Source: Vineibacter terrae (GTDB taxonomy: Bacteria; Pseudomonadota; Alphaproteobacteria; Reyranellales; Reyranellaceae). From it: a stretch of 64,000 nt of DNA. The translations under genes and the position numbers were made by a program. This document shows positions 1 to 64,000 of this stretch, piece after piece. The notes under the pieces are model-generated. The model was not told the origin of the DNA and searched no databases. It saw only the letters and a program-made list of their open reading frames with translations. Location: assembly GCF_008039615.1 (NCBI RefSeq), contig NZ_VDUZ01000005.1, positions 1 through 64,000 of the forward strand. The letters are read 5' to 3'. How positions within the stretch are numbered: the first letter of the stretch is position 1; each line of letters opens with the position of its first letter.

Positions 1-378
1 CCGCCGGATGAGGTGCATGAGTGGGCTCAGGTCTCCTCTCCCGCAAGCGGGAGAGGAAGGGGCCCATCGCGTCAGCGATGGGAAGGTGAGGGGCCCAGCA
101 CGAGGCGCCGTGCGTGAGGCCCTCACCCGCCGGATGAGGTGCATGAGCGGGCTCAGGTCTCCTCTCCCGCAAGCGGGAGAGGAAGGGGCCCATCGCGTCA
201 GCGATGGGAAGGTGAGGGGCCCAGCACGAGGCGCTGCGCGTGAGGCCCTCACCCGCCGGATGAGGTGCATGAGTGGGCTCAGGTCTCCTCTCCCGCAAGC
301 GGGAGAGGAAGGGGCCCATCGCGTCAGCGATGGGAAGGTGAGGGGCCCAGCACGAGGCGCCGTGCGTGAGGCCCTCAC
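1..378. repeat. 126-bp tandem repeat, three copies
   Basis: Three near-identical 126-bp units begin at 1, 127 and 253, differing by only a few bases (for example gagtggg/gagcggg and gccgtgc/gctgcgc). Each unit contains the palindrome ctctcccgcaagcgggagag, a second short palindrome around cccatcgcgtcagcgatggg, and a closing cctcaccc motif. The same motifs recur as single copies at 22661, 29042, 47962 and 59219. Because 126 is a multiple of 3, the array is open in one frame and would give a 42-residue repeat, but I read it as non-coding. The array may continue upstream of the window. Confidence 0.95.
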
Positions 379-434
379 CTCGGCATATCGGCCGACGACC
401 GATATGCCTGTCCGGTCGCTGCCGCGACCGTCGA

Positions 435-456
435 CCTCTCCCGCTCGCGGGAGAGG
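435..456. repeat. Terminal palindrome of the repeat, touching livG
   Basis: A perfect inverted repeat (cctctcccgc / gcgggagagg with a short centre) ends three bases before the livG ATG. Its right arm, gggagagg, is purine-rich and resembles a Shine-Dalgarno sequence, although the spacing is short. The stem could also sequester the start region. This is the same arrangement as at selB (29184). Confidence 0.7.
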
Positions 457-459
457 TGC

Positions 460-1227
460 ATGAGCGCCGCCGTCCTCGACGTGCGCGGGCTGTCCAAGTC
501 GTTTGGCGGCGTGCGGGCGGTCGATGGCGTCGATTTCGCCGTCGCGGCCGGCGAGCTGCTGGCGCTGATCGGCCCCAACGGCGCCGGCAAGTCGACCTGC
601 TTCAACATGCTCAACGGCCAGCTGCGGCCCGATGCCGGCGGCGTGAGCCTCAACGGCCGCAGCATCGTGGGCCTGCCGCCGCGGCGGATCTGGCGCCTGG
701 GGGTGGGCCGCACCTTCCAGATCACCGCCACCTTCGTGTCGATGACGGTGCGCGAGAACGTGCAGATGGCGCTGCTGTCGCATCATCGGCGCATCGGCTC
801 GATGTTCGCGCGCGCCAGTGGCCTCTACCGCGCCGAGGCCGACGCGCTGCTCGAGCGCGTCGCCATGCGCGACCAGGCCGACCGTGTCTGCGGCGTGCTG
901 GCCTACGGCGATCTCAAGCGGGTCGAGCTGGCCGTGGCGCTGGCCAACGATCCCAGGCTGCTGCTGATGGACGAGCCCACGGCCGGCATGGCGCCCCGGG
1001 AGCGGGTGCAGCTGATGGAGCTGGCGGCGCGGCTGGCGCGCGAGCGCGGCATTGCCGTTCTCTTCACCGAGCACGACATGGACGTGGTCTTCGCCCATGC
1101 CGATCGCGTGATCGTGCTCGACCGCGGCCGGCTGATCGCGTCGGGCACGCCGGACCAGGTGCGCGCCGATCCGCAGGTCCAGGCCGTCTATCTCGGCTCC
1201 GGCGCGATGTACGGCCATGCGCAGTGA
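460..1227 (+). CDS. livG: ABC transporter ATPase, LivG type (branched-chain amino acid/urea/amide family)
   Basis: This 255-residue cytoplasmic ATPase would power uptake of a branched-chain amino acid, amide or similar substrate together with LivF and membrane permeases. Visible motifs are Walker A GPNGAGKST at residues 38-46, a degenerate signature loop (YGDLKRVEL) as is usual for LivG, Walker B LLLMDEPTAGM, and the switch histidine in FTEHDMD. The start is the first ATG after the upstream palindrome. The stop overlaps livF by 11 nt, so the two genes are translationally coupled. Permease and binding-protein genes are not in the window; if they lie upstream, the 126-bp repeat array separates them from livG. 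Substrate cannot be read from the sequence. Confidence 0.9.
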   Translation: MSAAVLDVRGLSKSFGGVRAVDGVDFAVAAGELLALIGPNGAGKSTCFNMLNGQLRPDAGGVSLNGRSIVGLPPRRIWRLGVGRTFQITATFVSMTVRENVQMALLSHHRRIGSMFARASGLYRAEADALLERVAMRDQADRVCGVLAYGDLKRVELAVALANDPRLLLMDEPTAGMAPRERVQLMELAARLARERGIAVLFTEHDMDVVFAHADRVIVLDRGRLIASGTPDQVRADPQVQAVYLGSGAMYGHAQ

Positions 1228-1948
1228 CGTAGGCCCTCCCGGTGCGATGCTGCAGGTCGACGGCCTGCACGCCTACTACGGCCGCGCCCATATCCTGGCC
1301 GACGTGGCGCTGGCGGCATCTTCCGGCGATGTGCTGGCCCTGCTGGGCCGCAACGGCGCGGGCAAGTCGACGACGTTGAAATCGATCATGGGCCTGGTGC
1401 GGCCGGCGGCGGGCGCGGTCGTGCTCGACGGCGCCCGCATCGACGGCCTGGCGCCCTATCGCATCGCGCGCCTGGGGCTGGGCTTCGTGCCCGAGGACCG
1501 GCGCATCTTCACCGACCTGTCGGTGATGGAGAACCTGGAGGTGGGGCGCCAGAAGCCGCGTCCCGGCGCGCCGACCTGGACGCCCGCCAGGCTGTTCGAG
1601 CTGTTCCCCAATCTGGGCCGCATGAAGGACCGGCCGGGCGGGCGCATGTCGGGTGGCGAGCAGCAGATGCTGACCATCGCACGCACCCTGATGGGCAATC
1701 CGCGCTGCGTGCTGCTCGACGAGCCGTCCGAGGGCCTCGCGCCGCTGATCGTCGAGCAGATGGCGGCCGCCATCCGCGCCATGCGCGCCGAGGGCTTGTG
1801 CGTGATCCTGTCGGAGCAGAACCTGCATTTCGCGTCGCTGGTCGCCGACCATGCCGTGGTCGTCGAGAAGGGCCGTGTGCGTTTTGCCGGGACCATGGAT
1901 GACCTGCGCGCCGATCCCACGGTGCGCGAGCAGTACCTGTCGGTGTGA
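1217..1948 (+). CDS. livF: ABC transporter ATPase, LivF type
   Basis: This 243-residue protein is the second ATPase of a branched-chain amino acid-type importer. It has Walker A GRNGAGKST, a canonical signature MSGGEQQM, Walker B CVLLDEPSEGLAP and the switch region LSEQN. Its length is normal for LivF (about 235-245). The ATG lies inside the 3' end of livG in another frame, which is the usual livG-livF coupling. The gene ends 11 bases before a palindromic repeat (1960-2080), which probably marks the operon end. Substrate specificity is unknown. Confidence 0.92.
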   Translation: MRSDVGPPGAMLQVDGLHAYYGRAHILADVALAASSGDVLALLGRNGAGKSTTLKSIMGLVRPAAGAVVLDGARIDGLAPYRIARLGLGFVPEDRRIFTDLSVMENLEVGRQKPRPGAPTWTPARLFELFPNLGRMKDRPGGRMSGGEQQMLTIARTLMGNPRCVLLDEPSEGLAPLIVEQMAAAIRAMRAEGLCVILSEQNLHFASLVADHAVVVEKGRVRFAGTMDDLRADPTVREQYLSV

Positions 1949-1959
1949 GGAGTCTTGCC

Positions 1960-2080
1960 TCCTCCAGCTTCGCTGGGGGAGGTGGCCGAAGGCCGGAGGG
2001 GGAGCCAACGTGGTCTATATTACCAAACCACGTCGGCTCCCCTCCGCCCCTTCGGGGCACCTCCCCACTGCGTGGGGAGG
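1960..2080. repeat. Long palindromic repeat, 'cctcc-agc-ttcgct-ggggga' family
   Basis: The left part (cctccagcttcgctggggga, then ggccgaaggccggaggggga) is mirrored by the right part (ctcccctccgccccttcggg, then cctccccactgcgtggggag), with accacgt/acgtggt at the centre. The whole element can fold into one long branched hairpin. Closely related copies lie at 13723-13850 and 62480-62604. Here it follows livF and could act as a terminator. Confidence 0.9.
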
Positions 2081-2445
2081 ATGGAGGAACAAAATGTCTG
2101 GTTTCATTCCGCTTGTCGGGCAGCTGGCCGGCTCCCATATCCGCCCCCCGATCGGCGTCGGTGGAGGGTGAGGTCACGCATGCCTGAGGTCTTGCCGCGC
2201 GAGTCCTGCCGTTGCAGCGCAACATGGCGCGGCGGCGCGTCAGCGACTTGTTGTCATTGTTATCGTTGTTGTCACGCGATCCGGCGCGGGCGTCACCCCC
2301 TTTCCGCAGCTTCGCGCAGCTGTCGCGTCGCCCGTCAGCGCCAGCCTAAGTCCTTGACGGTATTGAGGCGGGACCCTTCCCGCTGTTTCCGGGCTTCGCG
2401 CCAAGGGATGCCGCGAGCGCAGTCGTTTTATTGCGGACGCACACC
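2081..2445 (+). other. Intergenic region upstream of hyuA
   Basis: No convincing gene is visible apart from a possible 25-codon reading frame at 2094. The stretch around 2250-2275 is unusually T-rich for this genome (repeated ttgtc/gttgt blocks) and could hold the hyuA promoter, but I see no clear -35/-10 pair. Confidence 0.4.
2094..2171 (+). CDS. Possible 25-residue leader peptide
   Basis: The ATG at 2094 is preceded by ggagg at a good distance (ggaggaacaaaATG). The frame encodes 25 residues starting MSGFIPLVGQLAG and ending in a glycine run. The ribosome-binding sequence is the edge of the palindromic repeat at 1960-2080. There is no homology argument. It may be a leader for hyuA or chance, and I list it only because of the good ribosome-binding site. 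Confidence 0.2.
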   Translation: MSGFIPLVGQLAGSHIRPPIGVGGG

Positions 2446-4494
2446 ATGACCTCATCGCCCTCCATCGTCGTCGGCGTCGATGTCGGCGGCACGTTCACCG
2501 ACCTGATCGCGGTCGACCAGCAGAGCGGTGCCGTGTCGCTGGCCAAGGTGCCGACCACGCCCGACAACCAGGCCTTCGGCGTCGTGGCGGCTCTGGAGGC
2601 GGCGGCGCTCGACCCGCGCGCCCTGCAGGCGGTCGTGCACGGCACCACCACCACCACCAACGCGCTGCTGGAACGCAAGGTGGCCAGGGTCGGGCTGATC
2701 ACGACCAGGGGCTTCCGCGACGTGCTGGAGCTGGGCCGGCGCACGCGGCCGAAATCCTACGGCCTCACCGGCAGCTTCGAGCCGCTCATCGCGCGCGAGC
2801 TGCGGCTGGAGGTGCCCGAGCGCATGGACGCCGAGGGCGAGGTCGTCACGGCGCTCGACGAGGCGGCGGTGCGCCAGGCGGCCGAGCGCCTGCGGGACGC
2901 CGGCTGCGAGGCGCTGCTGATCCACTTCCTGCACAGCTACATCAATCCGGCGCACGAACTGCGCGCCGCCGACATCGCGCGCGCCGTGTGGCCCAACGCC
3001 TATGTCACCGCCGGCCACCAGATCGTGTCGGAATATCGCGAGTACGAACGCGGCACCACCGCCAGCATCAATACCGCCGTGCAGCCGATCCTCGACCGCT
3101 ATATCGGCCGCCTCGTCGGCGAGCTGAAAGGCCGCGGCTTCGCGCGCGACCTGCTGGTGATGCAGGGCAATGGCGGCACGGTGACCGCGGGCATGGTCGC
3201 CGCGCACGCCGTCAACACCGTGATGTCCGGGCCGGCCTCGGGCGTGATGGCCGCCGCCTACACCGGCCGCGCCTGCGGTCAGGACAACCTGATCACCTAC
3301 GACATGGGCGGCACCTCGACCGATGTCGGCCTGATCAAGGACGGCGTGCCGCAGGTCTCCAGCGAGCTCGACCTCGAGTACGGCATGCCGATCCACGTGC
3401 CCATGGTCGACGTGCACACCATCGGCGCCGGCGGCGGCTCGATCGCGCATGTCGATCCGTCGGGCATGCTGCGGGTCGGACCGCACAGCGCCGGCGCCCG
3501 GCCGGGACCGATCTGCTACGGCCGCGGCGGCGAGCAGCCCACCATCACGGATGCCAACCTGGCGCTGGGCCGGCTCAATCCCGACCACCTGCTGTCGGTC
3601 GACACGCCGGTCTCGCTCGATCACGTGCGCGCCCGCATCGCCGCCGAGGTCGGCGACAAGCTCGGCCTCGACTGGGCGGCGGCCGCGGCTGCGATCCTGC
3701 GCGTCGCCAACGATCGCATGGCGGGCGCGATCCGGCTGGTGTCCCTGGCCCGCGGCTACGACCCGCGCGACTTCGCGCTGTTCGCCTTCGGCGGCGCCGG
3801 CCCGCTGCATGCCGTGCCGCTGGCGCGCGAGCTGGCGATCCCCAAGGTGCTGGTGCCGGCGCGGCCCGGCATCACCAACGCGCTGGGCTGCGTCGTGGCC
3901 GACCTGCGCCATGACCATGTGCGCACCGTCAACACGCCGCTGCCGGCGCTCGACGAGGGACGCGTGCGCGCCATCCTCGAGGCGCAGATCACCGAGGGCG
4001 AAGCGACGCTGAGGCAGGAGGGCGTGGCGATCGAAGGCATCACGCGCCTGCATTTCGCCGACATGCAGTTCCAGGGCCAGAGCCACATGCTCACGGTGCC
4101 GCTGCCGCATATCGACGTGTCGGTGCCCGAGCTGCGCGCCGCTTTCGAGGCTGCCTACTGGCGGCGCTTCGGCGTCGAGCTGCCGGAGATCCGGGCCGTG
4201 CTGGTGAACCTGCACAGCGCCGTGATCGGCCGCCGGCCATCGATCGACCTGGCGGCGCTGATGCGCGGCGAGAAGGCCAGGGACGTGGCCGGTGCCACGG
4301 TCGGCACGCGCCAGGTCTGGTTCGAGCAAGGCGGCTGGCACGACACGCCGATCCTGTCGCGCGACCGCCTGCCGCTTGATGCGCGCTTCGAGGGCCCCGC
4401 CATCATCGAGCAGCTCGACACCACCATCGTCGTCGAGCCCGGCAACAAGGTCTTGCTCGACCCCCTCGGCAACCTCGTGCTGGAGGTCGCATGA
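2446..4494 (+). CDS. hyuA: Hydantoinase/oxoprolinase family protein, subunit A (HyuA-like)
   Basis: This 682-residue protein belongs to the N-methylhydantoinase A / 5-oxoprolinase / acetone carboxylase-beta family, which uses ATP to open or carboxylate cyclic amides or ketones. The N-terminal phosphate-binding motif VDVGGTFTDLIAVD, a second motif TYDMGGTSTDVGLI and the glycine stretch GAGGGSIA mark the family's actin-like ATPase fold. Length (about 680-700) is normal. I prefer the ATG at 2446 over the in-frame TTG at 2431. The partner subunit B gene follows at 4816, separated by 321 bp of repeats. The exact substrate (N-methylhydantoin, oxoproline or other) is not determinable. Confidence 0.88.
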   Translation: MTSSPSIVVGVDVGGTFTDLIAVDQQSGAVSLAKVPTTPDNQAFGVVAALEAAALDPRALQAVVHGTTTTTNALLERKVARVGLITTRGFRDVLELGRRTRPKSYGLTGSFEPLIARELRLEVPERMDAEGEVVTALDEAAVRQAAERLRDAGCEALLIHFLHSYINPAHELRAADIARAVWPNAYVTAGHQIVSEYREYERGTTASINTAVQPILDRYIGRLVGELKGRGFARDLLVMQGNGGTVTAGMVAAHAVNTVMSGPASGVMAAAYTGRACGQDNLITYDMGGTSTDVGLIKDGVPQVSSELDLEYGMPIHVPMVDVHTIGAGGGSIAHVDPSGMLRVGPHSAGARPGPICYGRGGEQPTITDANLALGRLNPDHLLSVDTPVSLDHVRARIAAEVGDKLGLDWAAAAAAILRVANDRMAGAIRLVSLARGYDPRDFALFAFGGAGPLHAVPLARELAIPKVLVPARPGITNALGCVVADLRHDHVRTVNTPLPALDEGRVRAILEAQITEGEATLRQEGVAIEGITRLHFADMQFQGQSHMLTVPLPHIDVSVPELRAAFEAAYWRRFGVELPEIRAVLVNLHSAVIGRRPSIDLAALMRGEKARDVAGATVGTRQVWFEQGGWHDTPILSRDRLPLDARFEGPAIIEQLDTTIVVEPGNKVLLDPLGNLVLEVA

Positions 4495-4504
4495 TGAAAG
4501 AGAT

Positions 4505-4791
4505 GAACCACAGAGGCACAGCGCAGCCTTTGGCCGCAACCCAAAGGGCGGAGGAAGCGCTTCATGGTGAGCTTGTCGAACCATGAAGCGCCGCACCACC
4601 GCCCGTGCGACGCCTTCATGGTTCGACAGGCTCACCATGAAGGCTACCAAATCACCGCGGCTCGCGAAGATTCTTGAGGTTAGTAGTACAGAGACACAGA
4701 GATCACACAGAGGAAGACACCATTGCGCGCCGAATGCGCGCAGCTCTTCATCCTCTGTGCTGTCTCTGTGCCTCTGTGTCTCTGTGGTTAA
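4505..4791. repeat. Nested inverted repeat of 'cacagaggcacag / ctctgtgtctctgtgg' type
   Basis: The left side holds aaccacagaggcacag (4506 on) and acagagacacagagatcaca (from 4688). The right side holds the complementary series ctctgtgctgtctctgtg and cctctgtgtctctgtggtta up to 4791. The outer arms therefore enclose the second palindrome at 4557-4644. No gene is visible between hyuA and hyuB. The right-hand motif recurs at 62611-62636, where it encodes the hydrophobic core of the SoxD signal peptide. Confidence 0.8.
4557..4644. repeat. Inverted repeat, 'cttcatggttcgaca' type
   Basis: The left arm (gcttcatggtgagcttgtcg aaccatgaag) and right arm (cttcatggttcgacaggctc accatgaag) are almost perfectly complementary over about 30 nt, with a roughly 25-nt centre. 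This is the only copy of this family in the window. It sits inside the larger palindrome between hyuA and hyuB. Confidence 0.88.
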
Positions 4792-4815
4792 TCTTCACGT
4801 CGTCGGGCAAAGACC

Positions 4816-6525
4816 ATGACCACCATCGATCCTGTCACGCTGGCCGTGATTCAGAACGGCCTCAACCAGGTCTGCAACGAGATGGACCTGGCCTTCGTGC
4901 GCTCGGCCTTCTCGCCGGTGATCTCCGAGGGCATGGACCGCTCCGACGGCATCTACGACACGGTCGACGGCGCGCTGATCGCGCAGGGCGAGCTCGGCCT
5001 GCCGGTGTTCGTGGGCACCATGCAGTACTCGACCCGGGCCGTGATCGAGCGCGTGAAGAGCCATTATGGCGGCACCGTCGATCCCGGCGACGTCTTCATC
5101 GTCAACGATCCCTATCTCGGCGGCACGCACCTGATGGATGTGCGCTTCGTGAAGCCGTTCTTCTACAGGGGCGAGCTCTTCGCCTGGCTGGCCAACACCG
5201 GCCACTGGCCCGATGTCGGCGGCATGGTGCCGGGCGGCTTCTCGGCCAGCGCCACCGAGGTCGAGCAGGAAGGGCTGCGCCTGCCGCCGGTGAAGTTCTT
5301 CAAGAAAGGCGTGATGGACCAGGAGATCCTGGCCATCATCCTCAGCAACATCCGCATCGCCGACCAGCGCATCGGCGACATCAAGGCGCAGGCCGCGGCG
5401 CTCGACACCGGCGAGCGGCGCCTGACCGACCTGGTCGACCGCTACGGCGAGGACGTCGTGCGTGCGGCGATCGCCGAGCTGCGCCGCCGCGCGGCGCAGC
5501 AGATGCGGGCCCGGATCGCCACGATCCCGGACGGCGTCTACGAAGGCAGCTCGATCGTGGACTCCGACGGCGTCGTCGATGAGCCGCTCACCATCCGCAT
5601 GAAGATCACCAAGCGCGGCGAGACGCTTGGCTTCGACATGACGGGCTCCAGCCCGCCCTGCCGCGGGCCGATGAACAGCGTCATCGCCACCACGCGCTCG
5701 GCGATCTACCTCGCCATCAAGCATGTGTTCCCCGACGTGCCGATCAACGCCGGCACCTTCGAGCCGCTGCAGATCATCGACCCGGAAGGCACGTTCCTCT
5801 ACGCCCGGTATCCGCGGCCGGTGTCGGGCTGCGCCGCCGAGGTCAGCCAGCGCATTGCCGAGGCGGTGTTCGCGGCTCTCACCCATGCGATCCCCGACCG
5901 GCTGTTCGCGGCGCCGGCCGGCACCTCGGGCAACCTCGCGATCGGCGGCTACGACCCCAGGCGCGGCCGCTCCTATGTGATGTACCTGTTCACCGGCGGC
6001 GGCTATGGCGGCAGCTTCGAGGGCGACGGGCTGAGCAACGGCTGCTCGACGATCGGCATCTCCAAGATGCCGCCGGTCGAGGTCACGGAGCAGTACTACC
6101 CGGTGCTGTTCGAGGAGTTCGCGCTGGCGGAAGGCACCGGCGGCGCCGGCCGGCATCGCGGCGGCATGGGCGTGCGCTACGCCATCCGCATCCGCCGCGG
6201 CGAGGCGCGCGTCTCCATGGTGATGGACCACGGCCGCGTCGGCCCGCAGGGCGCGCTCGGCGGCGGCGACGGCGGCGTCAACACCGTGCGCATCGAGACC
6301 GGCGGCCGCACCTACACACCGCCGCACCTGTCGAAGGACCAGGACATCGAGGTCGGCCCCGGCGATGTCGTGCGCGTCACGACGCCCGGAGGCGGCGGCT
6401 ACGGCGACCCGCGCCAGCGCGATCCGGCGGCGATCGCGCGCGACCTCAGGCGCGGCTACTACACCGACGAGCAGGCGGCCGCGCTCTTCGGCGCCGGCCG
6501 CGTCAAGGCCGCCGCGGCGGAGTGA
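4816..6525 (+). CDS. hyuB: Hydantoinase/oxoprolinase family protein, subunit B (HyuB-like)
   Basis: This 569-residue protein is the B subunit partner of the HyuA-like protein upstream. Family features are the opening DPVTLAVIQNGL, the FVRSAFSPVISEGMD block, the metal-ligand region IVNDPYLGGTHLMD and the C-terminal glycine-rich TPGGGGYGDPRQR. The length is typical of HyuB (about 550-600). The ATG at 4816 gives the family-standard N-terminus, with only a weak ribosome-binding site. The two subunits normally form a heteromeric complex in the cytoplasm. The gene ends just before a hairpin repeat and faces ribH convergently. Confidence 0.88.
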   Translation: MTTIDPVTLAVIQNGLNQVCNEMDLAFVRSAFSPVISEGMDRSDGIYDTVDGALIAQGELGLPVFVGTMQYSTRAVIERVKSHYGGTVDPGDVFIVNDPYLGGTHLMDVRFVKPFFYRGELFAWLANTGHWPDVGGMVPGGFSASATEVEQEGLRLPPVKFFKKGVMDQEILAIILSNIRIADQRIGDIKAQAAALDTGERRLTDLVDRYGEDVVRAAIAELRRRAAQQMRARIATIPDGVYEGSSIVDSDGVVDEPLTIRMKITKRGETLGFDMTGSSPPCRGPMNSVIATTRSAIYLAIKHVFPDVPINAGTFEPLQIIDPEGTFLYARYPRPVSGCAAEVSQRIAEAVFAALTHAIPDRLFAAPAGTSGNLAIGGYDPRRGRSYVMYLFTGGGYGGSFEGDGLSNGCSTIGISKMPPVEVTEQYYPVLFEEFALAEGTGGAGRHRGGMGVRYAIRIRRGEARVSMVMDHGRVGPQGALGGGDGGVNTVRIETGGRTYTPPHLSKDQDIEVGPGDVVRVTTPGGGGYGDPRQRDPAAIARDLRRGYYTDEQAAALFGAGRVKAAAAE

Positions 6526-6537
6526 AGAAGAAGCGCT

Positions 6538-6628
6538 TCTGTCATCCCGAGCGTAGCGAGGGATCTCCTGCGAACGACGCACAGTGCGCCATCCACAGGA
6601 GATCCCTCGCTACGCTCGGGATGACAGG
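6538..6628. repeat. Inverted repeat 'gtcatcccgagcg', possible bidirectional terminator
   Basis: Arms of about 33 nt (tctgtcatcccgagcgtagc gagggatctcctg and its reverse complement) flank a roughly 25-nt centre. A second copy with matching sequence changes in both arms lies at 11985-12072. Both copies sit between convergent genes (hyuB/ribH here), so a two-way terminator role is a reasonable inference. Confidence 0.85.
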
Positions 6629-6683
6629 TGATGCGCGCCCGGCACGTCCTCCCCACGCTGAAGCGTGGAGAGGATCAGGAAGG

Positions 6684-7424
<741 letters not shown>

Positions 7425-7536
7425 TCATGCGACACGGGCAGGATACAGGATCGTCATTCGGCTGCCATGCGATTTTCGTCAAGGCACGGATGCGATGGCG
7501 TAGGATGACAATCGATACATCAGGAGTGGCTGACGC

Positions 7537-8568
7537 ATGACCAAGCGGCGCATCCATCTTCTCGCTCTGGGCGGCACCATCGCCACGCAGCCGGGCGAGC
7601 ACGGCATGAAGCACGGGCTGGACGGCGACGACCTGGTGCGCATGGTGCCGGGCCTCGACGCCGTCGCCGATGTGCAGGCCCGGACCGTGGCGCGCACCGG
7701 CAGCAGCAACCTGACGCTCGATGCCGTCTACGCGCTGGCGGCCCATATCGAGGCGATGGTCCAGCAGGGCGCCTGCGATGGCGTGGTCGTGACGCAGGGC
7801 ACCGACACGCTGGAGGAGACAGCCTTTCTGCTCGACCTCCTGCTGGACGTCGACATCCCGGTGGTGATGACCGCGGCGATGCGCAATCCCGCGCTCGCCT
7901 CCGCCGACGGTCCCGGCAACGTGCTGGCGGCGGTGCGCGTCGCGGCGACGCCGTGGGCCACGGCGCGCCGCGTCGGCGTGCTGGTCGCGATGCTCGATCA
8001 TGCCCATGCCGCCCTCGAGGTGGCCAAGACCCAGACCAGCCGGCTCGACGCCTTCCACAGCCCGTCGGCCGGGCCGGTGGCCACCCTCGCCGAGACGCGC
8101 GTGGTGCCGCTGATGCAGCCGGTGCGCGACTGGAAGGCAGTCGTGAGCGCCATCGTCGGCGCGTCGCCGGCGTCGCGGTTCGCCGGCGCGGCGCCGGTGG
8201 CGCTGCTCTGGCTCGGCCTGGGCGAGCACGGCGCCCTGCTCGACGCGCTGCTCGATGGCCCGCGCCACCTGGGCTATGGCGGCGTGGTGGTGGGCGCCAT
8301 GGGCGGCGGCCATGTGCCCGAGCCGATGGTGGCGCGCCTCACGATGCTGGCCGCGCAGCTGCCCGTGGTCGTGGCATCGCGCACCGGCGGCGGCCCGCTG
8401 CTGCGCCACACCTACGAAGGATCCGGGTCGGAGATCGCGCTGCGCGCCGCCGGCCTGATCTATGCCGGCCGCCTGCCGCCGCTCAAGGCGCGCCTGCTGC
8501 TGGACCTGCTGCTGCGCGCCGGCGCCGACCGTGCCGCCATCGCCGCGGCATTCGACAGCACCGGCTGA
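7537..8568 (+). CDS. ansA: L-asparaginase family protein
   Basis: This 343-residue amidohydrolase would convert asparagine to aspartate and ammonia. Both catalytic threonine motifs are visible: LALGGTIAT near the N-terminus and VVTQGTDTLEE around residue 90, followed by the conserved NPALASADGPGN segment. No clear signal peptide is seen, so a cytoplasmic location is likely. The ATG at 7537 follows caggag at a normal distance. It is transcribed away from ribH, and the 130 bp between the riboswitch and its start must hold its promoter. Related amidases or glutaminases cannot be excluded. Confidence 0.88.
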   Translation: MTKRRIHLLALGGTIATQPGEHGMKHGLDGDDLVRMVPGLDAVADVQARTVARTGSSNLTLDAVYALAAHIEAMVQQGACDGVVVTQGTDTLEETAFLLDLLLDVDIPVVMTAAMRNPALASADGPGNVLAAVRVAATPWATARRVGVLVAMLDHAHAALEVAKTQTSRLDAFHSPSAGPVATLAETRVVPLMQPVRDWKAVVSAIVGASPASRFAGAAPVALLWLGLGEHGALLDALLDGPRHLGYGGVVVGAMGGGHVPEPMVARLTMLAAQLPVVVASRTGGGPLLRHTYEGSGSEIALRAAGLIYAGRLPPLKARLLLDLLLRAGADRAAIAAAFDSTG

Positions 8569-8626
8569 GCCGGCCTATGACTCCCGTCCGCACGTCGCAT
8601 CCTCGGTTCCACGGCGGAGGCGCTTC

Positions 8627-9592
8627 ATGCATCGGCGATCGTTGCTGGCGGGTGTCGCGATGGCCGGCCTGGCGCCGGTTTCGGTCCGGGCGCAGGCGTT
8701 CCCTTCGAAGCAGATCCGCATCCTGGTCGGCTTCGCGCCCGGCGGCGGCGGCGACACCGTCGGCCGCATCCTGGCCCAGGAGATCGGCCGCGACGGCGGC
8801 CCGTCGGTCCTGGTCGATAACAAGCCCGGCGCCGGCGGCAATGTCGCCACCCGCGAGCTGATCCGATCCCCGGCCGACGGCTACACCGTCATGCTGGCCA
8901 ATGTCGGGGTGCTGGCGGTCAATCCCTACGCGATGAAGAGCGCCGGCTACGACCCGCAGACCGACCTCGCGCCCGTGAGCATGGCGGTCGAGTTCGCCAA
9001 TGTGCTGGTCGTGCATCCGTCCGTGCCGGCCCGCACGCTGGCCGAGTATCTCGACCTGGCGAAACGGCCCGAGGGCATGACCTACGGCAGCTCCGGCATC
9101 GGCAGCGCCGGCCATCTCGGCGGCGAGCTGCTGCGGGCGATGAGCGGCGCCAAGCTGACGCACGCGCCCTATCGCGGCGGCGGCCCGGCGATGAACGATC
9201 TGATCGCAGGCCATGTCCCGTCGCTGATCGCCAGCGCCCCCACGGCCACGGGCTTCATGCGCGAGGGCCGCATCCGGTCGCTGGCCGTGACCAGCGCGCG
9301 CCGCTCACCCTATGATCCCGATGTGCCGACGATCGCCGAGCTGGGCTTTGCCGGCTATGACGCCACCAACTGGTATGCCCTGGTCGCCCCGGCGGGCACG
9401 CCACCGCCGATCGTCGCGGCGCTCAATCGGCTGTTCGTGAAGGCGCTGCGCGCCGCCGAGGTGCGCGAGGCCTTGGCGAGGCAGGGCATCGAGTCCGTGC
9501 CGTCGACGCCGGACGAGCTCGCCGCCCGCATTGCCCGCGAGAGCGCTACCTGGAAGAAGGTGGTCACCGATGCCGGCATCCGGATCGAGTAG
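8627..9592 (+). CDS. Bug/TctC family periplasmic solute-binding protein
   Basis: This 321-residue secreted protein belongs to the tripartite tricarboxylate transporter substrate-binding (TctC/Bug) family. The signal peptide MHRRSLLAGVAMAGLAPVSV ends near RAQAF. Family motifs are KQIRILVGFAPGGGGDTVGR, NKPGAGGNVAT, THAPYRGGGPAMNDLIAGHV and the C-terminal EVREALARQGIE. The ATG at 8627 follows cggaggcgcttc. No TctA or TctB membrane gene is near, as is common for this expanded family. The ligand is unknown (organic acids, amino acids or amides are typical). Three more copies, one broken, lie in this window. Confidence 0.9.
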   Translation: MHRRSLLAGVAMAGLAPVSVRAQAFPSKQIRILVGFAPGGGGDTVGRILAQEIGRDGGPSVLVDNKPGAGGNVATRELIRSPADGYTVMLANVGVLAVNPYAMKSAGYDPQTDLAPVSMAVEFANVLVVHPSVPARTLAEYLDLAKRPEGMTYGSSGIGSAGHLGGELLRAMSGAKLTHAPYRGGGPAMNDLIAGHVPSLIASAPTATGFMREGRIRSLAVTSARRSPYDPDVPTIAELGFAGYDATNWYALVAPAGTPPPIVAALNRLFVKALRAAEVREALARQGIESVPSTPDELAARIARESATWKKVVTDAGIRIE

Positions 9593-9628
9593 GGCTGGCG
9601 CTTTGCGCTGCTGCAACGGAGGGTCATT

Positions 9629-10717
9629 GTGGTTGATCGTACTATTCTCGTCGCCGGCGCTTCGGGCATCGTGGGGCGCGCCGCTGTTGCGCGCTTCGCC
9701 GCCGCGCCCGGCACGCAGGTCATCGCGCTGTCGCGGCGCCCGCCCGACCTCGATTGCGCCTACCGTTTCCTGCCGCTCGACCTCACCGATGCCGATGCCT
9801 GCGCCGCGGCCGCGGCCGGCCTGGGCGCGGTCACGCATGTCGTCTTCACGGCCCTCTATGAGAAGCCCGGCCTGATCCGCGGCTGGCGCGATACCGAGCA
9901 GATGCAGACCAATCTCGCCATGCTGCAGAACCTGATGCGGCCGCTGCTGGTTGCGGCGCCGGCGCTGCGGCATGTGACGCTGCTGCAGGGCACCAAGGCC
10001 TATGGCGCGCATCTGCGGCCGATCCGGGTGCCGGCGCGCGAGCGCTGGCCGCGCAACGACCACGCCAACTTCTATTGGCTGCAGGAGGACCGGCTGCGCG
10101 CGGCGCAGAAAGGCCGCGACTGGACGTTCACCATCCTGCGGCCGCAGATCATCTTCGGTCATGGCACGGGCAGCCCCATGAACATGCTGTCGGCCATCGG
10201 CGCCTATGCCGCGATCCTCAAGGCGCGCGGCGAGCCGCTGCACTGGCCGGGCGGCCCCGGCTACCTGGCCGAGGCCGTCTGCGCCGACCTGCTGGCGCGC
10301 GCCATCGACTGGGCCGGCACCAGCCCGGCGGCCGCGGGCGAAACCTTCAACGTCACCAATGGCGACGTCTTCTCCTGGCACAATGTGTGGCCGGCGATCG
10401 CCCAGGCGCTCGGCACGACGCCCGGCGAGGCGCGCCCGCTGCGCCTGGCCCAGGACATGCCGGCGTGCGAGGCCGAATGGGCCGCGGTCGTGCAGCGCCA
10501 TGGCTTGCGGTCCGGCACCCTGAAGCAGTTCGTCGGCGATTCGTTCTTCTATGCCGACTTCAGCTTCGCCCATGGCCGCGAGCTGCCGCCGCCTCCCGCC
10601 CTGGTCAGCACCGTGAAGATTCGCCAGGCGGGTTTTGCCGACTGCCTGGATACCGAGGACATGTTCGCGGCCTGGTTCGCAGCCCTGCAGCGCATGAAGC
10701 TGCTGCCGGCGGCTTGA
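9629..10717 (+). CDS. NAD-dependent epimerase/SDR family oxidoreductase (PRISE-like)
   Basis: This 362-residue Rossmann-fold protein starts with ILVAGASGIVGRAA, a dinucleotide-binding glycine motif, followed by a basic NADP-type turn ALSRRPPD. The NFYWLQEDRL segment and FNVTNGDVFSWHNVWP resemble the progesterone 5-beta-reductase/iridoid synthase-like (PRISE) atypical SDRs, which reduce activated C=C bonds. The start is a GTG preceded by cggagggtc. It lies between a Bug protein and an acyl-CoA dehydrogenase. The substrate is unknown. Confidence 0.8.
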   Translation: MVDRTILVAGASGIVGRAAVARFAAAPGTQVIALSRRPPDLDCAYRFLPLDLTDADACAAAAAGLGAVTHVVFTALYEKPGLIRGWRDTEQMQTNLAMLQNLMRPLLVAAPALRHVTLLQGTKAYGAHLRPIRVPARERWPRNDHANFYWLQEDRLRAAQKGRDWTFTILRPQIIFGHGTGSPMNMLSAIGAYAAILKARGEPLHWPGGPGYLAEAVCADLLARAIDWAGTSPAAAGETFNVTNGDVFSWHNVWPAIAQALGTTPGEARPLRLAQDMPACEAEWAAVVQRHGLRSGTLKQFVGDSFFYADFSFAHGRELPPPPALVSTVKIRQAGFADCLDTEDMFAAWFAALQRMKLLPAA

Positions 10718-10811
10718 TCGTTTCGCGAGCCGGTACCGGCGGCATCCGTCGCTTGGCGCCGGCCGCGGAAGGCCGCAGAACGTCGCTCTCACCGATACGC
10801 CTGGACACGCC

Positions 10812-11957
10812 ATGATCCCCCGCACGCTCTTTTCTTCCGAGCACGAGATGTTCCGCGAAACCGCGCGCCGCTTCGTCGAGCGCGAGATCGCACCGCACTA
10901 CTATCAATGGGAGCAGGATGCGCGGGTGCCGCGCGAGGTCTGGCTCAAGGCCGGGGAGGCCGGCCTGCTGCTGTGCGACGTGCCGGAAGAGTATGGCGGG
11001 ATGGGCGGCGACTTCCGCCACAGCGTGATTGTGATGGAGGAGCTGGGGCGCGCCGGCGCCACCGGCGTGTTCTTCAGCCTGCACTCCGACATCGTCGCGC
11101 CCTACATCCTCAAGTACGGCAGCGAGCAGCTCAAGCGGGCGTGGCTCAACCGCATGGCGACCGGCGAGGCGATCGGCGCCATCGCCATGACCGAGCCCTC
11201 GGCCGGCTCCGACCTGCAGGCGATCCGCACGACGGCCGTGCGCGAAGGCGACGAGTACGTGATCAGCGGCCAGAAGGTGTTCATCTCCAACGGCCAGACC
11301 GCCGACCTGGTGATCGTCGCCTGCAAGACCGATCCCAAGCAGGGCGCCAAGGGCATGAGCCTGATCGTGGTCGAGACAGACCGGCCGGGCTTCCGCCGCG
11401 GCCGGCAGCTCAAGAAGATCGGCATGCACTCACAGGACACCTCGGAGCTGTTCTTCGACCAGGTGCGCGTGCCGGTGAGCAACATCCTCGCCACCGAGGG
11501 CCAGGGCTTCGCGCTGCTGATGAACGAGCTGGCGCAGGAGCGCCTGACCCAGGCGGTGAAGGCGATAGCGGCCTGCGAGGCGGCGCTGGCGTGGACCATC
11601 GACTACGTCACGCAGCGCCACGCCTTCGGCAAGCCGATCGCGGCGTTCCAGAACACGCAGTTCAAGATCGCCGAGATGAAGGCCAGGATCGTGGCCCAGC
11701 GCGTGCTGGTCGACCGCTGCATCGAGCTGCACCTGGAGCGCAAGTTCGACTCGGTCGACGCCGCGATGGCGAAGATGACCACCACGGAGCTGCAGTGCGA
11801 GGTGGTCGACGAGTGCCTGCAGCTGCACGGCGGCTACGGCTACATGACCGAGTTCCCGATCGCGCGCGCCTACGCCGACGCGCGCTACACCAAGATCGCC
11901 GGCGGCTCGATCGAGGTCATGAAGACCATCATCGCCCGCAGCCTGTTCGCGCGTTGA
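10812..11957 (+). CDS. Acyl-CoA dehydrogenase
   Basis: This 381-residue flavoprotein would introduce a trans double bond into an acyl-CoA and pass electrons to ETF. Visible features are AMTEPSAGSDLQAI (FAD/substrate loop), RHAFGKPIAAFQNTQFKIAE, and the C-terminal LHGGYGYMTEFPIARAYADA followed by IAGGSIEVMK. The last motif resembles the long-chain acyl-CoA dehydrogenase pattern YGGTNEIMK, in which the catalytic glutamate lies earlier in the chain (candidate in AIAACEAAL) and not in the YEGT position. Length is normal. It converges on acdS across a hairpin repeat. Confidence 0.92.
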   Translation: MIPRTLFSSEHEMFRETARRFVEREIAPHYYQWEQDARVPREVWLKAGEAGLLLCDVPEEYGGMGGDFRHSVIVMEELGRAGATGVFFSLHSDIVAPYILKYGSEQLKRAWLNRMATGEAIGAIAMTEPSAGSDLQAIRTTAVREGDEYVISGQKVFISNGQTADLVIVACKTDPKQGAKGMSLIVVETDRPGFRRGRQLKKIGMHSQDTSELFFDQVRVPVSNILATEGQGFALLMNELAQERLTQAVKAIAACEAALAWTIDYVTQRHAFGKPIAAFQNTQFKIAEMKARIVAQRVLVDRCIELHLERKFDSVDAAMAKMTTTELQCEVVDECLQLHGGYGYMTEFPIARAYADARYTKIAGGSIEVMKTIIARSLFAR

Positions 11958-11984
11958 GGCTGCGAGCCTTCATCCTGGACAAGC

Positions 11985-12072
11985 TGTCATCCCGAGCGCA
12001 GCGAGGGATCTCCCGCGACTGACGCACCGTGCGCCTTGTCGCGGGAGATCCCTCGCTGCGCTCGGGATGACG
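11985..12072. repeat. Inverted repeat 'gtcatcccgagcg', second copy
   Basis: The arms ctgtcatcccgagcgcagcg agggatctcccgcg and their complement flank a 24-nt centre that is itself similar to the 6538 copy (gacgcaccgtgcgcc versus gacgcacagtgcgcc). Arm differences between the two copies are compensated (gta/tac to gca/tgc, cctg/cagg to cccg/cggg), as expected if the folded structure is conserved. It lies between convergent genes. Confidence 0.87.
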
Positions 12073-12085
12073 GAGGCCTTCACCC

Positions 12086-13099
12086 TCAGCCGTTGCGGAA
12101 CGCGTAGGCGTAGCCGTTGATCGCCGGCACGCCACCAAGATGGGCGTACAGGATCCTCGAGCCGGCCGGGAAATAGCCTTTCTTCACCAGGTCGATCATG
12201 GCCTGCATCGACTTGCCCTCGTAGACCGGGTCGGTCATGACGCCTTCCAGCCGCGCGCACAGCCGGATCGCGGCCTTGGTCTCTTCCGAGGGCACGCCGT
12301 AGCAGGGATAGGCATAGTCCTCGATCAGCACGACGTCGTCGTCAGTGACCGGCGTGCCGAGCGACACCAGGTCGGCGGTCTTCCGCGCGATGTCGAGCAC
12401 CTGCGCCTTGGTCTGCGCCGGCGTCGCCGACGCATCGATGCCGATCACCCGGCGCTGGCGTCCGTCCTTGGCGAAGCCGACCAGCATGCCGGCATGGGTC
12501 GAGCCGGTGACGGTGCAGACGACGACGTAGTCGAACCGGAAGCCGAGATCCTGCTCCTGGGCCCGCACCTCCTCGGCGAAGCCGACATAGCCCAGGCCGC
12601 CGAACTTGTGCACCGAGGCGCCGGCGGGGATCGCGTACGGCTTGCCGCCCCTGGCCTTGATGTCGGCGATGGCGTTCTCCCAGCTCTGCCGGATGCCGAT
12701 GTCGAAGCCGGCGTCGACCAGCTCGACCTCGGCGCCCATGACCCGGCTCAGCAGGATGTTGCCGACGCGATCGTAGACCGCGTCCTCGTGCGGCACCCAG
12801 GCCTCCTGCACCAGCCGGCATTTCATGCCCAGCCGCGCCGCCGTCGCCGCCACCATGCGCGTATGGTTGGATTGCACGCCGCCGATCGAGACCAGCGTGT
12901 CGGCGCCTGATGCGATGGCGTCGGGCACGATGTACTCCAGCTTGCGCAGCTTGTTGCCGCCGAAGGCGAGGCCGGAGTTGCAATCCTCGCGCTTGGCGAA
13001 GATCTCGACGCCGCCGCCGAGATGGGCCGAGAGCCGTGCCATCCGTTCGATCGGCGTCGGCCCGAAGGTCAGCTTGTAGCGCTCGAATTTCTCCAGCAT
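12086..13099 (-). CDS. acdS: 1-aminocyclopropane-1-carboxylate deaminase
   Basis: This 337-residue PLP enzyme would cleave ACC, the plant ethylene precursor, to 2-oxobutyrate and ammonia. The PLP lysine lies in [10 protein letters not shown] (Lys50, equal to Lys51 of the Pseudomonas enzyme). The residues that separate true ACC deaminases from D-cysteine desulfhydrases are present: Glu294 in DPVYEGKSM and the leucine in LYAHLGGV (counterparts of Glu295 and Leu322). TGSTHAGM is the phosphate-binding loop. Length is normal. A divergent Lrp-family gene lies 156 bp away, the standard arrangement for ACC-responsive control. It implies association with plants or plant-derived ACC. Confidence 0.93.
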
Positions 13100-13210
13100 G
13101 TGATGCCTCCCTGTGGCGCGAACGACCGGAGGCTAACGCAGGTTGCGGGAAAGGTGCTCTCTGGTTGATTGCCTGTCCGTGGCCCTTGGCACCTGCCGAG
13201 GAGGAGAGTT

Positions 13211-13219
13211 TGGTATGAT
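13211..13219 (+). promoter_or_regulatory. Candidate extended -10 promoter of the Lrp gene
   Basis: TGgTATGAT is an extended -10 element 36 bp upstream of the Lrp start, in the 156-bp divergent interval that must also hold the acdS promoter and the Lrp binding sites. No good -35 is seen, which is tolerated with an extended -10. Confidence 0.35.
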
Positions 13220-13255
13220 CTCTCGGGCCGGCACCAGGATACGGAAGGTTCTTCC

Positions 13256-13720
13256 ATGGCCGACGAATTGGACAGGATCGACCTGAAGATCCTGCGCCTG
13301 CTGCAGAAGGACGGGCGGCTGACCAATGCCGAGCTGGCGCAGCGCGTCAACGTGAGCGCCGCCACCTGCCATCGCCGCACGCAGCGTCTGTTCGACGCCG
13401 GCTATGTAACGGGCGTGCGTGCCGCCATCGCGCCCGACCGCGTCAACCGCGGCACGCTGGTGGTGGTCGGCGTCGTGCTCGACCGTTCGACGCCGGAAAG
13501 CTTCGCCGCCTTCGAGGCCGCGATCCGCAAGCTGCCGGCGGTGCTCGACTGCCACCTGGTCGCCGGCGATTTCGACTACTTCCTGAAGATCCGGGTGCAT
13601 GACATCGCCGATTTCAACCGCCTGCACGGCAGCCGGCTGATCGCGGTGCCCGGCGTGCGCCAGACCCGCACCTTCTTCGTGATGAAGGAGGTCGTCGACA
13701 ACGCGCCGCTGGACTTTTGA
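13256..13720 (+). CDS. acdR: Lrp/AsnC family regulator, probable AcdR
   Basis: This 154-residue protein has an N-terminal winged helix-turn-helix (ELDRIDLKILRLLQKDGRLT then NAELAQRVNVSAATCHRRTQ) and a C-terminal RAM effector-binding domain ending in VPGVRQTRTFFVMKEVV. The ATG at 13256 gives the family-standard length; an in-frame start further upstream would add a non-homologous stretch. Its divergent position next to acdS matches the AcdR/AcdB arrangement in which the Lrp protein activates acdS in response to ACC. The symbol rests on context as well as family. Confidence 0.85.
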   Translation: MADELDRIDLKILRLLQKDGRLTNAELAQRVNVSAATCHRRTQRLFDAGYVTGVRAAIAPDRVNRGTLVVVGVVLDRSTPESFAAFEAAIRKLPAVLDCHLVAGDFDYFLKIRVHDIADFNRLHGSRLIAVPGVRQTRTFFVMKEVVDNAPLDF

Positions 13721-13722
13721 CA

Positions 13723-13850
13723 CCCTCCCCCAACGCAGTTGGGGGAGGTGGCCGAAGGCCGGAGGGGGAGCCCACGTGATCTTCATTACATAGATCTCGT
13801 CAGCTCCCCTCCGCCCCTTCGGGGCACCTCCCCAGCAAAGCTGGGGAGGA
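13723..13850. repeat. Long palindromic repeat, 'cctcccccaacgcagttggggg' family
   Basis: This element belongs to the 1960-2080 family: cctcccccaacgcagttggg with ggccgaaggccggaggggga on the left, ctcccctccgccccttcggg and cctccccagcaaagctgggg on the right, with a shorter AT-rich centre. It separates the convergent acdR and Bug genes and could terminate both. Confidence 0.9.
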
Positions 13851-13878
13851 AGATGTGGCCCCTCCGTAGCGTACGACC

Positions 13879-14844
13879 TCAATCGAGCGAGATCTTCAAC
13901 TCCTTGATCAGCGCGCCCCATTTCGTCGACTCGGCGCGCACCGTCTCGGCAAACTGCTCCGGCGTGCTGGAGATCGGCTCGACGCCCAGCTCGTCGAAGC
14001 GCTTGACCACGGTCGGGCTGCCGACCGCTTTCACCAGCTCGGCATTGAGGCGCTCGACGATCGGCTTGGGCGTGCCGGCCGGCGCGGCCAGGCCCTGCAG
14101 GGCGTAGGCCTCGCTGTCGGCGACGCCGGCCTCGGCCAGGGTCGGCACGTCGGGCAACGCCGCCAGGCGCTTGGCCGAGGCGACGGCCAGTACCCGCACC
14201 TTGCCCGAGCGCACGTGCTGGATGCCGGCCGCGAGGTCTAGGAACATCGACGGCACCTGGCCCGCGATCAGGTCCTGCACCGCCGGCGCGGCGCCTTTGT
14301 AGGGCACGTGCAGGCCCTTGCTGCCGCTGCGCTGGTTGAACAGCTCCATCGCCAGGTGATGCGGCGTGCCGATGCCCGGCGTCGCGTAGCCCAGCGGCTC
14401 CTTGGCCGCGGCGCGCAGGGCGATGAACTCCTTCACCGTCCTGGCCTCGACCGACGGGTGCACGACCAGCAGCAGGTTGAAGCGCGCCATCATGCCGATC
14501 AGCACGAAGTCCTTGGCCGGATCGTAGGGCAGCGTCTTGTAGAGGTGCGGGTTGGAGGACAGCGTGCTGGTGTCGCCGGTGCCGATCGTGTAGCCGTCGG
14601 GCTTGGACTGCTTCAGCGCCTCGGCGCCGATGATCGTGGCCGCGCCGGGCTTGTTGTCGACGATGATCTGCTGGCCCAGCCCGGCCTTCATCTCTTCCGC
14701 CAGCGTGCGGGCCACCACGTCGGTGCCGCCGCCGGCCGGATACGGCACGATCCAGCGGATCGGCTGCGACGGATAGGCTTGCGCCAGCGCCGGCAGGGGA
14801 ACCGCCAGCGACAGGCCGGTGGCGAGCAGCGTGCGACGATGCAT
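13879..14844 (-). CDS. Bug/TctC family periplasmic solute-binding protein
   Basis: This 321-residue protein begins with a signal peptide (MHRRTLLATGLSLAVPLPAL, cleavage near ALAQA) and shows the family motifs YPSQPIRWIVPYPAGGGTDV, NKPGAATIIGAEAL, VPYKGAAPAVQDLIAGQV and PDVPTLAEAGV. The ATG is preceded by gagggagatgtcgc. No transporter membrane subunits are adjacent; it stands between a palindromic repeat and mobB on the same strand, 32 bp upstream of... the mobB stop side, so mobB is transcribed toward it. The ligand is unknown. Confidence 0.9.
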   Translation of the reverse strand: MHRRTLLATGLSLAVPLPALAQAYPSQPIRWIVPYPAGGGTDVVARTLAEEMKAGLGQQIIVDNKPGAATIIGAEALKQSKPDGYTIGTGDTSTLSSNPHLYKTLPYDPAKDFVLIGMMARFNLLLVVHPSVEARTVKEFIALRAAAKEPLGYATPGIGTPHHLAMELFNQRSGSKGLHVPYKGAAPAVQDLIAGQVPSMFLDLAAGIQHVRSGKVRVLAVASAKRLAALPDVPTLAEAGVADSEAYALQGLAAPAGTPKPIVERLNAELVKAVGSPTVVKRFDELGVEPISSTPEQFAETVRAESTKWGALIKELKISLD

Positions 14845-14876
14845 GCGACATCTCCCTCGTGAGCTTCGTTGTCCGA

Positions 14877-15380
14877 CTATTCTTGCCGCAGCCAGGCTTC
14901 GATGAACGAAGCCACCGCCTCGGTGTCGTCGAGGTCGAGCCAGGGATGAGCCGCGCCGGCATGATGGTCGGCGCGCGGCGCCGCCACGGCGAGCAGGCCG
15001 GGGTCATCGCCGGCGCGCAGCGGCTTGCCTTCGGCGGCACGCCAGACCTCGATGCGGGGATGGGTGTGCCCGGTGAAGCCTTCGACCAGGATCAGGTCGA
15101 CGGGCGTCATGCGCGCCAGCAGCGCCTCCAGCGTGATCTCGCCGCCCTCGCGGTTCTCCCGCATCAAGGCCCAGCGCCGCTCCGACGCCACCATCACCTC
15201 GTGCGCGCCGGCCTTGCGGTGGCGCCAGGAATCCTTGCCTTCGGTGTCGACGTCGAAGCCGTGATGCGAGCGCTTGACGGTCGAGACCGTGATGCCATGT
15301 GCGATCAGGCAGGGCAACAGCCGCTCGATGAGGCTCGTCTTGCCGCTGCCGCTCCAGCCTACGATGCCCAGAAGTTTCAT
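14877..15380 (-). CDS. mobB: Molybdopterin-guanine dinucleotide biosynthesis protein MobB
   Basis: This 167-residue GTP-binding adaptor works with MobA in attaching GMP to molybdopterin, making the bis-MGD cofactor of formate dehydrogenases. It starts MKLLGIVGWSGSGKTSL with a P-loop at residues 8-15, followed by TVKRSHHGFDVDTEGKDSWR and LILVEGFTGHTHPRIEVWR, all diagnostic for MobB. The internal ATG at 15380 is chosen because it puts the P-loop at the usual distance; an upstream in-frame start would add 13 unrelated residues. It follows selD by 54 bp on the same strand, so the two probably share a transcript serving the formate dehydrogenase. Confidence 0.92.
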   Translation of the reverse strand: MKLLGIVGWSGSGKTSLIERLLPCLIAHGITVSTVKRSHHGFDVDTEGKDSWRHRKAGAHEVMVASERRWALMRENREGGEITLEALLARMTPVDLILVEGFTGHTHPRIEVWRAAEGKPLRAGDDPGLLAVAAPRADHHAGAAHPWLDLDDTEAVASFIEAWLRQE

Positions 15381-15434
15381 GTCGAACGCTGCCCACTGCT
15401 CCCTGGCCGATAGGTGCACGACGCGGCAAGAACG

Positions 15435-17669
15435 TCAATCGACCAGCGCGATGCGTGGCCCGGCGCCGGCGCGCGGCAGCACGCGGCCGATGACCGCCGC
15501 GTCCGGCGCATGGGGCCGCAGCGCCGCCAGCAGCGCGTCGGCCTTGTCGGCCGCGATGCCGATCAGCAGACCGCCGGAGGTCTGCGGGTCGAACAACAGA
15601 CCTGCACGGGTGGTGGCCAATGCCATGAACCGCTCGCCGGCGGCACGGTTGGCCGGCGCCATGGTGCTTTCGATGCCGCGCGCCGCCAGATCGGCCGCGC
15701 CAGGCAGGGTTGGCACGGCGCCCAGCGACAGCTCGGCGTCGAGGACCGAGGCACGCAGCATCTCGAGCAGATGGCCGGCCAGCCCGAAGCCCGTGATGTC
15801 GGTGCAGGCGATGGCGCCGGCCGCCCGGGCCGCTTCCCCCGGGGGACCGTTGGACCGCAGCATGGAGTCGATCGCGGCGATGACCCAGGGCGCGCGTGCC
15901 TCGCCGCGCATGTCGGCCGCGAACAGCGCGCCGGTGCCCAGCGCCTTGGTGAGGATCAGGGTATCGCCGGCCTTCAGGGCGCCCTTGCGCAGCAATTGTG
16001 CTAGCGGCGCCAGGCCGTTCACGGTCAGGCCCAGGCTGAGCTCCATGCCCTCGCCGGTGTGGCCGCCGATCAGCGTCGCGCCGGCGTGCTTGAGCTCCTC
16101 GACCACGCCGCGCAGCAGCGCCCGCAGGTCGTTCTCCTGCAGCCGCGGCGGGGCGTGCGGCAGCACGGCGGTCATCAGCGCGCTGTGCGCCGCCGCGCCG
16201 GTGGCGAAGAGGTCGGACAGGCAGTGCAGCGACGCGATGCGTCCGAACAGCCAGGGATCGTCGATCAGGGCGCGGAAGAAATCGACGCTCTGCACCAGGG
16301 CCTGGCCCGGCGGCACGGCGATCGCCGAGGCATCCTCGGCCTCGCGCACGCCCAGCAGCACGCCCTCGCGTGGCGGGATGGCGACGTCGTGCAGCGCGCG
16401 GCGCAGGATGTCACCGTCGATCTTGGCGCCGCAGCCGGCGCAGCGCATCGCAGCCATCGCGTCGCCGCCGTCCGCCGCCGCCGGCGCCATGCCGCCCATC
16501 GCCATCGCGCCCGGCCGCAGCGCCTGGTACATGCGCATCCAGCGCCGGTCGATACGGTTCTTCCAGCGCCACACCCAGTCGCCGCGCACCCACAGCCGGC
16601 CGCGCGCGCCCACGGCATGCTGGTTGCCGGTGGAGACCAGGGTCAGGAACCGGCGTTGCGGGACATAGGCCTGCAGCGCTGCGTCGGGCGATCCCAGCAG
16701 ATTGTGGGCCAGCACCGGTCCTTCGCGGACGGCGAACACGCCGGCCTTGGCCAGGGGCCGCGGCCCGAAGGCGATGACGTCGCCGGCGCCGAACACGTCG
16801 GCGTGCGAAGTCGATTGCAGGTACTGGTTCACCTTGACGAAGCCGCGGTCGTCCAGCGCCAGGCCGGTGTCGCGCAGCCATGCCGGCGCGCCGGCATCGA
16901 CCACCCAGAGCGTCACGTCGCTCGGCATCGTCGTGCCGTCGTCGAGCACGACGGCATCGGCCTGCACCTCTTTGACGCTCTGTCCGGTCGTCACCGCCAC
17001 GCCGCGCTCGGCCAGCACGGCGCTGAAGATCCGCTGCACCGCCGGCGGGTGCGTCGGCAGGACCGTGGCGCTCTTGGTCACCAGGGCGAACGATGCCTTG
17101 CCGCCCAGCCCTGCCTGGGCCAACCGGTGCTGCAGCGCCAGGCACAGCTCGACGCCGCCGGCGCCGGCGCCGATCACGGTGATGCGCCGCTTCTCGATGC
17201 CATCACGTAGCCCCGCCTCGATCGCGGCCCAGCCGCGGCGGAACCCGTCCACGGGTTTCACGGGCAGCGTGTGCTGCGCCGCGCCCGGCACGCTGGCCAT
17301 GTCGGGCCGCGAGCCGATATCGAGCGACAGTCGCTCGAACGGCACCGGCGGGCGACGGTCGCACAGCACCTGCTGGCCGATCAGGTCCAGGCCGATGGCC
17401 TCGGCGTGATAGAGCCGGGCGCCTGCCGCCTGGCACAGCGGCCGCAGGTCGATATGGGCATCGCCGTGGCTGTAGTGCCCGGCCAGCAGCCCCGGCAGCA
17501 TGCCGGAATAGGGTGTCTCCAGGTCGCGCGCGATCACGGTCAGCCGCACATGCGCCGGCCGCTTCATCGCCGCCTGCCGCAGCACCTCGACATGCGCGTG
17601 CCCGCCGCCGACGAGGACGAGCTCGAGGCGCGGTTTGACGGTGGTCGCGAGGGACAAAGCGGATGACAC
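15435..17669 (-). CDS. selD: FAD/NAD(P) oxidoreductase-selenide,water dikinase fusion
   Basis: This 744-residue protein has two enzymes in one chain. Residues about 15-400 form a pyridine nucleotide-disulfide oxidoreductase of NADH dehydrogenase type (LVLVGGGHAHVEVL, TVIGAGAGGVELCLAL, DVFGAGDVI). Residues about 405-744 form SelD, which makes selenophosphate from selenide and ATP (MRCAGCGAKI, QSVDFFRALI, LIGGHTGEGMELSLGL, DPQTSGGLLIG). In the SelD active-site loop the catalytic cysteine (Cys413) and lysine (Lys416) of the Cys-x-x-Lys motif are kept, while the second cysteine of E. coli SelD (GCGCK) is alanine. The start is GTG. Fused forms like this are known; the oxidoreductase may supply reduced selenium. 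ParE ends 9 bp upstream. Confidence 0.92.
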   Translation of the reverse strand: MSSALSLATTVKPRLELVLVGGGHAHVEVLRQAAMKRPAHVRLTVIARDLETPYSGMLPGLLAGHYSHGDAHIDLRPLCQAAGARLYHAEAIGLDLIGQQVLCDRRPPVPFERLSLDIGSRPDMASVPGAAQHTLPVKPVDGFRRGWAAIEAGLRDGIEKRRITVIGAGAGGVELCLALQHRLAQAGLGGKASFALVTKSATVLPTHPPAVQRIFSAVLAERGVAVTTGQSVKEVQADAVVLDDGTTMPSDVTLWVVDAGAPAWLRDTGLALDDRGFVKVNQYLQSTSHADVFGAGDVIAFGPRPLAKAGVFAVREGPVLAHNLLGSPDAALQAYVPQRRFLTLVSTGNQHAVGARGRLWVRGDWVWRWKNRIDRRWMRMYQALRPGAMAMGGMAPAAADGGDAMAAMRCAGCGAKIDGDILRRALHDVAIPPREGVLLGVREAEDASAIAVPPGQALVQSVDFFRALIDDPWLFGRIASLHCLSDLFATGAAAHSALMTAVLPHAPPRLQENDLRALLRGVVEELKHAGATLIGGHTGEGMELSLGLTVNGLAPLAQLLRKGALKAGDTLILTKALGTGALFAADMRGEARAPWVIAAIDSMLRSNGPPGEAARAAGAIACTDITGFGLAGHLLEMLRASVLDAELSLGAVPTLPGAADLAARGIESTMAPANRAAGERFMALATTRAGLLFDPQTSGGLLIGIAADKADALLAALRPHAPDAAVIGRVLPRAGAGPRIALVD

Positions 17670-17678
17670 GATCGATGC

Positions 17679-18050
17679 CTACTCCCCGACACTATAGTCG
17701 GCGGGCAGGTGCCGCTCTATCTCCATGGCATCGTGCAAAACACGACCGATGTCGATCAGATCCGTCGTGGCAAGACGATAGTGGATCAAATGACGCGGCC
17801 GGGCCACAATGCCATGCTCATGCCGCGTCCGGTCGCGACTATGCCGCAAATGGTGGCTACGGACGTTTTTGCCAAGCTCCGGTTGCGCCAAGCCGCCGAC
17901 TCGCATCGGATCGGCCATGAGGTCACGCAGCCCGCTGATCAGGAGTATTTCGTATCGCTCGCGGGCGAGTGCGCCGAATTGCGACTGTGAATACGCCAGC
18001 AAATCGCGGATGTCGGCCTCGGCGGCCGCTGCGAGTCGATAGGCGGGCAT
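17679..18050 (-). CDS. parE: ParE/RelE family toxin
   Basis: This 123-residue protein starts YRLAAAAEADIRDLLAYSQS, the typical ParE/RelE opening, and contains GLRDLMADP and a C-terminal IDIGRVLHDAMEIERHL, matching the ParE fold end (RVLH.xMD). ParE toxins poison DNA gyrase. It is preceded by the antitoxin gene with a 10-bp gap and followed by selD after only 9 bp, so parD, parE and selD look co-transcribed. It is slightly longer than the usual 95-105 residues, with a C-terminal extension. Confidence 0.85.
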   Translation of the reverse strand: MPAYRLAAAAEADIRDLLAYSQSQFGALARERYEILLISGLRDLMADPMRVGGLAQPELGKNVRSHHLRHSRDRTRHEHGIVARPRHLIHYRLATTDLIDIGRVLHDAMEIERHLPADYSVGE

Positions 18051-18060
18051 GCCTTAGGAA

Positions 18061-18348
18061 TCAGGTCTTGTCGGCGCGCGCGCCTGCCTGCCGCCCCAAT
18101 TCACGGATCAGGTCCTCGAGGTTGTCGTCATCAATGTGTCGGTAGCGGCTGCCGTCGATGTCGCTGAAGCCGGACCGCGCCGCTTCTTGAAGTACCTTGA
18201 GTTTGGCAGCCTCCCGCGCCTCGCATTGTTCCACCAGCCTCAGGCCATCGCGCAGCACCTCGCTGGCGTTCTGATAGCGCCCCGATTTCACCAGCTTGTC
18301 GATCACCTTCTCATGGTGATCGGTCAACACGACGTTGCGGGCGGGCAT
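18061..18348 (-). CDS. parD: ParD family antitoxin
   Basis: This 95-residue protein has a ribbon-helix-helix start (NVVLTDHHEKVIDKLVKSGR then YQNASEVLRDGLRLVEQ) that would dimerise, bind the operon promoter and be followed by a C-terminal toxin-neutralising tail (ARSGFSDIDGSRYRHIDDD). It lies directly upstream of parE. Autoregulation by the ParD-ParE complex is the family rule and would place the downstream selD under partial toxin-antitoxin promoter control. Confidence 0.88.
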   Translation of the reverse strand: MPARNVVLTDHHEKVIDKLVKSGRYQNASEVLRDGLRLVEQCEAREAAKLKVLQEAARSGFSDIDGSRYRHIDDDNLEDLIRELGRQAGARADKT

Positions 18349-18661
18349 TCGTCAGTCCTTACGATAGAGCGCATCATACGTGGCATGGCAGACTATGCCA
18401 GTCCCGGCGACGCGACTGTACCGGCGAGTTGATCGTCATTGATTGAACTGACTGACGACTCACAATCGCGCCAGTCACAGCTCGGGACGCTACGATTGGC
18501 GCGGGTTTCGCTTGCCGGAACCCTGTGCTCAAAGATAAGCTTTGGAGGTCAATAAGCGCCGCTAATCAGGCACCGTTGGGGCGCGACGCCAGGGGCAGGC
18601 TTGACACTGCGGAATTGCCTCCTGGTCGCACCTCCGACGCGGACGTGGAGGAGGAAGCAAC
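18349..18661 (+). other. Divergent control region between parD and the formate dehydrogenase operon
   Basis: This 313-bp interval holds no gene. It must contain the promoters for parDE(-selD-mobB) leftward and the fdh operon rightward. A TTGACA hexamer lies at 18601-18606 but no matching -10 is apparent. A strong ribosome-binding site (gtggaggaggaagcaac) precedes the fdh start. Short direct repeats gactgac/gactcac occur near 18450. Confidence 0.5.
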
Positions 18662-21600
18662 ATGGGAGCCGTGACGGTCTCCCGACGCGGGCTGTTCAAG
18701 CTCACCGGCGCTGCTGTCGGCGCCTCGACCTTGACCGCGTTGGGCTTCTCGCCGGCGGCGGCGCAGGCCGCCGTGCGCGCCTTCAAGCTGGAACGCACCA
18801 CCGAGACCCGCAACACCTGCCCGTACTGCTCGGTCGGGTGCGGCGTGATCATGTACTCGATGGGCGATGGGGCGAAGAACGTGAAGGGTAAGATCATCCA
18901 TATCGAGGGTGATCCCGACCATCCGACCAATCGCGGCACGCTCTGCCCCAAGGGCGCGGCGTTGATCGACTTCATCAACTCCAAGACCCGGCTGCTGTAT
19001 CCGCAGCACCGCGCGCCCGGCGCCAAGGAGTGGACGCGGATCACCTGGGATCAGGCGATCGACAAGATCGCGCGCCTGATGAAGGACGACCGCGACAAGA
19101 ACTTCATCGCCAAGAACGCCGACGGCCAGACGGTCAACCGCTGGATCTCCACCGGCTTCCTGGCAGCATCCGCCACCTCCAACGAGACAGCGTGGGCGAC
19201 CTACAAGGTCGTCCGTTCGTTGGGGATGGTCGTCTTCGACAACCAGGCGAGGGTTTGACACGGTCCGACGGTGTCCAGTTTGGGCCCAACATTCGGACGC
19301 GGCGCGATGACCAACCTGTGGGCGGATATCAAGAATACCGACCTGGTGATCATCATGGGCGGCAATGCCGCCGAAGCTCATCCCTGCGGCTTCAAGTGGG
19401 TGACCGAGGCCAAGCACTATCGCAAGGTCAAGCTGATCGTCGTCGATCCGCGTTTCACGCGGTCCGCGGCGATGTCGGACCTCTTTGTCCAGATCCGGCC
19501 CGGGACCGATATCGCCTTCCTCGGCGGCGTCATCAAGTACCTGGTCGAGAACGACAAGATCCAGAAGGAGTACGTCGCCAACTACACCAACGCGTCCTAC
19601 ATCATCCGCGGCGACTTCAAGTTCGAGGACGGCCTGTTCTCGGGCTACGACGAGGCCAAGCGCGACTACGACCGCGCCACCTGGGACTACGAGCTGGGTG
19701 ACGACGGCTTCGTGAAGTCGGACCCCACCTTGCAGGACCCACGCTGCGTCTATCAGCTCATGAAGACGCACTACGCGCGCTACACGCCGGAGATGGTCGA
19801 GCGCATCACCGGCGCGCCCAAGGACAAGTTCCTCGAGGTATGCAAGCTGATCGCCGAGACGTCGGCGGTCGACAAGGTGATGACGTCGATGTACGCGCTG
19901 GGCTGGACCCAGCATTCCAAGGGCTCGCAGAACATCCGCACCATGGCGATGATCCAGCTGCTGCTGGGAAACATCGGCGTGTCGGGCGGCGGCATGAACG
20001 CGCTGCGCGGCCATTCCAACATCCAGGGGCTCACCGATATCGGCCTGATGAGCGACCTGATCCCGGGCTACCTCACCTTGGCCAGGGATCGCGAGCCCGA
20101 CTACGCGACCTACATGAAGACGCGCGGCTTCAAGCCGTTGCGGCCGGGCCAGACCAGCTACTGGCAGAACTACGACAAGTTCTACGTCAGCTTTGCCAAG
20201 GCCATGTGGGGCGACGCGGCGACAAAGGAGAACGACTGGGCCTACGACTGGCTGCCGAAGCTCGATGTCGCCTACGACGTGCTGCGCGCCTTCGAGCTGA
20301 TGCATCAAGGCAAGATGACCGGCTACTTCTGCCAGGGATTCAACCCGCTGTTGTCGTTCCCCAACCGCCGCAAGCTGCAGACGGCGCTGGAGAAGCTGAA
20401 GTTCCTGGTCGTGATGGATCCGTTGGCCACCGAAACCAGCGAGTACTGGCAGAACTACGGCGAGCACAACGATGTCGATCCGGCGAAGATCCAGACCGAG
20501 GTCTTCCGCCTGCCGACCACGGTGTTCGCCGAGGAGAACGGCTCGCTGGTCAATTCCGGCCGCTGGCTGCAGTGGCACTTCAAGGGTGCCGAGCCGCCGG
20601 GCGAGGCGCTCCCCGACATCGATATCATGGCGCGGCTTTTCATCAGGCTGCGCGATCTCTACCGCAAGGAAGGCGGCGCCTTCCCCGATCCGTTCGTGAA
20701 CCTTACCTGGAACTACGAGGATCCCCTGAGCCCCAAGCCCGAGGAGCTGGCGCGCGAGCTCAACGGCAAGGCGTTGGCCGACGTCGTCGACCCGAAGGAT
20801 CCGACCAAGATGATCCTGCGCAAGGGCACGCAGCTTTCCGGCTTCGGCGAGCTGCGCAACGACGGCACGACCATGAGCGGCTGCTGGCTCTATACCGGCA
20901 GCTGGACCGAGGCGGGCAACCAGATGGCCCGTCGCGACAACAGCGATCCGGGTGGCCTGGGGCTGACGCCCAAATGGGCGTGGTCATGGCCGGCCAACCG
21001 GCGGATCATGTACAACCGTGCCTCCTGCGATGTGAACGGCAAGCCGTTCAACCCCGCCAAGAAGCAGGTGTGGTGGGATGGCGAGCGCTGGACCGGCTAC
21101 GACGTGCCCGACTTCGTGGTCACCAGCAAGCCCGAGGCCGGTGCCGGACCGTTCATCATGAACCCCGAAGGTTCGGCCCGGCTCTTCACCCGCGGCTTGC
21201 TGCGCGACGGGCCGTTCCCTGAGCACTACGAGCCGTTCGAGGCGCCGGTCGCCAACGCGCTGCACCCCAAGGTGGGACCTAATCCGGTGGCTCGCGTCTT
21301 CAAGGGCGACTTGGAGGTCTTCGGCAAGCCGCAGGACTTCCCGCATGTCGCCACCACGTACCGGCTCACCGAGCACTTCCACTTCTGGACCAAGCATGTC
21401 CAGATCAACGCCGTGCTGCAGCCGCAGGAGTTCGTGGAGATCGGCGAGGAGCTGGCGAAGGAGAAGGGCATCTCCGGTGGCGACATGGTCGAGGTCCGCT
21501 CCAACCGCGGCCGGATCAAGGCGGTGGCGGTGGTCACGAAGCGCATCAAGGCGCTGACCATCGACGGCAAGAAGATCCACACCGTGGGCGTCCCGCTGCA

Positions 21601-21739
21601 TTGGGGCTTCACCGGAGCGACCCGCAAGGGCTTCGGTGCCAACCGGCTGACGCCCTATGTCGGCGACGCGAACACCGACACGCCGGAGTTCAAGGCGTTC
21701 CTGGTGGACGTGAAGAAGCTCGGCCAGGCGACGGTCTGA
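18662..21739 (+). CDS. fdoG: Formate dehydrogenase catalytic subunit, selenocysteine-containing (FdnG/FdoG type)
   Basis: This is one gene of 1,025 residues read through an in-frame UGA at 19256-19258 (selenocysteine 199). The upstream part carries a twin-arginine signal ([15 protein letters not shown]) and the Fe4S4 cysteines [11 protein letters not shown]...GTLCPKG. Then comes FDNQARV[18 protein letters not shown], matching E. coli FdnG/FdoG around its selenocysteine. Downstream are molybdopterin-binding features such as [15 protein letters not shown] and the C-terminal formate dehydrogenase domain. The enzyme oxidises periplasmic formate to CO2 using bis-MGD Mo or W, selenium and an Fe-S cluster. 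Subunits B and gamma follow; SelA, SelB, SelC, SelD, MobB and FdhE are all encoded close by. A simple ORF call would wrongly split it in two. Confidence 0.96.
19256..19291 (+). promoter_or_regulatory. Selenocysteine UGA codon and bacterial SECIS hairpin
   Basis: After the UGA there are 11 nt, then the stem GG-U-GUCC (19270-19276) pairing with GGGC-CC (19282-19287) around the loop AGUUU. The unpaired U at 19272 and the GU in the loop match the bulged U and loop GU of the E. coli fdhF SECIS, where SelB binds, and the 11-nt spacing is the same. This is what directs selenocysteine insertion instead of termination. Confidence 0.9.
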
Positions 21740-21755
21740 GGGGAAGGAGGCAACC

Positions 21756-22655
21756 ATGGCCAATCTTCAATCCCTCGACATCCGCCGCCGCTCGGCCACC
21801 ACCACCACGCCGCCCAGCCAGCGCGAGACTGTGCCGATCGCCAAGCTGATCGACGTGTCGCGCTGCATCGGTTGCAAGGCATGCCAGTCGGCCTGCCTGG
21901 AGTGGAACGACCTGCGCGAGGAGATCGGCGTCAATGTCGGCGTCTACGACAACCCGCACGATCTGACGGAGAACACCTGGACGCTGATGCGCTTCACGGA
22001 AATCGACGTCGACGGCCGCTTCGAGTGGCTGATCCGCAAGGACGGCTGCATGCATTGCGACGACCCGGGCTGCCTCAAGGCTTGCCCGGCGCCGGGCGCC
22101 ATCGTGCAGTACAAGAACGGCATCGTCGATTTCGTCTCCGAGAACTGCATCGGCTGCGGCTACTGCGTGAAGGGCTGCCCCTTCAACATCCCGCGCATCT
22201 CGGCGAAGGACCAGAAGGCCTATAAATGCACGCTCTGCTCCGACCGTGTCGCGGTCGGCCAGGCGCCGGCCTGCGCCAAGGTGTGCCCGACGCAGGCGAT
22301 CTCCTTCGGCACCAAGTCCGACATGGTCGCCTGGGCCGATCATCGGATAGCGGACCTCAAGGAGCGCGGCTACAAGAACGCCGGCCTGTACAATCCGGCC
22401 GGCGTCGGCGGCACGCATGTGATGTACGTGCTCAAGCACCTGGACAAGCCGGAGATCTACGCCGGCTTGCCGAAGGACCCGAAGATCAGTCCCCTGGTCG
22501 AGCTGTGGAAGGGCATCACCAAGCCGATCCTGCTGGCCGGTGTCGGCCTGGCGGCGCTGGCCACCTTCTTCCACTACGTCACGCACGGCCCCAACGAGGT
22601 CCAGACGGAAGACGAGGAAGCCGCCGAGAAGATGCGCCGCGACAAGGCGGCGTAG
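21756..22655 (+). CDS. fdoH: Formate dehydrogenase iron-sulfur (beta) subunit
   Basis: This 299-residue protein carries four ferredoxin-type clusters: [35 protein letters not shown] and CTLCSDR...CAKVCP. It ends in a single transmembrane helix ([15 protein letters not shown]) like E. coli FdnH/FdoH, which anchors it on the periplasmic side. It carries electrons from the selenoprotein to the cytochrome b subunit. It starts 16 bp after the catalytic gene with gggaaggaggcaacc as ribosome-binding site. Confidence 0.95.
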
Positions 22656-22660
22656 AACTC

Positions 22661-22805
22661 TCCCTCTCCCGCAAGCGGGAGAGGGAGGGGCCCGTGGCGC
22701 GTAGAGCCATGGGAGGGTGAGGGCCCAAGGACGAGGCACCTCGTGTGCAACCCCTCACCCGCCGCGCGCTGCGCGCGCGTCGACCTCTCCCGCTTGCGGG
22801 AGAGG
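22661..22805. repeat. Palindromic repeat, 'ctctcccgcaagcgggagag' family, inside the fdh operon
   Basis: The element opens with ctctcccgcaagcgggagag, has the central gtagagccatgggagggtga ggg and cccctcaccc blocks, and closes with cctctcccgcttgcgggaga gg. It fills most of the gap between the beta and gamma subunit genes. The downstream gene has its own ribosome-binding site (aagggag) after the repeat. Confidence 0.92.
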
Positions 22806-22824
22806 TTAAGAAAGGGAGCGTGTC

Positions 22825-23457
22825 ATGGCAGAGCACAACAACATCCTCGACCGTTACACGCCGGGCGCGCGGCTCAATCACTGGATCAACGCCATCCTGA
22901 TGATCTGCTTGGCGTTGAGCGGCATGTCGCTGTTCCATCCGTCGCTGTACTTCCTGTCGGACCTGTTCGGCGGCGGTGTCTGGACGCGCATCATCCATCC
23001 CTGGATGGGCGTGGTGGCGATGCTGAGCTTCCTCGGCCTGGTCATCCGCTTCTGGCGCTTCAATCTGTGGACCAAGGATGACAGCGCCTGGATGAAGAAC
23101 ATCAATCACGTGATGTCGGGCGACGAGGCCAAGGTGCCGGAGGCCGGCAAGTACAATGCCGGGCAGAAGCTCGTCTTCTGGTCGCTGTGCGTGCTCACCA
23201 TCCTGCTGCTGACCAGCGGGCTGGCGTTGTGGGATTCGCAGTTCGGCCACCTGCTGACCATCGAGCAGAAGCGGCTGGCCGCGGTAGTGCACGCGCTGTC
23301 GGCCGTGGCGCTGATCGCGGTGGTGATCACGCATATCTATGCCGCGATCTGGATACGCGGCACCATCCGTGGCATGACCCGCGGCTCGGTCACCGGCGGC
23401 TGGGCCTGGCGCCACCATCGCAAGTGGCTGCGCGAGGAGGTCGGCAAGGCTAAGTGA
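22825..23457 (+). CDS. fdoI: Formate dehydrogenase cytochrome b556 (gamma) subunit
   Basis: This 210-residue inner-membrane cytochrome b passes electrons from the beta subunit to quinone. It has about four transmembrane helices (around NHWINAILMICLALSGMSLF, HPWMGVVAMLSFLGLVI, KLVFWSLCVLTILLLTSGLA and VHALSAVALIAVVITHIYAA), with histidines placed for haem b binding. It is the third structural gene of the operon. Its last 8 bases overlap the 3' end of the convergent glycosyltransferase gene. Confidence 0.92.
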   Translation: MAEHNNILDRYTPGARLNHWINAILMICLALSGMSLFHPSLYFLSDLFGGGVWTRIIHPWMGVVAMLSFLGLVIRFWRFNLWTKDDSAWMKNINHVMSGDEAKVPEAGKYNAGQKLVFWSLCVLTILLLTSGLALWDSQFGHLLTIEQKRLAAVVHALSAVALIAVVITHIYAAIWIRGTIRGMTRGSVTGGWAWRHHRKWLREEVGKAK

Positions 23458-24814
23458 GGGCGCCGGCGGCGCGAACCCCGGTCCTCTGAAAAAGCGTCGA
23501 TGCATCCAGTGTGAACGGTGTCGCCGGTGGCATCGGCGCAGCATCGGCAGGGGCGCCTGTCGCCAGGCGGTGAACCGAGGCGCCGCGGGCGCGCGCGATC
23601 ATGACCATCAGGGCGGCAGCGTGGGCGCGCGTGGGCAGGGGCGGCAGCTGCGCCGCGAGGATGCCCAGATGCGCGGCGTTGCGCGCGATCAGCAGGCCGT
23701 CCAGCACGTCCGCGGTCGACGACACGAGCACATCAGCCGGATGCGCCGCCAGCGCGGCGCGGGCCGCGTCGAGATGGCCAGGGCTCAGGACGCTGCCGGC
23801 GTCGAGGAAGGCGACGGCGTCGAAACCCAGCTGGAAAGCCAGCATCGCGCCCAGGCCGCGTGCCGTGCCGCCGTGATCGGCAGGGCTGCCGCATGGCAGG
23901 GACAGGCACATCACGCCGGATGCCTCGGCTGGCGGCGGGCTGTTGCAGACGACCACGTGGCTGACGCGATCGCCTTGGCGGCGGACGCTGTCGATGCAGC
24001 GCCGCAATGCCGTGCCATCGCCGTCCCTGCAAGGCGTCACGACGGCGATGCGCCAGTCGTGCGGATGCTTCTTCTCCGGCCTTGCGCTCCGGGGCCCGGG
24101 CAGGAAAGGCAACGTGATCCCGGTGTGCTGCCGATAGGTTTCCGGGTCGAAGCACGCGACAACCGATCGCGAGGGCTGGCGCAGCGGCCCGGTCGGCGCC
24201 TTGCCGGCACGTTGATAGTGCTGGGGCCAGTTGGTTTCGTACCAGACCGTGCGCTCAGCGAGAAAGCCGGTCCGCAGGCCCATCAGCCGAATCACGTGCA
24301 GCGGCAGGCGATCGCCGCCGGATCCGAAGGCGCCGGGATACATGCCCCAGATGCCGGCCATGAATGACGCCCGCCGGGAGATCACGTGGCAGCTTGTGTC
24401 GACATGGTCGCCGGCTTCGTCTTCCTCGTCGCCGGGTGGCAGCCGCTCGCCGTCGGGAAAGACGATGTGGCGGCGCGCGAACACGATGTCCAGGCCTTCC
24501 CGCTCGAGCAAAGCCGTGGCTTTCGCCAGGTGGTCGGGCTCGAGCCAGTTGTCGGCGTCGAGGAAAGCCACGGCGTCGCAGCCGTCGTTGAACGCCAGCT
24601 GGGCGCCCATGCCGCGCGGGGTCGCGCCCGTGTTGCCGACATTCGCGGGCAGCACGAGGTGGACATCGTCGTTCCTGGCGGCCAAGGCCTGCGGCTCGCC
24701 GTCAGCCACGAGGTAATGGGTCGCTGCGATCGTTTGCCGCTGCACCGAGCCGATGCAGCGGGCGAGCGTTTCGGGGATCACGCGCCAGTACGGCGTCACG
24801 ACCGCGATCTTCAC
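23450..24814 (-). CDS. Tandem-domain family 2-like glycosyltransferase
   Basis: This roughly 454-residue protein contains two GT-A-type modules. The first opens VKIAVVTPYWRVIPETLARC and has GCDAVAFLDADNWLEPDHL. The second opens WRIAVVTPCRDGDGTALRRC and has GFDAVAFLDAGSVLSPGHL. The first keeps an Asp-x-Asp motif (DAD); in the second it is degenerate (DAG), so only the first module may be catalytic. I choose the GTG at 24814 because ccggaggatgccggc precedes it and it starts exactly at the fold's first strand. Donor and acceptor are unknown. It lies antisense within an otherwise rightward formate dehydrogenase/selenium island. Confidence 0.75.
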   Translation of the reverse strand: MKIAVVTPYWRVIPETLARCIGSVQRQTIAATHYLVADGEPQALAARNDDVHLVLPANVGNTGATPRGMGAQLAFNDGCDAVAFLDADNWLEPDHLAKATALLEREGLDIVFARRHIVFPDGERLPPGDEEDEAGDHVDTSCHVISRRASFMAGIWGMYPGAFGSGGDRLPLHVIRLMGLRTGFLAERTVWYETNWPQHYQRAGKAPTGPLRQPSRSVVACFDPETYRQHTGITLPFLPGPRSARPEKKHPHDWRIAVVTPCRDGDGTALRRCIDSVRRQGDRVSHVVVCNSPPPAEASGVMCLSLPCGSPADHGGTARGLGAMLAFQLGFDAVAFLDAGSVLSPGHLDAARAALAAHPADVLVSSTADVLDGLLIARNAAHLGILAAQLPPLPTRAHAAALMVMIARARGASVHRLATGAPADAAPMPPATPFTLDASTLFQRTGVRAAGALT

Positions 24815-24983
24815 GCCGGCATCCTCCGGGCAAGCGCCACCACGGGTCGGCGAGCATGACAGAAGCGGCTTCGCCGTCACAGGCGATCGGTGGTTGCGGC
24901 CAACGCGCCCGAGGGCCGAGGTGTCGATTGTCGGGGGACGCTGTGCTAGTAGGCGCGATCACGATCGACCGCACGGGCGTGGC

Positions 24984-25685
24984 ATGACGACATTCTCCGG
25001 CCTGATGATCGCCACGCCGTGCTACGGCGGCGTCGTCACCAATGCCTATCTCCAATCCATGCTGCGCACATCGGCGCTGCTGCTGGGCAAGGGCATGCCG
25101 CACGAGGTCGTCACCGTGCCGGACGAGAGCCTCGTGACGCGGGCGCGCAACGCGCTGGTCGCGACGTTCATGGTATCGCCGCATTCGCACCTGCTATTCA
25201 TCGACGCCGACATCGAGTGGTCGCCGGACGCCGTGCTGCGCCTGCTTGCCGCCGACAAGGACATGATCTGTGGTGCCTATCCGAAGAAGAAGATGCCCCC
25301 GACCTACGCTCTCAACCTCAAGCACGACGCCGATGGCCGTGTCCGGCAGTGCCCGACCACGGGCGCGGTCGAGATCCTGGATGCGGCATCGGGCTTCCTG
25401 ATGATCCGCCGACCGGTGCTCGAGCGCATGATGGCGGCCTATCCACAGACCCGCTACACACCGGACGAAGCCCTGGCACCGCAGGCGCCGTATTGCTATG
25501 CCCTGTTCGACTGCGTTCTCGAAACCATCGATGGTGCCCGCCGTTACTTGTCGGAAGACTATGGCTTCTGCCATCGCTGGCGCGCCATCGGCGGTGAGAT
25601 CTGGCTCGATCCCGAGGTCAAGCTGAACCACCATGGGACAATGTCCTACCGGGGTGACGCACGCACATTATTCAAACCGGCCTGA
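24984..25685 (+). CDS. Glycosyltransferase-like protein (GT-A fold)
   Basis: This 233-residue protein starts GLMIATPCYGGVVTNAYLQS and has HLLFIDADIEWSPDAVLRLL, an Asp-x-Asp-like motif (DAD) of GT-A enzymes, then MICGAYPKKK and a C-terminal LSEDYGFCHRWRAIGGEIWL. This pattern recurs in uncharacterised phage and bacterial glycosyltransferase-like proteins. It is divergent from the tandem glycosyltransferase, with 169 bp between the start codons. No role in formate metabolism is evident. The substrate is unknown. Confidence 0.7.
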   Translation: MTTFSGLMIATPCYGGVVTNAYLQSMLRTSALLLGKGMPHEVVTVPDESLVTRARNALVATFMVSPHSHLLFIDADIEWSPDAVLRLLAADKDMICGAYPKKKMPPTYALNLKHDADGRVRQCPTTGAVEILDAASGFLMIRRPVLERMMAAYPQTRYTPDEALAPQAPYCYALFDCVLETIDGARRYLSEDYGFCHRWRAIGGEIWLDPEVKLNHHGTMSYRGDARTLFKPA

Positions 25686-25747
25686 GCCGGGGTGCTGCCG
25701 CCGGCAGCGCTGCCTATCGTCAGACATGTCCTGCAAACGGTGTCGCC

Positions 25748-26707
25748 ATGGCCCTCAAAGGTAAGATTGTTCCCGAGCCGGTCGACATCGGCCAGATCGC
25801 CGTGCCGCCCTTCGCGCAGCTGCCCGATGCCGCCACGCTGTTCGAGTCCCGCGCCGAGCGTCTGGCCGCGCTCGCACCCGGTCACGCTCTGGAACCCTAT
25901 TTGCGCTTCCTCACCGCGATCGCGCGGGCGCAGCACGGCGCGGTCGGGCAGCTGCCGGCGGGAACACTGCCCGGCAAGGACCATATCGCCTTCTGTCACG
26001 CCCGTGAGCTCCCGGTGCTGGACCGGCTGGCCTGGAAGCGCGATGCCTCGTTCGTGGCCGGCGCGCGCGCCATCGCGACGGAGCTGACAGGGACCGCCAT
26101 GCCGGAACCGGCGGCGCAGGCATTGGCTGCCTTTGCCGGCCGCGACGATGCCTCGCTCGAGGCGCTGGCCGATCGCGTGCTGCGCGAGGAGCATCAGGAC
26201 GGGGAAGTGGCCGAGGTGCTGTTTGCGGGGGCGGCGCTGGAGCTGCATTTCGCATGCATGGCGGCGCTGCTGGATCCCGCCGATCTGGCGCCGGTCGAGC
26301 CCCGCAGCCTCTGTCCGGTCTGCGGGTCGCTGGCGATCGCGTCGGTGGTCGAAGCCGCGCATGGCCGGCAGGGGGCGCGCTTCCTGTGCTGCTCGCTGTG
26401 CCAGACGCGCTGGAACTATACCCGCATCCAGTGCGCCCATTGCGTCTCGACCAAGGGCATCGCCTACCAGAACATCGAGGGCGGCTCGAAGGCCGTGCGC
26501 GCCGAGACCTGCAACGAATGCCGCACCTATACCAAGATCCTCTATCTCGAGGAGGATGCCGACATCGATCCGGTCGCCGATGACCTCGCCAGCCTGCCGC
26601 TCGATATCCTGGTATCGGAGGCCGGCTGGGCTCGCGCCTGCCCCAGCTTTTACCTGATGCCCGATGGGGATGACGGCGACCTGCCGCCGCTGTCGTCTGC
26701 GGGCTGA
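25748..26707 (+). CDS. fdhE: Formate dehydrogenase accessory protein FdhE
   Basis: This 319-residue cytoplasmic protein carries the four CxxC pairs typical of FdhE (CPVC, CSLC, CAHC, CNEC, between residues about 190 and 260), which form a rubredoxin-like iron site. FdhE assists maturation of periplasmic, Tat-exported formate dehydrogenases. It lies 62 bp after the glycosyltransferase-like gene and 104 bp before selA, on the same strand as both. Length is normal. Confidence 0.93.
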   Translation: MALKGKIVPEPVDIGQIAVPPFAQLPDAATLFESRAERLAALAPGHALEPYLRFLTAIARAQHGAVGQLPAGTLPGKDHIAFCHARELPVLDRLAWKRDASFVAGARAIATELTGTAMPEPAAQALAAFAGRDDASLEALADRVLREEHQDGEVAEVLFAGAALELHFACMAALLDPADLAPVEPRSLCPVCGSLAIASVVEAAHGRQGARFLCCSLCQTRWNYTRIQCAHCVSTKGIAYQNIEGGSKAVRAETCNECRTYTKILYLEEDADIDPVADDLASLPLDILVSEAGWARACPSFYLMPDGDDGDLPPLSSAG

Positions 26708-26811
26708 GCGGCGAAGCTGCCGGATATGCGCCGGATGGTCTTCGCGTAGATGAAGCGGGCGGGGCGCTGGTATAAGAGGTGGAAGCCCATCGTCTCGCGT
26801 GCGAGCCTTCC

Positions 26812-28200
26812 GTGACCGCTGACCTTTCCCGCCTCCCTGCCGTCGACCGTGTGCTCAAGGGCGCGACCGCGCAAGCTCTGGTCGAGCGCTATGGCCGCAC
26901 CCTTGCCGTCGAGGCGGTGCGCACCGCGCTTGCCGACCTGCGCACCGCAAAAGCCGTGGCCGACGAGGACGGCGTCGCCACCCTGGCGGCCGACAAGCTC
27001 GCGGCCCGGATGGCGCCCTCGCAGCGGCCGATGTTCAATCTCACCGGCACCGTTCTGCACACCAATCTCGGCCGCGCCCTGCTGGCCGAGGCGGCGATTG
27101 CGGCCATGGCCGAGGTGCTCGGCCGGCCATCGAACCTGGAGTTCGACGTCGCCGACGGCCGCCGCGGCGAGCGCGACGATCATGTGCGGACGTGGCTGCG
27201 GCAGCTGACCGGGGCCGAGGACGCCACGGTCGTCAACAACAACGCCGCCGCCGTCGTGCTGCTGCTCAACAGCCTGGCGCTGGGCAAGGCGGTGCCGGTA
27301 TCGCGTGGCGAGCTGATCGAGATCGGTGGCGCCTTCCGCGTGCCCGACATCATGGCCCGCGCCGGGTGCCGGCTGGTCGAGGTCGGCACCACCAACCGCA
27401 CGCATCTGCGCGACTTCGAGGCAGCCATCGGCCCGGAGACGGCGATGCTGATGAAGGTGCATCCCTCGAACTATGCCGTGGTCGGCTTCACCCACAGCGT
27501 GCCCGAGGCCGAGCTGGCGGCGCTGGCCCATAAGCATGGTCTGCCATTTGCCAATGACCTGGGCAGCGGCCAGCTGGTCGACCTGGAACGCTGGGGCCTG
27601 CCGCATGAGCCGACCCCGCGCGAAGCGCTCCAGGCCGGCGCCGACCTCGTGACCTTCAGCGGCGACAAGCTTCTGGGCGGTCCGCAATGCGGCATCGTCG
27701 TGGGCCGCAAGGACCTGATCCAGAAACTCAACAAGAACCCGCTGAAGCGCGCGCTACGCCTGGACAAGGGCCGTCTGGCGGCGCTGGAGGCGACCCTGCG
27801 GCTCTACGCCGATCCCGACCGGCTGGCCGAGCGCCTGCCGACCTTGCGCCTGCTGACGCGTCCGGCCGCCGAGATCGATGCCGTCGCGCACCGCCTGCTG
27901 CCGGCAATGACCCGGGCGCTGACCGGCCAGGCCGAGGTGGCGGTCGAGGCCTGCCGCAGCCAGATCGGCAGCGGTGCCCTGCCGGTCGACCTGCTGCCCA
28001 GCCACTGCCTGTCGATCAAGGCCACGGGCACGAGGAGCGGCGCTGCCGTCGAGCGCCTGGCCGCCGCTTTCCGTGCCTTGCCGATGCCTGTGGTCGGGCG
28101 CATCGAGGACGGATGCCTGAAGCTCGACCTGCGTTGCCTGGAAGACGAAGCGGCTTTCATCGCCCAGCTGGCGCATCTGAAGATGCCGGGTGGCGCATGA
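26812..28200 (+). CDS. selA: L-seryl-tRNA(Sec) selenium transferase
   Basis: This 462-residue PLP enzyme converts Ser-tRNA(Sec) to Sec-tRNA(Sec) using selenophosphate from SelD. The PLP lysine lies in [14 protein letters not shown] (Lys286; Lys295 in E. coli). The N-terminus [11 protein letters not shown] matches the family start (QLPAIDRLL), so I choose the GTG at 26812, giving a length equal to E. coli SelA; an alternative GTG lies at 26779. It is followed within 35 bp by the Sel1-repeat gene, and selB is downstream. Confidence 0.94.
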
Positions 28201-28234
28201 GCGACGTTGCCCGCAGCCGCAACGGGTTGCCGCC

Positions 28235-29014
28235 ATGAGCCTGCTCAGCCGCCTCTTGCGCCGGCCGGCCGCCGAGCCGGTCGATGCGGCGCTTGAGCGC
28301 GCGCGGCTGGCGTTTGACGCAGGTGACGTCGAGGCTGCGTTCACGATCTGGCATGCGCTGGCGCACCAGGGGGTGGCCCGCGCCCAGAGCAATCTGGGCG
28401 GCCTGTTCGCGACCGGCAACGGTGTGCCGCGCGACGATGACGAAGCCGTGCGCTGGTTCCGCCATGCCGCCGAGGCCGGCGATGCCCTGGCGCAGCGCAA
28501 CCTGGCGCTGATGTACTACGAAGGCCGCGGCACCGACGGCGACCTGTCGCAGGCGGCGCGCTGGTACGGGCGTGCCGCCGAGGCCGGCGATCCCGAGGCG
28601 CAGAACATGCTGAGCTGGATGGCGTGCGAGGGCGTCGGCATGGAGCGCGACTGGCTGCTGGCCCGGCGCTGGGCCGAGCCGGCGGCGGCGCAGGGCGTGG
28701 CCTCGGCGATGTGCCGGCTGGGTCAGATCCATCACAACGCCTGGGGCGTGGCGCGCGATGCGGCCGCGGCTGCGCGCTGGTTCGAGACAGCAGCACGCCT
28801 GGGCGATGCCGAAGCGCAGGCCATGCTCGGCGCCGCCTATCACCTGGGGCTGGGCGTCGCGGCAGACCAGATGATGGCCTGGCGCTGGCTTACGCGCGCA
28901 CAGCGCCAGGGCAGCGAGACTGCCGCCGGCTTCCTGGTCCGCGTGCGGCAGGTTGTGTCGCCGGACGAGGTCGCCGAAGCCGAGCGTCGCATCGCGGCGG
29001 GAGATGGGGCATGA
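28235..29014 (+). CDS. Sel1-like (tetratricopeptide-type) repeat protein
   Basis: This 259-residue protein is built of about six Sel1-like repeats of 36 residues (AQSNLGGLFATGNGVPRDDD, AQRNLALMYYEGRGTDGDLS, AQNMLSWMACEGVGMERDWL, AMCRLGQIHHNAWGVARDAA, AQAMLGAAYHLGLGVAADQM), a helical scaffold for protein-protein contacts. No signal peptide is seen. A GTG at 28190 overlapping the selA end is a possible alternative start. It sits between selA and selB on the same strand, which suggests a role in selenoprotein synthesis or formate dehydrogenase assembly, but none is established. Confidence 0.82.
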   Translation: MSLLSRLLRRPAAEPVDAALERARLAFDAGDVEAAFTIWHALAHQGVARAQSNLGGLFATGNGVPRDDDEAVRWFRHAAEAGDALAQRNLALMYYEGRGTDGDLSQAARWYGRAAEAGDPEAQNMLSWMACEGVGMERDWLLARRWAEPAAAQGVASAMCRLGQIHHNAWGVARDAAAAARWFETAARLGDAEAQAMLGAAYHLGLGVAADQMMAWRWLTRAQRQGSETAAGFLVRVRQVVSPDEVAEAERRIAAGDGA

Positions 29015-29041
29015 GAGGTATCGTCCCAGAGTGCGTCGTAG

Positions 29042-29180
29042 CCCCTCTCCCGCCAGCGGGAGAGGGAGGGGTCCGTCGCGCGCCAGCGCGATGGGAGGGT
29101 GAGGGATGCACACGAGATGTCGTGCGTGAAGCCCTCACCCGAAGAGCGCTGGCGCGCTCTTCGATCGCCAGCGGGAGAGG
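29042..29180. repeat. Palindromic repeat, 'ctctcccgc' family, touching selB
   Basis: It opens with cctctcccgccagcgggaga gg, contains gcgccagcgcgatgggaggg and a cctcaccc block, and closes with cgccagcgggagagg ending three bases before the selB ATG. Its last eight bases are the only Shine-Dalgarno-like sequence ahead of selB. Confidence 0.92.
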
Positions 29181-29183
29181 TCC

Positions 29184-31130
29184 ATGATCGTCGGCACCGC
29201 GGGCCATATCGACCATGGCAAGACGACGCTGGTGCGGGCGCTGACCGGTGTCGACACCGATCGGCTGCCCGAGGAGAAGGCGCGCGGCATCACCATCGAT
29301 CTCGGCTTCGCCTATCTGCCGCTGGCGCACGGCCGCACGCTGGGCTTTGTCGACGTGCCGGGCCACGAGCGCTTCATCCACAACATGCTGGCCGGCGTCG
29401 GCGGCATCGATGTCGCGCTGCTGGTGGTGGCGGCCGACGACGGGCCGATGCCGCAGACGCGCGAGCACCTGGCGATCCTCGACCTGCTGGGTGTGGCGCG
29501 TGGCATCGTTGCCATCACCAAGGCCGATCTTGCCGACGCCGACCGGCTGGCCGAGCTGGAAGGCGAGATACGCGCCATGCTGGCCGGCACCACGCTGGCC
29601 GATGCCGATATCATGCCAGTGTCGGCGCAATCCGGACTCGGTGTCGCCGACCTGAAGGCGCGGCTGGAGCTGGAGGCCGAGGCCACCGCCGACCGCGCCG
29701 TCGATGGCTGGTTCCGGCTGCCGATCGACCGCTGCTTCACCGTGGCCGGTGCCGGCACGGTGGTGACCGGCACGGTGTTCGCGGGCGAGGCGCGCCAGGA
29801 CGAGCCGCTGGCGCTGCTGTCATCCGGCGCCGCGGCGCGCGTGCGCGGCATCCACGCGCAGAACACGCCGGCCAAGACCGGTCGCGCCGGCCAGCGCTGC
29901 GCGCTCAACGTCGCCGGCCCACAGATCGCCAAGGATGCGATCCACCGCGGCGACTGGCTGGTGTCGCCTGAGCTGCGCCGGCCGACCGACCGGCTGGACG
30001 TGCATCTGCGCCTGCTCGCCGACGAGCAGCGTCCGATGCGGCACTGGACGCCGGTGCACCTGCATCTGGGCGCCGCCCATGTGATGGGCCGTGTCGTCCT
30101 GCTCGATGCCGAGACCCTGGCCCCCGGCGCCGCGGCGCTGGCCCAGCTCGTGCTCGATCGGCCGGTCGGCGCACTGCATGGCGATCGCCTGATCCTGCGC
30201 GACCAGTCGGCCCGGCGCACCATGGCCGGCGGCATGGTGCTCGACCCCTGGCCGCCGACGCGCTTCCGCCGACGGCCCGAGCGCCTGGCGCTGCTGTCGG
30301 CGCTGCGGCAGACCGACCCCGTCGCGGCGCTCGCCGCGCTGGCGGCGCTACCGCCTTATATCATCGACCTTGTGGCTTTCGGACAGGCGCGCAACCTGCG
30401 GCCCGCGTCGCGCGATGCCGCCGTGGCCGCCGCCAGCCTGGACGCGTTGCCGATGGCCGATGGATCGGGCGGCAGCATCGCGCTGTCCCCGGCTCAGCTG
30501 GCGGCGATCACCGCGGCGGTGACGCAGACCCTGGGCGCGCATCACGAAAAGCAGCCCAACAGCCCCGGCCTGGAGCCCGAGAAGCTGCGTGTGGCCCTGC
30601 CGATGAAGATCGCGGCGCCATCCTTCGGCGCCATCGCCGCCGCCTTGCTGGCGGCCAGGGCGCTGGAGGCCGACGGGCCGTGGCTGCGCCTGCCGGGCCA
30701 TGCGGTGCGCCTCTCGCCGGAGGACGAGAAGCTGTGGGGCTGGATCCGGCCGGTGATGGAGCAGAGTCCATTCGGCCCGCCGCGGGTGCGCGATTTCGCC
30801 GATCGCTACGACGTGGCCGAGGCCAAGGTCCGGGACCTGCTGCGGCGGCTGAGCAAGATGGGCCTGGTCTGGCAAGTGGCGCACGACCACTTCTTCCTGC
30901 GTGGGCCGGTGGTCGAGATGGCCCGGATCGCCGCCGACCTCGCGACCAAGGCCGCCGACGGCAGGTTCAAGGCCGCCGAGTTCCGCGATCGCATCGGCGG
31001 CGGCCGCAAGGTGGCGATCCATATCCTGGAATTCTTCGACCGCGGCGGCGTCACCACCTTGCGCGATCAGGTTCGCGTGGTGAACAAGGACCGATACGAG
31101 CGATTCGTCAAAGGCGCCGGACCATCGTAG
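29184..31130 (+). CDS. selB: Selenocysteine-specific translation elongation factor SelB
   Basis: This 648-residue GTPase brings Sec-tRNA(Sec) to UGA codons marked by a SECIS. G1 is [11 protein letters not shown]3 DVPGHERF and G4 TKAD, in the first 130 residues. EF-Tu-like beta domains follow, then C-terminal winged helices (about 450-648, for example [20 protein letters not shown] and [20 protein letters not shown]) that bind the SECIS hairpin. Length is normal (E. coli 614). The ribosome-binding site is supplied by the adjacent repeat. selC follows 48 bp after the stop. Confidence 0.96.
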
Positions 31131-31178
31131 TGTCCGCCTCGCCTCTTGGGCGAGCGGCGTGCACGGCGCCGCGAATGG

Positions 31179-31274
31179 GGAAGGGAAACGCTCCCGGTGG
31201 GGCGGCTGGACTTCAAATCCAGTAAGGGTCGTTGGACGGTCCTTCGTGGGTTCGACTCCCACTCTCTTCCGCCA
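31179..31274 (+). tRNA. selC: tRNA-Sec (UCA), selC
   Basis: This 96-nt tRNA has an 8-bp acceptor stem (GGAAGGGA with TCTCTTCC), the G discriminator and an encoded CCA. The anticodon is TCA at 31213-31215, in loop CTTCAAA closed by CTGGA/TCCAG. The core ggcggctggacttcaaatcc ag matches E. coli selC, and a long variable arm (gggtcgttggacggtcc) and T-loop ggttcgactcc follow. Together with selA, selB and selD it completes the selenocysteine pathway. Confidence 0.97.
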
Positions 31275-31309
31275 ATCCTACTTCGTCGGGTGCTCGGCAA
31301 TATCCGCCG

Positions 31310-32149
31310 TCAGTCCTTGAAGCTGTCGTAAAGCATCCAGCGGAAGAACATCACGCGATGCTCCGGCGACAATACGACGGCCCTTCTGAAGACGGCGACC
31401 GTGAGGTCGCATGCCCGGGGATGTGGAAGCGTCTCGATCTTGTCGAGGTCATCCAGGTCCTGAGCGGTGAAAGGGGTGCCCGCGCCTGTGTACATCTCTA
31501 TCCAGACAGCCTCCATGGCGCTCTCGGTGGGCACTGGATTGCGCGCGTCGCCTGTCTTGTAGGCGGACACGGCAGCCACAATCATCCTATTCACTTCAGG
31601 CCGGAGGTGGGACAGCATCCGGGTCACACCGGCGCTGCGCCCCAGCGAGAACTCACCACAAGCCGGTTTTGACGTTGCCGCAAGCTTTTCCAGCAGCGCC
31701 AGGTACGCACGCCCCCATTCGGTAACGGAAGCGGGGCTGCCATGCGGCGCCCTTTGACCGATGTACTTTCGGTATATCGCCCGGCCCACTTCGTCGCTGG
31801 CGTCGCTCAGCGCCTTGCGGTTTCCTGTGTATTTCCGGCTCAGCGCGATCGCTTCGCGCCTGAACTCCGGCTCGATGCGCTGATCGACCTCGAACAGCAA
31901 TCTCAGGTCGAGACCGGACACTTCCATGCTCTTCTGGATCATGCTCCAGGCGTAGTCGTCCGATACACGGATGAGGATGAACTGGCCGACATATCCAGAG
32001 AGGAAAATCACCGCGCCGACCAAAAGACCCGCTGCCGTCGACAGGAGCCCCGCAGCAAAGGCTCCGATCTTGTCTCGCGTTAGCCTCCAAACCAAGCTCC
32101 CAACAAGCACCGCTGCGGCAGCAATGGCTACGCGGATCAACTGCTCCAT
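31310..32149 (-). CDS. Hypothetical membrane protein
   Basis: This 279-residue protein has two N-terminal transmembrane helices (LIRVAIAAAAVLVGSLVW and AAGLLSTAAGLLVGAVIFLS) followed by a soluble, charged C-terminal domain (residues about 75-279). I recognise no family. The ATG at 32149 has a G-run upstream (tcagggggggggtgcc) as ribosome-binding site. The DNA upstream is markedly AT-rich for this genome. The gene starts 36 bp beyond tRNA-Sec and points toward it; tRNA ends are common insertion points, so recent acquisition is possible. Confidence 0.65.
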   Translation of the reverse strand: MEQLIRVAIAAAAVLVGSLVWRLTRDKIGAFAAGLLSTAAGLLVGAVIFLSGYVGQFILIRVSDDYAWSMIQKSMEVSGLDLRLLFEVDQRIEPEFRREAIALSRKYTGNRKALSDASDEVGRAIYRKYIGQRAPHGSPASVTEWGRAYLALLEKLAATSKPACGEFSLGRSAGVTRMLSHLRPEVNRMIVAAVSAYKTGDARNPVPTESAMEAVWIEMYTGAGTPFTAQDLDDLDKIETLPHPRACDLTVAVFRRAVVLSPEHRVMFFRWMLYDSFKD

Positions 32150-32508
32150 GGCACCCCCCCCTGAGACCGGAATGGTAGCTGATTCTGTTGCACAGAGACA
32201 TATACTGATAGTTGTGTATAAGAAATAATAACTATTAAAACGGGAGTTTGCCGTGGAAATCACCGATTCACGTGTCTGATTCTGAAGCTCATATGCCAAT
32301 CCGATCAGAGGAGAGGAGAGACTGAATGATCGCCAGTCTGATCTGTTGTTGAGTTTCGGCCCACAATTCTGCTTCGGAGCTGATGTCTCGTTGGCGGTCG
32401 AGCTCGGAGGTGCCGGCATCGTCGCTGCCGTCGGCTCCAGCCGCGGCCGCGCTGCCCGATTGCCCGCGACCACCCGGTATCCCATATTGGGGGAAACGGA
32501 GGTCCATC
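32150..32508. other. AT-rich divergent control region
   Basis: This 359-bp interval between the membrane-protein gene and msrB contains the most AT-rich stretch seen here (32200-32245, tgtataagaaataataacta). It must carry promoters in both directions. A nine-codon frame with a strong ribosome-binding site is listed separately. A direct repeat of gattctg occurs at about 32173 and 32278. Confidence 0.5.
32326..32352 (+). CDS. Possible 8-residue leader peptide ending Cys-Cys
   Basis: An ATG preceded by a purine-rich run (agaggagaggagagactga) opens a frame encoding MIASLICC and a stop. It lies 156 bp upstream of msrB on the same strand. Tandem cysteine codons just before the stop resemble cysteine-responsive leader peptides. 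It may be chance; there is no conservation evidence here. Confidence 0.25.
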   Translation: MIASLICC

Positions 32509-32958
32509 ATGACCGAGTATCGCAAGACTGCCGAAGCCGTCGCGGCGTTGACGCCGGAGCAGTACTACATCACCCAGCAGAGCGGCACGGAGCGGCCGGG
32601 CACGGGCGAGCTCCTCCACAACAAGGAGCCCGGCATCTATGTCGACATCGTCTCGGGCGAGCCGCTGTTCGCCTCGACCGACAAGTACGAGTCGGGCTGC
32701 GGCTGGCCGAGCTTCACCAGGCCGATCGAGTCCGCCAACGTGAGCGAGCTGCGCGACACCTCGCACGGCATGATCCGCATCGAGGTGCGCTCGGCGCACG
32801 GCGACAGCCATCTGGGTCACGTTTTCCCCGACGGCCCGCGCGATCGCGGCGGCCTACGCTACTGCATCAACTCGGCCTCGCTGCGCTTCATCCATCGTGA
32901 CGACATGGAAGCACAGGGCTACGGCGCCTATCTCGACCAGGTCAAGGCGCCGGCCTGA
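32509..32958 (+). CDS. msrB: Peptide-methionine (R)-S-oxide reductase
   Basis: This 149-residue enzyme reduces methionine-R-sulfoxide in proteins. The catalytic cysteine is Cys119 in [12 protein letters not shown] second cysteine, Cys64, lies in GCGWPSF and is the likely resolving residue. [14 protein letters not shown] is the conserved histidine segment. The zinc-binding CxxC pairs of many MsrB proteins are absent, so this is the zinc-free type. The ATG follows acggaggtccatc. No signal peptide is seen, so it is cytoplasmic. Confidence 0.94.
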
Positions 32959-32970
32959 GACGCATGGCGT

Positions 32971-33863
32971 TCAGGGCCGGCTGCCGACCTCCGATTCGGC
33001 GCGGAGGAAGGCGCAGAGGGCCGCCAGCCGCGGGTCGGCGGCCCGCGCGCTGGGATAGATCAGGTTGAACGTCCACCGGCTGCGATAGATGAATGACATC
33101 GGCCGGGCCAGCCTGCCGGCCGCCAGGTCGTCGGCCACGAGGCAGCCGACACCCATTGCTACGCCGACGCCTTCGATCGCCGCCTGATAGGCCAGCCCCA
33201 GCGATTCGAACCGGGGCCCGTGGCTGCCGTCGATCTGCCCCTCGACACCCGCCTCCCGCAGCCAGCGCGGCCAGTCGTGCGGGCGTGTCGCGGAATGGAT
33301 GAGGACGTGGCCGCGCAGATCCAGCGGATGGCGTAGCTTGCGGCGCAGCTTCGGGGCGCAGACCGGAAAGACGTCGATCGGCGCGAGCGCGATCGAATCG
33401 TGCCCGGCAGCCGGCCATCGCCGATGCGCACGACGGCGTCGTATCCGCCGTCGACGGCGTCGACCGCCGCCAGCGACGTGGCAAGCTGCAGGTCGATGCC
33501 GGGATGCAGGTCGTGGAACTTCCGCCAGCGCGGCATCAGCCAACGCATCGCGAATGTCGGATAGGCGCAGATCGACAGCGGTCCCGGGTGATTGCGGCCG
33601 CGCACCCTGTCGGCGGCCAGCGCCAGACGGTCGAACGCATCAGCGACCTCGCTGGCGAAGGTGCGGCTCCGCTCGGTGAGTTCGACGCTGCGGCCGCTGC
33701 GCCGGAACAGCTGGACAGCCAGCGCCTGCTCCAGGGCCTGGATCTGGCGGCTGATCGCACCGGGCGTGACGGCGAGCTCTTCTGCCGCGCGGGAAAAATG
33801 CCGGCGCCGCGCGGCGGCATCGAACGCACGCAGCGCAGTGAGGGAGGGTAGGCGGCGGGCCAT
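32971..33863 (-). pseudogene. LysR-family regulator with a single-base frameshift
   Basis: The first part (from 33863) reads as a GcvA-like LysR protein: a helix-turn-helix with FSRAAEELAVTPGAISRQIQ, then AYPTFAMRWLMPRW and VRIGDGRLPG. From about 33390-33412 the homologous reading moves to another frame, continuing DSIALAPIDVFPVCAPKL to the C-terminus at 32971. The total of 893 nt is one base short of a whole number of codons, so a one-base deletion near 33402 explains it. The result in the original frame is a 234-residue truncated protein. It could be a true mutation or a sequencing error. It is divergent from the acyl-CoA dehydrogenase gene it presumably regulated. Confidence 0.85.
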
Positions 33864-33870
33864 GGTGATT

Positions 33871-33913
33871 ATCTATTGAGTTCAGATCAACGATTTATTG
33901 TCAATTAGTCGTT
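33871..33913. promoter_or_regulatory. Candidate LysR operator region
   Basis: Two overlapping dyads lie in the AT-rich divergent gap. One is ATCT-N9-AGAT (33871-33887), a LysR-box-like T-N11-A palindrome. The other is AACGATTTA...TTAGTCGTT (33889-33913), imperfect. Both fall 8-50 bp from the LysR start and about 75-120 bp from the acyl-CoA dehydrogenase start. Confidence 0.4.
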
Positions 33914-33989
33914 TGTCGCGGCCGGTCGCGGCGCCTGGCTTCGCGCCACCGAAATCGAAATCTTCCGCTTTCAGGCGAGAGAAAACCTC

Positions 33990-35747
33990 ATGAATGCCGT
34001 CACACAGATCCAACCTGGCGCCGTCCCGATCGGATCCGATCTGATCGCGCCAGATTGCCATGGACTCAACTTCTGGCAGATCGACCGGTCGATCCGCGAT
34101 CTGCTGGGGCTCTACCTCGACCCGGCGGCACGGGCTCACTTCGAGCCGCATTTCGACCGGCTGGGGGCGCTGGCGGGCACCGTGCTGGACGACTGCGCCA
34201 TGCAGTCCGACAAGCGCTCGCCGATCCTCCATCAACGCGACCGTTTCGGCCGCGACGAGGACTGGGTCGAATATCACCCGGCCTATCGGGAGATGGAGCG
34301 GATCGCGTATGGCGTGTTCGGCATGCACGCCATGTCGCGGCGCGCCGGCGTGCTCGAGTGGCCGGACATCGCGCCGCCCGTGGTGAAGTACACCTTCAAC
34401 TACCTGTTCGCGCAGTCCGAGTTCGGCCTGCTGTGCCCGGTGTCGGCCACGGACACCTGCGTCGTGCTGATCCAGAACTATGCCGACGCGGCGATCAAGC
34501 AGCGCTTCCTGCCGGGGATGCTGACGCAGGACATGGATGCGCTGCTGCGCGGCGCGCAGTTCATGACGGAAAAGGCCGGTGGCTCCGACGTCTCGCAGAG
34601 CGCGCTCACGGCGCGGCGCGCCGGCGACCATTGGGAGCTGTGGGGCGACAAGTGGTTCTGCTCCTGCGTCGATTCGGAGGTCGTCCTGCTGCTCGCGAGG
34701 TGTGAAGGTGCGCCGGCGGGCAATGCCGGCCTGTCGCTGTTCCTCATGCCGCGGCACCTTGAGGATGGCCGCCGCAACCGCTATCGCATCGCGCGCCTGA
34801 AGGACAAGCTCGGCTCGCGCTCGATGGCCTCGGGCGAGACCATCATGGAAGGAGCGGTCGCCTACCTGCTGGGCGAGCCCGGGCGCGGCCTGAAGCAGAT
34901 GATGGACCAGGTCAACCTGTGCCGGCTGTCGCACGGCTTCCGTGCCGCCGGCATGATGCGCCGCTGCCTCAACGAGGCGTTGCAGGTGGCGCGCCATCGC
35001 CGCACATTCGGCCGGCGGGTCATCGAGCATCCGCTGGCGCGCCGCCAGCTGCTGAAGCTGATGCTGCCCACCGAGCAGGCGCTGTCGGTCGGCCTGGCCG
35101 CGGCCGCCGCGCTCGCCGCCAACGACGAGGCGCAGCTGCGGATCCTGACGCCGCTGGTGAAGTACCGCGCCTGCCGCGACAATGTCGCGGTCGCGACCGG
35201 CGCCATGGAGATGCGCGGCGGCAACGGCTACATCGAGGACTGGCGCAATGCCAAGCTGGTGCGCGACGCTCATCTTGGCGTGCTCTGGGAAGGCACCAGC
35301 AGCGTCAACGCGCTCGATATCGTGCGCCGCGCGGTGGGCAAGGAGCAGGCCCATGTCGCGCTGGCCGCCGGCCTGCACGGCCACCTGAAGGACGCGCCGC
35401 TCCCCGGTCAGTTCCGAGGCGAGCTGATGCAGCTGGTCGATCGCGCGATCGCGTTCGCCGAGGCCGTCGCACGCCAGCCGCAGGCCGAGGCGTCGAGCCG
35501 CAAGGCGGCGACCGGCCTCTACCACGTCGCGAGCGCGGCCTTGATGGCAAGCGAAGGAGCGCGGCTGGGCGCGGAAGGCGGCGATGCACGACGACTGCTG
35601 ATGGCGCGCCTGGTCATCGACCATCGCCTGGGCCGCTCCGATCCCTTCAGCCTGCCCGACGATCGCTGGGAGAACGCCGTCTGCGACCGCCTGTTCGACG
35701 ATGCGCCCGTGTCGCTGCAGGACGCGCAGGCCCTGCTTGCCGCCTAG
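33990..35747 (+). CDS. Acyl-CoA dehydrogenase, large AidB-like form
   Basis: This 585-residue protein is longer than ordinary acyl-CoA dehydrogenases (about 380) because of N- and C-terminal extensions, as in the AidB/long-form group. Markers are FMTEKAGGSDVSQSALTARR, HRRTFGRRVIEHPLARRQLL, MEMRGGNGYIEDWRNAKLVR and VLWEGTSSVNALDIVRR, the last keeping the catalytic-glutamate-type motif WEGTS. The likely role is flavin-dependent oxidation of an acyl-CoA; AidB itself binds DNA, so function is not certain. The start follows aggcgagagaaaacctc. A broken Bug gene follows, and a broken LysR gene lies divergently upstream. Confidence 0.85.
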   Translation: MNAVTQIQPGAVPIGSDLIAPDCHGLNFWQIDRSIRDLLGLYLDPAARAHFEPHFDRLGALAGTVLDDCAMQSDKRSPILHQRDRFGRDEDWVEYHPAYREMERIAYGVFGMHAMSRRAGVLEWPDIAPPVVKYTFNYLFAQSEFGLLCPVSATDTCVVLIQNYADAAIKQRFLPGMLTQDMDALLRGAQFMTEKAGGSDVSQSALTARRAGDHWELWGDKWFCSCVDSEVVLLLARCEGAPAGNAGLSLFLMPRHLEDGRRNRYRIARLKDKLGSRSMASGETIMEGAVAYLLGEPGRGLKQMMDQVNLCRLSHGFRAAGMMRRCLNEALQVARHRRTFGRRVIEHPLARRQLLKLMLPTEQALSVGLAAAAALAANDEAQLRILTPLVKYRACRDNVAVATGAMEMRGGNGYIEDWRNAKLVRDAHLGVLWEGTSSVNALDIVRRAVGKEQAHVALAAGLHGHLKDAPLPGQFRGELMQLVDRAIAFAEAVARQPQAEASSRKAATGLYHVASAALMASEGARLGAEGGDARRLLMARLVIDHRLGRSDPFSLPDDRWENAVCDRLFDDAPVSLQDAQALLAA

Positions 35748-35779
35748 TCGCTTGTGACTGTCCAAGAGAAGAGACTGAA

Positions 35780-36515
35780 ATGACGATCGCCATACGCCGG
35801 CGCGCCCTTGGTGCCGGAGCCGCCGCTGCCCTGCTTGGCTTGCCCGCGATGGGCCGGGCGGCATCGGACAAGCCGATCCGCTGGGTCGTTCCCTATCCTG
35901 CCGGCGGCATCACCGATGCCGTCACGCGGCTGGTGGGCACCAAGCTGGGGCCTGCTCTGGGCCAGACCATCGTGGTCGACAACAAGCCGGGAGCCAACTC
36001 GATCATCGGCGCCGAGACCGTTTCGCGGGCGGCGCCGGACGGGCTGACCTTGCTGACGGTCATCGCCGGGCACGCCGCCAATGCCACGCTCTATGCCGGC
36101 AAGCTGCCGTTCGATCCCATCCGCAGCTTCACGCCGGTGTCGCTGATGGGCATCGCGCCCCTGGTGCTGACCGCCAACAAGGGCCGGCAAGATCAAGGCC
36201 CTGGCGATGCTGTCGCGTGAACGCCTGCCGGCCGCGGCCGAGGTGCCGACGATCACCGAAGACGGCGGTCCGGCGCTCGAATCCGCCACCTGGATGATGG
36301 TGCTGGCGCCGGCCGGCGTGCCCGCAGAGATCACGAACCGCCTGTCACGCAAGATCGCGGACATCGTGTTGGCGGGCGAGGTCAAGGACCGGCTGATCGA
36401 ATGGGCGATCATCCCGAGCGGGTGGTCGCCGGACCGCACCGGCCGCTTCCTGGCCGACGAGATCGCGCGCTGGGCCGGCGTGATCAAGGCTGCCGGCGTG
36501 AAGCCGGAGTTGTGA
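35780..36515 (+). pseudogene. Bug/TctC solute-binding protein with an internal deletion and frameshift
   Basis: The N-terminal part is normal (signal peptide, PIRWVVPYPAGGITDAV, NKPGANSIIGAE, FTPVSLMGIAPLVLTANK). The frame then shifts at about 36183 and the family C-terminal part (KALAMLSRERLPAAAEVPTI to AGVKPEL) continues in another frame to 36515. The two parts total about 245 codons instead of about 320, so roughly 75-80 codons of the middle domain are missing. The junction sits at a short gccggcaag/gccgg-like sequence, consistent with a deletion between short direct repeats. A functional product is unlikely. Confidence 0.88.
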
Positions 36516-36622
36516 GATAGATTGAGGCATCAGCGGGCCGTCGTCACTGGCGGCCGCCACCTGCAGCGGCGGTCGCGCCGGGTCAGCCGCAGCCCTGCGG
36601 GACACCGCAGTTCGGCTTGCGC

Positions 36623-37051
36623 TCAGTCGCCTGTTGCAGTCGATGTCTCGGACGCGGCCTGCTTCATCGTGTCCGCCAGCAGGCCGTAGCAGGCGGCCCA
36701 TGCCGTCCGGACCTCCTCGGTGAATGCCGGCCCGAGGCCTTTTTCCAGGGTCCAGAGCAGCGCGCCGGCGACGGTGTCGTAGTGCCGCTCCGTCACGCCA
36801 TAGCCGGCGTGACGACGGCCCAGCGCCTGCACTGCCGGCAGGAGGGCCTCGAGCCGGTCGAGGCCGTTCACGGCAATCGCGATCATGGCCATCAGCTTCG
36901 TGCCCTGTTCCTTGATGCTGCCCTTGAAAAGCGATCGCAAGGACGGATCCATCTCGAACAGCCGGCTGTAGAAAAGATCGGCAGCCGTCTCCTTGATCGG
37001 CACGACCCGCGCAAAGCTCGTCTGCACCAGCGCCTTCTGCATGGGGGTCAT
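36623..37051 (-). CDS. Single-domain globin (bacterial haemoglobin-like)
   Basis: This 142-residue haem protein resembles Vitreoscilla-type globins and the globin domain of flavohaemoglobins. The proximal histidine is in LGRRHAGYGV. The B10 tyrosine is in ADLFYSRLFEMDP, and a distal-site glutamine is plausible in KEQGTKLMAM. Such proteins bind O2 or NO and can act in NO detoxification or oxygen delivery. No reductase domain or partner is adjacent. It is divergent from a Bug gene across 162 bp. Confidence 0.88.
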   Translation of the reverse strand: MTPMQKALVQTSFARVVPIKETAADLFYSRLFEMDPSLRSLFKGSIKEQGTKLMAMIAIAVNGLDRLEALLPAVQALGRRHAGYGVTERHYDTVAGALLWTLEKGLGPAFTEEVRTAWAACYGLLADTMKQAASETSTATGD

Positions 37052-37213
37052 GGAGGCCTCCTCTCGTTCCGTTGGCCGTGTCGGGTTGGGCGCACGGTAA
37101 GGCCAGCACGTTTCGCGCCAACTGCGCCGGGACGTCTTGTGGTTTCATGTGTTGCGTGGGTGAGGATCCCGGCCGACTCGCAAGCGCGGTCATTTTGATT
37201 AAGCTGCGATGCC

Positions 37214-38188
37214 ATGACGCCACATCGCCCGGCGCTCGCGCGCCGCTCCTTCCTCGCGCTCTGCGCGCTCGCCGCCACGCCGGCGGCGGCGCAGACCTGG
37301 CCGGCCAGGGCCGTCCACATCATCGTGCCGTTCGCGCCGGGTGGCTCGGGCGACATCACGGCGCGGCTGGTGGGCAGGTTCATCGAGGACAAGACGGGCC
37401 AGCCGGTCGTCGTCGAGAACAAGCCCGGCGCCAACGGCATTGTCGGCGTGCTGGCCGTGAAAGCCGCCGCGCCCGACGGCTACACGCTGATGCTGGCCAC
37501 GACCTCGACCAACGCCGCCAACATCCACATGTACCGGAACCCCGGCTACGACCCGGAAACGGACTTCCAGGTCGTGGGCGTGATCGGCTCGAGCGGCGCC
37601 TTCCTGGTGGTGCCGGCCGGCAGCCGGCATGCGTCCCTGGCCGACCTGATCGCCTACGCCAAAGCCAATCCCGGCAAGCTCAACTTCGGCTATTTCAACG
37701 CCAGCTCCCAGGTGCCTTCGGAGGTGCTGGCCAAGCAGGCCGGCGTCGAGTGGCAGGGCGTTGCCTACAAGGCGATCGGCAATGCCTGGACCGACCTCTA
37801 CGCCGGCAACATCGATTTCATGTTCGTCGACCTGACGGCGTCGCGCGGCCAGGTCGTCGCCGGCAAGGCCCGGGCGCTGGCGATCTCGCTGCCACAGCGC
37901 AGCCCGCTCTATCGTGACGTGCCGGCGCTGTCGGAGACGTTCCCCGGCTTCAGCACCACGGGCTTCCTGGCCGTCGCGGTGCCGCGCGCCGTGCCCGACG
38001 ACATCAAGCAGCGCCTCAATGCGCTGATCAACGAGGCGATCTTCGCGCCCGAGATCCACAAGCGGCTGGTCGAGGAGTTCGCCTTGACACCGCGGCGCCT
38101 GGATCTCGCGCAGTGCGCCGAGGTCGACCGCGCCGAACGCGTCAAATGGGCCGAGTACGTGCGGATCGCGCGCATCCAGCCGCAATAG
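37214..38188 (+). CDS. Bug/TctC family periplasmic solute-binding protein
   Basis: This 324-residue protein begins with a secretion signal (ARRSFLALCALAATPAAAQT) and has family motifs VHIIVPFAPGGSGDITARLV, NKPGANGIVGVLAV, LNFGYFNASSQVPSEVLAKQ and IDFMFVDLTASRGQV. It is intact. An acyl-CoA dehydrogenase gene follows 64 bp downstream on the same strand, suggesting that the bound solute is a carboxylate catabolised as a CoA thioester; this is inference. No TctAB genes are near. Confidence 0.9.
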   Translation: MTPHRPALARRSFLALCALAATPAAAQTWPARAVHIIVPFAPGGSGDITARLVGRFIEDKTGQPVVVENKPGANGIVGVLAVKAAAPDGYTLMLATTSTNAANIHMYRNPGYDPETDFQVVGVIGSSGAFLVVPAGSRHASLADLIAYAKANPGKLNFGYFNASSQVPSEVLAKQAGVEWQGVAYKAIGNAWTDLYAGNIDFMFVDLTASRGQVVAGKARALAISLPQRSPLYRDVPALSETFPGFSTTGFLAVAVPRAVPDDIKQRLNALINEAIFAPEIHKRLVEEFALTPRRLDLAQCAEVDRAERVKWAEYVRIARIQPQ

Positions 38189-38252
38189 GTGGACCGCCGC
38201 CGGTCCCGGCCATAGTCTCTCGCCGACCCGACCGGGCTGACAGGAGAACGCC

Positions 38253-39488
38253 ATGACGATCGATTTCGAGATTCCGGCCGAAGCGAAGGCCATGCGCGAG
38301 CGCGTGCGGCAATGGGTTCAGGACGAGTGCATCCCGGCCGAGAAGCGCCTCCTGGACGGCGAGGACTATTCCAAGGTTCTGGCCGAGCTGCGCCAGAAGG
38401 CGCGGGCGCAGGGCCTGTGGTGTCCTTTCATTCCGAAGGAATATGGCGGCATGGGGCTGGGGCCGCTGGCCAACGCCCTGGTGCAGATGGAGCTGGGCCA
38501 GAGCCACCTGGGCGCGCTGTCGATGAACACGCAGGGCCCTGATGATGCCACCATGCTGACCCTGCTGGAGCACGGCACGCCGCTGCAGAAGGAGAAGTTC
38601 CTCAAGCCGCTGCTCAACGGCGAGAAGCGCATCTGCTACTCGATGACCGAGAAGGCGGCCGGCGCCGATGCCACCGGCATGCAGACGCGCGCCGACAAGG
38701 TCGGCAACGAGAAATACCTGCTGAACGGCGAGAAGTGGTTCTCCTCGGCGGCCACGGCCGCCGACATCGCGCTGGTGATGGCCAAGACCGATCCCGACGC
38801 GCCGCGCCACCGCCAGTTCTCGACCTTCCTGGTCGAGCTGCCGAACCCCGGCTATCGCATCAAGCGCAACATCCCGACCATGGCCATCGAAGGGCCGCTC
38901 ACGCACATCATGGGCGGCGGCCACGCCGAGATCGAGATCAAGGACCTGGAGGTGCCGGCCGAGAATCTGCTGGGCGGCGAGGGCAATGGCTTCAGCATGG
39001 GCCAGCATCGCCTGGCCTATGGCCGGCTGCGGCACGGCATGCACAACGTCGCGATGGCCCAGCGCGCGCTCGACATGGCGACCAAGCACGTCACGAACCG
39101 CAGCACGTTCGGCAAGAAGCTCGACGAGCGCCAGGCGGTGCAGTTCATGCTCGCCGAATGCGCCAGCCAGCTCTACATCGCGCGCCTGATGCTGCTGCAC
39201 ATCGCCTACAAGGCCGAGCGCAAGATGGACATCCGCCAGGAGAACGGCATCGCCAAGGTGTTCCTGGCCAACATGGTGCACAAGGTCGTCGACACCGCCA
39301 TCCAGCTGCACGGCGCGCTGGGCTACTCGCAGGATACGCCGCTGGCCGGCTGGTACACCCGCATCCGCTCGCAGCGCCTGGTCGACGGCCCGGACGAGGT
39401 CCACAGATGGACGACCGGCCGCAACGTGATCAAGGCGTTCAAGGCGACGGGCACCACGGCCGGCGCCTGCGGCGGCGACCTGCTGTAG
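38253..39488 (+). CDS. Acyl-CoA dehydrogenase
   Basis: This 411-residue flavoprotein has the features of the family: YSMTEKAAGADATGMQTRAD, NGEKWFSSAATAADIALVM, a glycine-rich GGGHAEIEIKDLEV segment, NRSTFGKKLDERQAVQFML and LHGALGYSQDTPLAGWYTRI. The C-terminal DGPDEVHRWTTGRNVIK takes the place of the IYEGT..I motif and is typical of a subgroup related to ACAD10/11 and CaiA-like proteins. The start follows gacaggagaacgcc. The upstream Bug gene and the downstream unknown gene are probably in the same operon. Confidence 0.9.
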   Translation: MTIDFEIPAEAKAMRERVRQWVQDECIPAEKRLLDGEDYSKVLAELRQKARAQGLWCPFIPKEYGGMGLGPLANALVQMELGQSHLGALSMNTQGPDDATMLTLLEHGTPLQKEKFLKPLLNGEKRICYSMTEKAAGADATGMQTRADKVGNEKYLLNGEKWFSSAATAADIALVMAKTDPDAPRHRQFSTFLVELPNPGYRIKRNIPTMAIEGPLTHIMGGGHAEIEIKDLEVPAENLLGGEGNGFSMGQHRLAYGRLRHGMHNVAMAQRALDMATKHVTNRSTFGKKLDERQAVQFMLAECASQLYIARLMLLHIAYKAERKMDIRQENGIAKVFLANMVHKVVDTAIQLHGALGYSQDTPLAGWYTRIRSQRLVDGPDEVHRWTTGRNVIKAFKATGTTAGACGGDLL

Positions 39489-39527
39489 GTCCGATCCTTC
39501 CTCCGATTGACGATGGGAGCCAATGAC

Positions 39528-40106
39528 ATGAGCACTGCAGATCCGAACCGCGTCATTCTCACCGGCGAGAACCCTTTCATCCGGCTGAGCGCCAAGGATG
39601 GCGATGCCAACACCACCGACGCCAGCTTCTGGCGCATCCTTTTCTGCCCCGCCGGGCCGGGCCACGTCCTCTATCTCAAGAGCGAGCTGACCGAGAACCG
39701 CTGGCGCATCTACACCGACAACATCGCGATGGCGCGCTGGCTGCAGAAGACGGTGCAGGGCATGCTCAATCCCGAGCTGCTGGACGTGTCCATCCCCGCC
39801 GTCGATGCCACGTTCAGCAAGACGGGTGACCCGCGCTATTTCTGGACCGAGCGGGTGGCGGCACGGGACGAGGACATCAACCTCACCTGGCATGATATCG
39901 GCGATCCGCTGCTGATCCACACGCAGCCCAATGCCACGCCCGGTCGTCCGTACGGCGTGTGCACGGTCCTCGTGCCGGCGCTGGCGGCGCGCCTGTCGCG
40001 CAACGGGGTCGATGCCAAGGGGCTTCCCTGGCCGCGGGAGCGCGAGGGCCGGCCGTTCAGCACCTGCGCGCTCGCCTTCTCGGAAAGCTGGACGGAAGCG
40101 CGATAG
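39528..40106 (+). CDS. Hypothetical protein
   Basis: This 192-residue soluble protein has no signal peptide or membrane helix. It is rich in aromatic and short charged segments (DASFWRILFCPAGPGHVLYL, RYFWTERVAARDEDINLTWH). I do not recognise the family. The ATG at 39528 has gggag nine bases upstream. It lies 39 bp after the acyl-CoA dehydrogenase, likely in the same transcript, so a role in the same catabolic pathway is possible. Confidence 0.65.
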   Translation: MSTADPNRVILTGENPFIRLSAKDGDANTTDASFWRILFCPAGPGHVLYLKSELTENRWRIYTDNIAMARWLQKTVQGMLNPELLDVSIPAVDATFSKTGDPRYFWTERVAARDEDINLTWHDIGDPLLIHTQPNATPGRPYGVCTVLVPALAARLSRNGVDAKGLPWPREREGRPFSTCALAFSESWTEAR

Positions 40107-40515
40107 CAGCCGCATCTCTTCTGCCGGTCCATCGCCGCGGGCGATGGGCCGGCTTGCGATACGGCATCGGGCTCACGCTGTTGACCGCGTTGATGCTCGT
40201 GCTCTGAGACCCTGCCTGGTGATGGCGATGGCGGCGGTGCCGTGCGCCTTGCCCCTGTCAGGCGCACGCCTGTATCATCGCCGGGTGTGAAAAACGTATT
40301 TGATGGCTATTGCTCTGACGCGGACCTGATTGTTGGCAATTCGTTATGCAAGATAAGGTATTCCTTCGCTCCTGCCGCGCTCTGGAGCGGGCGATCGTTC
40401 ATGGTCCTTCTGTCATCGCAAGCGCGGCAGTGCCGGGCTTCGCTGTCGCCTGCGACAGCCCGGCCGATGCTGGGGCCGGACGGCGCCAGGGCGGCGGCCT
40501 GCCGAAGCGCAGGCC
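40107..40515. other. Intergenic region without a recognisable gene
   Basis: This 409-bp interval contains no supported gene. It has a lower-GC island at about 40285-40370 (gaaaaacgtatttgatggct, ggcaattcgttatgcaagat) that probably holds the promoter for the small membrane protein at 40516. No palindromic repeat of the families seen elsewhere is present. Confidence 0.5.
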
Positions 40516-40785
40516 ATGAGCTTTCTGCGGCACGGCCTGTACTGGACCGACCATCTGCGGTGGTACCAGCGCGTCTGCCTGGTGTTGTGGTGGCTGGGCG
40601 TGTTCCTGTTCATGGCATGCCTCGCCATCGCCGTGGCGCTGCTCTACATGACCCGGCTCGAACGGTCCGGCATCCAGAGCGCCCTGGCCGTTGCGTTGAT
40701 CGGCATCGCGCTGCTGATCGCCGCGCGCGCCCTGCTGGCCTTCGCCACCCGCCGCGCCCGTCGGCGCAGCAAGAACGTGTATTGA
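40516..40785 (+). CDS. Small membrane protein, hypothetical
   Basis: This 89-residue protein has two transmembrane helices (VCLVLWWLGVFLFMACLAIA and ALAVALIGIALLIAARALLA) and a basic C-terminus (RRARRRSKNVY), so both ends probably face the cytoplasm. There is no recognised domain. The ATG lies directly in gcaggccATG with a weak ribosome-binding site. The function is unknown. Confidence 0.55.
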   Translation: MSFLRHGLYWTDHLRWYQRVCLVLWWLGVFLFMACLAIAVALLYMTRLERSGIQSALAVALIGIALLIAARALLAFATRRARRRSKNVY

Positions 40786-40847
40786 GCGACGAGGGGCGGC
40801 CGGCGGAATCGGCGCGAGGCGCGTTGATCGCGCTGTGATCTGAGCGC

Positions 40848-41645
40848 ATGGTGGTGCAACGAATGACAGTGTGGATGTACAGGATGATCGCGAAATCAGG
40901 GGTGGCGTTGGTGGCCGGGCTGGCCGTGATGATCGGGACTGGCCCGTCGTGGAGCCAGGCGCCAAAGGCGCCGGCCGCGCCTGCGGCTACGCCGGCGCCC
41001 GGCGCGCCCAGCGCCGCGGCACCGCCGCAGACGCCGGCCGCCACCACCAAGGCGCCGTATGAGGTCAAGGGCTTCCGCTCGGCCAATTTCGGCATGACCG
41101 AAGCCGAGGTGCGGGCGGCGATCCAGAAGGATTTCGGGGTCAAGCCCGACGATATCCGCCAGACGGCCAACGCCATCGAGCGCACCGCGGCGCTGATGGT
41201 GTCGGTGCCGTCGCTCGATCCTGGCCCCGGCCCGGCCGCGGTGGTCTACATCCTGGGCTACCAGAGCAAGAAGCTGATCCAGGTCAACGTGGTCTGGGCG
41301 CGCGAGGCCAAGGCAGACAAGACCGACAAGACCGACAAGACCGACAGCGCCCCGTACATCGTGGCCGGCGTCCAGCTGGTGAACTACTTCAATGAATTCG
41401 GCTGGCGCGATGGACGGGTCAATCTTGGCATCCCCCTGGGCCCCAGCACGCTGCTGCTGTTCGCGGCGGAAGACCAGAAGACCGGCGCCGTCCAGGTCGT
41501 CGCCGACGGCGTGGCCGTCGAGCGCAAGGCCGAGGGTCGCATCGAGGCGGCGCCGCAAGCCGCCGGCGAGGCCAGCCTGCGGGTCAGCTACATCGCCAAT
41601 CGCGCCACGCCGGACATCTTCCGTCTCGAGCGCGGAAAGTTCTGA
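40848..41645 (+). CDS. Hypothetical secreted protein with Ala/Pro linker
   Basis: This protein of about 265 residues has an N-terminal signal (MIAKSGVALVAGLAVMIGTG, cleavage near SWSQAP). An Ala/Pro-rich linker (residues about 40-70) leads into a domain beginning YEVKGFRSANFGMTEAEVRA. The phrase FRSANFGMTEAEVRAAI resembles secreted proteins that predict an SmpA/OmlA-like or lipoprotein-type fold, but I cannot assign it. A run of three Asp-Lys-Thr repeats lies near residue 160. Starts at 40848 and 40863 are both possible. It heads a set of three unknown genes (40848, 41671, 42134). Confidence 0.6.
   Translation: MVVQRMTVWMYRMIAKSGVALVAGLAVMIGTGPSWSQAPKAPAAPAATPAPGAPSAAAPPQTPAATTKAPYEVKGFRSANFGMTEAEVRAAIQKDFGVKPDDIRQTANAIERTAALMVSVPSLDPGPGPAAVVYILGYQSKKLIQVNVVWAREAKADKTDKTDKTDSAPYIVAGVQLVNYFNEFGWRDGRVNLGIPLGPSTLLLFAAEDQKTGAVQVVADGVAVERKAEGRIEAAPQAAGEASLRVSYIANRATPDIFRLERGKF
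41316..41342 (+). repeat. 9-bp tandem repeat gacaagacc, three copies
   Basis: Three perfect copies inside the reading frame at 40848 encode (Asp-Lys-Thr)x3. The in-frame short tandem repeat may vary in copy number between strains and lies in a linker between two predicted strands. Confidence 0.9.
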
Positions 41646-41670
41646 CGCCCTGCGGGATTGATCATCTGCC

Positions 41671-42132
41671 ATGCCCGCGTTCATCCAGGATCTCGAGCGG
41701 CAGGCGCAATCGGCGGCGCGGCTGGAAGCCGACTTCCGCATCCAGGCGCGCGATCGGCTGGCGCAGCTCGAGGCGGCGCGGGTCGGCGCCTACCGTCGCC
41801 TCAACCTGCTGAAGGGCCTGGCTGCCGCCATCACCGCCATCGAGGACGATGCCGCCGCCGTCGCAGCCGGTGTCGATCATGCCTGCGCCCGGACCGGCTG
41901 GTCCGAGGCCGATGCCGCCTATGCCGAGGTGCGCGGGCGCCTCGTGCCGGTGGCCGCCGCGGTGCGGGCCGCCGACCGGCCGCCGGCGGCGACCCAATCC
42001 CCGCCGTCGCCACAGGCGCCGGTGCTGGCCTTCGCATCCTTCGAAGCCTGGTACCGGGCGCGCTTCGATGCCGATTTCCTGTCGCTGATGACCAGTGACG
42101 CGCCGGCCTTCCAGTCGGTGGTGGATTTCTGA
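41671..42132 (+). CDS. Hypothetical helical protein
   Basis: This 153-residue, alanine-rich protein starts with a long predicted helix or coiled coil (MPAFIQDLERQAQSAARLEA through LNLLKGLAAAITAIEDD) and ends with AFASFEAWYRARFDADFLSL. No signal peptide is present and no family is recognised. It lies 25 bp after the upstream gene, and the next start follows the stop by one base, so the three genes are probably co-expressed. Confidence 0.6.
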   Translation: MPAFIQDLERQAQSAARLEADFRIQARDRLAQLEAARVGAYRRLNLLKGLAAAITAIEDDAAAVAAGVDHACARTGWSEADAAYAEVRGRLVPVAAAVRAADRPPAATQSPPSPQAPVLAFASFEAWYRARFDADFLSLMTSDAPAFQSVVDF

Positions 42133-42133
42133 C

Positions 42134-42502
42134 ATGTCGGCGGCGTTCGATGCCTGGCTGCAGGAAACCTTCGCGGCGACCCGCGGCTTCACGGCGCTGC
42201 TGCTGCTGGTGCGCACCGATGCGCGCACGATCTGGCCCCTGGGCTCGTCCTACGCCAATGTCATCGGCAATGAACTGACCTGGCCCGAGTTCCGCGCGCT
42301 GCTCGATCGGTCGGACCTGGCCTGGAACGCGGTCGCGGTCTTCGCCGCCGCCGGCGAGACGGGTGGCCCGCTGAGCGACGCCCAGGCGCGGGCGCGCCTG
42401 AAGCAGGTGCAGGATCGGGTCATCGCCGATCATGCCGCGGTCAACGAGGGCGCCTTCTTCGACCGCCAGGGCCGGAAGCTGAGGCTTGATCCCGTGCATT
42501 GA
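42134..42502 (+). CDS. Hypothetical protein
   Basis: This 122-residue protein (MSAAFDAWLQETFAATRGFT at the start) contains LLLLVRTDARTIWPLGSSYA and ends with FFDRQGRKLRLDPVH. No membrane helix or known motif is obvious. The ATG begins one base after the preceding stop (tgacATG), indicating translational coupling. The function is unknown. Confidence 0.6.
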   Translation: MSAAFDAWLQETFAATRGFTALLLLVRTDARTIWPLGSSYANVIGNELTWPEFRALLDRSDLAWNAVAVFAAAGETGGPLSDAQARARLKQVQDRVIADHAAVNEGAFFDRQGRKLRLDPVH

Positions 42503-42601
42503 GGATTGTGTCCCTCGGCCGCTGATACGCTTGCCGTCAGGTCATTGTCATATCATTGGAACATCGCGGGTTCATCACTGCGGGTGCTGGGGAGGGCGAT
42601 G

Positions 42602-44149
42602 ATGACACGTCGTTCGACATGGAGGGCCGTGCCGGCGGCTGCCCTCGGCGCGGCCTGGATCGCGAGCTGGCCGGGGCTGGGGCACGCGGCCGACACCCCG
42701 AACCTCGACCTGATCCAGACCGTGGTCGTGATCTACGCCGAGAACCGCAGCTTCGATAATCTCTACGGCCATTTCCCCGGCGCCAACGGCCTGCAGAACC
42801 TGGCGCCCGATGCCACGCGCCAGGTCGATCGCGACGGCACGCCGCTGGCCCAGCTGCCGCCGATCTGGAACGGGCTGACCGCCAAGGGCGTCAACCCGCC
42901 GGTGACGCAGGCGCAGACCGAGCATCTGCCCAATGCGCCGTTCGCGATCGATGACCCCAAGGGCTTCAACCGGTCGCTTTCGGTGGCGACGATCGACCTG
43001 TGGCACCGCTTCTACCAGAACCAGATGCAGATCAACGGCGGTCGCAACGACCGCTTCGTTGCCTATGGCAATACCGGCGCCCTCGTCATGGGCCACTACG
43101 ACGGCTCGACCCTGCCGATGTGGGACGTCGCCCGCCGCTACGTGCTGGCCGACAACTTCTTCATGGGGGCCTTCGGCGGCTCGTTCCTGAATCATATCGC
43201 GCTGGTCTGCGCCTGCACGCCGTACTACCCGAACGCCGACCAGACCCCGGCCAAGGCGCAGATCAGCGCCGTCGAGCCCGACGGGGTGACGCTGACGGCC
43301 GCACCCGAATCGCCCAGATCCGCGATGGAGGGCATCCCGAAATTCCTGCACGACAGCGGCCTGACGCCGGATTTCTATGCCGTCAACACCATGCAGCCGC
43401 CGTATCAGCCCAGCGGCAATGCACCACCCAAGGACGGCGATCCGCGCCTGGCCGATCCGGATGCGCCCAACACCCTGCCGCCGCAGACCGCCGCGACGAT
43501 CGGCGATCTGCTCAGCGACAAGGGCATCAGCTGGGCCTGGTATGCCGGCGCCTGGCAGGCGACGCTCGACGGCCGCAACTCCATGCCGACGCCGAACTTC
43601 CAGTACCACCATCAGCCGTTCAACTACTTCGCGCGCCTGGCGCCGGGCACCGCCGAGCGCGCCGAGCATCTGAGGGATGGCGGCCTGGTGGGCCGCGCGT
43701 TCATCAAGGCGATCGACTCGGGAAGCCTGCCGCAGGTCGCGTTCTACAAGCCGCAGGGCAACCTCAACGAGCACCCGGGCTACGCCGACATCGTGTCGGG
43801 CGACCAGCACCTTGCCGACATCATCGGGCATCTGGAGCGCAGCCCGCAATGGGCCCACATGCTGGTGGTTGTCACCTACGACGAGAACGGCGGCTTCTGG
43901 GACCACGCCGCGCCGCCCAAGGCCGATCGCTGGGGGCCGGGCACGCGGGTGCCGGCGCTGATCATCTCGCCGTTCGCGCGCAAGGGCACCGTCGACCATA
44001 CGCTCTACGACACGACCTCGATCCTGCGCTTCATCACGCGGCGGTTCGACCTGCCCGTGCTGGCCGGCCTGAAGGCGCGTGACGACGCCATGGCGGCCGC
44101 CGGCAGCGGCCGTCTCGGCGACCTCACGGCGGCGCTGGACCTGCCCTGA
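42602..44149 (+). CDS. Secreted phosphoesterase of the phospholipase C/acid phosphatase (AcpA) family
   Basis: This 515-residue exported enzyme begins with MTRRSTWRAVPAAALGAAWI, a signal with two arginines, cleaved near GLGHAAD. Family motifs follow: IQTVVVIYAENRSFDNLYGH (metal and nucleophile region), LADNFFMGAFGGSFLNHIAL, and VVTYDENGGFWDHAAPP with the second metal site. These are typical of bacterial phospholipase C and AcpA-type acid phosphatases, which cleave phosphate esters in the periplasm or outside the cell. The second ATG (42602) is preferred because ggagg is six bases upstream. The physiological substrate is unknown. Confidence 0.87.
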   Translation: MTRRSTWRAVPAAALGAAWIASWPGLGHAADTPNLDLIQTVVVIYAENRSFDNLYGHFPGANGLQNLAPDATRQVDRDGTPLAQLPPIWNGLTAKGVNPPVTQAQTEHLPNAPFAIDDPKGFNRSLSVATIDLWHRFYQNQMQINGGRNDRFVAYGNTGALVMGHYDGSTLPMWDVARRYVLADNFFMGAFGGSFLNHIALVCACTPYYPNADQTPAKAQISAVEPDGVTLTAAPESPRSAMEGIPKFLHDSGLTPDFYAVNTMQPPYQPSGNAPPKDGDPRLADPDAPNTLPPQTAATIGDLLSDKGISWAWYAGAWQATLDGRNSMPTPNFQYHHQPFNYFARLAPGTAERAEHLRDGGLVGRAFIKAIDSGSLPQVAFYKPQGNLNEHPGYADIVSGDQHLADIIGHLERSPQWAHMLVVVTYDENGGFWDHAAPPKADRWGPGTRVPALIISPFARKGTVDHTLYDTTSILRFITRRFDLPVLAGLKARDDAMAAAGSGRLGDLTAALDLP

Positions 44150-44163
44150 GCCACCCCGCCTTC

Positions 44164-44264
44164 TTCGGACCGCGCGCGTCCACGCGCGCATCGGTGCGTC
44201 AGCGCGAAAATCCGTTCTTGGCTGTGCTTCAGGCGGCTGCGCGCGTGGACGCGCGCGGTCCGAA
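44164..44264. repeat. Inverted repeat, 'ttcggaccgcgcgcgtccac' type
   Basis: The 27-nt left arm (ttcggaccgcgcgcgtccac gcgcgca) is the exact complement of the right arm (tgcgcgcgtggacgcgcgcg gtccgaa), separated by a 47-nt centre that includes gcgtcagcgcgaaaatccgt. It lies between the convergent phosphoesterase and lipoyl-protein genes, so it could terminate transcription from both sides. It is the only copy of this family here. Confidence 0.92.
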
Positions 44265-44276
44265 GGACTCCGGAGC

Positions 44277-44729
44277 TCACCTCTGCCCGCAGCCGTCGAA
44301 CTTCTCGCGCGCCATCAGGTCGAGGAAGCCGGGCACGGCTTCGGCTGCGGTCAACAGCGCCGCGCGCGCCGCTGCCGGGTCGTCGGGCAGCAGCTGGACG
44401 AACCAGCCCTTGCCGTACATGTCCTCTTCCAGCCAGCGCGGGTTCTCCATCAGGTCCTCGTTGCTGGCCAGGATCTCGCCCGCGAACGCCACCTTGGCGG
44501 CCGACACCAGCTTGCCCGACTCGATCACGGCGCAGGCCTGGCCTGCGGTCACATGCCGGCCGGCGCGCTTGGGCGTCGCAGCGGCGATCGAGCCGGCCAT
44601 GCCCACCGCCACCATGGTGCCGCCCACCAGGTAGGCGCCGTTGGCCAGCGGCCGATACCACAGCATGTTCTCGACGTCGTACAGCAGCTCGTCCGGCAGC
44701 TCGCAGCCTTTCACCGTGGCCATCGCCAT
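44277..44729 (-). CDS. GcvH-like lipoyl-domain protein
   Basis: This 150-residue protein matches the glycine cleavage H fold. The lipoylation lysine is Lys73 in VIESGKLVSAAKVAFAGEI, and NPRWLEEDMYGKGWFVQLLP corresponds to the C-terminal GcvH region. The rest of the glycine cleavage system is absent. It is coupled to a DsrE gene (6-bp gap) and faces a divergent lipoate ligase, the gene set seen around lipoate-binding proteins (LbpA) of the sulfur-oxidising Hdr-like pathway. A role as a lipoyl sulfur carrier is inference; no hdr genes are in the window. Confidence 0.82.
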   Translation of the reverse strand: MAMATVKGCELPDELLYDVENMLWYRPLANGAYLVGGTMVAVGMAGSIAAATPKRAGRHVTAGQACAVIESGKLVSAAKVAFAGEILASNEDLMENPRWLEEDMYGKGWFVQLLPDDPAAARAALLTAAEAVPGFLDLMAREKFDGCGQR

Positions 44730-44735
44730 TCCTTG

Positions 44736-45113
44736 TCAGTACGTCAGCACGCGCGTGTCGTCGTCCATGGCGCGCTCCACCATATAGGCAGAACCGACCA
44801 GGCCGGCGCATTCAGGAATCAGGTCGTCGGCAGCGATCGCGTGCAGGTCCAGGTTGGTGGCGCAGGCGAGGAAGCGTGCGCCGTGCCCATGCGCCTCGCG
44901 GATGAAGTCGTAGACCGTGCGGCCGGAACCGGGCTTGATCTCGATCGCCGCCGCGCGGCCCCGGCACATCAGCGGGCCGGCGGCGCCGGTGCAGATGACC
45001 TCGACCTCATAGTCCATCGCGGCCGCCACCGCCGCCTGGTAAAGCGGCGCGCCCAGCTCCGCGGGGTTGCGCGGATCGCTGTTGATCAGAATGATGGTGA
45101 GCCGCCGGGGCAT
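44736..45113 (-). CDS. DsrE family sulfur-relay-like protein
   Basis: This 125-residue protein has the DsrE/DsrF-like fold: RLTIILINSDPRNPAELGAP at the start, YEVEVICTGAAGPLMCRG, and ARFLACATNLDLHAIAADDL with a cysteine at the position where DsrE-family proteins often carry persulfide. I choose the ATG at 45113, since an upstream in-frame start would add an arginine/proline-rich stretch and run into the lplA promoter. It forms an operon with the lipoyl protein and is divergent from lplA. A sulfur-transfer role is inferred. Confidence 0.8.
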   Translation of the reverse strand: MPRRLTIILINSDPRNPAELGAPLYQAAVAAAMDYEVEVICTGAAGPLMCRGRAAAIEIKPGSGRTVYDFIREAHGHGARFLACATNLDLHAIAADDLIPECAGLVGSAYMVERAMDDDTRVLTY

Positions 45114-45157
45114 GCGCCACCATCGCGCCGCGACCGGCGGACGGCAAGGGGGTCTCG

Positions 45158-46303
45158 ATGGCAGATGCGGTGACGACAAGCGGGAGCCCCGACGGTGTGC
45201 GGCTCATCGATGCCGGGCGCACCTCACCGCTGCGGGCGCAGGCCCTGTACCATGGCATCGCCGATGCCATGGCGCCGGGCGATGCGCCGGTGATGGTGCT
45301 GGCCGAGCCCGACGCGCCGTTCGTCAGCGTCGGCGCCCACCAGGACGTTTCGCGCGAGGTCGATATCCAGGCCTGCGCCCGCAGCAACATGGCGGTGATA
45401 CGCCGCGCCACCGGCGGCCCGGCGCTGACGCTGTCGCCCAACACCATGATGGTCCATTTCGTGCTGCCGCGCGGCCGGCCGGAAGCGGGCGGCAGCGCGG
45501 TCGTGCTCTACGGCCGCTTCACCGAGCCGCTGGTGCGGGCATGGCAGGCCTTCGGCGTGCCGGTGGAGCGCTGCGCCTGGGGCGGCATCGAGCTGGCGCG
45601 CTACCGCATCGGCGGTGTGCAGGCGGGCGTGGTCGGCAAGGCCGTCGTGGTCGGCGGCAGCCTGGTGACGGATTTCGACGCCGACACCGTCGTGCGCCAG
45701 GCGAGCCTGCCCTCCGATCAGATCCGGGCGCAGCTGCGCGATCTGATCCGCGAGCGGCTGGCGCAGGCCGGCCGGCCGGTCGACCGCGCCGCGGTACGGA
45801 CCGCGCTGATGGCGGGCGTGGGCGACACGCTGGGCTGGACCTTGCAGGATTCGACGCTGCGCGAGGACGAGCAGGCCGCGATCGAGCGGCGCGAGACGCA
45901 GATGGCGCAGATGCGCCATATCTTTGCCGGCGGGCAGCGCATGGCCAACGCCGGCATGCGCGCCACCGGCGGCCTCAAGCTCGTGGACCTCGTGCGCCGC
46001 AGCGCCGGCGGCCTCGTGCGCCTGCGCCTGCTGGAGCGCGACGGCGTGATCGAGGATATCGAGATCACCGGCGAGCTCACGTCGCTGCCGGCCGACGGGC
46101 TCGACAAGCTGGCGGCGGGTCTCGTCGGGCTGCGGCGCGATGCACCCGATCTTGCGGTCCGCATCCATGACCGGATGGGCCGGTTCGGCCTGGAGCTGCC
46201 GGGCATCACCGCCGCCGAGATCGCGCTCGCCCTGAAGCCGGTGACGGTGCCGGCCGGGCGTCATCCGCTCGATGTGCTGTTCGGCACCAATCCGACATCG
46301 TGA
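45158..46303 (+). CDS. lplA: Lipoate-protein ligase A family protein
   Basis: This 381-residue enzyme would attach lipoate (or octanoate) to a lipoyl domain. The catalytic-domain motifs are VIRRATGGPALTL (the RRxSGGGxVxH-type loop, here with Pro and Ala variations), GVVGKAVVVGGSLV (lysine loop) and a C-terminal LplA accessory-like domain ending LKPVTVPAGRHPLDVLF. It is 44 bp from the divergent dsrE start, so both share a very short promoter region. Its natural target is probably the GcvH-like protein next door, as in sLpl-LbpA pairs; the specificity is inferred. Confidence 0.82.
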   Translation: MADAVTTSGSPDGVRLIDAGRTSPLRAQALYHGIADAMAPGDAPVMVLAEPDAPFVSVGAHQDVSREVDIQACARSNMAVIRRATGGPALTLSPNTMMVHFVLPRGRPEAGGSAVVLYGRFTEPLVRAWQAFGVPVERCAWGGIELARYRIGGVQAGVVGKAVVVGGSLVTDFDADTVVRQASLPSDQIRAQLRDLIRERLAQAGRPVDRAAVRTALMAGVGDTLGWTLQDSTLREDEQAAIERRETQMAQMRHIFAGGQRMANAGMRATGGLKLVDLVRRSAGGLVRLRLLERDGVIEDIEITGELTSLPADGLDKLAAGLVGLRRDAPDLAVRIHDRMGRFGLELPGITAAEIALALKPVTVPAGRHPLDVLFGTNPTS

Positions 46304-46568
46304 CCAAGGCACCCGCCGAAACCAGCGCACGAGCCGGCTGCCGCACGGCGCCACAAGAAGCGATCGCAAGAAGGGGCGGCATGCCGTAAGCTGAGGCCAT
46401 CAGCGCGGCGTCGTGTGGCGCCGGGTCGTGCCGATGACAGCAGGCAGCTCCCGGCGCAGCGTGCATACCGGTACGACAGCCCGGACGACGGCGTGCGCGA
46501 TCGTGCCGCCGGTCCGACTGGACGAAGCAACGACCTCACTGCCCATTCCGAGGGAAAGGAGAGTCGCC

Positions 46569-47960
46569 GTGGCGACCTGGACACCCGACCCGAGCTTCTA
46601 TCCGTCACCACGCATGGCCATGAAGGCCGCGCCGGAGACACTGGCCTACGTGGCTGCCTTCGATCCTGATCGCAAGCAGCCCGACGCGATCGCCGTGGTC
46701 GATGTCGACCCCGCATCGTCGAGCTACGGCAGCATCGTCGGCAACACGCCGATGCCCAATGTCGGCGACGAGCTGCATCATTTCGGCTGGAATGCCTGCT
46801 CGTCCAGCCTGTGCCCGAACGCGCCGCATCCGCACATGGAACGGCGCTACCTCGTGGTGCCCGGGCTGCGCTCCTCGCGCATCCATATCCTCGACACCAG
46901 GCCCGACCCGCGCAAGCCGGCCATCGTCAAGGTGATCGAGCCGGCCGAGGTCGCGGAGCGCGCCGGCTACACCCGCCCCCACACCGTGCATTGCGGTCCC
47001 GAGGGCATCTATGTCGCGGCGCTGGGCAACCGCGAGGGCAAGGGGCCGGGCGGCATCTTCCTGATGGATCACGAGAGCTTCGACGTCCGCGGCCAATGGG
47101 AGATGGATCGCGGTCCGCAGCATTTCGCCTACGACGCCTGGTGGCATCTGGGCCATGACACGATGGTCACCAGCGAGTGGGGCACGCCAGACACGTTCGA
47201 GAACGGGCTGATCCCCGAGGTCCTGCTGGGTGCCAGGTACGGCCGCCGCCTGCACTTCTGGGACCTCAACAAGCGCAAGCACCTGCAGACCATCGACTTC
47301 GGCGACAAGCACCAGCTCGTCTTCGAGCTGCGGCCGGCGCATGACCCCACCAAGGCCTACGGCTTCGTCAATTGCGTGATCAGCCTGGAGAACCTGTCGT
47401 CGTCGATCTGGACCTGGTATCGCGACGGCGACAAGTGGGCGGTCAAGAAGGTGATCGAGATCCCGGCCGAGCCGGCGAGCGAGGATGACCTGCCGCCGGT
47501 GCTCAAGGGCTTCAAGGCATGCCCGCCGCTGGTCACCGATATCGACCTGTCGATGGATGACAAGTTCCTCTACGTCGCCTGCTGGGGCACCGGCGACCTG
47601 CAGCAATACGACGTGTCCGACCCGTTCAACCCCAAGCTCACCGGCAAGGTGCGCATCGGCGGCATCGTCTCCCGCGCCGCGCATCCGTCGGGGGCCGGTC
47701 CGCTCAACGGCGGCCCGCAGATGGTGGAGATCAGCCGCGACGGGCGGCGCGTCTATTTCACCAACTCGCTCTACGGCGCCATCGACCCGCAATTCTATCC
47801 CGACGGCATCGAGGGCTGGATGGTCAAGCTCGACGCGGATCCGTCCGGCGGCATCGCCTTCGACCCGAAGTTCTTCGTCAAGTGGCCGAAGTCGCACCGG
47901 CCGCACCAGGTCCGCCTCGAGGGCGGCGACTGCTCGTCCGATTCGTACTGCTATCCGTAG
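46569..47960 (+). CDS. mtoX: SBP56 family protein, probable methanethiol oxidase
   Basis: This 463-residue protein is the bacterial form of selenium-binding protein 1 (SBP56), a seven-bladed propeller now known as a copper-dependent methanethiol oxidase that turns CH3SH into formaldehyde, H2S and H2O2. Signature segments include HHFGWNACSSSLCPNAP (the CSSC-type cysteine motif of SBP56, here CSSSLC), RSSRIHILDTRPDPRKP, PHTVHCGPEGIY, PQHFAYDAWWHLGHDTMVTS and HRPHQVRLEGGDCSSD. The GTG at 46569 follows aaggagagtcgcc and gives the family length. It lies between lipoyl/DsrE genes and the sox genes, which fits production of sulfide for oxidation. Confidence 0.9.
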   Translation: MATWTPDPSFYPSPRMAMKAAPETLAYVAAFDPDRKQPDAIAVVDVDPASSSYGSIVGNTPMPNVGDELHHFGWNACSSSLCPNAPHPHMERRYLVVPGLRSSRIHILDTRPDPRKPAIVKVIEPAEVAERAGYTRPHTVHCGPEGIYVAALGNREGKGPGGIFLMDHESFDVRGQWEMDRGPQHFAYDAWWHLGHDTMVTSEWGTPDTFENGLIPEVLLGARYGRRLHFWDLNKRKHLQTIDFGDKHQLVFELRPAHDPTKAYGFVNCVISLENLSSSIWTWYRDGDKWAVKKVIEIPAEPASEDDLPPVLKGFKACPPLVTDIDLSMDDKFLYVACWGTGDLQQYDVSDPFNPKLTGKVRIGGIVSRAAHPSGAGPLNGGPQMVEISRDGRRVYFTNSLYGAIDPQFYPDGIEGWMVKLDADPSGGIAFDPKFFVKWPKSHRPHQVRLEGGDCSSDSYCYP

Positions 47961-47961
47961 A

Positions 47962-48090
47962 CCCTCTCCCGCAAGCGGGAGAGGGAGGGGCCCACGCGAA
48001 GCGTGGGAGGGTGAGGGCGAACAATCGAGGCGCCGTGCGTGAAGCCCTCACCCGCCGCTGCGCGGCGACCTCTCCCGCTCGCGGGAGAGG
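47962..48090. repeat. Palindromic repeat, 'ctctcccgc' family
   Basis: It opens with cctctcccgcaagcgggaga ggg, carries cccacgcgaagcgtgggagg gtga and cctcaccc, and closes with cctctcccgctcgcgggaga gg. The closing arm lies nine bases before the ATG of the membrane protein, at a good distance to act as its Shine-Dalgarno. Confidence 0.92.
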
Positions 48091-48099
48091 TGAATAGCC

Positions 48100-48729
48100 A
48101 TGACCGACCCCTGGCCTTGGCTGACCCTGGCCGGGTTGGGCGCCTTCCATGGCCTCAATCCGGCCATGGGCTGGCTGTTCGCGGTGGCGCTGGGCCTGCA
48201 CCGCCAGGACCGCCGTCTCGTCTGGCTGTCGCTGCTGCCGATCGCGCTGGGCCATGCCCTGTCGGTCGCCGCCATGGCCATGGTCTTCGTGTCGGCCGGC
48301 GTCATGGTGCCGCCGCGCGCGGTGCGCATTGCCGCCGGCCTCGCCCTGATCAGCTGGGCGTTCTACCACTGGCGCTACGGCGCGCGTCATCGCGTGCGCG
48401 TCGGCATGCGCACCGGCATGGCGGGTCTGGTGCTGTGGTCGTTCCTCATGGCGACCGGTCATGGCGCCGGCCTGATGCTGTGGCCGGTGCTGATGCCGCT
48501 GTGCTTTCCCGACGGCGCGCCAGCGCCCGGCGCTGCCGGGCCGATCGTGACCGCGCTCATCGGCGTGGGCGTGCATACGCTGTCGATGCTGGTGGTGACG
48601 GGGCTCATCGCGGTCACGGTCTATGCCTGGCTCGGCCTGTCCATCCTGCGCAGCGCCTGGATCAACCTTGACCTCATGTGGACCGTGGCCCTCGCCGCCG
48701 CCGGCGGATGGCTTTTGCTGGCCGGTTGA
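48100..48729 (+). CDS. Multi-pass membrane protein, function unknown
   Basis: This 209-residue protein has about six hydrophobic helices (for example WPWLTLAGLGAFHGLNPAMG, WLSLLPIALGHALSVAAMAM, VRIAAGLALISWAFYHW, GLVLWSFLMATGHGAGLMLW, ALIGVGVHTLSMLVVTGLIA and VALAAAGGWLLLAG). The conserved-looking GAFHGLNPAMGWLFA and GHALS histidines recall nickel/cobalt- or metal-exporter-type proteins, but I would not assign it. It follows SBP56 after a palindromic repeat and may be co-transcribed; a link to copper or sulfur handling is speculative. Confidence 0.7.
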   Translation: MTDPWPWLTLAGLGAFHGLNPAMGWLFAVALGLHRQDRRLVWLSLLPIALGHALSVAAMAMVFVSAGVMVPPRAVRIAAGLALISWAFYHWRYGARHRVRVGMRTGMAGLVLWSFLMATGHGAGLMLWPVLMPLCFPDGAPAPGAAGPIVTALIGVGVHTLSMLVVTGLIAVTVYAWLGLSILRSAWINLDLMWTVALAAAGGWLLLAG

Positions 48730-48824
48730 AATGTGATGGTACAATACTCGCCGACCTCTTGCGCCAGCAGGTCATCTGCGAGATCATGTCAAGGGGACAA
48801 GAATACGTACTTGGGGAGGCTGGG

Positions 48825-49985
48825 ATGAGAAAGTCACAGCCAAATAAGAAGGCGCCTCGGGGATCCAGGGGGAAGAGACCGGATATCCTCGGCGCGAGGA
48901 CAACATCAAAAGGTCTCGGTGCCGGGGAGCGCTTCTATGCGCTCGGCGGATTCACCGGCCGGATGGAGTCGCTGCAGGAGGGCACCGCAGCCGGTGCGCC
49001 GAAGGTGCCGGATGCCGAGGACATCGCACGCATGGCCGGTGCCCTCAGCACGGCGGCGCGGGAGGATCCGGGCGCCTTCGGCGTCCTGTCCGAACGGCCC
49101 AGCGAGGGCGACCTGCGCGAGCTGCTCAGCGACACCTTCACGGCGCTGCGGCAGCAGGGACCGAAGGCGCCGCTGTCGGCGCCGCAGCGCAGCGCGCTGG
49201 AGGCGATCATCCGCCTGAGGGGGCGACCGGCGCTGCTCGTGCGGGACGATACCTTCGTCGTTCCCGAGGGTGCCTGGGAGATGTTGGCGCCCTTCCGCCC
49301 CGATATGTCTACCGTCCTCAAAAGCGTGTGCCGCATCGAGATCGCGGAAGGCTATCCGGAGCTGCCCTACGCCGGCACCGGCTTCGTCATTGGAAAGAAC
49401 CTGGTCATGACCAACGCGCATGTCGCGGAGGTGTTCGCGGCCAAGGCGGCCGGGGGGTGGCGGATCAAGCCTTCGATGAAGATCATGATCGACTTCAAGG
49501 AGGAGTTCGGGTCCGCCGCGCGCGCGGAATTCCCGATCGTGGAGATCGTCGGCATCCACAAGACGCTTGATCTGGCGCTGCTGAAGGCAAACCCGAGAGG
49601 CACGCCGGGTCACGCCTTCCCCAAGCCGCTGAGCGTGCAAAAGGATTCGGGCTTCGTGGCTGCCGGCAACAACGTCTACACCGCCGGCTATCCCGCTTCG
49701 GATTCGAGCCGCAATGATCCCACCCAGATGCATCGCATCTATGGCGGGATCTACGAGAAGAAGCGCCTGTCGCCAGGGCGGATCATGGCTGCCAGTGTCG
49801 CGAACAAGGATCTGTCGCACGACTGCTCGACGCTGGGCGGCAATTCCGGGTCGTGCGTTGCCGATCTGGCGACACACACCGTCGTCGGCCTGCATCACGG
49901 CGGCCGCTACCGGGAGGCGAACCATGCGGTTCTGCTGCCCACCCTGGTCAACGACCCGATGCTGGCGGCGGTGAATTTCAGGTAG
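48825..49985 (+). CDS. Trypsin-like serine protease with N-terminal unknown domain
   Basis: This 386-residue protein has an N-terminal basic stretch and an uncharacterised region (residues about 30-175), then a chymotrypsin-fold protease domain. The catalytic triad is visible: His199 in LVMTNAHVAEVF, Asp249 in KTLDLALLK and Ser341 in LGGNSGSCV. No signal peptide or membrane helix is found, so it acts inside the cell. The ATG at 48825 follows ggggaggctggg; upstream in-frame ATGs would extend into a region of different composition. It is the first gene of a three-gene cassette with a 9-bp gap to the next. A regulated protease of a conflict/defence system is the best guess. Confidence 0.82.
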   Translation: MRKSQPNKKAPRGSRGKRPDILGARTTSKGLGAGERFYALGGFTGRMESLQEGTAAGAPKVPDAEDIARMAGALSTAAREDPGAFGVLSERPSEGDLRELLSDTFTALRQQGPKAPLSAPQRSALEAIIRLRGRPALLVRDDTFVVPEGAWEMLAPFRPDMSTVLKSVCRIEIAEGYPELPYAGTGFVIGKNLVMTNAHVAEVFAAKAAGGWRIKPSMKIMIDFKEEFGSAARAEFPIVEIVGIHKTLDLALLKANPRGTPGHAFPKPLSVQKDSGFVAAGNNVYTAGYPASDSSRNDPTQMHRIYGGIYEKKRLSPGRIMAASVANKDLSHDCSTLGGNSGSCVADLATHTVVGLHHGGRYREANHAVLLPTLVNDPMLAAVNFR

Positions 49986-49994
49986 GCGGCTGTC

Positions 49995-51887
49995 ATGGCT
50001 GACGATGGCGCGTTACCACCAGCGGAGATCACGCCCGCCGAGCGAGAGCGCAAGATTCTGGCCTATGTGGCGGAGGAATGCCTGAAGTTCGAAGGGCTGC
50101 GCCAGATGTTGATGAATCAGGGCGCCGACGATCCGGTCGCCTTTCGCGGCGCAGACCGCAGCGTCGAGGGCGCCGTGCTGGCGCTGCTTGATCCGGCACG
50201 AACCTCCGCGGCGGTCAATCTTGCGCGAATCGCCTTGTACGAAGGCCTTTTCTACCACCGTGAGATCGGGAAGCTGCGGTTTGGCCTCAATGAGGTGATC
50301 GATCGGAACGATCAGGATGCGATGCAGGCCATGCAGGCGCGCGACGATATCTTTGCGCGCTGGGCCGAGTTCGCCGAGGGCATGTCGCGGGTTGGCCCGG
50401 CGATCTGCAAGATCCGCGTCAAGGGGACCGACAAGGGGACCGGATTCCTGGTCAGTGACCAGCATGTGCTCACCGCTCATCACACGGTCGGATCCTTGAT
50501 CGACACGAACGGCGTCGCGAAGCCCGGCAGCGATCTGCAGATGGAGTTCGTCTTCGACGACATCGTACTGGCGGGCAAGCCCATCGGGGCTTTTCGCACG
50601 ATCGTGCACGCCGCGAAGGATTGGCTCGAATTGTCGTCGGTCAGGGACGACGATGAAGACAAGCCTACGGGGCCATTGCCCCAGATCACGCCGGGCCGCC
50701 TCGACTTCGCGCTGATCAAGCTGGCGAAGCCGATCGGCAAGATTCCGCCCAGGTACCGCAGGAACTCGCCGCGCGGCTCGATCGACCTTGCCAACCTGGC
50801 GACGCCAGCCCAGAGCGGCACCCAGATGCTGATCGCGCATCATCCGGGCGGCGCCGATCTGCGCCTGTCCGTGGGGCTGGTTCATACCTTTTCCAATTGC
50901 CGGCAGCGCATCCGGTACAAGACGCCCACTGTTCACGGTTCCTCCGGCGCGCCTTGCTTCTCGGTCGATTGGAGACCTCAGGCGCTGCACAATGCCGGTT
51001 ATGACGCGGCACGGGTCAATCAGGGGATACCCGTGGCGCTGATCCAGGCAGCGATCACCGGTGCCGGCGGCGGCCGCAACGTACTTGCGCCGAAGCCTGC
51101 CTTCCTGTCGCCGGTGACGGCCGAGAACAAGCCGATTCTTGGCCGGCAGGATCTCGCCGAGCGCATCGAGGCGATGATCGACGGTAGCAGCGATCTGACG
51201 ACGATCACCGTCACCGGCGCGACGGGTTCGGGCAAGACGTTCACAGGCGAGCTGGTGCGCAGCCTGGCCATGAGCCGTGGCCAGCAGGCATTCCTGTTCG
51301 ACGCGGAAAAATTCGCAGGCGACACGCCGGAGAAATTCGCGCGGCGCCTCGTCAACGAGATATCGGGGCACGTCGATGCCGAGCCGCCGCCGGCCCCGGA
51401 CAGTCGCCAGCGCGCGCGCTGGATCACCCTCAAGCTCAGCGAGTGGACCCAGGGCTTGCTGGCCGTGGACTCCGGCGGGGCGCCGGCGCGACGGACGTTG
51501 TGGCTGATCTTCGACGGGCTCGATGTCGTGCAGTTTGCACAGGAGACGCATGACCTGCTCGTCGCCATGATCGCTGGCGACGAATCGGGGCCGGCTCAGC
51601 CGCTGCGTTACGTGCTGCTGGGCTATGGCGGCGATCTGGCGAGCGTTCAGCCCGAGCGCATCTGGCGCAGCGACCTCAATTTGCTATCGGGGACTGCCGT
51701 GGCGCCGTTCATGGCGCATGTGCGCGATGCGCTTGGCAAGCCGCTGGATGATCAGTTGCGCGAAGCGAGCGCCTATGTCGAGCAGGCGAGGGACCTCGGT
51801 ATCACCTCCGTGTCCCATCTGGCGAAGGCGCTGGAAAGATGGGCCGCGCGCCGCCGCAAGGGGGCGGATGCCGCCGGCGAGGAGTAG
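49995..51887 (+). CDS. Trypsin-like protease fused to a P-loop NTPase
   Basis: This 630-residue cytoplasmic protein has three parts. Residues about 15-100 form a helical N-terminal domain (ILAYVAEECLKFEGLRQMLM) resembling effector-associated adaptor domains. Residues about 130-345 form a trypsin-like protease with His163 (LTAHHTVGS), Asp237 (RLDFALIKL) and Ser317 (VHGSSGAPCF). Residues about 385-600 form an NTPase with Walker A GATGSGKT (408-415) and Walker B LWLIFDGLD (Asp507). Protease and NTPase in one chain, between a second protease and a STAND ATPase, suggests NTP-controlled proteolysis. The next gene starts 4 bp after the stop. Confidence 0.82.
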   Translation: MADDGALPPAEITPAERERKILAYVAEECLKFEGLRQMLMNQGADDPVAFRGADRSVEGAVLALLDPARTSAAVNLARIALYEGLFYHREIGKLRFGLNEVIDRNDQDAMQAMQARDDIFARWAEFAEGMSRVGPAICKIRVKGTDKGTGFLVSDQHVLTAHHTVGSLIDTNGVAKPGSDLQMEFVFDDIVLAGKPIGAFRTIVHAAKDWLELSSVRDDDEDKPTGPLPQITPGRLDFALIKLAKPIGKIPPRYRRNSPRGSIDLANLATPAQSGTQMLIAHHPGGADLRLSVGLVHTFSNCRQRIRYKTPTVHGSSGAPCFSVDWRPQALHNAGYDAARVNQGIPVALIQAAITGAGGGRNVLAPKPAFLSPVTAENKPILGRQDLAERIEAMIDGSSDLTTITVTGATGSGKTFTGELVRSLAMSRGQQAFLFDAEKFAGDTPEKFARRLVNEISGHVDAEPPPAPDSRQRARWITLKLSEWTQGLLAVDSGGAPARRTLWLIFDGLDVVQFAQETHDLLVAMIAGDESGPAQPLRYVLLGYGGDLASVQPERIWRSDLNLLSGTAVAPFMAHVRDALGKPLDDQLREASAYVEQARDLGITSVSHLAKALERWAARRRKGADAAGEE

Positions 51888-51891
51888 GGCC

Positions 51892-54800
51892 TTGGCGAAC
51901 GTGCCGAATCCGGCGCCGATGATCCCCGAAGACGATCTTGCCGATCTGCGGGAGATCGCCCGGGCATCGCGCGCACCTGCGCCCGACGTCGGCTGGCGCA
52001 GCGTTGGATCATCGACCTACCAGAAGATCCTGAAGACGGCTGCGTTTCTGGGCCGGTTCGAGCCGGCGCGCCTGTTTCCCGATGCCGGCGTGGCCGACCT
52101 CCGGCAGCTGCTGAACGTCTGCAATGTCGCGGCCGAAGGTGACACGACGCAGTGGATCCTGAAGGCGGACGAGCGCCGAAAGATATTCGCCGACGTGGCG
52201 ACCACGGTCGATGGGCTGCGCGCCGGGGTCGACGAGGCGCAGCAGCAGCTCCAGGCCCTGGGTGCGTCGGCCGGCGATGCCCTCAGCCAGGCCCTGGCCA
52301 GCCTCGCAAGCGGGGCGCGCATCGATCCCGCGGTCGCCAGCCGCGAAGCCCTGGCGGCCTACAGGTCCGTGCTGGGGTGGCTTCCGGAAGCATCGAGCCT
52401 GCCCGTCAGTCCACGCGCCGAGCTGCGCCGGATCGAGCTCGAGGAGCTGCTCGAGGCGTTCCGTTTCCTGACGGGTTACGATCCACAGACCGGCCGGGAT
52501 CTCTTTGTCGGCCGCGACAAGGAACTGCGGGATCTGCGGGTGTTTGCCGACGTTCTGGAGTCGGAGGGCATCGGCGAGTCCATCCGCCGCGCCGTGCGGC
52601 GCGTGGCCGGTCGTCGACCGGCAACGATGATCCTGAGCGGGGTCGGTGGCATCGGCAAATCGACTCTGCTGGCGAAGTTCATCCTGCAGCACGTGCAGCC
52701 GGACGCCGGGCAGCAGATGTGGTTCGCCTATCTCGACTTCGACCGCTCGACGGTCACGGCAGCTCAACCTGGCACGCTGCTTCTGGAGATCGTGCGGCAG
52801 CTGAGCTGGCAATTGCCGGCGGGCCATGACGATCTGCGGCAGCTGCGCGCCCAGGTCCGCGAATGGATGGAGCAACGGCAACGCGCGGCAGGCAGCACGG
52901 CGAGCGAAAGCGGGACGGCATCTCGGCAGGCGGCCGCCATGCATGACGCCCGGATTCCTCCCGACCTGCTGCCGCCTCAGGTCCTCTATTCATTCCTGAG
53001 CGGGCTTTCACGGCAGATCACGTCCAGCGACGCGCCCGACCTGCCGCTGCTCCTGGTGTTCGACACGCTCGAAGAAGCCCAGGCTCTGGGAGATGAGGCG
53101 GTTCGCCGGCTTCAGGGATTCATCGAAGCCGTCCACGCCGCCATGCCCCAGACGCGGGTTCTGATCGCCGGTCGCGACGACGCCAAGGGCTTTTTCACGA
53201 CCGCGGCGCGGCACACCCTGGAAGAATTCGCGGATCGCGCCAGTCGCCAGTCCTTCCTCGAGCGACGCGGCGTCAGCCCATCCATCTCGGCCCAGGTCGC
53301 GGACGAAGTCGGCGGTCGTCCGCTCGCCTTGCTGCTGGCGGCACGGCTGGTGCGGGAGAAGGGTGCCGACGCGGCGAGCGTGAGCTTCGTGGACACGCTG
53401 AGGGGCCTCTTCAGGAAGCGGCTGATCGAAGGGATACTGTATGGGCGGATTCTCGATCACGTCGCCAAGGATCTGCGGGACCTTGTGCACCCCGGCCTGG
53501 TGTTGCGCCGTATCGATCACGACGTCGTACGCCAGGTCATGCTGCCCGTCCTCGGACACCCCGACCTTTCCGACGACCGGATCGCGGCAATCCTCGATGT
53601 GCTTCGCCGCCAGAAGGATCTCGTAAGGGTCGAGCCCGACGGAAGCGTGCGCCACCGCGCCGACATCCGCGGCCAGATGCTGGAGCTGATGCGCGAGGAA
53701 AAGCCACGGGAAACGGAGGCGCTGCATCGCGCCGCAGCCGACTACTACCTCAGGCGGCAGGCTGATCCGGCGAACGCCGCCACAGCCGAGCGCGATCGCG
53801 TCGAGGAGCTGTATCACCGGCTCGCCGCCGGGCTCGACCTCGACACAATTCCGGGACGATGGACCTCCCGAGCGCGGTTGGATCTGGCGTCGGCAGTCGA
53901 CGAAATCGCCCATGTCGGAGGTCGGGGAACGCTCAAGGTGATGCTTGATCGCAGTCCGACGGATGAAGAGGGGCGCGCGCTGCCAGTGAGCCTGCGGCGG
54001 GAATGGGCGATCCGCACGATCAAAGCGTCGCTGTCAGCCGATGAGCCGGAGAGGGCACTGGCCGTGCTATCGGAAAGCGGCGACCTTCTTCCAGACGACA
54101 AGCGCCTTCTCCTGGAGCGTCGGACATTTGATCGGGCCGGCAAATGGGACCAGGCAAGAAACCTCAAAGGCTGGCGCTCGCACACAAACCCCCGAGATTG
54201 GGGCATCATGTCGATCCCCGTGAAGTCAGCGCAAGGGGCCTGGTTATTGCCCCTGGAAGATTGGGGCATGTCGGTCCTTGAGGCGGCTGATTTCGTTGAG
54301 CGCGTTGTCGACGAGCCGGAAAAGTGGAGCGAGCTGGCGAGATTCCTGTCCGAGCTCGCGGTAGAGGGCGTGCCGTGGCGTCCGGGCGAATTGCTGGCCA
54401 TCGTCCGGTTGCAGGCGCGACTGGCGCGAGGCGGCCTTCGCCGTGCATCGGCTGATGACGTCACGCGCGGTTGGTACGACGATCGGCCATGGCCGATCAC
54501 GGCGACGCCGACCAACGACCAGTTCTGGTTCATCACCTTGACGGATGAAGTCGATCGGACAGGGTTCGCGATTTGTGACGGCATGCCGATGATCGAGGTG
54601 ATGCGAAACCAGGTCAGGTTCCTTGGCCGCCTGCTCGATGACGCGCGGCAATCGACGCCGGTTCTGATGGCCGCGCGCAGCATCTGCGAAGTGATGGAGA
54701 AGGAGACCCGCATCTTCCGGCACGTGGCCCGGAGGATCGGCATACCGGAGACGGACATCGGCCCCGCCGAGTCGCTGGTTCTGCGGCATGTCATGCGCCC

Positions 54801-55149
54801 GGCGACACCGCAATGGTACGTGCCCCTGGCCTGCGCCCTGCGGCGAGACTGGCGGCAATCGATACCGGTATCGGCTCTCTACGACTCGGAAATGCCCACC
54901 CTGCCGTTCGAGCCGGCGTCGTCGTGCGGAACCACGAAGTCGCTGGCCGATCTGTTCGCCCAATTCGACGGCCTGGGCGTGCTTCACATCGTGCTGGGAC
55001 GCTTCACGGCGCGGACGAGGCTGTCCGATGGCGACTTCCGGCGGCTGGTGTCCGCCTACGGCAGGTGGCGGGCCGATCTTTTCGCCGACATCGACGGTCT
55101 GATCGACCCGCTGCTTCCGCCGGTGCCGCGCTCGAGGCCCCGCGCTTGA
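51892..55149 (+). CDS. Large STAND-type NTPase
   Basis: This protein of about 1,085 residues has a helical N-terminal region (residues about 10-215), then the STAND core: FVGRDKELRDLRVFADVLES, Walker A GVGGIGKST (250-258), Walker B LLLVFDTLEE (Asp391) and DEVGGRPLALLLAARLV, the GxP-type sensor motif. Winged-helix and helical repeat regions follow up to a C-terminal domain with many Trp residues (for example RGWYDDRPWPITATPTND). The start is probably TTG 51892, preceded by ggagtagggcc; GTG 51901 and ATG 51919 are alternatives. STAND proteins detect a trigger and oligomerise. Here it probably senses an invader and controls the two upstream proteases; this is inferred from context. Confidence 0.82.
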   Translation: MANVPNPAPMIPEDDLADLREIARASRAPAPDVGWRSVGSSTYQKILKTAAFLGRFEPARLFPDAGVADLRQLLNVCNVAAEGDTTQWILKADERRKIFADVATTVDGLRAGVDEAQQQLQALGASAGDALSQALASLASGARIDPAVASREALAAYRSVLGWLPEASSLPVSPRAELRRIELEELLEAFRFLTGYDPQTGRDLFVGRDKELRDLRVFADVLESEGIGESIRRAVRRVAGRRPATMILSGVGGIGKSTLLAKFILQHVQPDAGQQMWFAYLDFDRSTVTAAQPGTLLLEIVRQLSWQLPAGHDDLRQLRAQVREWMEQRQRAAGSTASESGTASRQAAAMHDARIPPDLLPPQVLYSFLSGLSRQITSSDAPDLPLLLVFDTLEEAQALGDEAVRRLQGFIEAVHAAMPQTRVLIAGRDDAKGFFTTAARHTLEEFADRASRQSFLERRGVSPSISAQVADEVGGRPLALLLAARLVREKGADAASVSFVDTLRGLFRKRLIEGILYGRILDHVAKDLRDLVHPGLVLRRIDHDVVRQVMLPVLGHPDLSDDRIAAILDVLRRQKDLVRVEPDGSVRHRADIRGQMLELMREEKPRETEALHRAAADYYLRRQADPANAATAERDRVEELYHRLAAGLDLDTIPGRWTSRARLDLASAVDEIAHVGGRGTLKVMLDRSPTDEEGRALPVSLRREWAIRTIKASLSADEPERALAVLSESGDLLPDDKRLLLERRTFDRAGKWDQARNLKGWRSHTNPRDWGIMSIPVKSAQGAWLLPLEDWGMSVLEAADFVERVVDEPEKWSELARFLSELAVEGVPWRPGELLAIVRLQARLARGGLRRASADDVTRGWYDDRPWPITATPTNDQFWFITLTDEVDRTGFAICDGMPMIEVMRNQVRFLGRLLDDARQSTPVLMAARSICEVMEKETRIFRHVARRIGIPETDIGPAESLVLRHVMRPATPQWYVPLACALRRDWRQSIPVSALYDSEMPTLPFEPASSCGTTKSLADLFAQFDGLGVLHIVLGRFTARTRLSDGDFRRLVSAYGRWRADLFADIDGLIDPLLPPVPRSRPRA

Positions 55150-55225
55150 TAGACGCCAAGCCAGAGGCCCGTCCGAAGGATGCACTTTTGGAGCCGTTGA
55201 GATCACGTCTTGGAGGGCCCGAAGC

Positions 55226-56116
55226 CTACTCCTTCACGAACGCTGCCACTGCGTCGGCGAGATCGTCGCCGTACAGGTCGCGGAACTGGTGGTCGGCGCC
55301 GTCGACGTTGACCACACGCACCCGGCCCGGCACGGCCTGCACGCGATCGAGGCCGCGCACGACTTCGTCGTTGCCGGCGATCACCACCAGGGCCGGCTGG
55401 TTGAGGCGGGCGAGCAGGGTCGGCGTGTCGTGGCGTTCCGGCACGGTGTAGGTATCGATGAACGTGCGCGGGGCAACGGCGGCGTCGCGGCAGGAGAGGA
55501 AGCCGATCGGACGCAGCAGCGCATCCGGCGTCGCGGCGAGGCCGGCCGCCCCTGTCAGCAGCGGTGCCAGCGGTAGGCCAAACGCCTTCTCGTAGCCCGT
55601 CGCGATCGCGGCGGAATCGAATGTCGCCGGCGCGATCAGCAGCAGGCGCCGTATGTCCGGCGCCGCGCCCGTGGCGGCGGCATAGGCGGCCTGCGCGCCG
55701 CCGCGCGAATGGCCGGCGAGATCGACCTGCGCGGCGCCGCGCTCCCTGGCCCAAAGCGTCCAGGCGCCGATCTCGCCGGCGGTGGCGTCGAGCATGTGGC
55801 GATGCGGCGTGGCGCAATCATAGGGCCCGCGGCGGTCGTCGATCCCCAGCGACAGCGTGATCGCAAGGCTGCCGACGCCGCGCTCGGCCAGGCCCTTCTG
55901 CAGCGCCGCCATGATCTCCATGCGGCCATGCATCAGCGTGCCGTGCACCAGCACCACAAGCCCGTCCCGCACATCACCGCCTTGCGGCAGCGTCAGGTCG
56001 GCATTCAGCGTCCGGCCATCGTGCCGGATCTGCACCGGCTCGGCGCAGGCCTGCGGGCCGGCCAGCGTCAGCACCGCCACCAGCGCAGCAAGCCATCCAG
56101 GAAGACGTGTGCTCAA
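55226..56116 (-). CDS. Alpha/beta hydrolase, secreted
   Basis: This 296-residue protein has a signal peptide (LAALVAVLTLAGPQACAEP) and an alpha/beta hydrolase core: VVLVHGTLMHGRMEIM (oxyanion region), nucleophile elbow AGHSRGGAQA, an acid in VVIAGNDEVV and the histidine in DGADHQFRDL. It would act on an unknown ester in the periplasm. Its start overlaps the stop of soxR by 4 nt, so it is co-transcribed with the regulator and divergent from the sox genes, which suggests a link to sulfur oxidation. Confidence 0.82.
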   Translation of the reverse strand: MSTRLPGWLAALVAVLTLAGPQACAEPVQIRHDGRTLNADLTLPQGGDVRDGLVVLVHGTLMHGRMEIMAALQKGLAERGVGSLAITLSLGIDDRRGPYDCATPHRHMLDATAGEIGAWTLWARERGAAQVDLAGHSRGGAQAAYAAATGAAPDIRRLLLIAPATFDSAAIATGYEKAFGLPLAPLLTGAAGLAATPDALLRPIGFLSCRDAAVAPRTFIDTYTVPERHDTPTLLARLNQPALVVIAGNDEVVRGLDRVQAVPGRVRVVNVDGADHQFRDLYGDDLADAVAAFVKE

Positions 56117-56511
56117 CCGGACCGCGCGGCTCCTGCCGCGCTCCTTGCCTTAACCGACAAGCCCTGAGCACGCCGGGAGCCGCGCGGTCTGCTCGCGGCC
56201 TGGCGTGGCGGGCAGAAGATCGCCGCCAGGGTCTCGAGCAGGCGCGCCGCCGCGGGATCGGCAACCCGGTAGTAGACCGATTGCGCGTCGCGCCTTGCGG
56301 CGACGATGCCCAGGCCGCGCAGCCGCGCCAGGTGCTGCGACAAGGCTGATTGGCCGAGGCCGACCTCGGCCGCCAGCGCGCCCACCGAGCGCTCGCCATT
56401 GGCCAGGGCGCACAGCACCATCAGGCGCCGCTGGTTGGCCAGCGCCTTGAGAAGCTGCGCCGCGTTCGCGGCGCTGCGTTCGAATTGCTTCCTGTCGACG
56501 CCTTCAAGCAT
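56113..56511 (-). CDS. soxR: ArsR-family regulator, SoxR/SqrR/BigR-like
   Basis: This 132-residue winged-helix repressor has the ArsR core (LLKALANQRRLMVLCALANG, VGALAAEVGLGQSALSQHLA, DAQSVYYRVAD). Two cysteines, in MVLCALANGE and AAIFCPP, occupy the positions used by SqrR/BigR/YgaV to form a persulfide-dependent bridge that releases DNA. It probably represses the divergent sox operon until reduced sulfur species appear. I choose the ATG at 56511; a TTG 33 bases upstream would extend it. Its stop overlaps the hydrolase start. Confidence 0.88.
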   Translation of the reverse strand: MLEGVDRKQFERSAANAAQLLKALANQRRLMVLCALANGERSVGALAAEVGLGQSALSQHLARLRGLGIVAARRDAQSVYYRVADPAAARLLETLAAIFCPPRQAASRPRGSRRAQGLSVKARSAAGAARSG

Positions 56512-56538
56512 CTGTGCGCGATCGTGCCGGCTTTGCCG

Positions 56539-56567
56539 TTGCAAAGCACTTTAGGGATTTCTAATAT
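56539..56567 (+). promoter_or_regulatory. Candidate sigma-70 promoter of the sox operon
   Basis: TTGCAA (56539-56544), 17 bp, then TAATAT (56562-56567) is an excellent housekeeping-type promoter reading toward soxS, about 41 bp upstream of its ATG. It lies in the soxR-soxS divergent gap and is flanked by aattggaatt, a possible operator half. Repressor binding here would block RNA polymerase. Confidence 0.6.
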
Positions 56568-56608
56568 AAGCGACAATTGGAATTGCACGATGGCGAGGGA
56601 ACGTCGGC

Positions 56609-56998
56609 ATGATCGGTCGGTTCGGCCGCGCAGTGCTGGGGACTGTGGTCGCGGCCACCATGCTGATGGCCGGTGCCGCCATGGCCATGGCGGCTGAGCT
56701 GGTGATGTTCCATTCCCGCAGCTGCCCGTGGTGCGCGGCCTGGGACCGCGACATCGGACCGGTGTACGGCAAGACCCCCGAAGGACGCCTGTTGACGCTG
56801 CGGCGCGTCGATGCCGATCGCAGCACGGATGGCGGCGTGCGCCTGTCCAGGCCGGTCGATGTCACGCCCACCTTCGTGATCGTGGCCTGCGGCCGCGAGG
56901 TGGGCCGCATCACAGGCTACCCCGGCGAGGATCACTTCTGGGGCCTGCTGGGCATCGAGATCGAGCGGCTTCGGACCACGCTTGCAACGAAGTGCTAG
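56609..56998 (+). CDS. soxS: Thioredoxin-like protein SoxS
   Basis: This 129-residue periplasmic protein has a signal peptide (AVLGTVVAATMLMAGAAMAM, cleavage near AMAAEL) and a thioredoxin-type active site CPWC in MFHSRSCPWCAAWDRDIG, followed by DVTPTFVIV with the cis-proline. SoxS proteins reduce and reactivate SoxY. It is the first gene of the rightward sox operon, 45 bp ahead of soxXA. The ribosome-binding site is gcgagggaacgtcggc. Confidence 0.88.
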   Translation: MIGRFGRAVLGTVVAATMLMAGAAMAMAAELVMFHSRSCPWCAAWDRDIGPVYGKTPEGRLLTLRRVDADRSTDGGVRLSRPVDVTPTFVIVACGREVGRITGYPGEDHFWGLLGIEIERLRTTLATKC

Positions 56999-57043
56999 AA
57001 CAGCGCGGGACGAACGGGCCCGCGAAGAGGGGAAGCGCCTGTG

Positions 57044-58369
57044 ATGCGGATCAAGGTAAGACGGCCGTGGCCGGCCGCGTTGAAGGGGAGCAGAAGCGAG
57101 GTTGGGGATGGTCGCGGCGCCCTGTCATTATGCCTTGCAGCCTCCGTGATCGCCCTGCTCGTGGCGCCGGCCACCGTTGCGGTGGCTCAGACCAGGGCCC
57201 CGGCGCCGCTGCATCTGGAGGGGTCGGCGGCACCCGAGCCGTGGACCCGCTACCGTGGCTGGAACGCGGCGCGGTGGGATGACTACAACACCCTGGCCAG
57301 GCGCGACCTGACCAGGCCGCCGGGGCAGGAGATCGAGATCGCCACCGTCACGGGCGATCCGAAGAAGGGCCAGGAGCTGGCCTTCTCCCGTGCCCGCGGC
57401 GGCGGATGCCTGGCCTGCCATGTCATGGGCACGTCGAGCCAGGAAACGCCCGGCAGCTTCGCGCCCGACCTGTCGGAGATCGGTGCTGCCGGCCGCACCG
57501 ACCAGTGGCTGTTCAACTACGTCTACGACGCGCGGGTCTACAACCCGCAGACATCGATGCCGCCATGGGGCGCGCACGGCTTCTACACCAAGGGCGAGGT
57601 CGGCGACATCGTTGCCTTCCTGAAGACGCTGAAGGCGCCGGCGACGTTCAAGGATGCGCTCGACGATCCCCAGAAGCGCAAGCAGCCGGTCGAGGACCGC
57701 GAGGCGCTCGATCCTTTCGTGAACCCCGCTGCCGAGCGCATCGAGGTCGGCGCGGCGCTGGCGGCGAAGCCAGTGGGCAACGGCAAGAGCTGCGTGTCGT
57801 GCCACGCCGACGCCAAGGCGGCGTTCGCCGGCTGGGCCACGTCGATGCCGCGGTGGGAGCCGCGCCTGAACAAGGTGCTAGGTGTCGAGGAGTTCATCTA
57901 CCGCCATGCCAAGGCGACACTGGACGTCGACTGGCGCATGCAGAGCACCGCGAACACCGACCTGTCTGTCTACCTGCATTCGCTCTCCAACGGCCGTGAG
58001 ATCCGTGTCGATGCCTCCAGCCCCGAGGCCAAGGCGGCGGTGGCGCGCGGCAAGACCCTGACCGAGACCAAGATCGGGCAGCTCAACTTCGCGTGCATCG
58101 ACTGCCATACACAGGAGCATGGGGCCTTGAAATGGCTGCGCGGCCAGTGGCTGGGCGAATTCCGCGGCCAGCTCGACCATTTCCCGACCTGGCGCACCAG
58201 CCGCGGCACGGGCGAGACCTGGGACGTGCGCAAGCGCTTCCAGTGGTGCGCGGTGCAGGTGCGGGCCAATGAGCTGCCGCCTGATGCACCCGAATACGGT
58301 GATCTTGAGCTCTACCTGAAGAGCCTGAACCAGGGCCTCAAGCTCACCGCGCCGAACATCCGGCATTGA
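57044..58369 (+). CDS. soxXA: Fused SoxX-SoxA c-type cytochrome
   Basis: This 441-residue triheme cytochrome combines two subunits that are usually separate. After a signal peptide (LCLAASVIALLVAPATVAVA), residues about 95-200 form the monoheme SoxX part: GGGCLACHVMG at 122-126 and the Met172 ligand in NPQTSMPPWG. Residues about 215-441 form SoxA: CVSCH at 250-254, CIDCH at 351-355 and Cys402 in FQWCAVQVRANELP, the persulfide haem-ligand/active-site cysteine. SoxXA couples thiosulfate oxidatively to the SoxY cysteine. No separate soxX or soxA gene is present. ATG 57044 is chosen over the adjacent GTG 57041. Confidence 0.9.
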   Translation: MRIKVRRPWPAALKGSRSEVGDGRGALSLCLAASVIALLVAPATVAVAQTRAPAPLHLEGSAAPEPWTRYRGWNAARWDDYNTLARRDLTRPPGQEIEIATVTGDPKKGQELAFSRARGGGCLACHVMGTSSQETPGSFAPDLSEIGAAGRTDQWLFNYVYDARVYNPQTSMPPWGAHGFYTKGEVGDIVAFLKTLKAPATFKDALDDPQKRKQPVEDREALDPFVNPAAERIEVGAALAAKPVGNGKSCVSCHADAKAAFAGWATSMPRWEPRLNKVLGVEEFIYRHAKATLDVDWRMQSTANTDLSVYLHSLSNGREIRVDASSPEAKAAVARGKTLTETKIGQLNFACIDCHTQEHGALKWLRGQWLGEFRGQLDHFPTWRTSRGTGETWDVRKRFQWCAVQVRANELPPDAPEYGDLELYLKSLNQGLKLTAPNIRH

Positions 58370-58380
58370 GAGGACGACCT

Positions 58381-58848
58381 ATGACCAACGACTTGGCAAT
58401 GAACCGCCGGCGCGTCCTGGTGGGCGCGTTGGGCATGACCGCCGCCGCGGCCCTCACGGCGATCGCGGCACGGCCGGCGGCGGCGACGCCCGAGACCGCC
58501 AAGCAGCTGCTGCAGACCCTGGCCAAGGGCGAGCCCAAGGAAGGCCGCGTGACCCTGAAGGCGCCGGAGATCGCCGAGAACGGCAATGCCGTGCCGGTCA
58601 CGGTGTCGGTCGAGAGCCCGATGACCGACAAGGACCACGTCAAGGCCCTGCACATCGTCGCCGACGGCAACCCCAACCCGGGCGTGGCCTCGTTCTTCTT
58701 CACGCCGCTGGCGGGCAAGTGCGAGGTGCAGCTGCGCGTGCGCATGGCGCAGACCCAGAAGATCGTCTGCGTCGCGGAGATGAGCGACGGCACGCTGTGG
58801 AGCGCCGCGCGCGAGGTAAAGGTCACCATCGGCGGCTGCGGCGGCTGA
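58381..58848 (+). CDS. soxY: Sulfur carrier subunit SoxY
   Basis: This 155-residue periplasmic carrier has a twin-arginine signal (NRRRVLVGALGMTAAAALTA) and ends with the swinging-arm sequence KVTIGGCGG, whose cysteine carries the sulfur intermediates of thiosulfate oxidation. Internal motifs KALHIVADGNPNPGVASFFF and GTLWSAAREVKV are typical. It lies 11 bp after soxXA and 24 bp before soxZ, with which it forms the SoxYZ heterodimer. Confidence 0.95.
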   Translation: MTNDLAMNRRRVLVGALGMTAAAALTAIAARPAAATPETAKQLLQTLAKGEPKEGRVTLKAPEIAENGNAVPVTVSVESPMTDKDHVKALHIVADGNPNPGVASFFFTPLAGKCEVQLRVRMAQTQKIVCVAEMSDGTLWSAAREVKVTIGGCGG

Positions 58849-58872
58849 GCACGGATACACCGGAGAACCATC

Positions 58873-59202
58873 ATGGCCGACGACATCAAGCCCCGCATCC
58901 GCGTGCCGCAGAACCCCAAGAAGGGCGACGTGCTGGAGATCAAGACGCTGATCACCCACCCGATGGAATCGGGCCAGCGCAAGGACACGCAGGGCAACAC
59001 CATCCCGCGGCGCATCGTCAACGCGATGGCCGTCACCTACAACGGCAAGCCGGTGTTCTCGGGCAAGCTGGAACCCGCGATCTCGGCCAACCCCTATCTG
59101 TCGTTCTTCGTGAAGGTCGAGGAGAGCGGCACGCTCGCCTTCGAATGGAAGGACGACGACGGCTCGGTCTACACCGCCGAGCAGAAGATCACGCTGGCCT
59201 GA
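58873..59202 (+). CDS. soxZ: Sulfur carrier complex subunit SoxZ
   Basis: This 109-residue immunoglobulin-like protein has the SoxZ motifs IKTLITHPMESGQRKDTQGN and IVNAMAVTYNGKPVFSGKLE, ending GSVYTAEQKITLA. It has no signal peptide and is expected to be exported bound to Tat-exported SoxY. It is the usual partner of SoxY. The gene is followed by a 173-bp palindromic repeat before soxB. Confidence 0.96.
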   Translation: MADDIKPRIRVPQNPKKGDVLEIKTLITHPMESGQRKDTQGNTIPRRIVNAMAVTYNGKPVFSGKLEPAISANPYLSFFVKVEESGTLAFEWKDDDGSVYTAEQKITLA

Positions 59203-59218
59203 TGATCCTCCCCGATTT

Positions 59219-59391
59219 CTCCTCGCCCCGCGGGAGCGGGGAGAGGAAGGGGCCCATGCCGAAGGCATGGGAAGGTGAGGGGTAGGAACGTTCAAATCAT
59301 GCGCCTGTATACCGGGTCCGGCCGGACGTACCCCTCACCCTCCCGCGCTGCGCGCGGGCCCCTCCCTCTCCCCGCTCCCGCGGGGAGAGGG
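59219..59391. repeat. Palindromic repeat, 'ctcgccccgcgggagcgggg' variant
   Basis: The outer arms ctcgccccgcgggagcgggg agag and ctctccccgctcccgcgggg agag flank the inner aaggggcccatgccgaaggc atggg and cctcaccc...gggcccctccc blocks. It is a longer variant of the ctctcccgc family, with a central 50-nt stretch (ggaacgttcaaatcatgcgc) not seen in other copies. It separates soxZ from soxB, but soxB has its own ribosome-binding site (gggggagggagtgaccc). Confidence 0.88.
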
Positions 59392-59442
59392 TGTCGGGGA
59401 TCAACGGCCGCCCCTGCCGAGGCGTGGGGGAGGGAGTGACCC

Positions 59443-61149
59443 ATGCCCCATCTTTCGCGCCGTGACCTGATCCAGCTGGGGCTGGCCGCCGGCGTGCTCG
59501 GGGTGGGCGGCACGCGGGCGCTGGCACAGCAGCGCCTGACCCAGGCCGACCTGCTGGCCTTCGAGCCGCTGGGTCAGGTGACGCTGCTGCATTTCACCGA
59601 CATCCACGCCCAGCTCGTGCCGCTGCATTTCCGCGAGCCGTCGGTCAATATCGGGGTCGGCGAGGTGACGGGCCTGCCGCCGCACCTCACGGGCCGGGCG
59701 CTGCTGCAGGCTTTCGGCGTGAAGGCCGGCTCGGCCGATGCCTACGCGCTGGCGTCGAGCGATTTCGCGGCGCTGGCAAGGAGCTACGGCCGCGTCGGCG
59801 GCCTGGACCGCATGGCCACGCTGGTGAAGGCGATCCGTGCCGAACGGCCGGGGCGCACCCTGCTGCTCGACGGCGGTGATACCTGGCAGGGATCGTACAC
59901 GGCGCTCAAGACCGAGGGCGCCGACATGGTGCAGGCGATGAATGCGCTGGGCGTCGAGGCCATGACGGCGCATTGGGAGTTCACCTATGGTGCCGAGCGC
60001 GTCAGGACGTTGAAGGACAGCCTCACGTTCCCGTTCCTCGCCGGCAACGTGAAGGACACCGGCTTCGGCGATCCCGTGTTCGACGCCGATGCGGTGTTCG
60101 AGCGCGGCGGCGTGTCGATCGGCATCATCGGCCAGGCGTTTCCCTACACGCCCGTCGCCAACCCGCGCTGGATGATCCCGGAATGGTCGTTCGGCATCGA
60201 GGAGGACAGGATCCAGGCACGCGTCGAGGCGCTGCGCGCCAAGGACGTCGATCTCGTCGTGCTGCTGAGCCACAACGGCTTCGATGTCGATCGCAAGCTG
60301 GCGGCGCGCGTGCGCGGCATCGACGTGATCCTCACCGGCCACACGCATGACGCGCTGCCGCAGCCGGTGAAGGTCGGCGACTCGCTGCTGATCGCATCGG
60401 GCAGCCACGGCAAGTTCCTGTCGCGGCTGGATCTCGACGTGAAGGATCGCCGCGTCGCCGGCTGGCGCTACAGGCTGATCCCCGTCTTCGCCGATGTGAT
60501 AGCGCCGGACGCCGACATGGCGCGCCAGATCGACGCGATCCGCGCGCCGCACAAGGCGTTGCTGTCGCAGGTGCTGGCGCGCACCGACTCGACGCTCTAT
60601 CGGCGCGGCAATTTCGGCGGCACCATGGACGACCTGATCTGCCGCGCGCTGCTGGCCGAGCGCGATGCCGAGATCGCGCTGTCGCCGGGCTTCCGCTGGG
60701 GCGCCACGCTGCTGCCCGGCCAGGATATCACGGTCGAGGACGTCTACAACCAGACCGCCATCACCTATCCCGCCGCCTACCGCTCGGAGATGAAAGGCAG
60801 CTTCCTCAGGGAGATCCTCGAGGACGTCGCCGACAACCTGTTCAACCCCGATCCCTACTATCAGCAGGGCGGCGACATGGTGCGGGTCGGAGGCATGGCC
60901 TACGCCATCGATGTGGCGGCGCCGATGGGCAGCCGCATCAGCGACATGACGCTTCTGAAGACCGGCGAGAAGATCGACCCGGCCAGGACCTATATCGTCG
61001 CCGGCTGGGCATCGGTCAACGAAGGCACGCAAGGTCCGCCCGTGCACGACGTCGTGATGCTTCACCTGAAGGCCAACCCGGTCGTCAGGCTCGACGACAC
61101 GCGTGCCGTGCATGTGATCGGTGCCGACACGCGCGGCATGACGGAGTGA
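59443..61149 (+). CDS. soxB: Thiosulfohydrolase SoxB
   Basis: This 568-residue periplasmic dimanganese hydrolase releases sulfate from SoxY-bound intermediates. A Tat-like signal (SRRDLIQLGLAAGVLGVGG) leads into the metallophosphoesterase core: LLHFTDIHAQLVPLHFREPS, LLLDGGDTWQGSYTALKTEG, AHWEFTYGAERVRTLK, VVLLSHNGFDVDRKLAARVR and ILTGHTHDALPQP. A 5'-nucleotidase-like C-terminal domain (QTAITYPAAYRSEMKGSFLR) completes it. Length is typical (about 560-570). The next gene, soxC, starts 5 bp after its stop. Confidence 0.96.
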   Translation: MPHLSRRDLIQLGLAAGVLGVGGTRALAQQRLTQADLLAFEPLGQVTLLHFTDIHAQLVPLHFREPSVNIGVGEVTGLPPHLTGRALLQAFGVKAGSADAYALASSDFAALARSYGRVGGLDRMATLVKAIRAERPGRTLLLDGGDTWQGSYTALKTEGADMVQAMNALGVEAMTAHWEFTYGAERVRTLKDSLTFPFLAGNVKDTGFGDPVFDADAVFERGGVSIGIIGQAFPYTPVANPRWMIPEWSFGIEEDRIQARVEALRAKDVDLVVLLSHNGFDVDRKLAARVRGIDVILTGHTHDALPQPVKVGDSLLIASGSHGKFLSRLDLDVKDRRVAGWRYRLIPVFADVIAPDADMARQIDAIRAPHKALLSQVLARTDSTLYRRGNFGGTMDDLICRALLAERDAEIALSPGFRWGATLLPGQDITVEDVYNQTAITYPAAYRSEMKGSFLREILEDVADNLFNPDPYYQQGGDMVRVGGMAYAIDVAAPMGSRISDMTLLKTGEKIDPARTYIVAGWASVNEGTQGPPVHDVVMLHLKANPVVRLDDTRAVHVIGADTRGMTE

Positions 61150-61154
61150 GGGAC

Positions 61155-62477
61155 ATGGCGATCGATGATCGCAACGAAGTGGCGCGCCAGGTGGCCGCGA
61201 TGCGTGTGGCGGCGCCGCCGTTGCGCAGCAGCCGCCGTGGCCTGCTGGCGGGTGTAGGCGCTGCCGCCGCGACGGCCGGCCTGCTGCATCCCAGGCTGGC
61301 GCTGGCCAAGGGCGGCGAGAACCTGCCGCCCAACGTGCCGGAATGGACCCGCATGCTGGGCGCGGGGGTCAGCGAGAAGCCCTACGGCAATCCCTCGCCG
61401 TTCGAGAAGCACGTCGTGCGGCGCAACGTCGAATGGCTCACCGCCACCGAGCAGTCGTCGGTGAGCTTCACGCCGCTGCCCGATCTGGAGGGCATCGTCA
61501 CCCCCAGCGGGCTGTGCTTCGAGCGCCACCATGCCGGCGTGCCGGAGATTGATCCGCAGCAGCATCGGCTGATCATCCACGGCATGGTCGACCGGCCGCT
61601 GATCTTCACCATGGACGACCTGGTGCGCTTCCCGTCGGTGAGCCGCATCCTGTTCCTCGAATGCCCCGCCAATGGCGGCATGGAGTGGAAGGGCGCCCAG
61701 ATGAACGGCTGCCAGTTCACCCACGGCATGGTGCATTGCTGCGAGTGGACCGGCGTGAAGCTGTCGACCCTGCTGGCGGAGGCCGGCGTGCGGCCCGAAG
61801 CCAAATGGATGCTGGTCGAAGGCGCCGACGGCGCGGTGATGACGCGCTCGATCCCGCTGGCCAAGGCGATGGACGACTGCATCGTGTGCTACGCCCAGAA
61901 CGGCGAGCGTATCCGGCCCGAGCAAGGCTATCCCGTGCGCCTGATGGTGCCGGGCTGGGAAGGCAATGTGAATGTGAAGTGGCTGCGGCGCATCAAGCTG
62001 GGCGACCGGCCCTGGCAGCACCGCGAGGAGACGTCGAAGTACACCGACCTGATGCCCGACGGCAAGGCACGCCAGTTCACCTTCGTGCTCGACGCCAACT
62101 CCGTGGTGACCTTTCCCTGCCCGGAGAAGCCGCTGAAGTTCGGCAAGGGCTTCTACGAGATCCGCGGCCTGGCGTGGAGCGGTCGTGGCCGCATCAAGCG
62201 CGTGGACGTCTCGCTCGACGGCGGCGACAACTGGCAGAGCGCGCAGCTGCAGGAGCCGGTGCTGAGCCAGGCGTTGACGCGCTTCCGCCTGCCCTGGACC
62301 TGGGATGGCGCGCCGGCCCTGGTGCAAAGCCGCGCCATCGACGAGTCGGGCTATGTGCAGCCGACCATCGACCAGCTGCGCGCCGTGCGCGGCGTCAACT
62401 CGATCTATCACAAGAACGCGCAGCAGACCTGGCGGGTGAACCCCGACGGCACGGTGAACAATGTCCAGATTCTTTGA
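61155..62477 (+). CDS. soxC: Sulfane dehydrogenase molybdenum subunit SoxC
   Basis: This 440-residue periplasmic molybdoenzyme of the sulfite oxidase family oxidises the SoxY-bound sulfane sulfur together with SoxD. A twin-arginine signal (SSRRGLLAGVGAAAATAGLL) precedes the Moco domain; the molybdenum-ligating cysteine lies in LFLECPANGGMEWKG. The dimerisation domain contains GLAWSGRGRIKRVDVSLDGG. The ATG at 61155 follows gagtgaggg. The 3' end overlaps the possible soxD start by 17 nt, and a palindromic repeat begins 2 bp after its stop. Confidence 0.95.
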   Translation: MAIDDRNEVARQVAAMRVAAPPLRSSRRGLLAGVGAAAATAGLLHPRLALAKGGENLPPNVPEWTRMLGAGVSEKPYGNPSPFEKHVVRRNVEWLTATEQSSVSFTPLPDLEGIVTPSGLCFERHHAGVPEIDPQQHRLIIHGMVDRPLIFTMDDLVRFPSVSRILFLECPANGGMEWKGAQMNGCQFTHGMVHCCEWTGVKLSTLLAEAGVRPEAKWMLVEGADGAVMTRSIPLAKAMDDCIVCYAQNGERIRPEQGYPVRLMVPGWEGNVNVKWLRRIKLGDRPWQHREETSKYTDLMPDGKARQFTFVLDANSVVTFPCPEKPLKFGKGFYEIRGLAWSGRGRIKRVDVSLDGGDNWQSAQLQEPVLSQALTRFRLPWTWDGAPALVQSRAIDESGYVQPTIDQLRAVRGVNSIYHKNAQQTWRVNPDGTVNNVQIL

Positions 62478-63243
62478 TCCCTCCCCAGCGAGGCTGGGGA
62501 GGTGCCCCGAAGGGGCGGAGGGGAGCCGACGTGGTCCTAGTAACAAAGACCACGTCGGCTCCCCCTCCGGCCTTCGGCCCCCTCCCCCACTGCGTGGGGG
62601 AGGGAAGCTTCTCTGCGTTTCTGTGTCTCTGTGGTTGGCTTTCGCTACGGGCGAAGGTTATGCCCAGGTCTACGGCATCGGCCAACCCGCGACGATGGCG
62701 CAGATCCAGGGCTGGGACATCGACGTGCGAGGCGATGACGGGCTGGGCCTGCCGCCGGGCAAGGGCACCGTGAAGCAGGGCGAGGAGATCTACCTGTCGC
62801 AATGCGCCAGCTGCCACGGCGAGTTTGGCGAAGGCAACGGCCGCTGGCCTGAGCTGATGGGCGGCAACGGGACGCTGACCTCGGACGACCCGCGCAAGAC
62901 CGTAGGCAGCTACTGGCCGTACGCGCCGACCCTGTTCGACTATGTGCGTCGCACGATGCCGTTCACCGCGCCGCAATCGCTGTCCAACGACGAGGTCTAC
63001 GCGGTCACGGCCTATATCCTGCACCTCAACGACCTGCTGCCGGCCGACGCCGAGCTGGATGCGGCCGGGCTCAAGGCCATCCGCCTGCCCAACCGCGACG
63101 GCTTCATCGCCGAGGATCCACGCCCCGACACGAAGAGCGCCTCCGAGCCGTGCATGCGCGGCTGCCGCACGGCACCGCCCAGGATCACCAGCGACCTCGC
63201 CGAGCGCCTGGGCGTCACCCCGACGCGCACGCCGAAGGATTGA
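62461..63243 (+). CDS. soxD: Sulfane dehydrogenase cytochrome subunit SoxD, repeat-derived N-terminus
   Basis: The mature part (from about residue 70) is a standard SoxD: QVYGIGQPATMAQIQGWDID, one haem site CASCHGEFGEGNG, and the C-terminal SoxD tail EPCMRGCRTAPPRITSDLAE. The N-terminal 68 codons are unusual: codons 7-48 are the translated palindromic repeat at 62480-62604, and the hydrophobic core LLCVSVSLWLAF comes from a second repeat (62611-62636), followed by a cleavage site at GYA|QVYG. The ATG at 62461 overlaps soxC. A GTG at 62623 would also start the frame but leaves a very short signal. Only one haem is present, as in shorter SoxD forms. Confidence 0.88.
   Translation: MSRFFDPSPARLGRCPEGAEGSRRGPSNKDHVGSPSGLRPPPPLRGGGKLLCVSVSLWLAFATGEGYAQVYGIGQPATMAQIQGWDIDVRGDDGLGLPPGKGTVKQGEEIYLSQCASCHGEFGEGNGRWPELMGGNGTLTSDDPRKTVGSYWPYAPTLFDYVRRTMPFTAPQSLSNDEVYAVTAYILHLNDLLPADAELDAAGLKAIRLPNRDGFIAEDPRPDTKSASEPCMRGCRTAPPRITSDLAERLGVTPTRTPKD
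62480..62604. repeat. Long palindromic repeat within the 5' end of soxD
   Basis: This copy (ctccccagcgaggctgggga, ggtgccccgaaggggcggag gggagcc and the mirrored ggctccccctccggccttcg gccccctcccccactgcgtg) belongs to the same family as 1960-2080 and 13723-13850. It starts 2 bp after the soxC stop and is open for 42 codons in the soxD frame. Confidence 0.93.
62611..62636 (+). repeat. Partial copy of the 'tctgtgtctctgtggtt' repeat
   Basis: The 17-nt stretch tctgtgtctctgtggtt is identical to part of the repeat between hyuA and hyuB (up to 4789). It lies directly after the palindromic repeat and encodes the hydrophobic residues CVSVSLWL of the SoxD signal. Confidence 0.8.
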
Positions 63244-63338
63244 TCCTCGGTAGCGGCCATCCCGCCGCTGGGCGGGAGGATGGATTGAGTGGTACAGTCG
63301 CGCGTTGGGGCAAGCAATGACGTCGGGGGAGGCAGGCA

Positions 63339-63641
63339 ATGGGCATCCGTGTTCCAGCCATGGTGCTGGCCGTGTGGCTTCTGCCGTTGCAGGTATCGGC
63401 GCAGGCGACCGGTCCGTCGGGCCAGGCGATGGCGCAGACCTGCTACGTCTGCCACGGTCCGGCCGGCAAAAGCGACGGGCCGATCGCGTCCCTGGCCGGT
63501 CTGCCCAGGGACCACATCGTGCGCCAGATGGCCGACTTCAAGGCCGACCGGCGGCCCGGCACCATCATGAACCGCATCGCCAAAGGCTATAGCGACGAGC
63601 AGATCGCCGCGATCGCCGACTTCATCGCGACCTTGAAGTGA
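63339..63641 (+). CDS. Small c-type cytochrome (FccA/SoxE-like)
   Basis: This 100-residue periplasmic cytochrome has a signal peptide (VLAVWLLPLQVSAQAT), one haem site TCYVCHGPAGKSDG and a C-terminal region with Met in GTIMNRIAKGYSDEQIAAIA. Its position 11 bp before a flavocytochrome c sulfide dehydrogenase flavoprotein gene suggests it is the haem subunit (FccA, also called SoxE). The ribosome-binding site is gggggaggcaggca. Confidence 0.88.
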   Translation: MGIRVPAMVLAVWLLPLQVSAQATGPSGQAMAQTCYVCHGPAGKSDGPIASLAGLPRDHIVRQMADFKADRRPGTIMNRIAKGYSDEQIAAIADFIATLK

Positions 63642-63652
63642 GGGAGGGGGCC

Positions 63653-64000
63653 ATGACCACGACGCGCCGTTCCCTGCTGAAGACTGCCGGTGCCGCGGCC
63701 GGCCTGGGCGTGATCGGCATGCCGGCCCTGGCGCAAGGCGCTGCCGGCAAGATCGTCATCGTCGGCGCCGGCTTCGGCGGCGCCACGACGGCCCGCTACC
63801 TCAAGCGCGCCAACCCGGCGCTTGATGTGACCGTGGTCGAGCGCGACGACCGCTATGTCACCTGTCCGTTCTCGAACTACGTCATTGCCGGGTTTCGCAA
63901 GCTGGATGACCTGACGCACAGCTTCGACGGCCTGCGCAAGGCAGGCATCAAGGTGGTCAAGGGCGAAGCCACTGCCATCGACACGGCGACGCGGTCCGTG
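63653..64000 (+). CDS. fccB: Sulfide dehydrogenase flavoprotein subunit FccB/SoxF, cut by the window end
   Basis: The first 116 codons are present. A Tat signal (TTTRRSLLKTAGAAAGLGVI) leads into an FAD-binding Rossmann motif KIVIVGAGFGGATTARYL, and RYVTCPFSNYVIAGF carries the cysteine that covalently binds FAD in flavocytochrome c. The enzyme oxidises sulfide and passes electrons to the cytochrome subunit encoded just upstream. The ATG follows gagggagggggcc. The rest of the gene (normally about 400-430 codons) lies beyond base 64000. Confidence 0.92.
   Translation, partial: MTTTRRSLLKTAGAAAGLGVIGMPALAQGAAGKIVIVGAGFGGATTARYLKRANPALDVTVVERDDRYVTCPFSNYVIAGFRKLDDLTHSFDGLRKAGIKVVKGEATAIDTATRSV

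What the first reader, a model, noticed from the sequence alone, without database searches (positions are those of the whole stretch)
57044..58369. Natural fusion of SoxX and SoxA in one triheme protein
One frame contains a SoxX-like monoheme domain (CLACH, Met172) followed by a complete diheme SoxA (CVSCH, CIDCH, Cys402). Standard Sox systems encode SoxX and SoxA as separate subunits. A covalent 1:1 fusion fixes the stoichiometry and the haem order, and it is a useful marker for tracing this Sox lineage. I cannot say how widespread it is.
Basis: partly seen in the sequence, partly recalled or inferred. Interest (0 to 1): 0.65.

Follow-up and report, generated by a model that had tools for sequence, protein, structure and literature searches.

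The report
Fused SoxXA cytochrome in Reyranella-type bacteria
Two proteins that normally pair up to start thiosulfate oxidation are encoded here as one fused protein, a conserved variant of a fusion already reported in other sulfur bacteria, with one predicted haem-binding residue changed in every relative examined.

Summary
Window 57044-58369 (+) encodes one 441-aa protein that passes the curated cut-offs of both SoxX and SoxA, heading a soxXA-Y-Z-B-C-D cluster. It is no assembly accident: 30 distinct window-type proteins share the fusion, three CxxCH motifs, Met172 and Cys402, and 29 of 30 a linker of 25-26 residues. In Reyranellaceae 25 of 75 genomes hold a fusion-type gene, and it tracks SoxB (22 both, 3 fusion only, 1 SoxB only, 49 neither). 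It also occurs on an Indioceanicola replicon and in gammaproteobacterial MAGs.

They lie in another cluster, without soxB and with an AACIE-arm SoxY paralogue, so they do not undo the fusion.

SoxXA fusion as a kind is already in print, for Halorhodospira (PMC8877833, passages); the fusions seen here do not form one clade (AU p 0.0001).

What looks new: in all 30 proteins the cysteine that other SoxA carry near haem 1 is an invariant His288, with no spare cysteine. That predicts a bis-His haem 1.

The parts
57044..58369 (+). soxXA fusion gene, 441 aa (GTG at 57041 is an alternative start)
57044..57190 (+). N-terminal signal peptide, residues 1-49 (basic start, hydrophobic stretch, AVA-Q)
   Evidence: read by eye from the translation; not scored by a program
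57191..57352 (+). conserved N-terminal extension, residues 50-103 (PWxRxxxWxxxxWxxxNxL), function unknown
   Evidence: alignment A1 of 14: invariant P66 W67 R69 W73 W78 N82 L84
57353..57634 (+). SoxX monohaem cytochrome domain, residues 104-197
57407..57421 (+). CLACH haem site of the SoxX domain, residues 122-126
   Evidence: C122, C125, H126 in 30 of 30
57557..57559 (+). Met172, predicted distal ligand of the SoxX haem
   Evidence: 30 of 30; aligned with the MP motif of solved SoxX chains
57635..57706 (+). linker, residues 198-221, nearly fixed in length
   Evidence: pattern distance 25-26 in 29 of 30, 32 in L097
57707..58366 (+). dihaem SoxA domain, residues 222-441
57791..57805 (+). CVSCH, SoxA haem 1 site, residues 250-254
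   Evidence: C250, C253, H254 in 30 of 30
57905..57907 (+). His288, at the place of the cysteine of other SoxA; predicted distal ligand of haem 1
   Evidence: His in 30 of 30; only 7 Cys in each core, all accounted for by 3 CxxCH and Cys402
58094..58108 (+). CIDCH, SoxA active-site haem, residues 351-355
   Evidence: C351, C354, H355 in 30 of 30
58247..58249 (+). Cys402, active-site cysteine and haem ligand
   Evidence: 30 of 30; aligned with the corresponding cysteine of 1h31 and 2c1d
58381..58848 (+). soxY, true GGCGG-arm type
   Evidence: TIGR04488 150.6 bits, cut-off 125; tail
58873..59202 (+). soxZ
   Evidence: TIGR04490
59443..61149 (+). soxB, the only SoxB match of the genome
61146..62477 (+). 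soxC sulfane/sulfite dehydrogenase
   Evidence: TIGR04555
62461..63243 (+). soxD-like monohaem cytochrome c
   Evidence: generic cytochrome matches only; named from its position after soxC
63339..63641 (+). small cytochrome c, followed by an FCSD flavoprotein that runs past the window end
56609..56998 (+). thioredoxin-like exported protein (CPWC), just upstream
   Evidence: Pfam match below cut-off; next to the fusion in L012 and L013
56113..56544 (-). ArsR-family repressor, divergent; best specific match BigR, below its cut-off

Best explanation
The gene encodes an exported three-haem SoxXA, the enzyme that starts the Sox thiosulfate pathway, with its electron-accepting SoxX joined to the N-terminus of its catalytic SoxA by a conserved linker. 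Thiosulfate is joined oxidatively at Cys402 on the active-site haem and passed to the GGCGG arm of the SoxY encoded next door. The two electrons go to the Met172-ligated SoxX haem of the same chain and on to a soluble cytochrome c. SoxB and SoxCD finish the oxidation. SoxA haem 1, His/Cys in the solved enzymes (recalled), is predicted to be bis-His here (His254/His288). Shown: the fusion, its conservation, the motifs, the cluster, the loss of the cysteine and the invariant His. Inferred: the catalysis, the electron path, the bis-His ligation.
For: Both curated models over cut-off in one frame, and in 9 of 9 related fusions scanned. Solved SoxA and SoxX chains align to the two halves. An AlphaFold2 model of low confidence (mean pLDDT 57.6) still gave SoxA chains as best matches (Z 13.4-14.0, 199-203 residues, rmsd 3.5-3.9) and, for the SoxX part, SoxX chains (2oz1_D Z 9.1, rmsd 3.2, 102 residues; 1h32_B Z 8.8, rmsd 3.7, 106 residues) above other cytochromes c at 7.6 and below. 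30 of 30 distinct proteins keep the 3 CxxCH, Met172, Cys402, Arg398 and His288. soxY and soxZ follow the fusion in 13 of 13 loci (L012-L022, L063, L102), and soxB in 11 of 13; the other two (L012, L020) end before it. Fusion and SoxB co-occur in Reyranellaceae: 22 both, 3 fusion only, 1 SoxB only, 49 neither of 75 (Fisher p 1e-14, which ignores kinship).
Against: No biochemistry. A separate SoxX and SoxA exist in the genome and could serve the same SoxYZ. soxC and soxD follow in the window and in L013, L014, L015 and L102, but were not found in 6 loci with 3 kb or more after soxB (L016-L019, L021, L022), so the complete pathway does not always go with the fusion. In L023 and L024 the fusion has no soxYZB within the stretch held, so its role there may differ. 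One genome, G038, has soxYZB without any fusion. Three fusion-type loci (G062, G064, G071) have broken frames, two of them (G064, G071) with no SoxB match in the genome.
Confidence: 0.85

Rival explanations
1. The N-terminal domain is another class I cytochrome c that was joined to SoxA, not SoxX.
For: SoxX is a small cytochrome c domain; Pfam sees only generic Cytochrom_C/CBB3 there. The SoxX halves of the window type and classical alphaproteobacterial SoxX lie on opposite sides of a supported branch (99/86).
Against: TIGR04485 equivalog over cut-off; best solved matches are SoxX chains by profile and by fold. Cytochrome c-550 PedF scores 20.7 bits against a cut-off of 122.
Confidence: 0.05
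2. The fusion is an assembly or sequencing artefact that removed a stop codon between two genes.
For: None found in the window; broken frames do occur at this locus in three other assemblies (G062, G064, G071).
Against: 30 distinct proteins show it, with a linker of 25-26 residues in 29; no signal peptide lies before the SoxA half, by eye.
Confidence: 0.01
3. The thiosulfate-oxidising SoxXA of this organism is the split pair on contig C14, and the fusion does something else.
For: A separate soxX and soxA pass both cut-offs. Split SoxA is in at least 70 of 75 Reyranellaceae, far wider than the fusion. G038 has soxYZB and only the split kind.
Against: The split pair sits with an AACIE-arm SoxY paralogue (203 bits, cut-off 172) and no soxB; 49 of the 70 genomes with split SoxA have no SoxB over cut-off. 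The fusion sits with GGCGG SoxY, SoxZ and SoxB.
Confidence: 0.09

Closest known systems
SoxXA fusion of thiosulfate-using Halorhodospira (PMC8877833; passages read)
   Same: SoxX fused to the N-terminus of dihaem SoxA in one triheme protein.
   Different: Its sequence could not be reached here, so whether it shares the window clade and His288 is unknown. Halorhodospira is a phototrophic gammaproteobacterium; the window organism is an alphaproteobacterium with soxCD in the same cluster.
Classical SoxXA/SoxAX heterodimers of Rhodovulum sulfidophilum (1h31-1h33, 2oz1) and Paracoccus pantotrophus (2c1d)
   Same: SoxX and dihaem SoxA folds, active-site cysteine, CxxCH order.
   Different: Two chains there, one here. 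Cysteine there at the position of His288 (alignments).
TsdBA of Marichromatium purpuratum (5lo9)
   Same: Natural fusion of an electron-accepting cytochrome with a SoxA-like thiosulfate enzyme; matched by fold and described as fused to a di-heme acceptor in PMC6879331 (passage).
   Different: TsdA makes tetrathionate, and its partner is a different, dihaem cytochrome, not SoxX.
AACIE-arm SoxY cluster (TIGR04487) with split soxX, soxA, soxZ
   Same: Homologous SoxX and SoxA; present in the same genome and on a Methylobacterium plasmid (hit H2).
   Different: Split subunits, no soxB beside them in this genome, SoxY tail AAC(V/L/I/T) instead of GGCGG.

Membership tests
SoxX (TIGR04485) | Score over the curated equivalog cut-off | tested here: met
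   74.7 bits, cut-off 61, residues 119-196
SoxX (TIGR04485) | One CxxCH haem and a Met distal ligand | tested here: met
   CLACH 122-126 and Met172 in 30 of 30 proteins; the ligand role is inferred from alignment
SoxA (TIGR04484) | Score over the curated equivalog cut-off | tested here: met
   143.5 bits, cut-off 110, residues 228-440
SoxA (TIGR04484) | Active-site cysteine after the C-terminal CxxCH | tested here: met
   Cys402 in 30 of 30, aligned with 1h31 and 2c1d
Dihaem SoxA of the Rhodovulum/Paracoccus type | Cysteine as the distal residue of haem 1 (ligand role recalled; papers not held) | tested here: not met
   His288 in 30 of 30, no spare Cys; Cys in 14 of 15 split dihaem SoxA aligned, Ser in L065
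SoxXA fusion protein as in Halorhodospira | SoxX at the N-terminus of SoxA in one chain | tested here: met
   definition from PMC8877833 passages
SoxXA fusion protein as in Halorhodospira | Common descent with the Halorhodospira protein | not tested
   No named Halorhodospira sequence could be reached; none of 7 genomes with fusions tested has a reaction-centre gene
Complete Sox system (SoxXYZABCD) | All components in the genome | tested here: met
   XA, Y, Z, B, C over curated cut-offs; SoxD only by position and generic cytochrome matches
Complete Sox system (SoxXYZABCD) | Thiosulfate oxidised to sulfate | not testable with these tools
   needs growth or enzyme assays

The most novel reading that the evidence does not exclude
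In this fusion lineage SoxA haem 1 has been converted from the cysteine-ligated haem of the classical enzyme to a bis-His haem, kept in all 30 members examined from Alpha- and Gammaproteobacteria. Haem 1 would then have a much higher potential and could take part in electron transfer, so that the fused protein is a three-haem wire instead of a two-haem enzyme with a spectator haem.
Probability: 0.3. Interest if true: 0.7.

Novelty: new variant of a known kind. Interest (0 to 1): 0.45.

Why it matters
SoxAX is described as highly recalcitrant to mechanistic analysis (PMC4423706, passage). A one-gene, one-chain form gives a fixed 1:1 enzyme to purify. The natural replacement of the haem 1 cysteine by histidine makes the question of what haem 1 does directly testable. 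The apparent split of roles in Reyranellaceae (fusion with SoxB and GGCGG SoxY, split pair with AACIE-like SoxY and no SoxB beside it) also warns against reading thiosulfate oxidation from soxX and soxA genes alone.

Tried and rejected
Artefact: rejected. Other cytochrome: rejected. 'The fusion is the only SoxXA in some genomes': I first thought so of G001 and G039, because the fusion query found no split SoxA there. Searches then showed a separate SoxX over cut-off in G001 and a SoxA fragment (48.2 bits) in G039, so I dropped it.

All fusions as one clade: rejected under the model used (AU p 0.000118); without L099 and L101 not rejected (p 0.266). L099 and L101 (fused) group with L100 (two adjacent genes) at 100/100 in the SoxA tree, but in the SoxX tree L099 stands apart from L100 and L101. 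An old fusion split again later in some lines is not excluded by this test. In the SoxX tree the 29 window-type rows need 2 changes, not 1. Long branches L074, L083, L097 are unsure; L074 was dropped before the tree and the tests.

For the SoxX part, generic cytochromes c follow closely behind SoxX at Z 7.6 and below. Placing Halorhodospira: PF00124 was absent from the 7 genomes tested, and the order of G481 as held is that genome alone.

I opened passages, not whole texts, of PMC6397845, PMC8877833, PMC13019369, PMC4423706, PMC6934394, PMC3072093, PMC6382920, PMC6879331, PMC4429474, PMC8833165 and PMC9562282; of the other listed papers I saw only the listing. PMC8877833 is the only one in which I saw a SoxX-SoxA fusion stated. 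The SoxAX review and structure papers asked for are not held, so a report of this fusion or of a haem 1 histidine in them is not excluded.

Full report
Observation. The frame at 57044-58369 (+) is open and encodes 441 residues. It matches TIGR04485 SoxX (74.7 bits, cut-off 61) and TIGR04484 SoxA (143.5 bits, cut-off 110) in that order. A profile of the SoxX half finds the SoxX chains 1h31_B, 3oa8_B and 2c1d_B first; the SoxA half finds 1h31_A, 2c1d_A and 3oa8_A. The AlphaFold2 model from 14 sequences is weak (mean pLDDT 57.6), yet its best structural matches are SoxA chains over residues 219-438 and, for residues 88-197, SoxX chains.

Setting. The gene heads a cluster: soxXA-soxY-soxZ-soxB-soxC-soxD-like-cytochrome c, with an FCSD flavoprotein running beyond the window. 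Upstream lie a thioredoxin-like gene and a divergent ArsR-family repressor. SoxY is the GGCGG type. SoxB matches once in the 8.76-Mb genome, here. The fusion core of Reyranella sp. CPCC 100927 (L012) is identical to that of G073, which is placed in the window's genus.

How widespread. Of 75 Reyranellaceae genomes, 25 hold a fusion-type match: 21 in one full frame, 1 cut by a contig end (G069), 3 in broken frames (G062, G064, G071) (my tally). SoxB passes its cut-off in 23. Cross-table: 22 both, 3 fusion only (G024, with a SoxB fragment; G064; G071), 1 SoxB only (G038), 49 neither. In an even draw of 385 genomes of the class, 67 had any match at E 1e-6 and two a full fusion of this type, the window's and G200 (at most four candidates were scored in each genome). 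In 369 genomes of the class of G456, a MAG labelled Gammaproteobacteria, 8 matched at E 1e-30: 7 are fusions in one frame and G510 has two adjacent genes. Four of the seven (G456, G746, G596, G481) carry the window-type signature. Indioceanicola profundi has it on a 1.18-Mb replicon with soxYZBCD. soxY and soxZ follow the fusion in 13 of 13 loci examined (L012-L022, L063, L102) and soxB in 11; the other two end first. soxC and soxD follow in L013, L014, L015 and L102 but not in L016-L019, L021 and L022, which have room for them. In L023 and L024 no soxYZB lies near.

Separate soxX. The genome also has a split soxX (77.2 bits) and soxA (215.2 bits) on contig C14. They lie with soxZ, a SoxY of the AACIE-arm paralogue family (TIGR04487, 203 bits, cut-off 172), an FCSD flavoprotein, a small cytochrome and a molybdenum hydroxylase pair, without soxB. 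Split SoxA is found in 70 of 75 Reyranellaceae, a lower bound; 49 of those 70 have no SoxB over cut-off. Ten split loci with a SoxY frame (five from Reyranellaceae: L030, L059-L062; five from fusion genomes whose family is not told: L078-L080, L086, L089) have a SoxY tail of AAC followed by V, L, I or T; no SoxY frame was found in L058. Beside window-type fusions every SoxY found ends in GGCGG. Only the C14 SoxY was scored against TIGR04487. 8 of 8 further fusion genomes also hold a separate SoxX over cut-off.

Descent. In the SoxA tree the 29 window-type rows form one group (100/99), the fused rows L098 and L082 another, and the fused rows L099 and L101 sit with the split pair L100. Holding all fusions together is rejected (p 0.000118); without L099 and L101 it is not (p 0.266). 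The SoxX tree agrees in outline but is weaker, and L099 stands apart there. The simplest reading is at least two fusions; one old fusion with later splitting is not excluded. A Halorhodospira fusion is in print (PMC8877833, passages); I could not place it.

The haem 1 change. In split dihaem SoxA a cysteine lies six residues after a conserved V/L-E (14 of 15 aligned; Ser in L065); the four monohaem SoxA, the four fusions of other types and the solved chains also have it. In the window type it is His in 30 of 30 distinct proteins, and each core has exactly 7 Cys, all used by three CxxCH and Cys402. The profile alignment puts this His on the Cys of 1h31_A and 2c1d_A without a gap; the MAFFT alignment puts it one column beside, with a gap, though the spacing from the glutamate is the same. 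That the cysteine is the haem 1 ligand in the classical enzyme is recalled (Bamford 2002, Cheesman 2001; not held). Met268 and Met299, other candidates, are each missing in one of 30; His288 in none.

How it works. By analogy with SoxAX (PMC4423706, passages), Cys402 takes up thiosulfate oxidatively and hands it to SoxY; electrons leave by the SoxX haem. The linker distance is 25-26 residues in 29 of 30 (32 in L097) and its sequence is conserved, which suggests a structural role, not a loose tether. The fixed 1:1 ratio follows from the fusion. Any rate advantage is guesswork, since PMC4423706 holds that electron transfer between the haems is already rapid relative to catalysis.

Verdict. A real, conserved SoxXA fusion; the kind is known, the lineage and its haem 1 signature look new.

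Noticed in passing
L030 (G000:C14:106000-125999), 10130-16512: A SoxB-less cluster of soxA, soxZ, AACIE-arm soxY, soxX, FCSD flavoprotein, cytochrome c and a xanthine-dehydrogenase-like Mo/2Fe-2S pair. Split SoxA is in at least 70 of 75 Reyranellaceae; its substrate is unknown.
   Followed up: partly
L104 (G038:C189:5000-16000), 7257-9820: soxY-Z-B without soxXA upstream, in a 97% complete genome with no fusion found: a natural case to test whether the split pair can serve SoxB.
   Followed up: partly
L056/L105 (G071:C4) and L055/L106 (G064:C145): Fusion-type genes with broken frames in genomes without a SoxB match: decay of the locus, or sequencing errors.
   Followed up: partly
L082 (G457:C24): A second, different SoxX-SoxA fusion (446 aa, keeps the haem 1 cysteine) in a Chromatiales MAG that also has the window-type fusion.
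   Followed up: partly
L016-L019, L021, L022: Fusion-headed sox clusters in which soxC and soxD were not found after soxB, unlike the window.
   Followed up: no
window 48678-55149: Three consecutive large frames read by eye as trypsin-like protease and P-loop NTPase proteins, perhaps a conflict system; not scanned.
   Followed up: no
window 57191-57352: Conserved extension (PWxR...W...W...N.L) between signal peptide and SoxX; the solved-structure profile search gave no match over it.
   Followed up: partly
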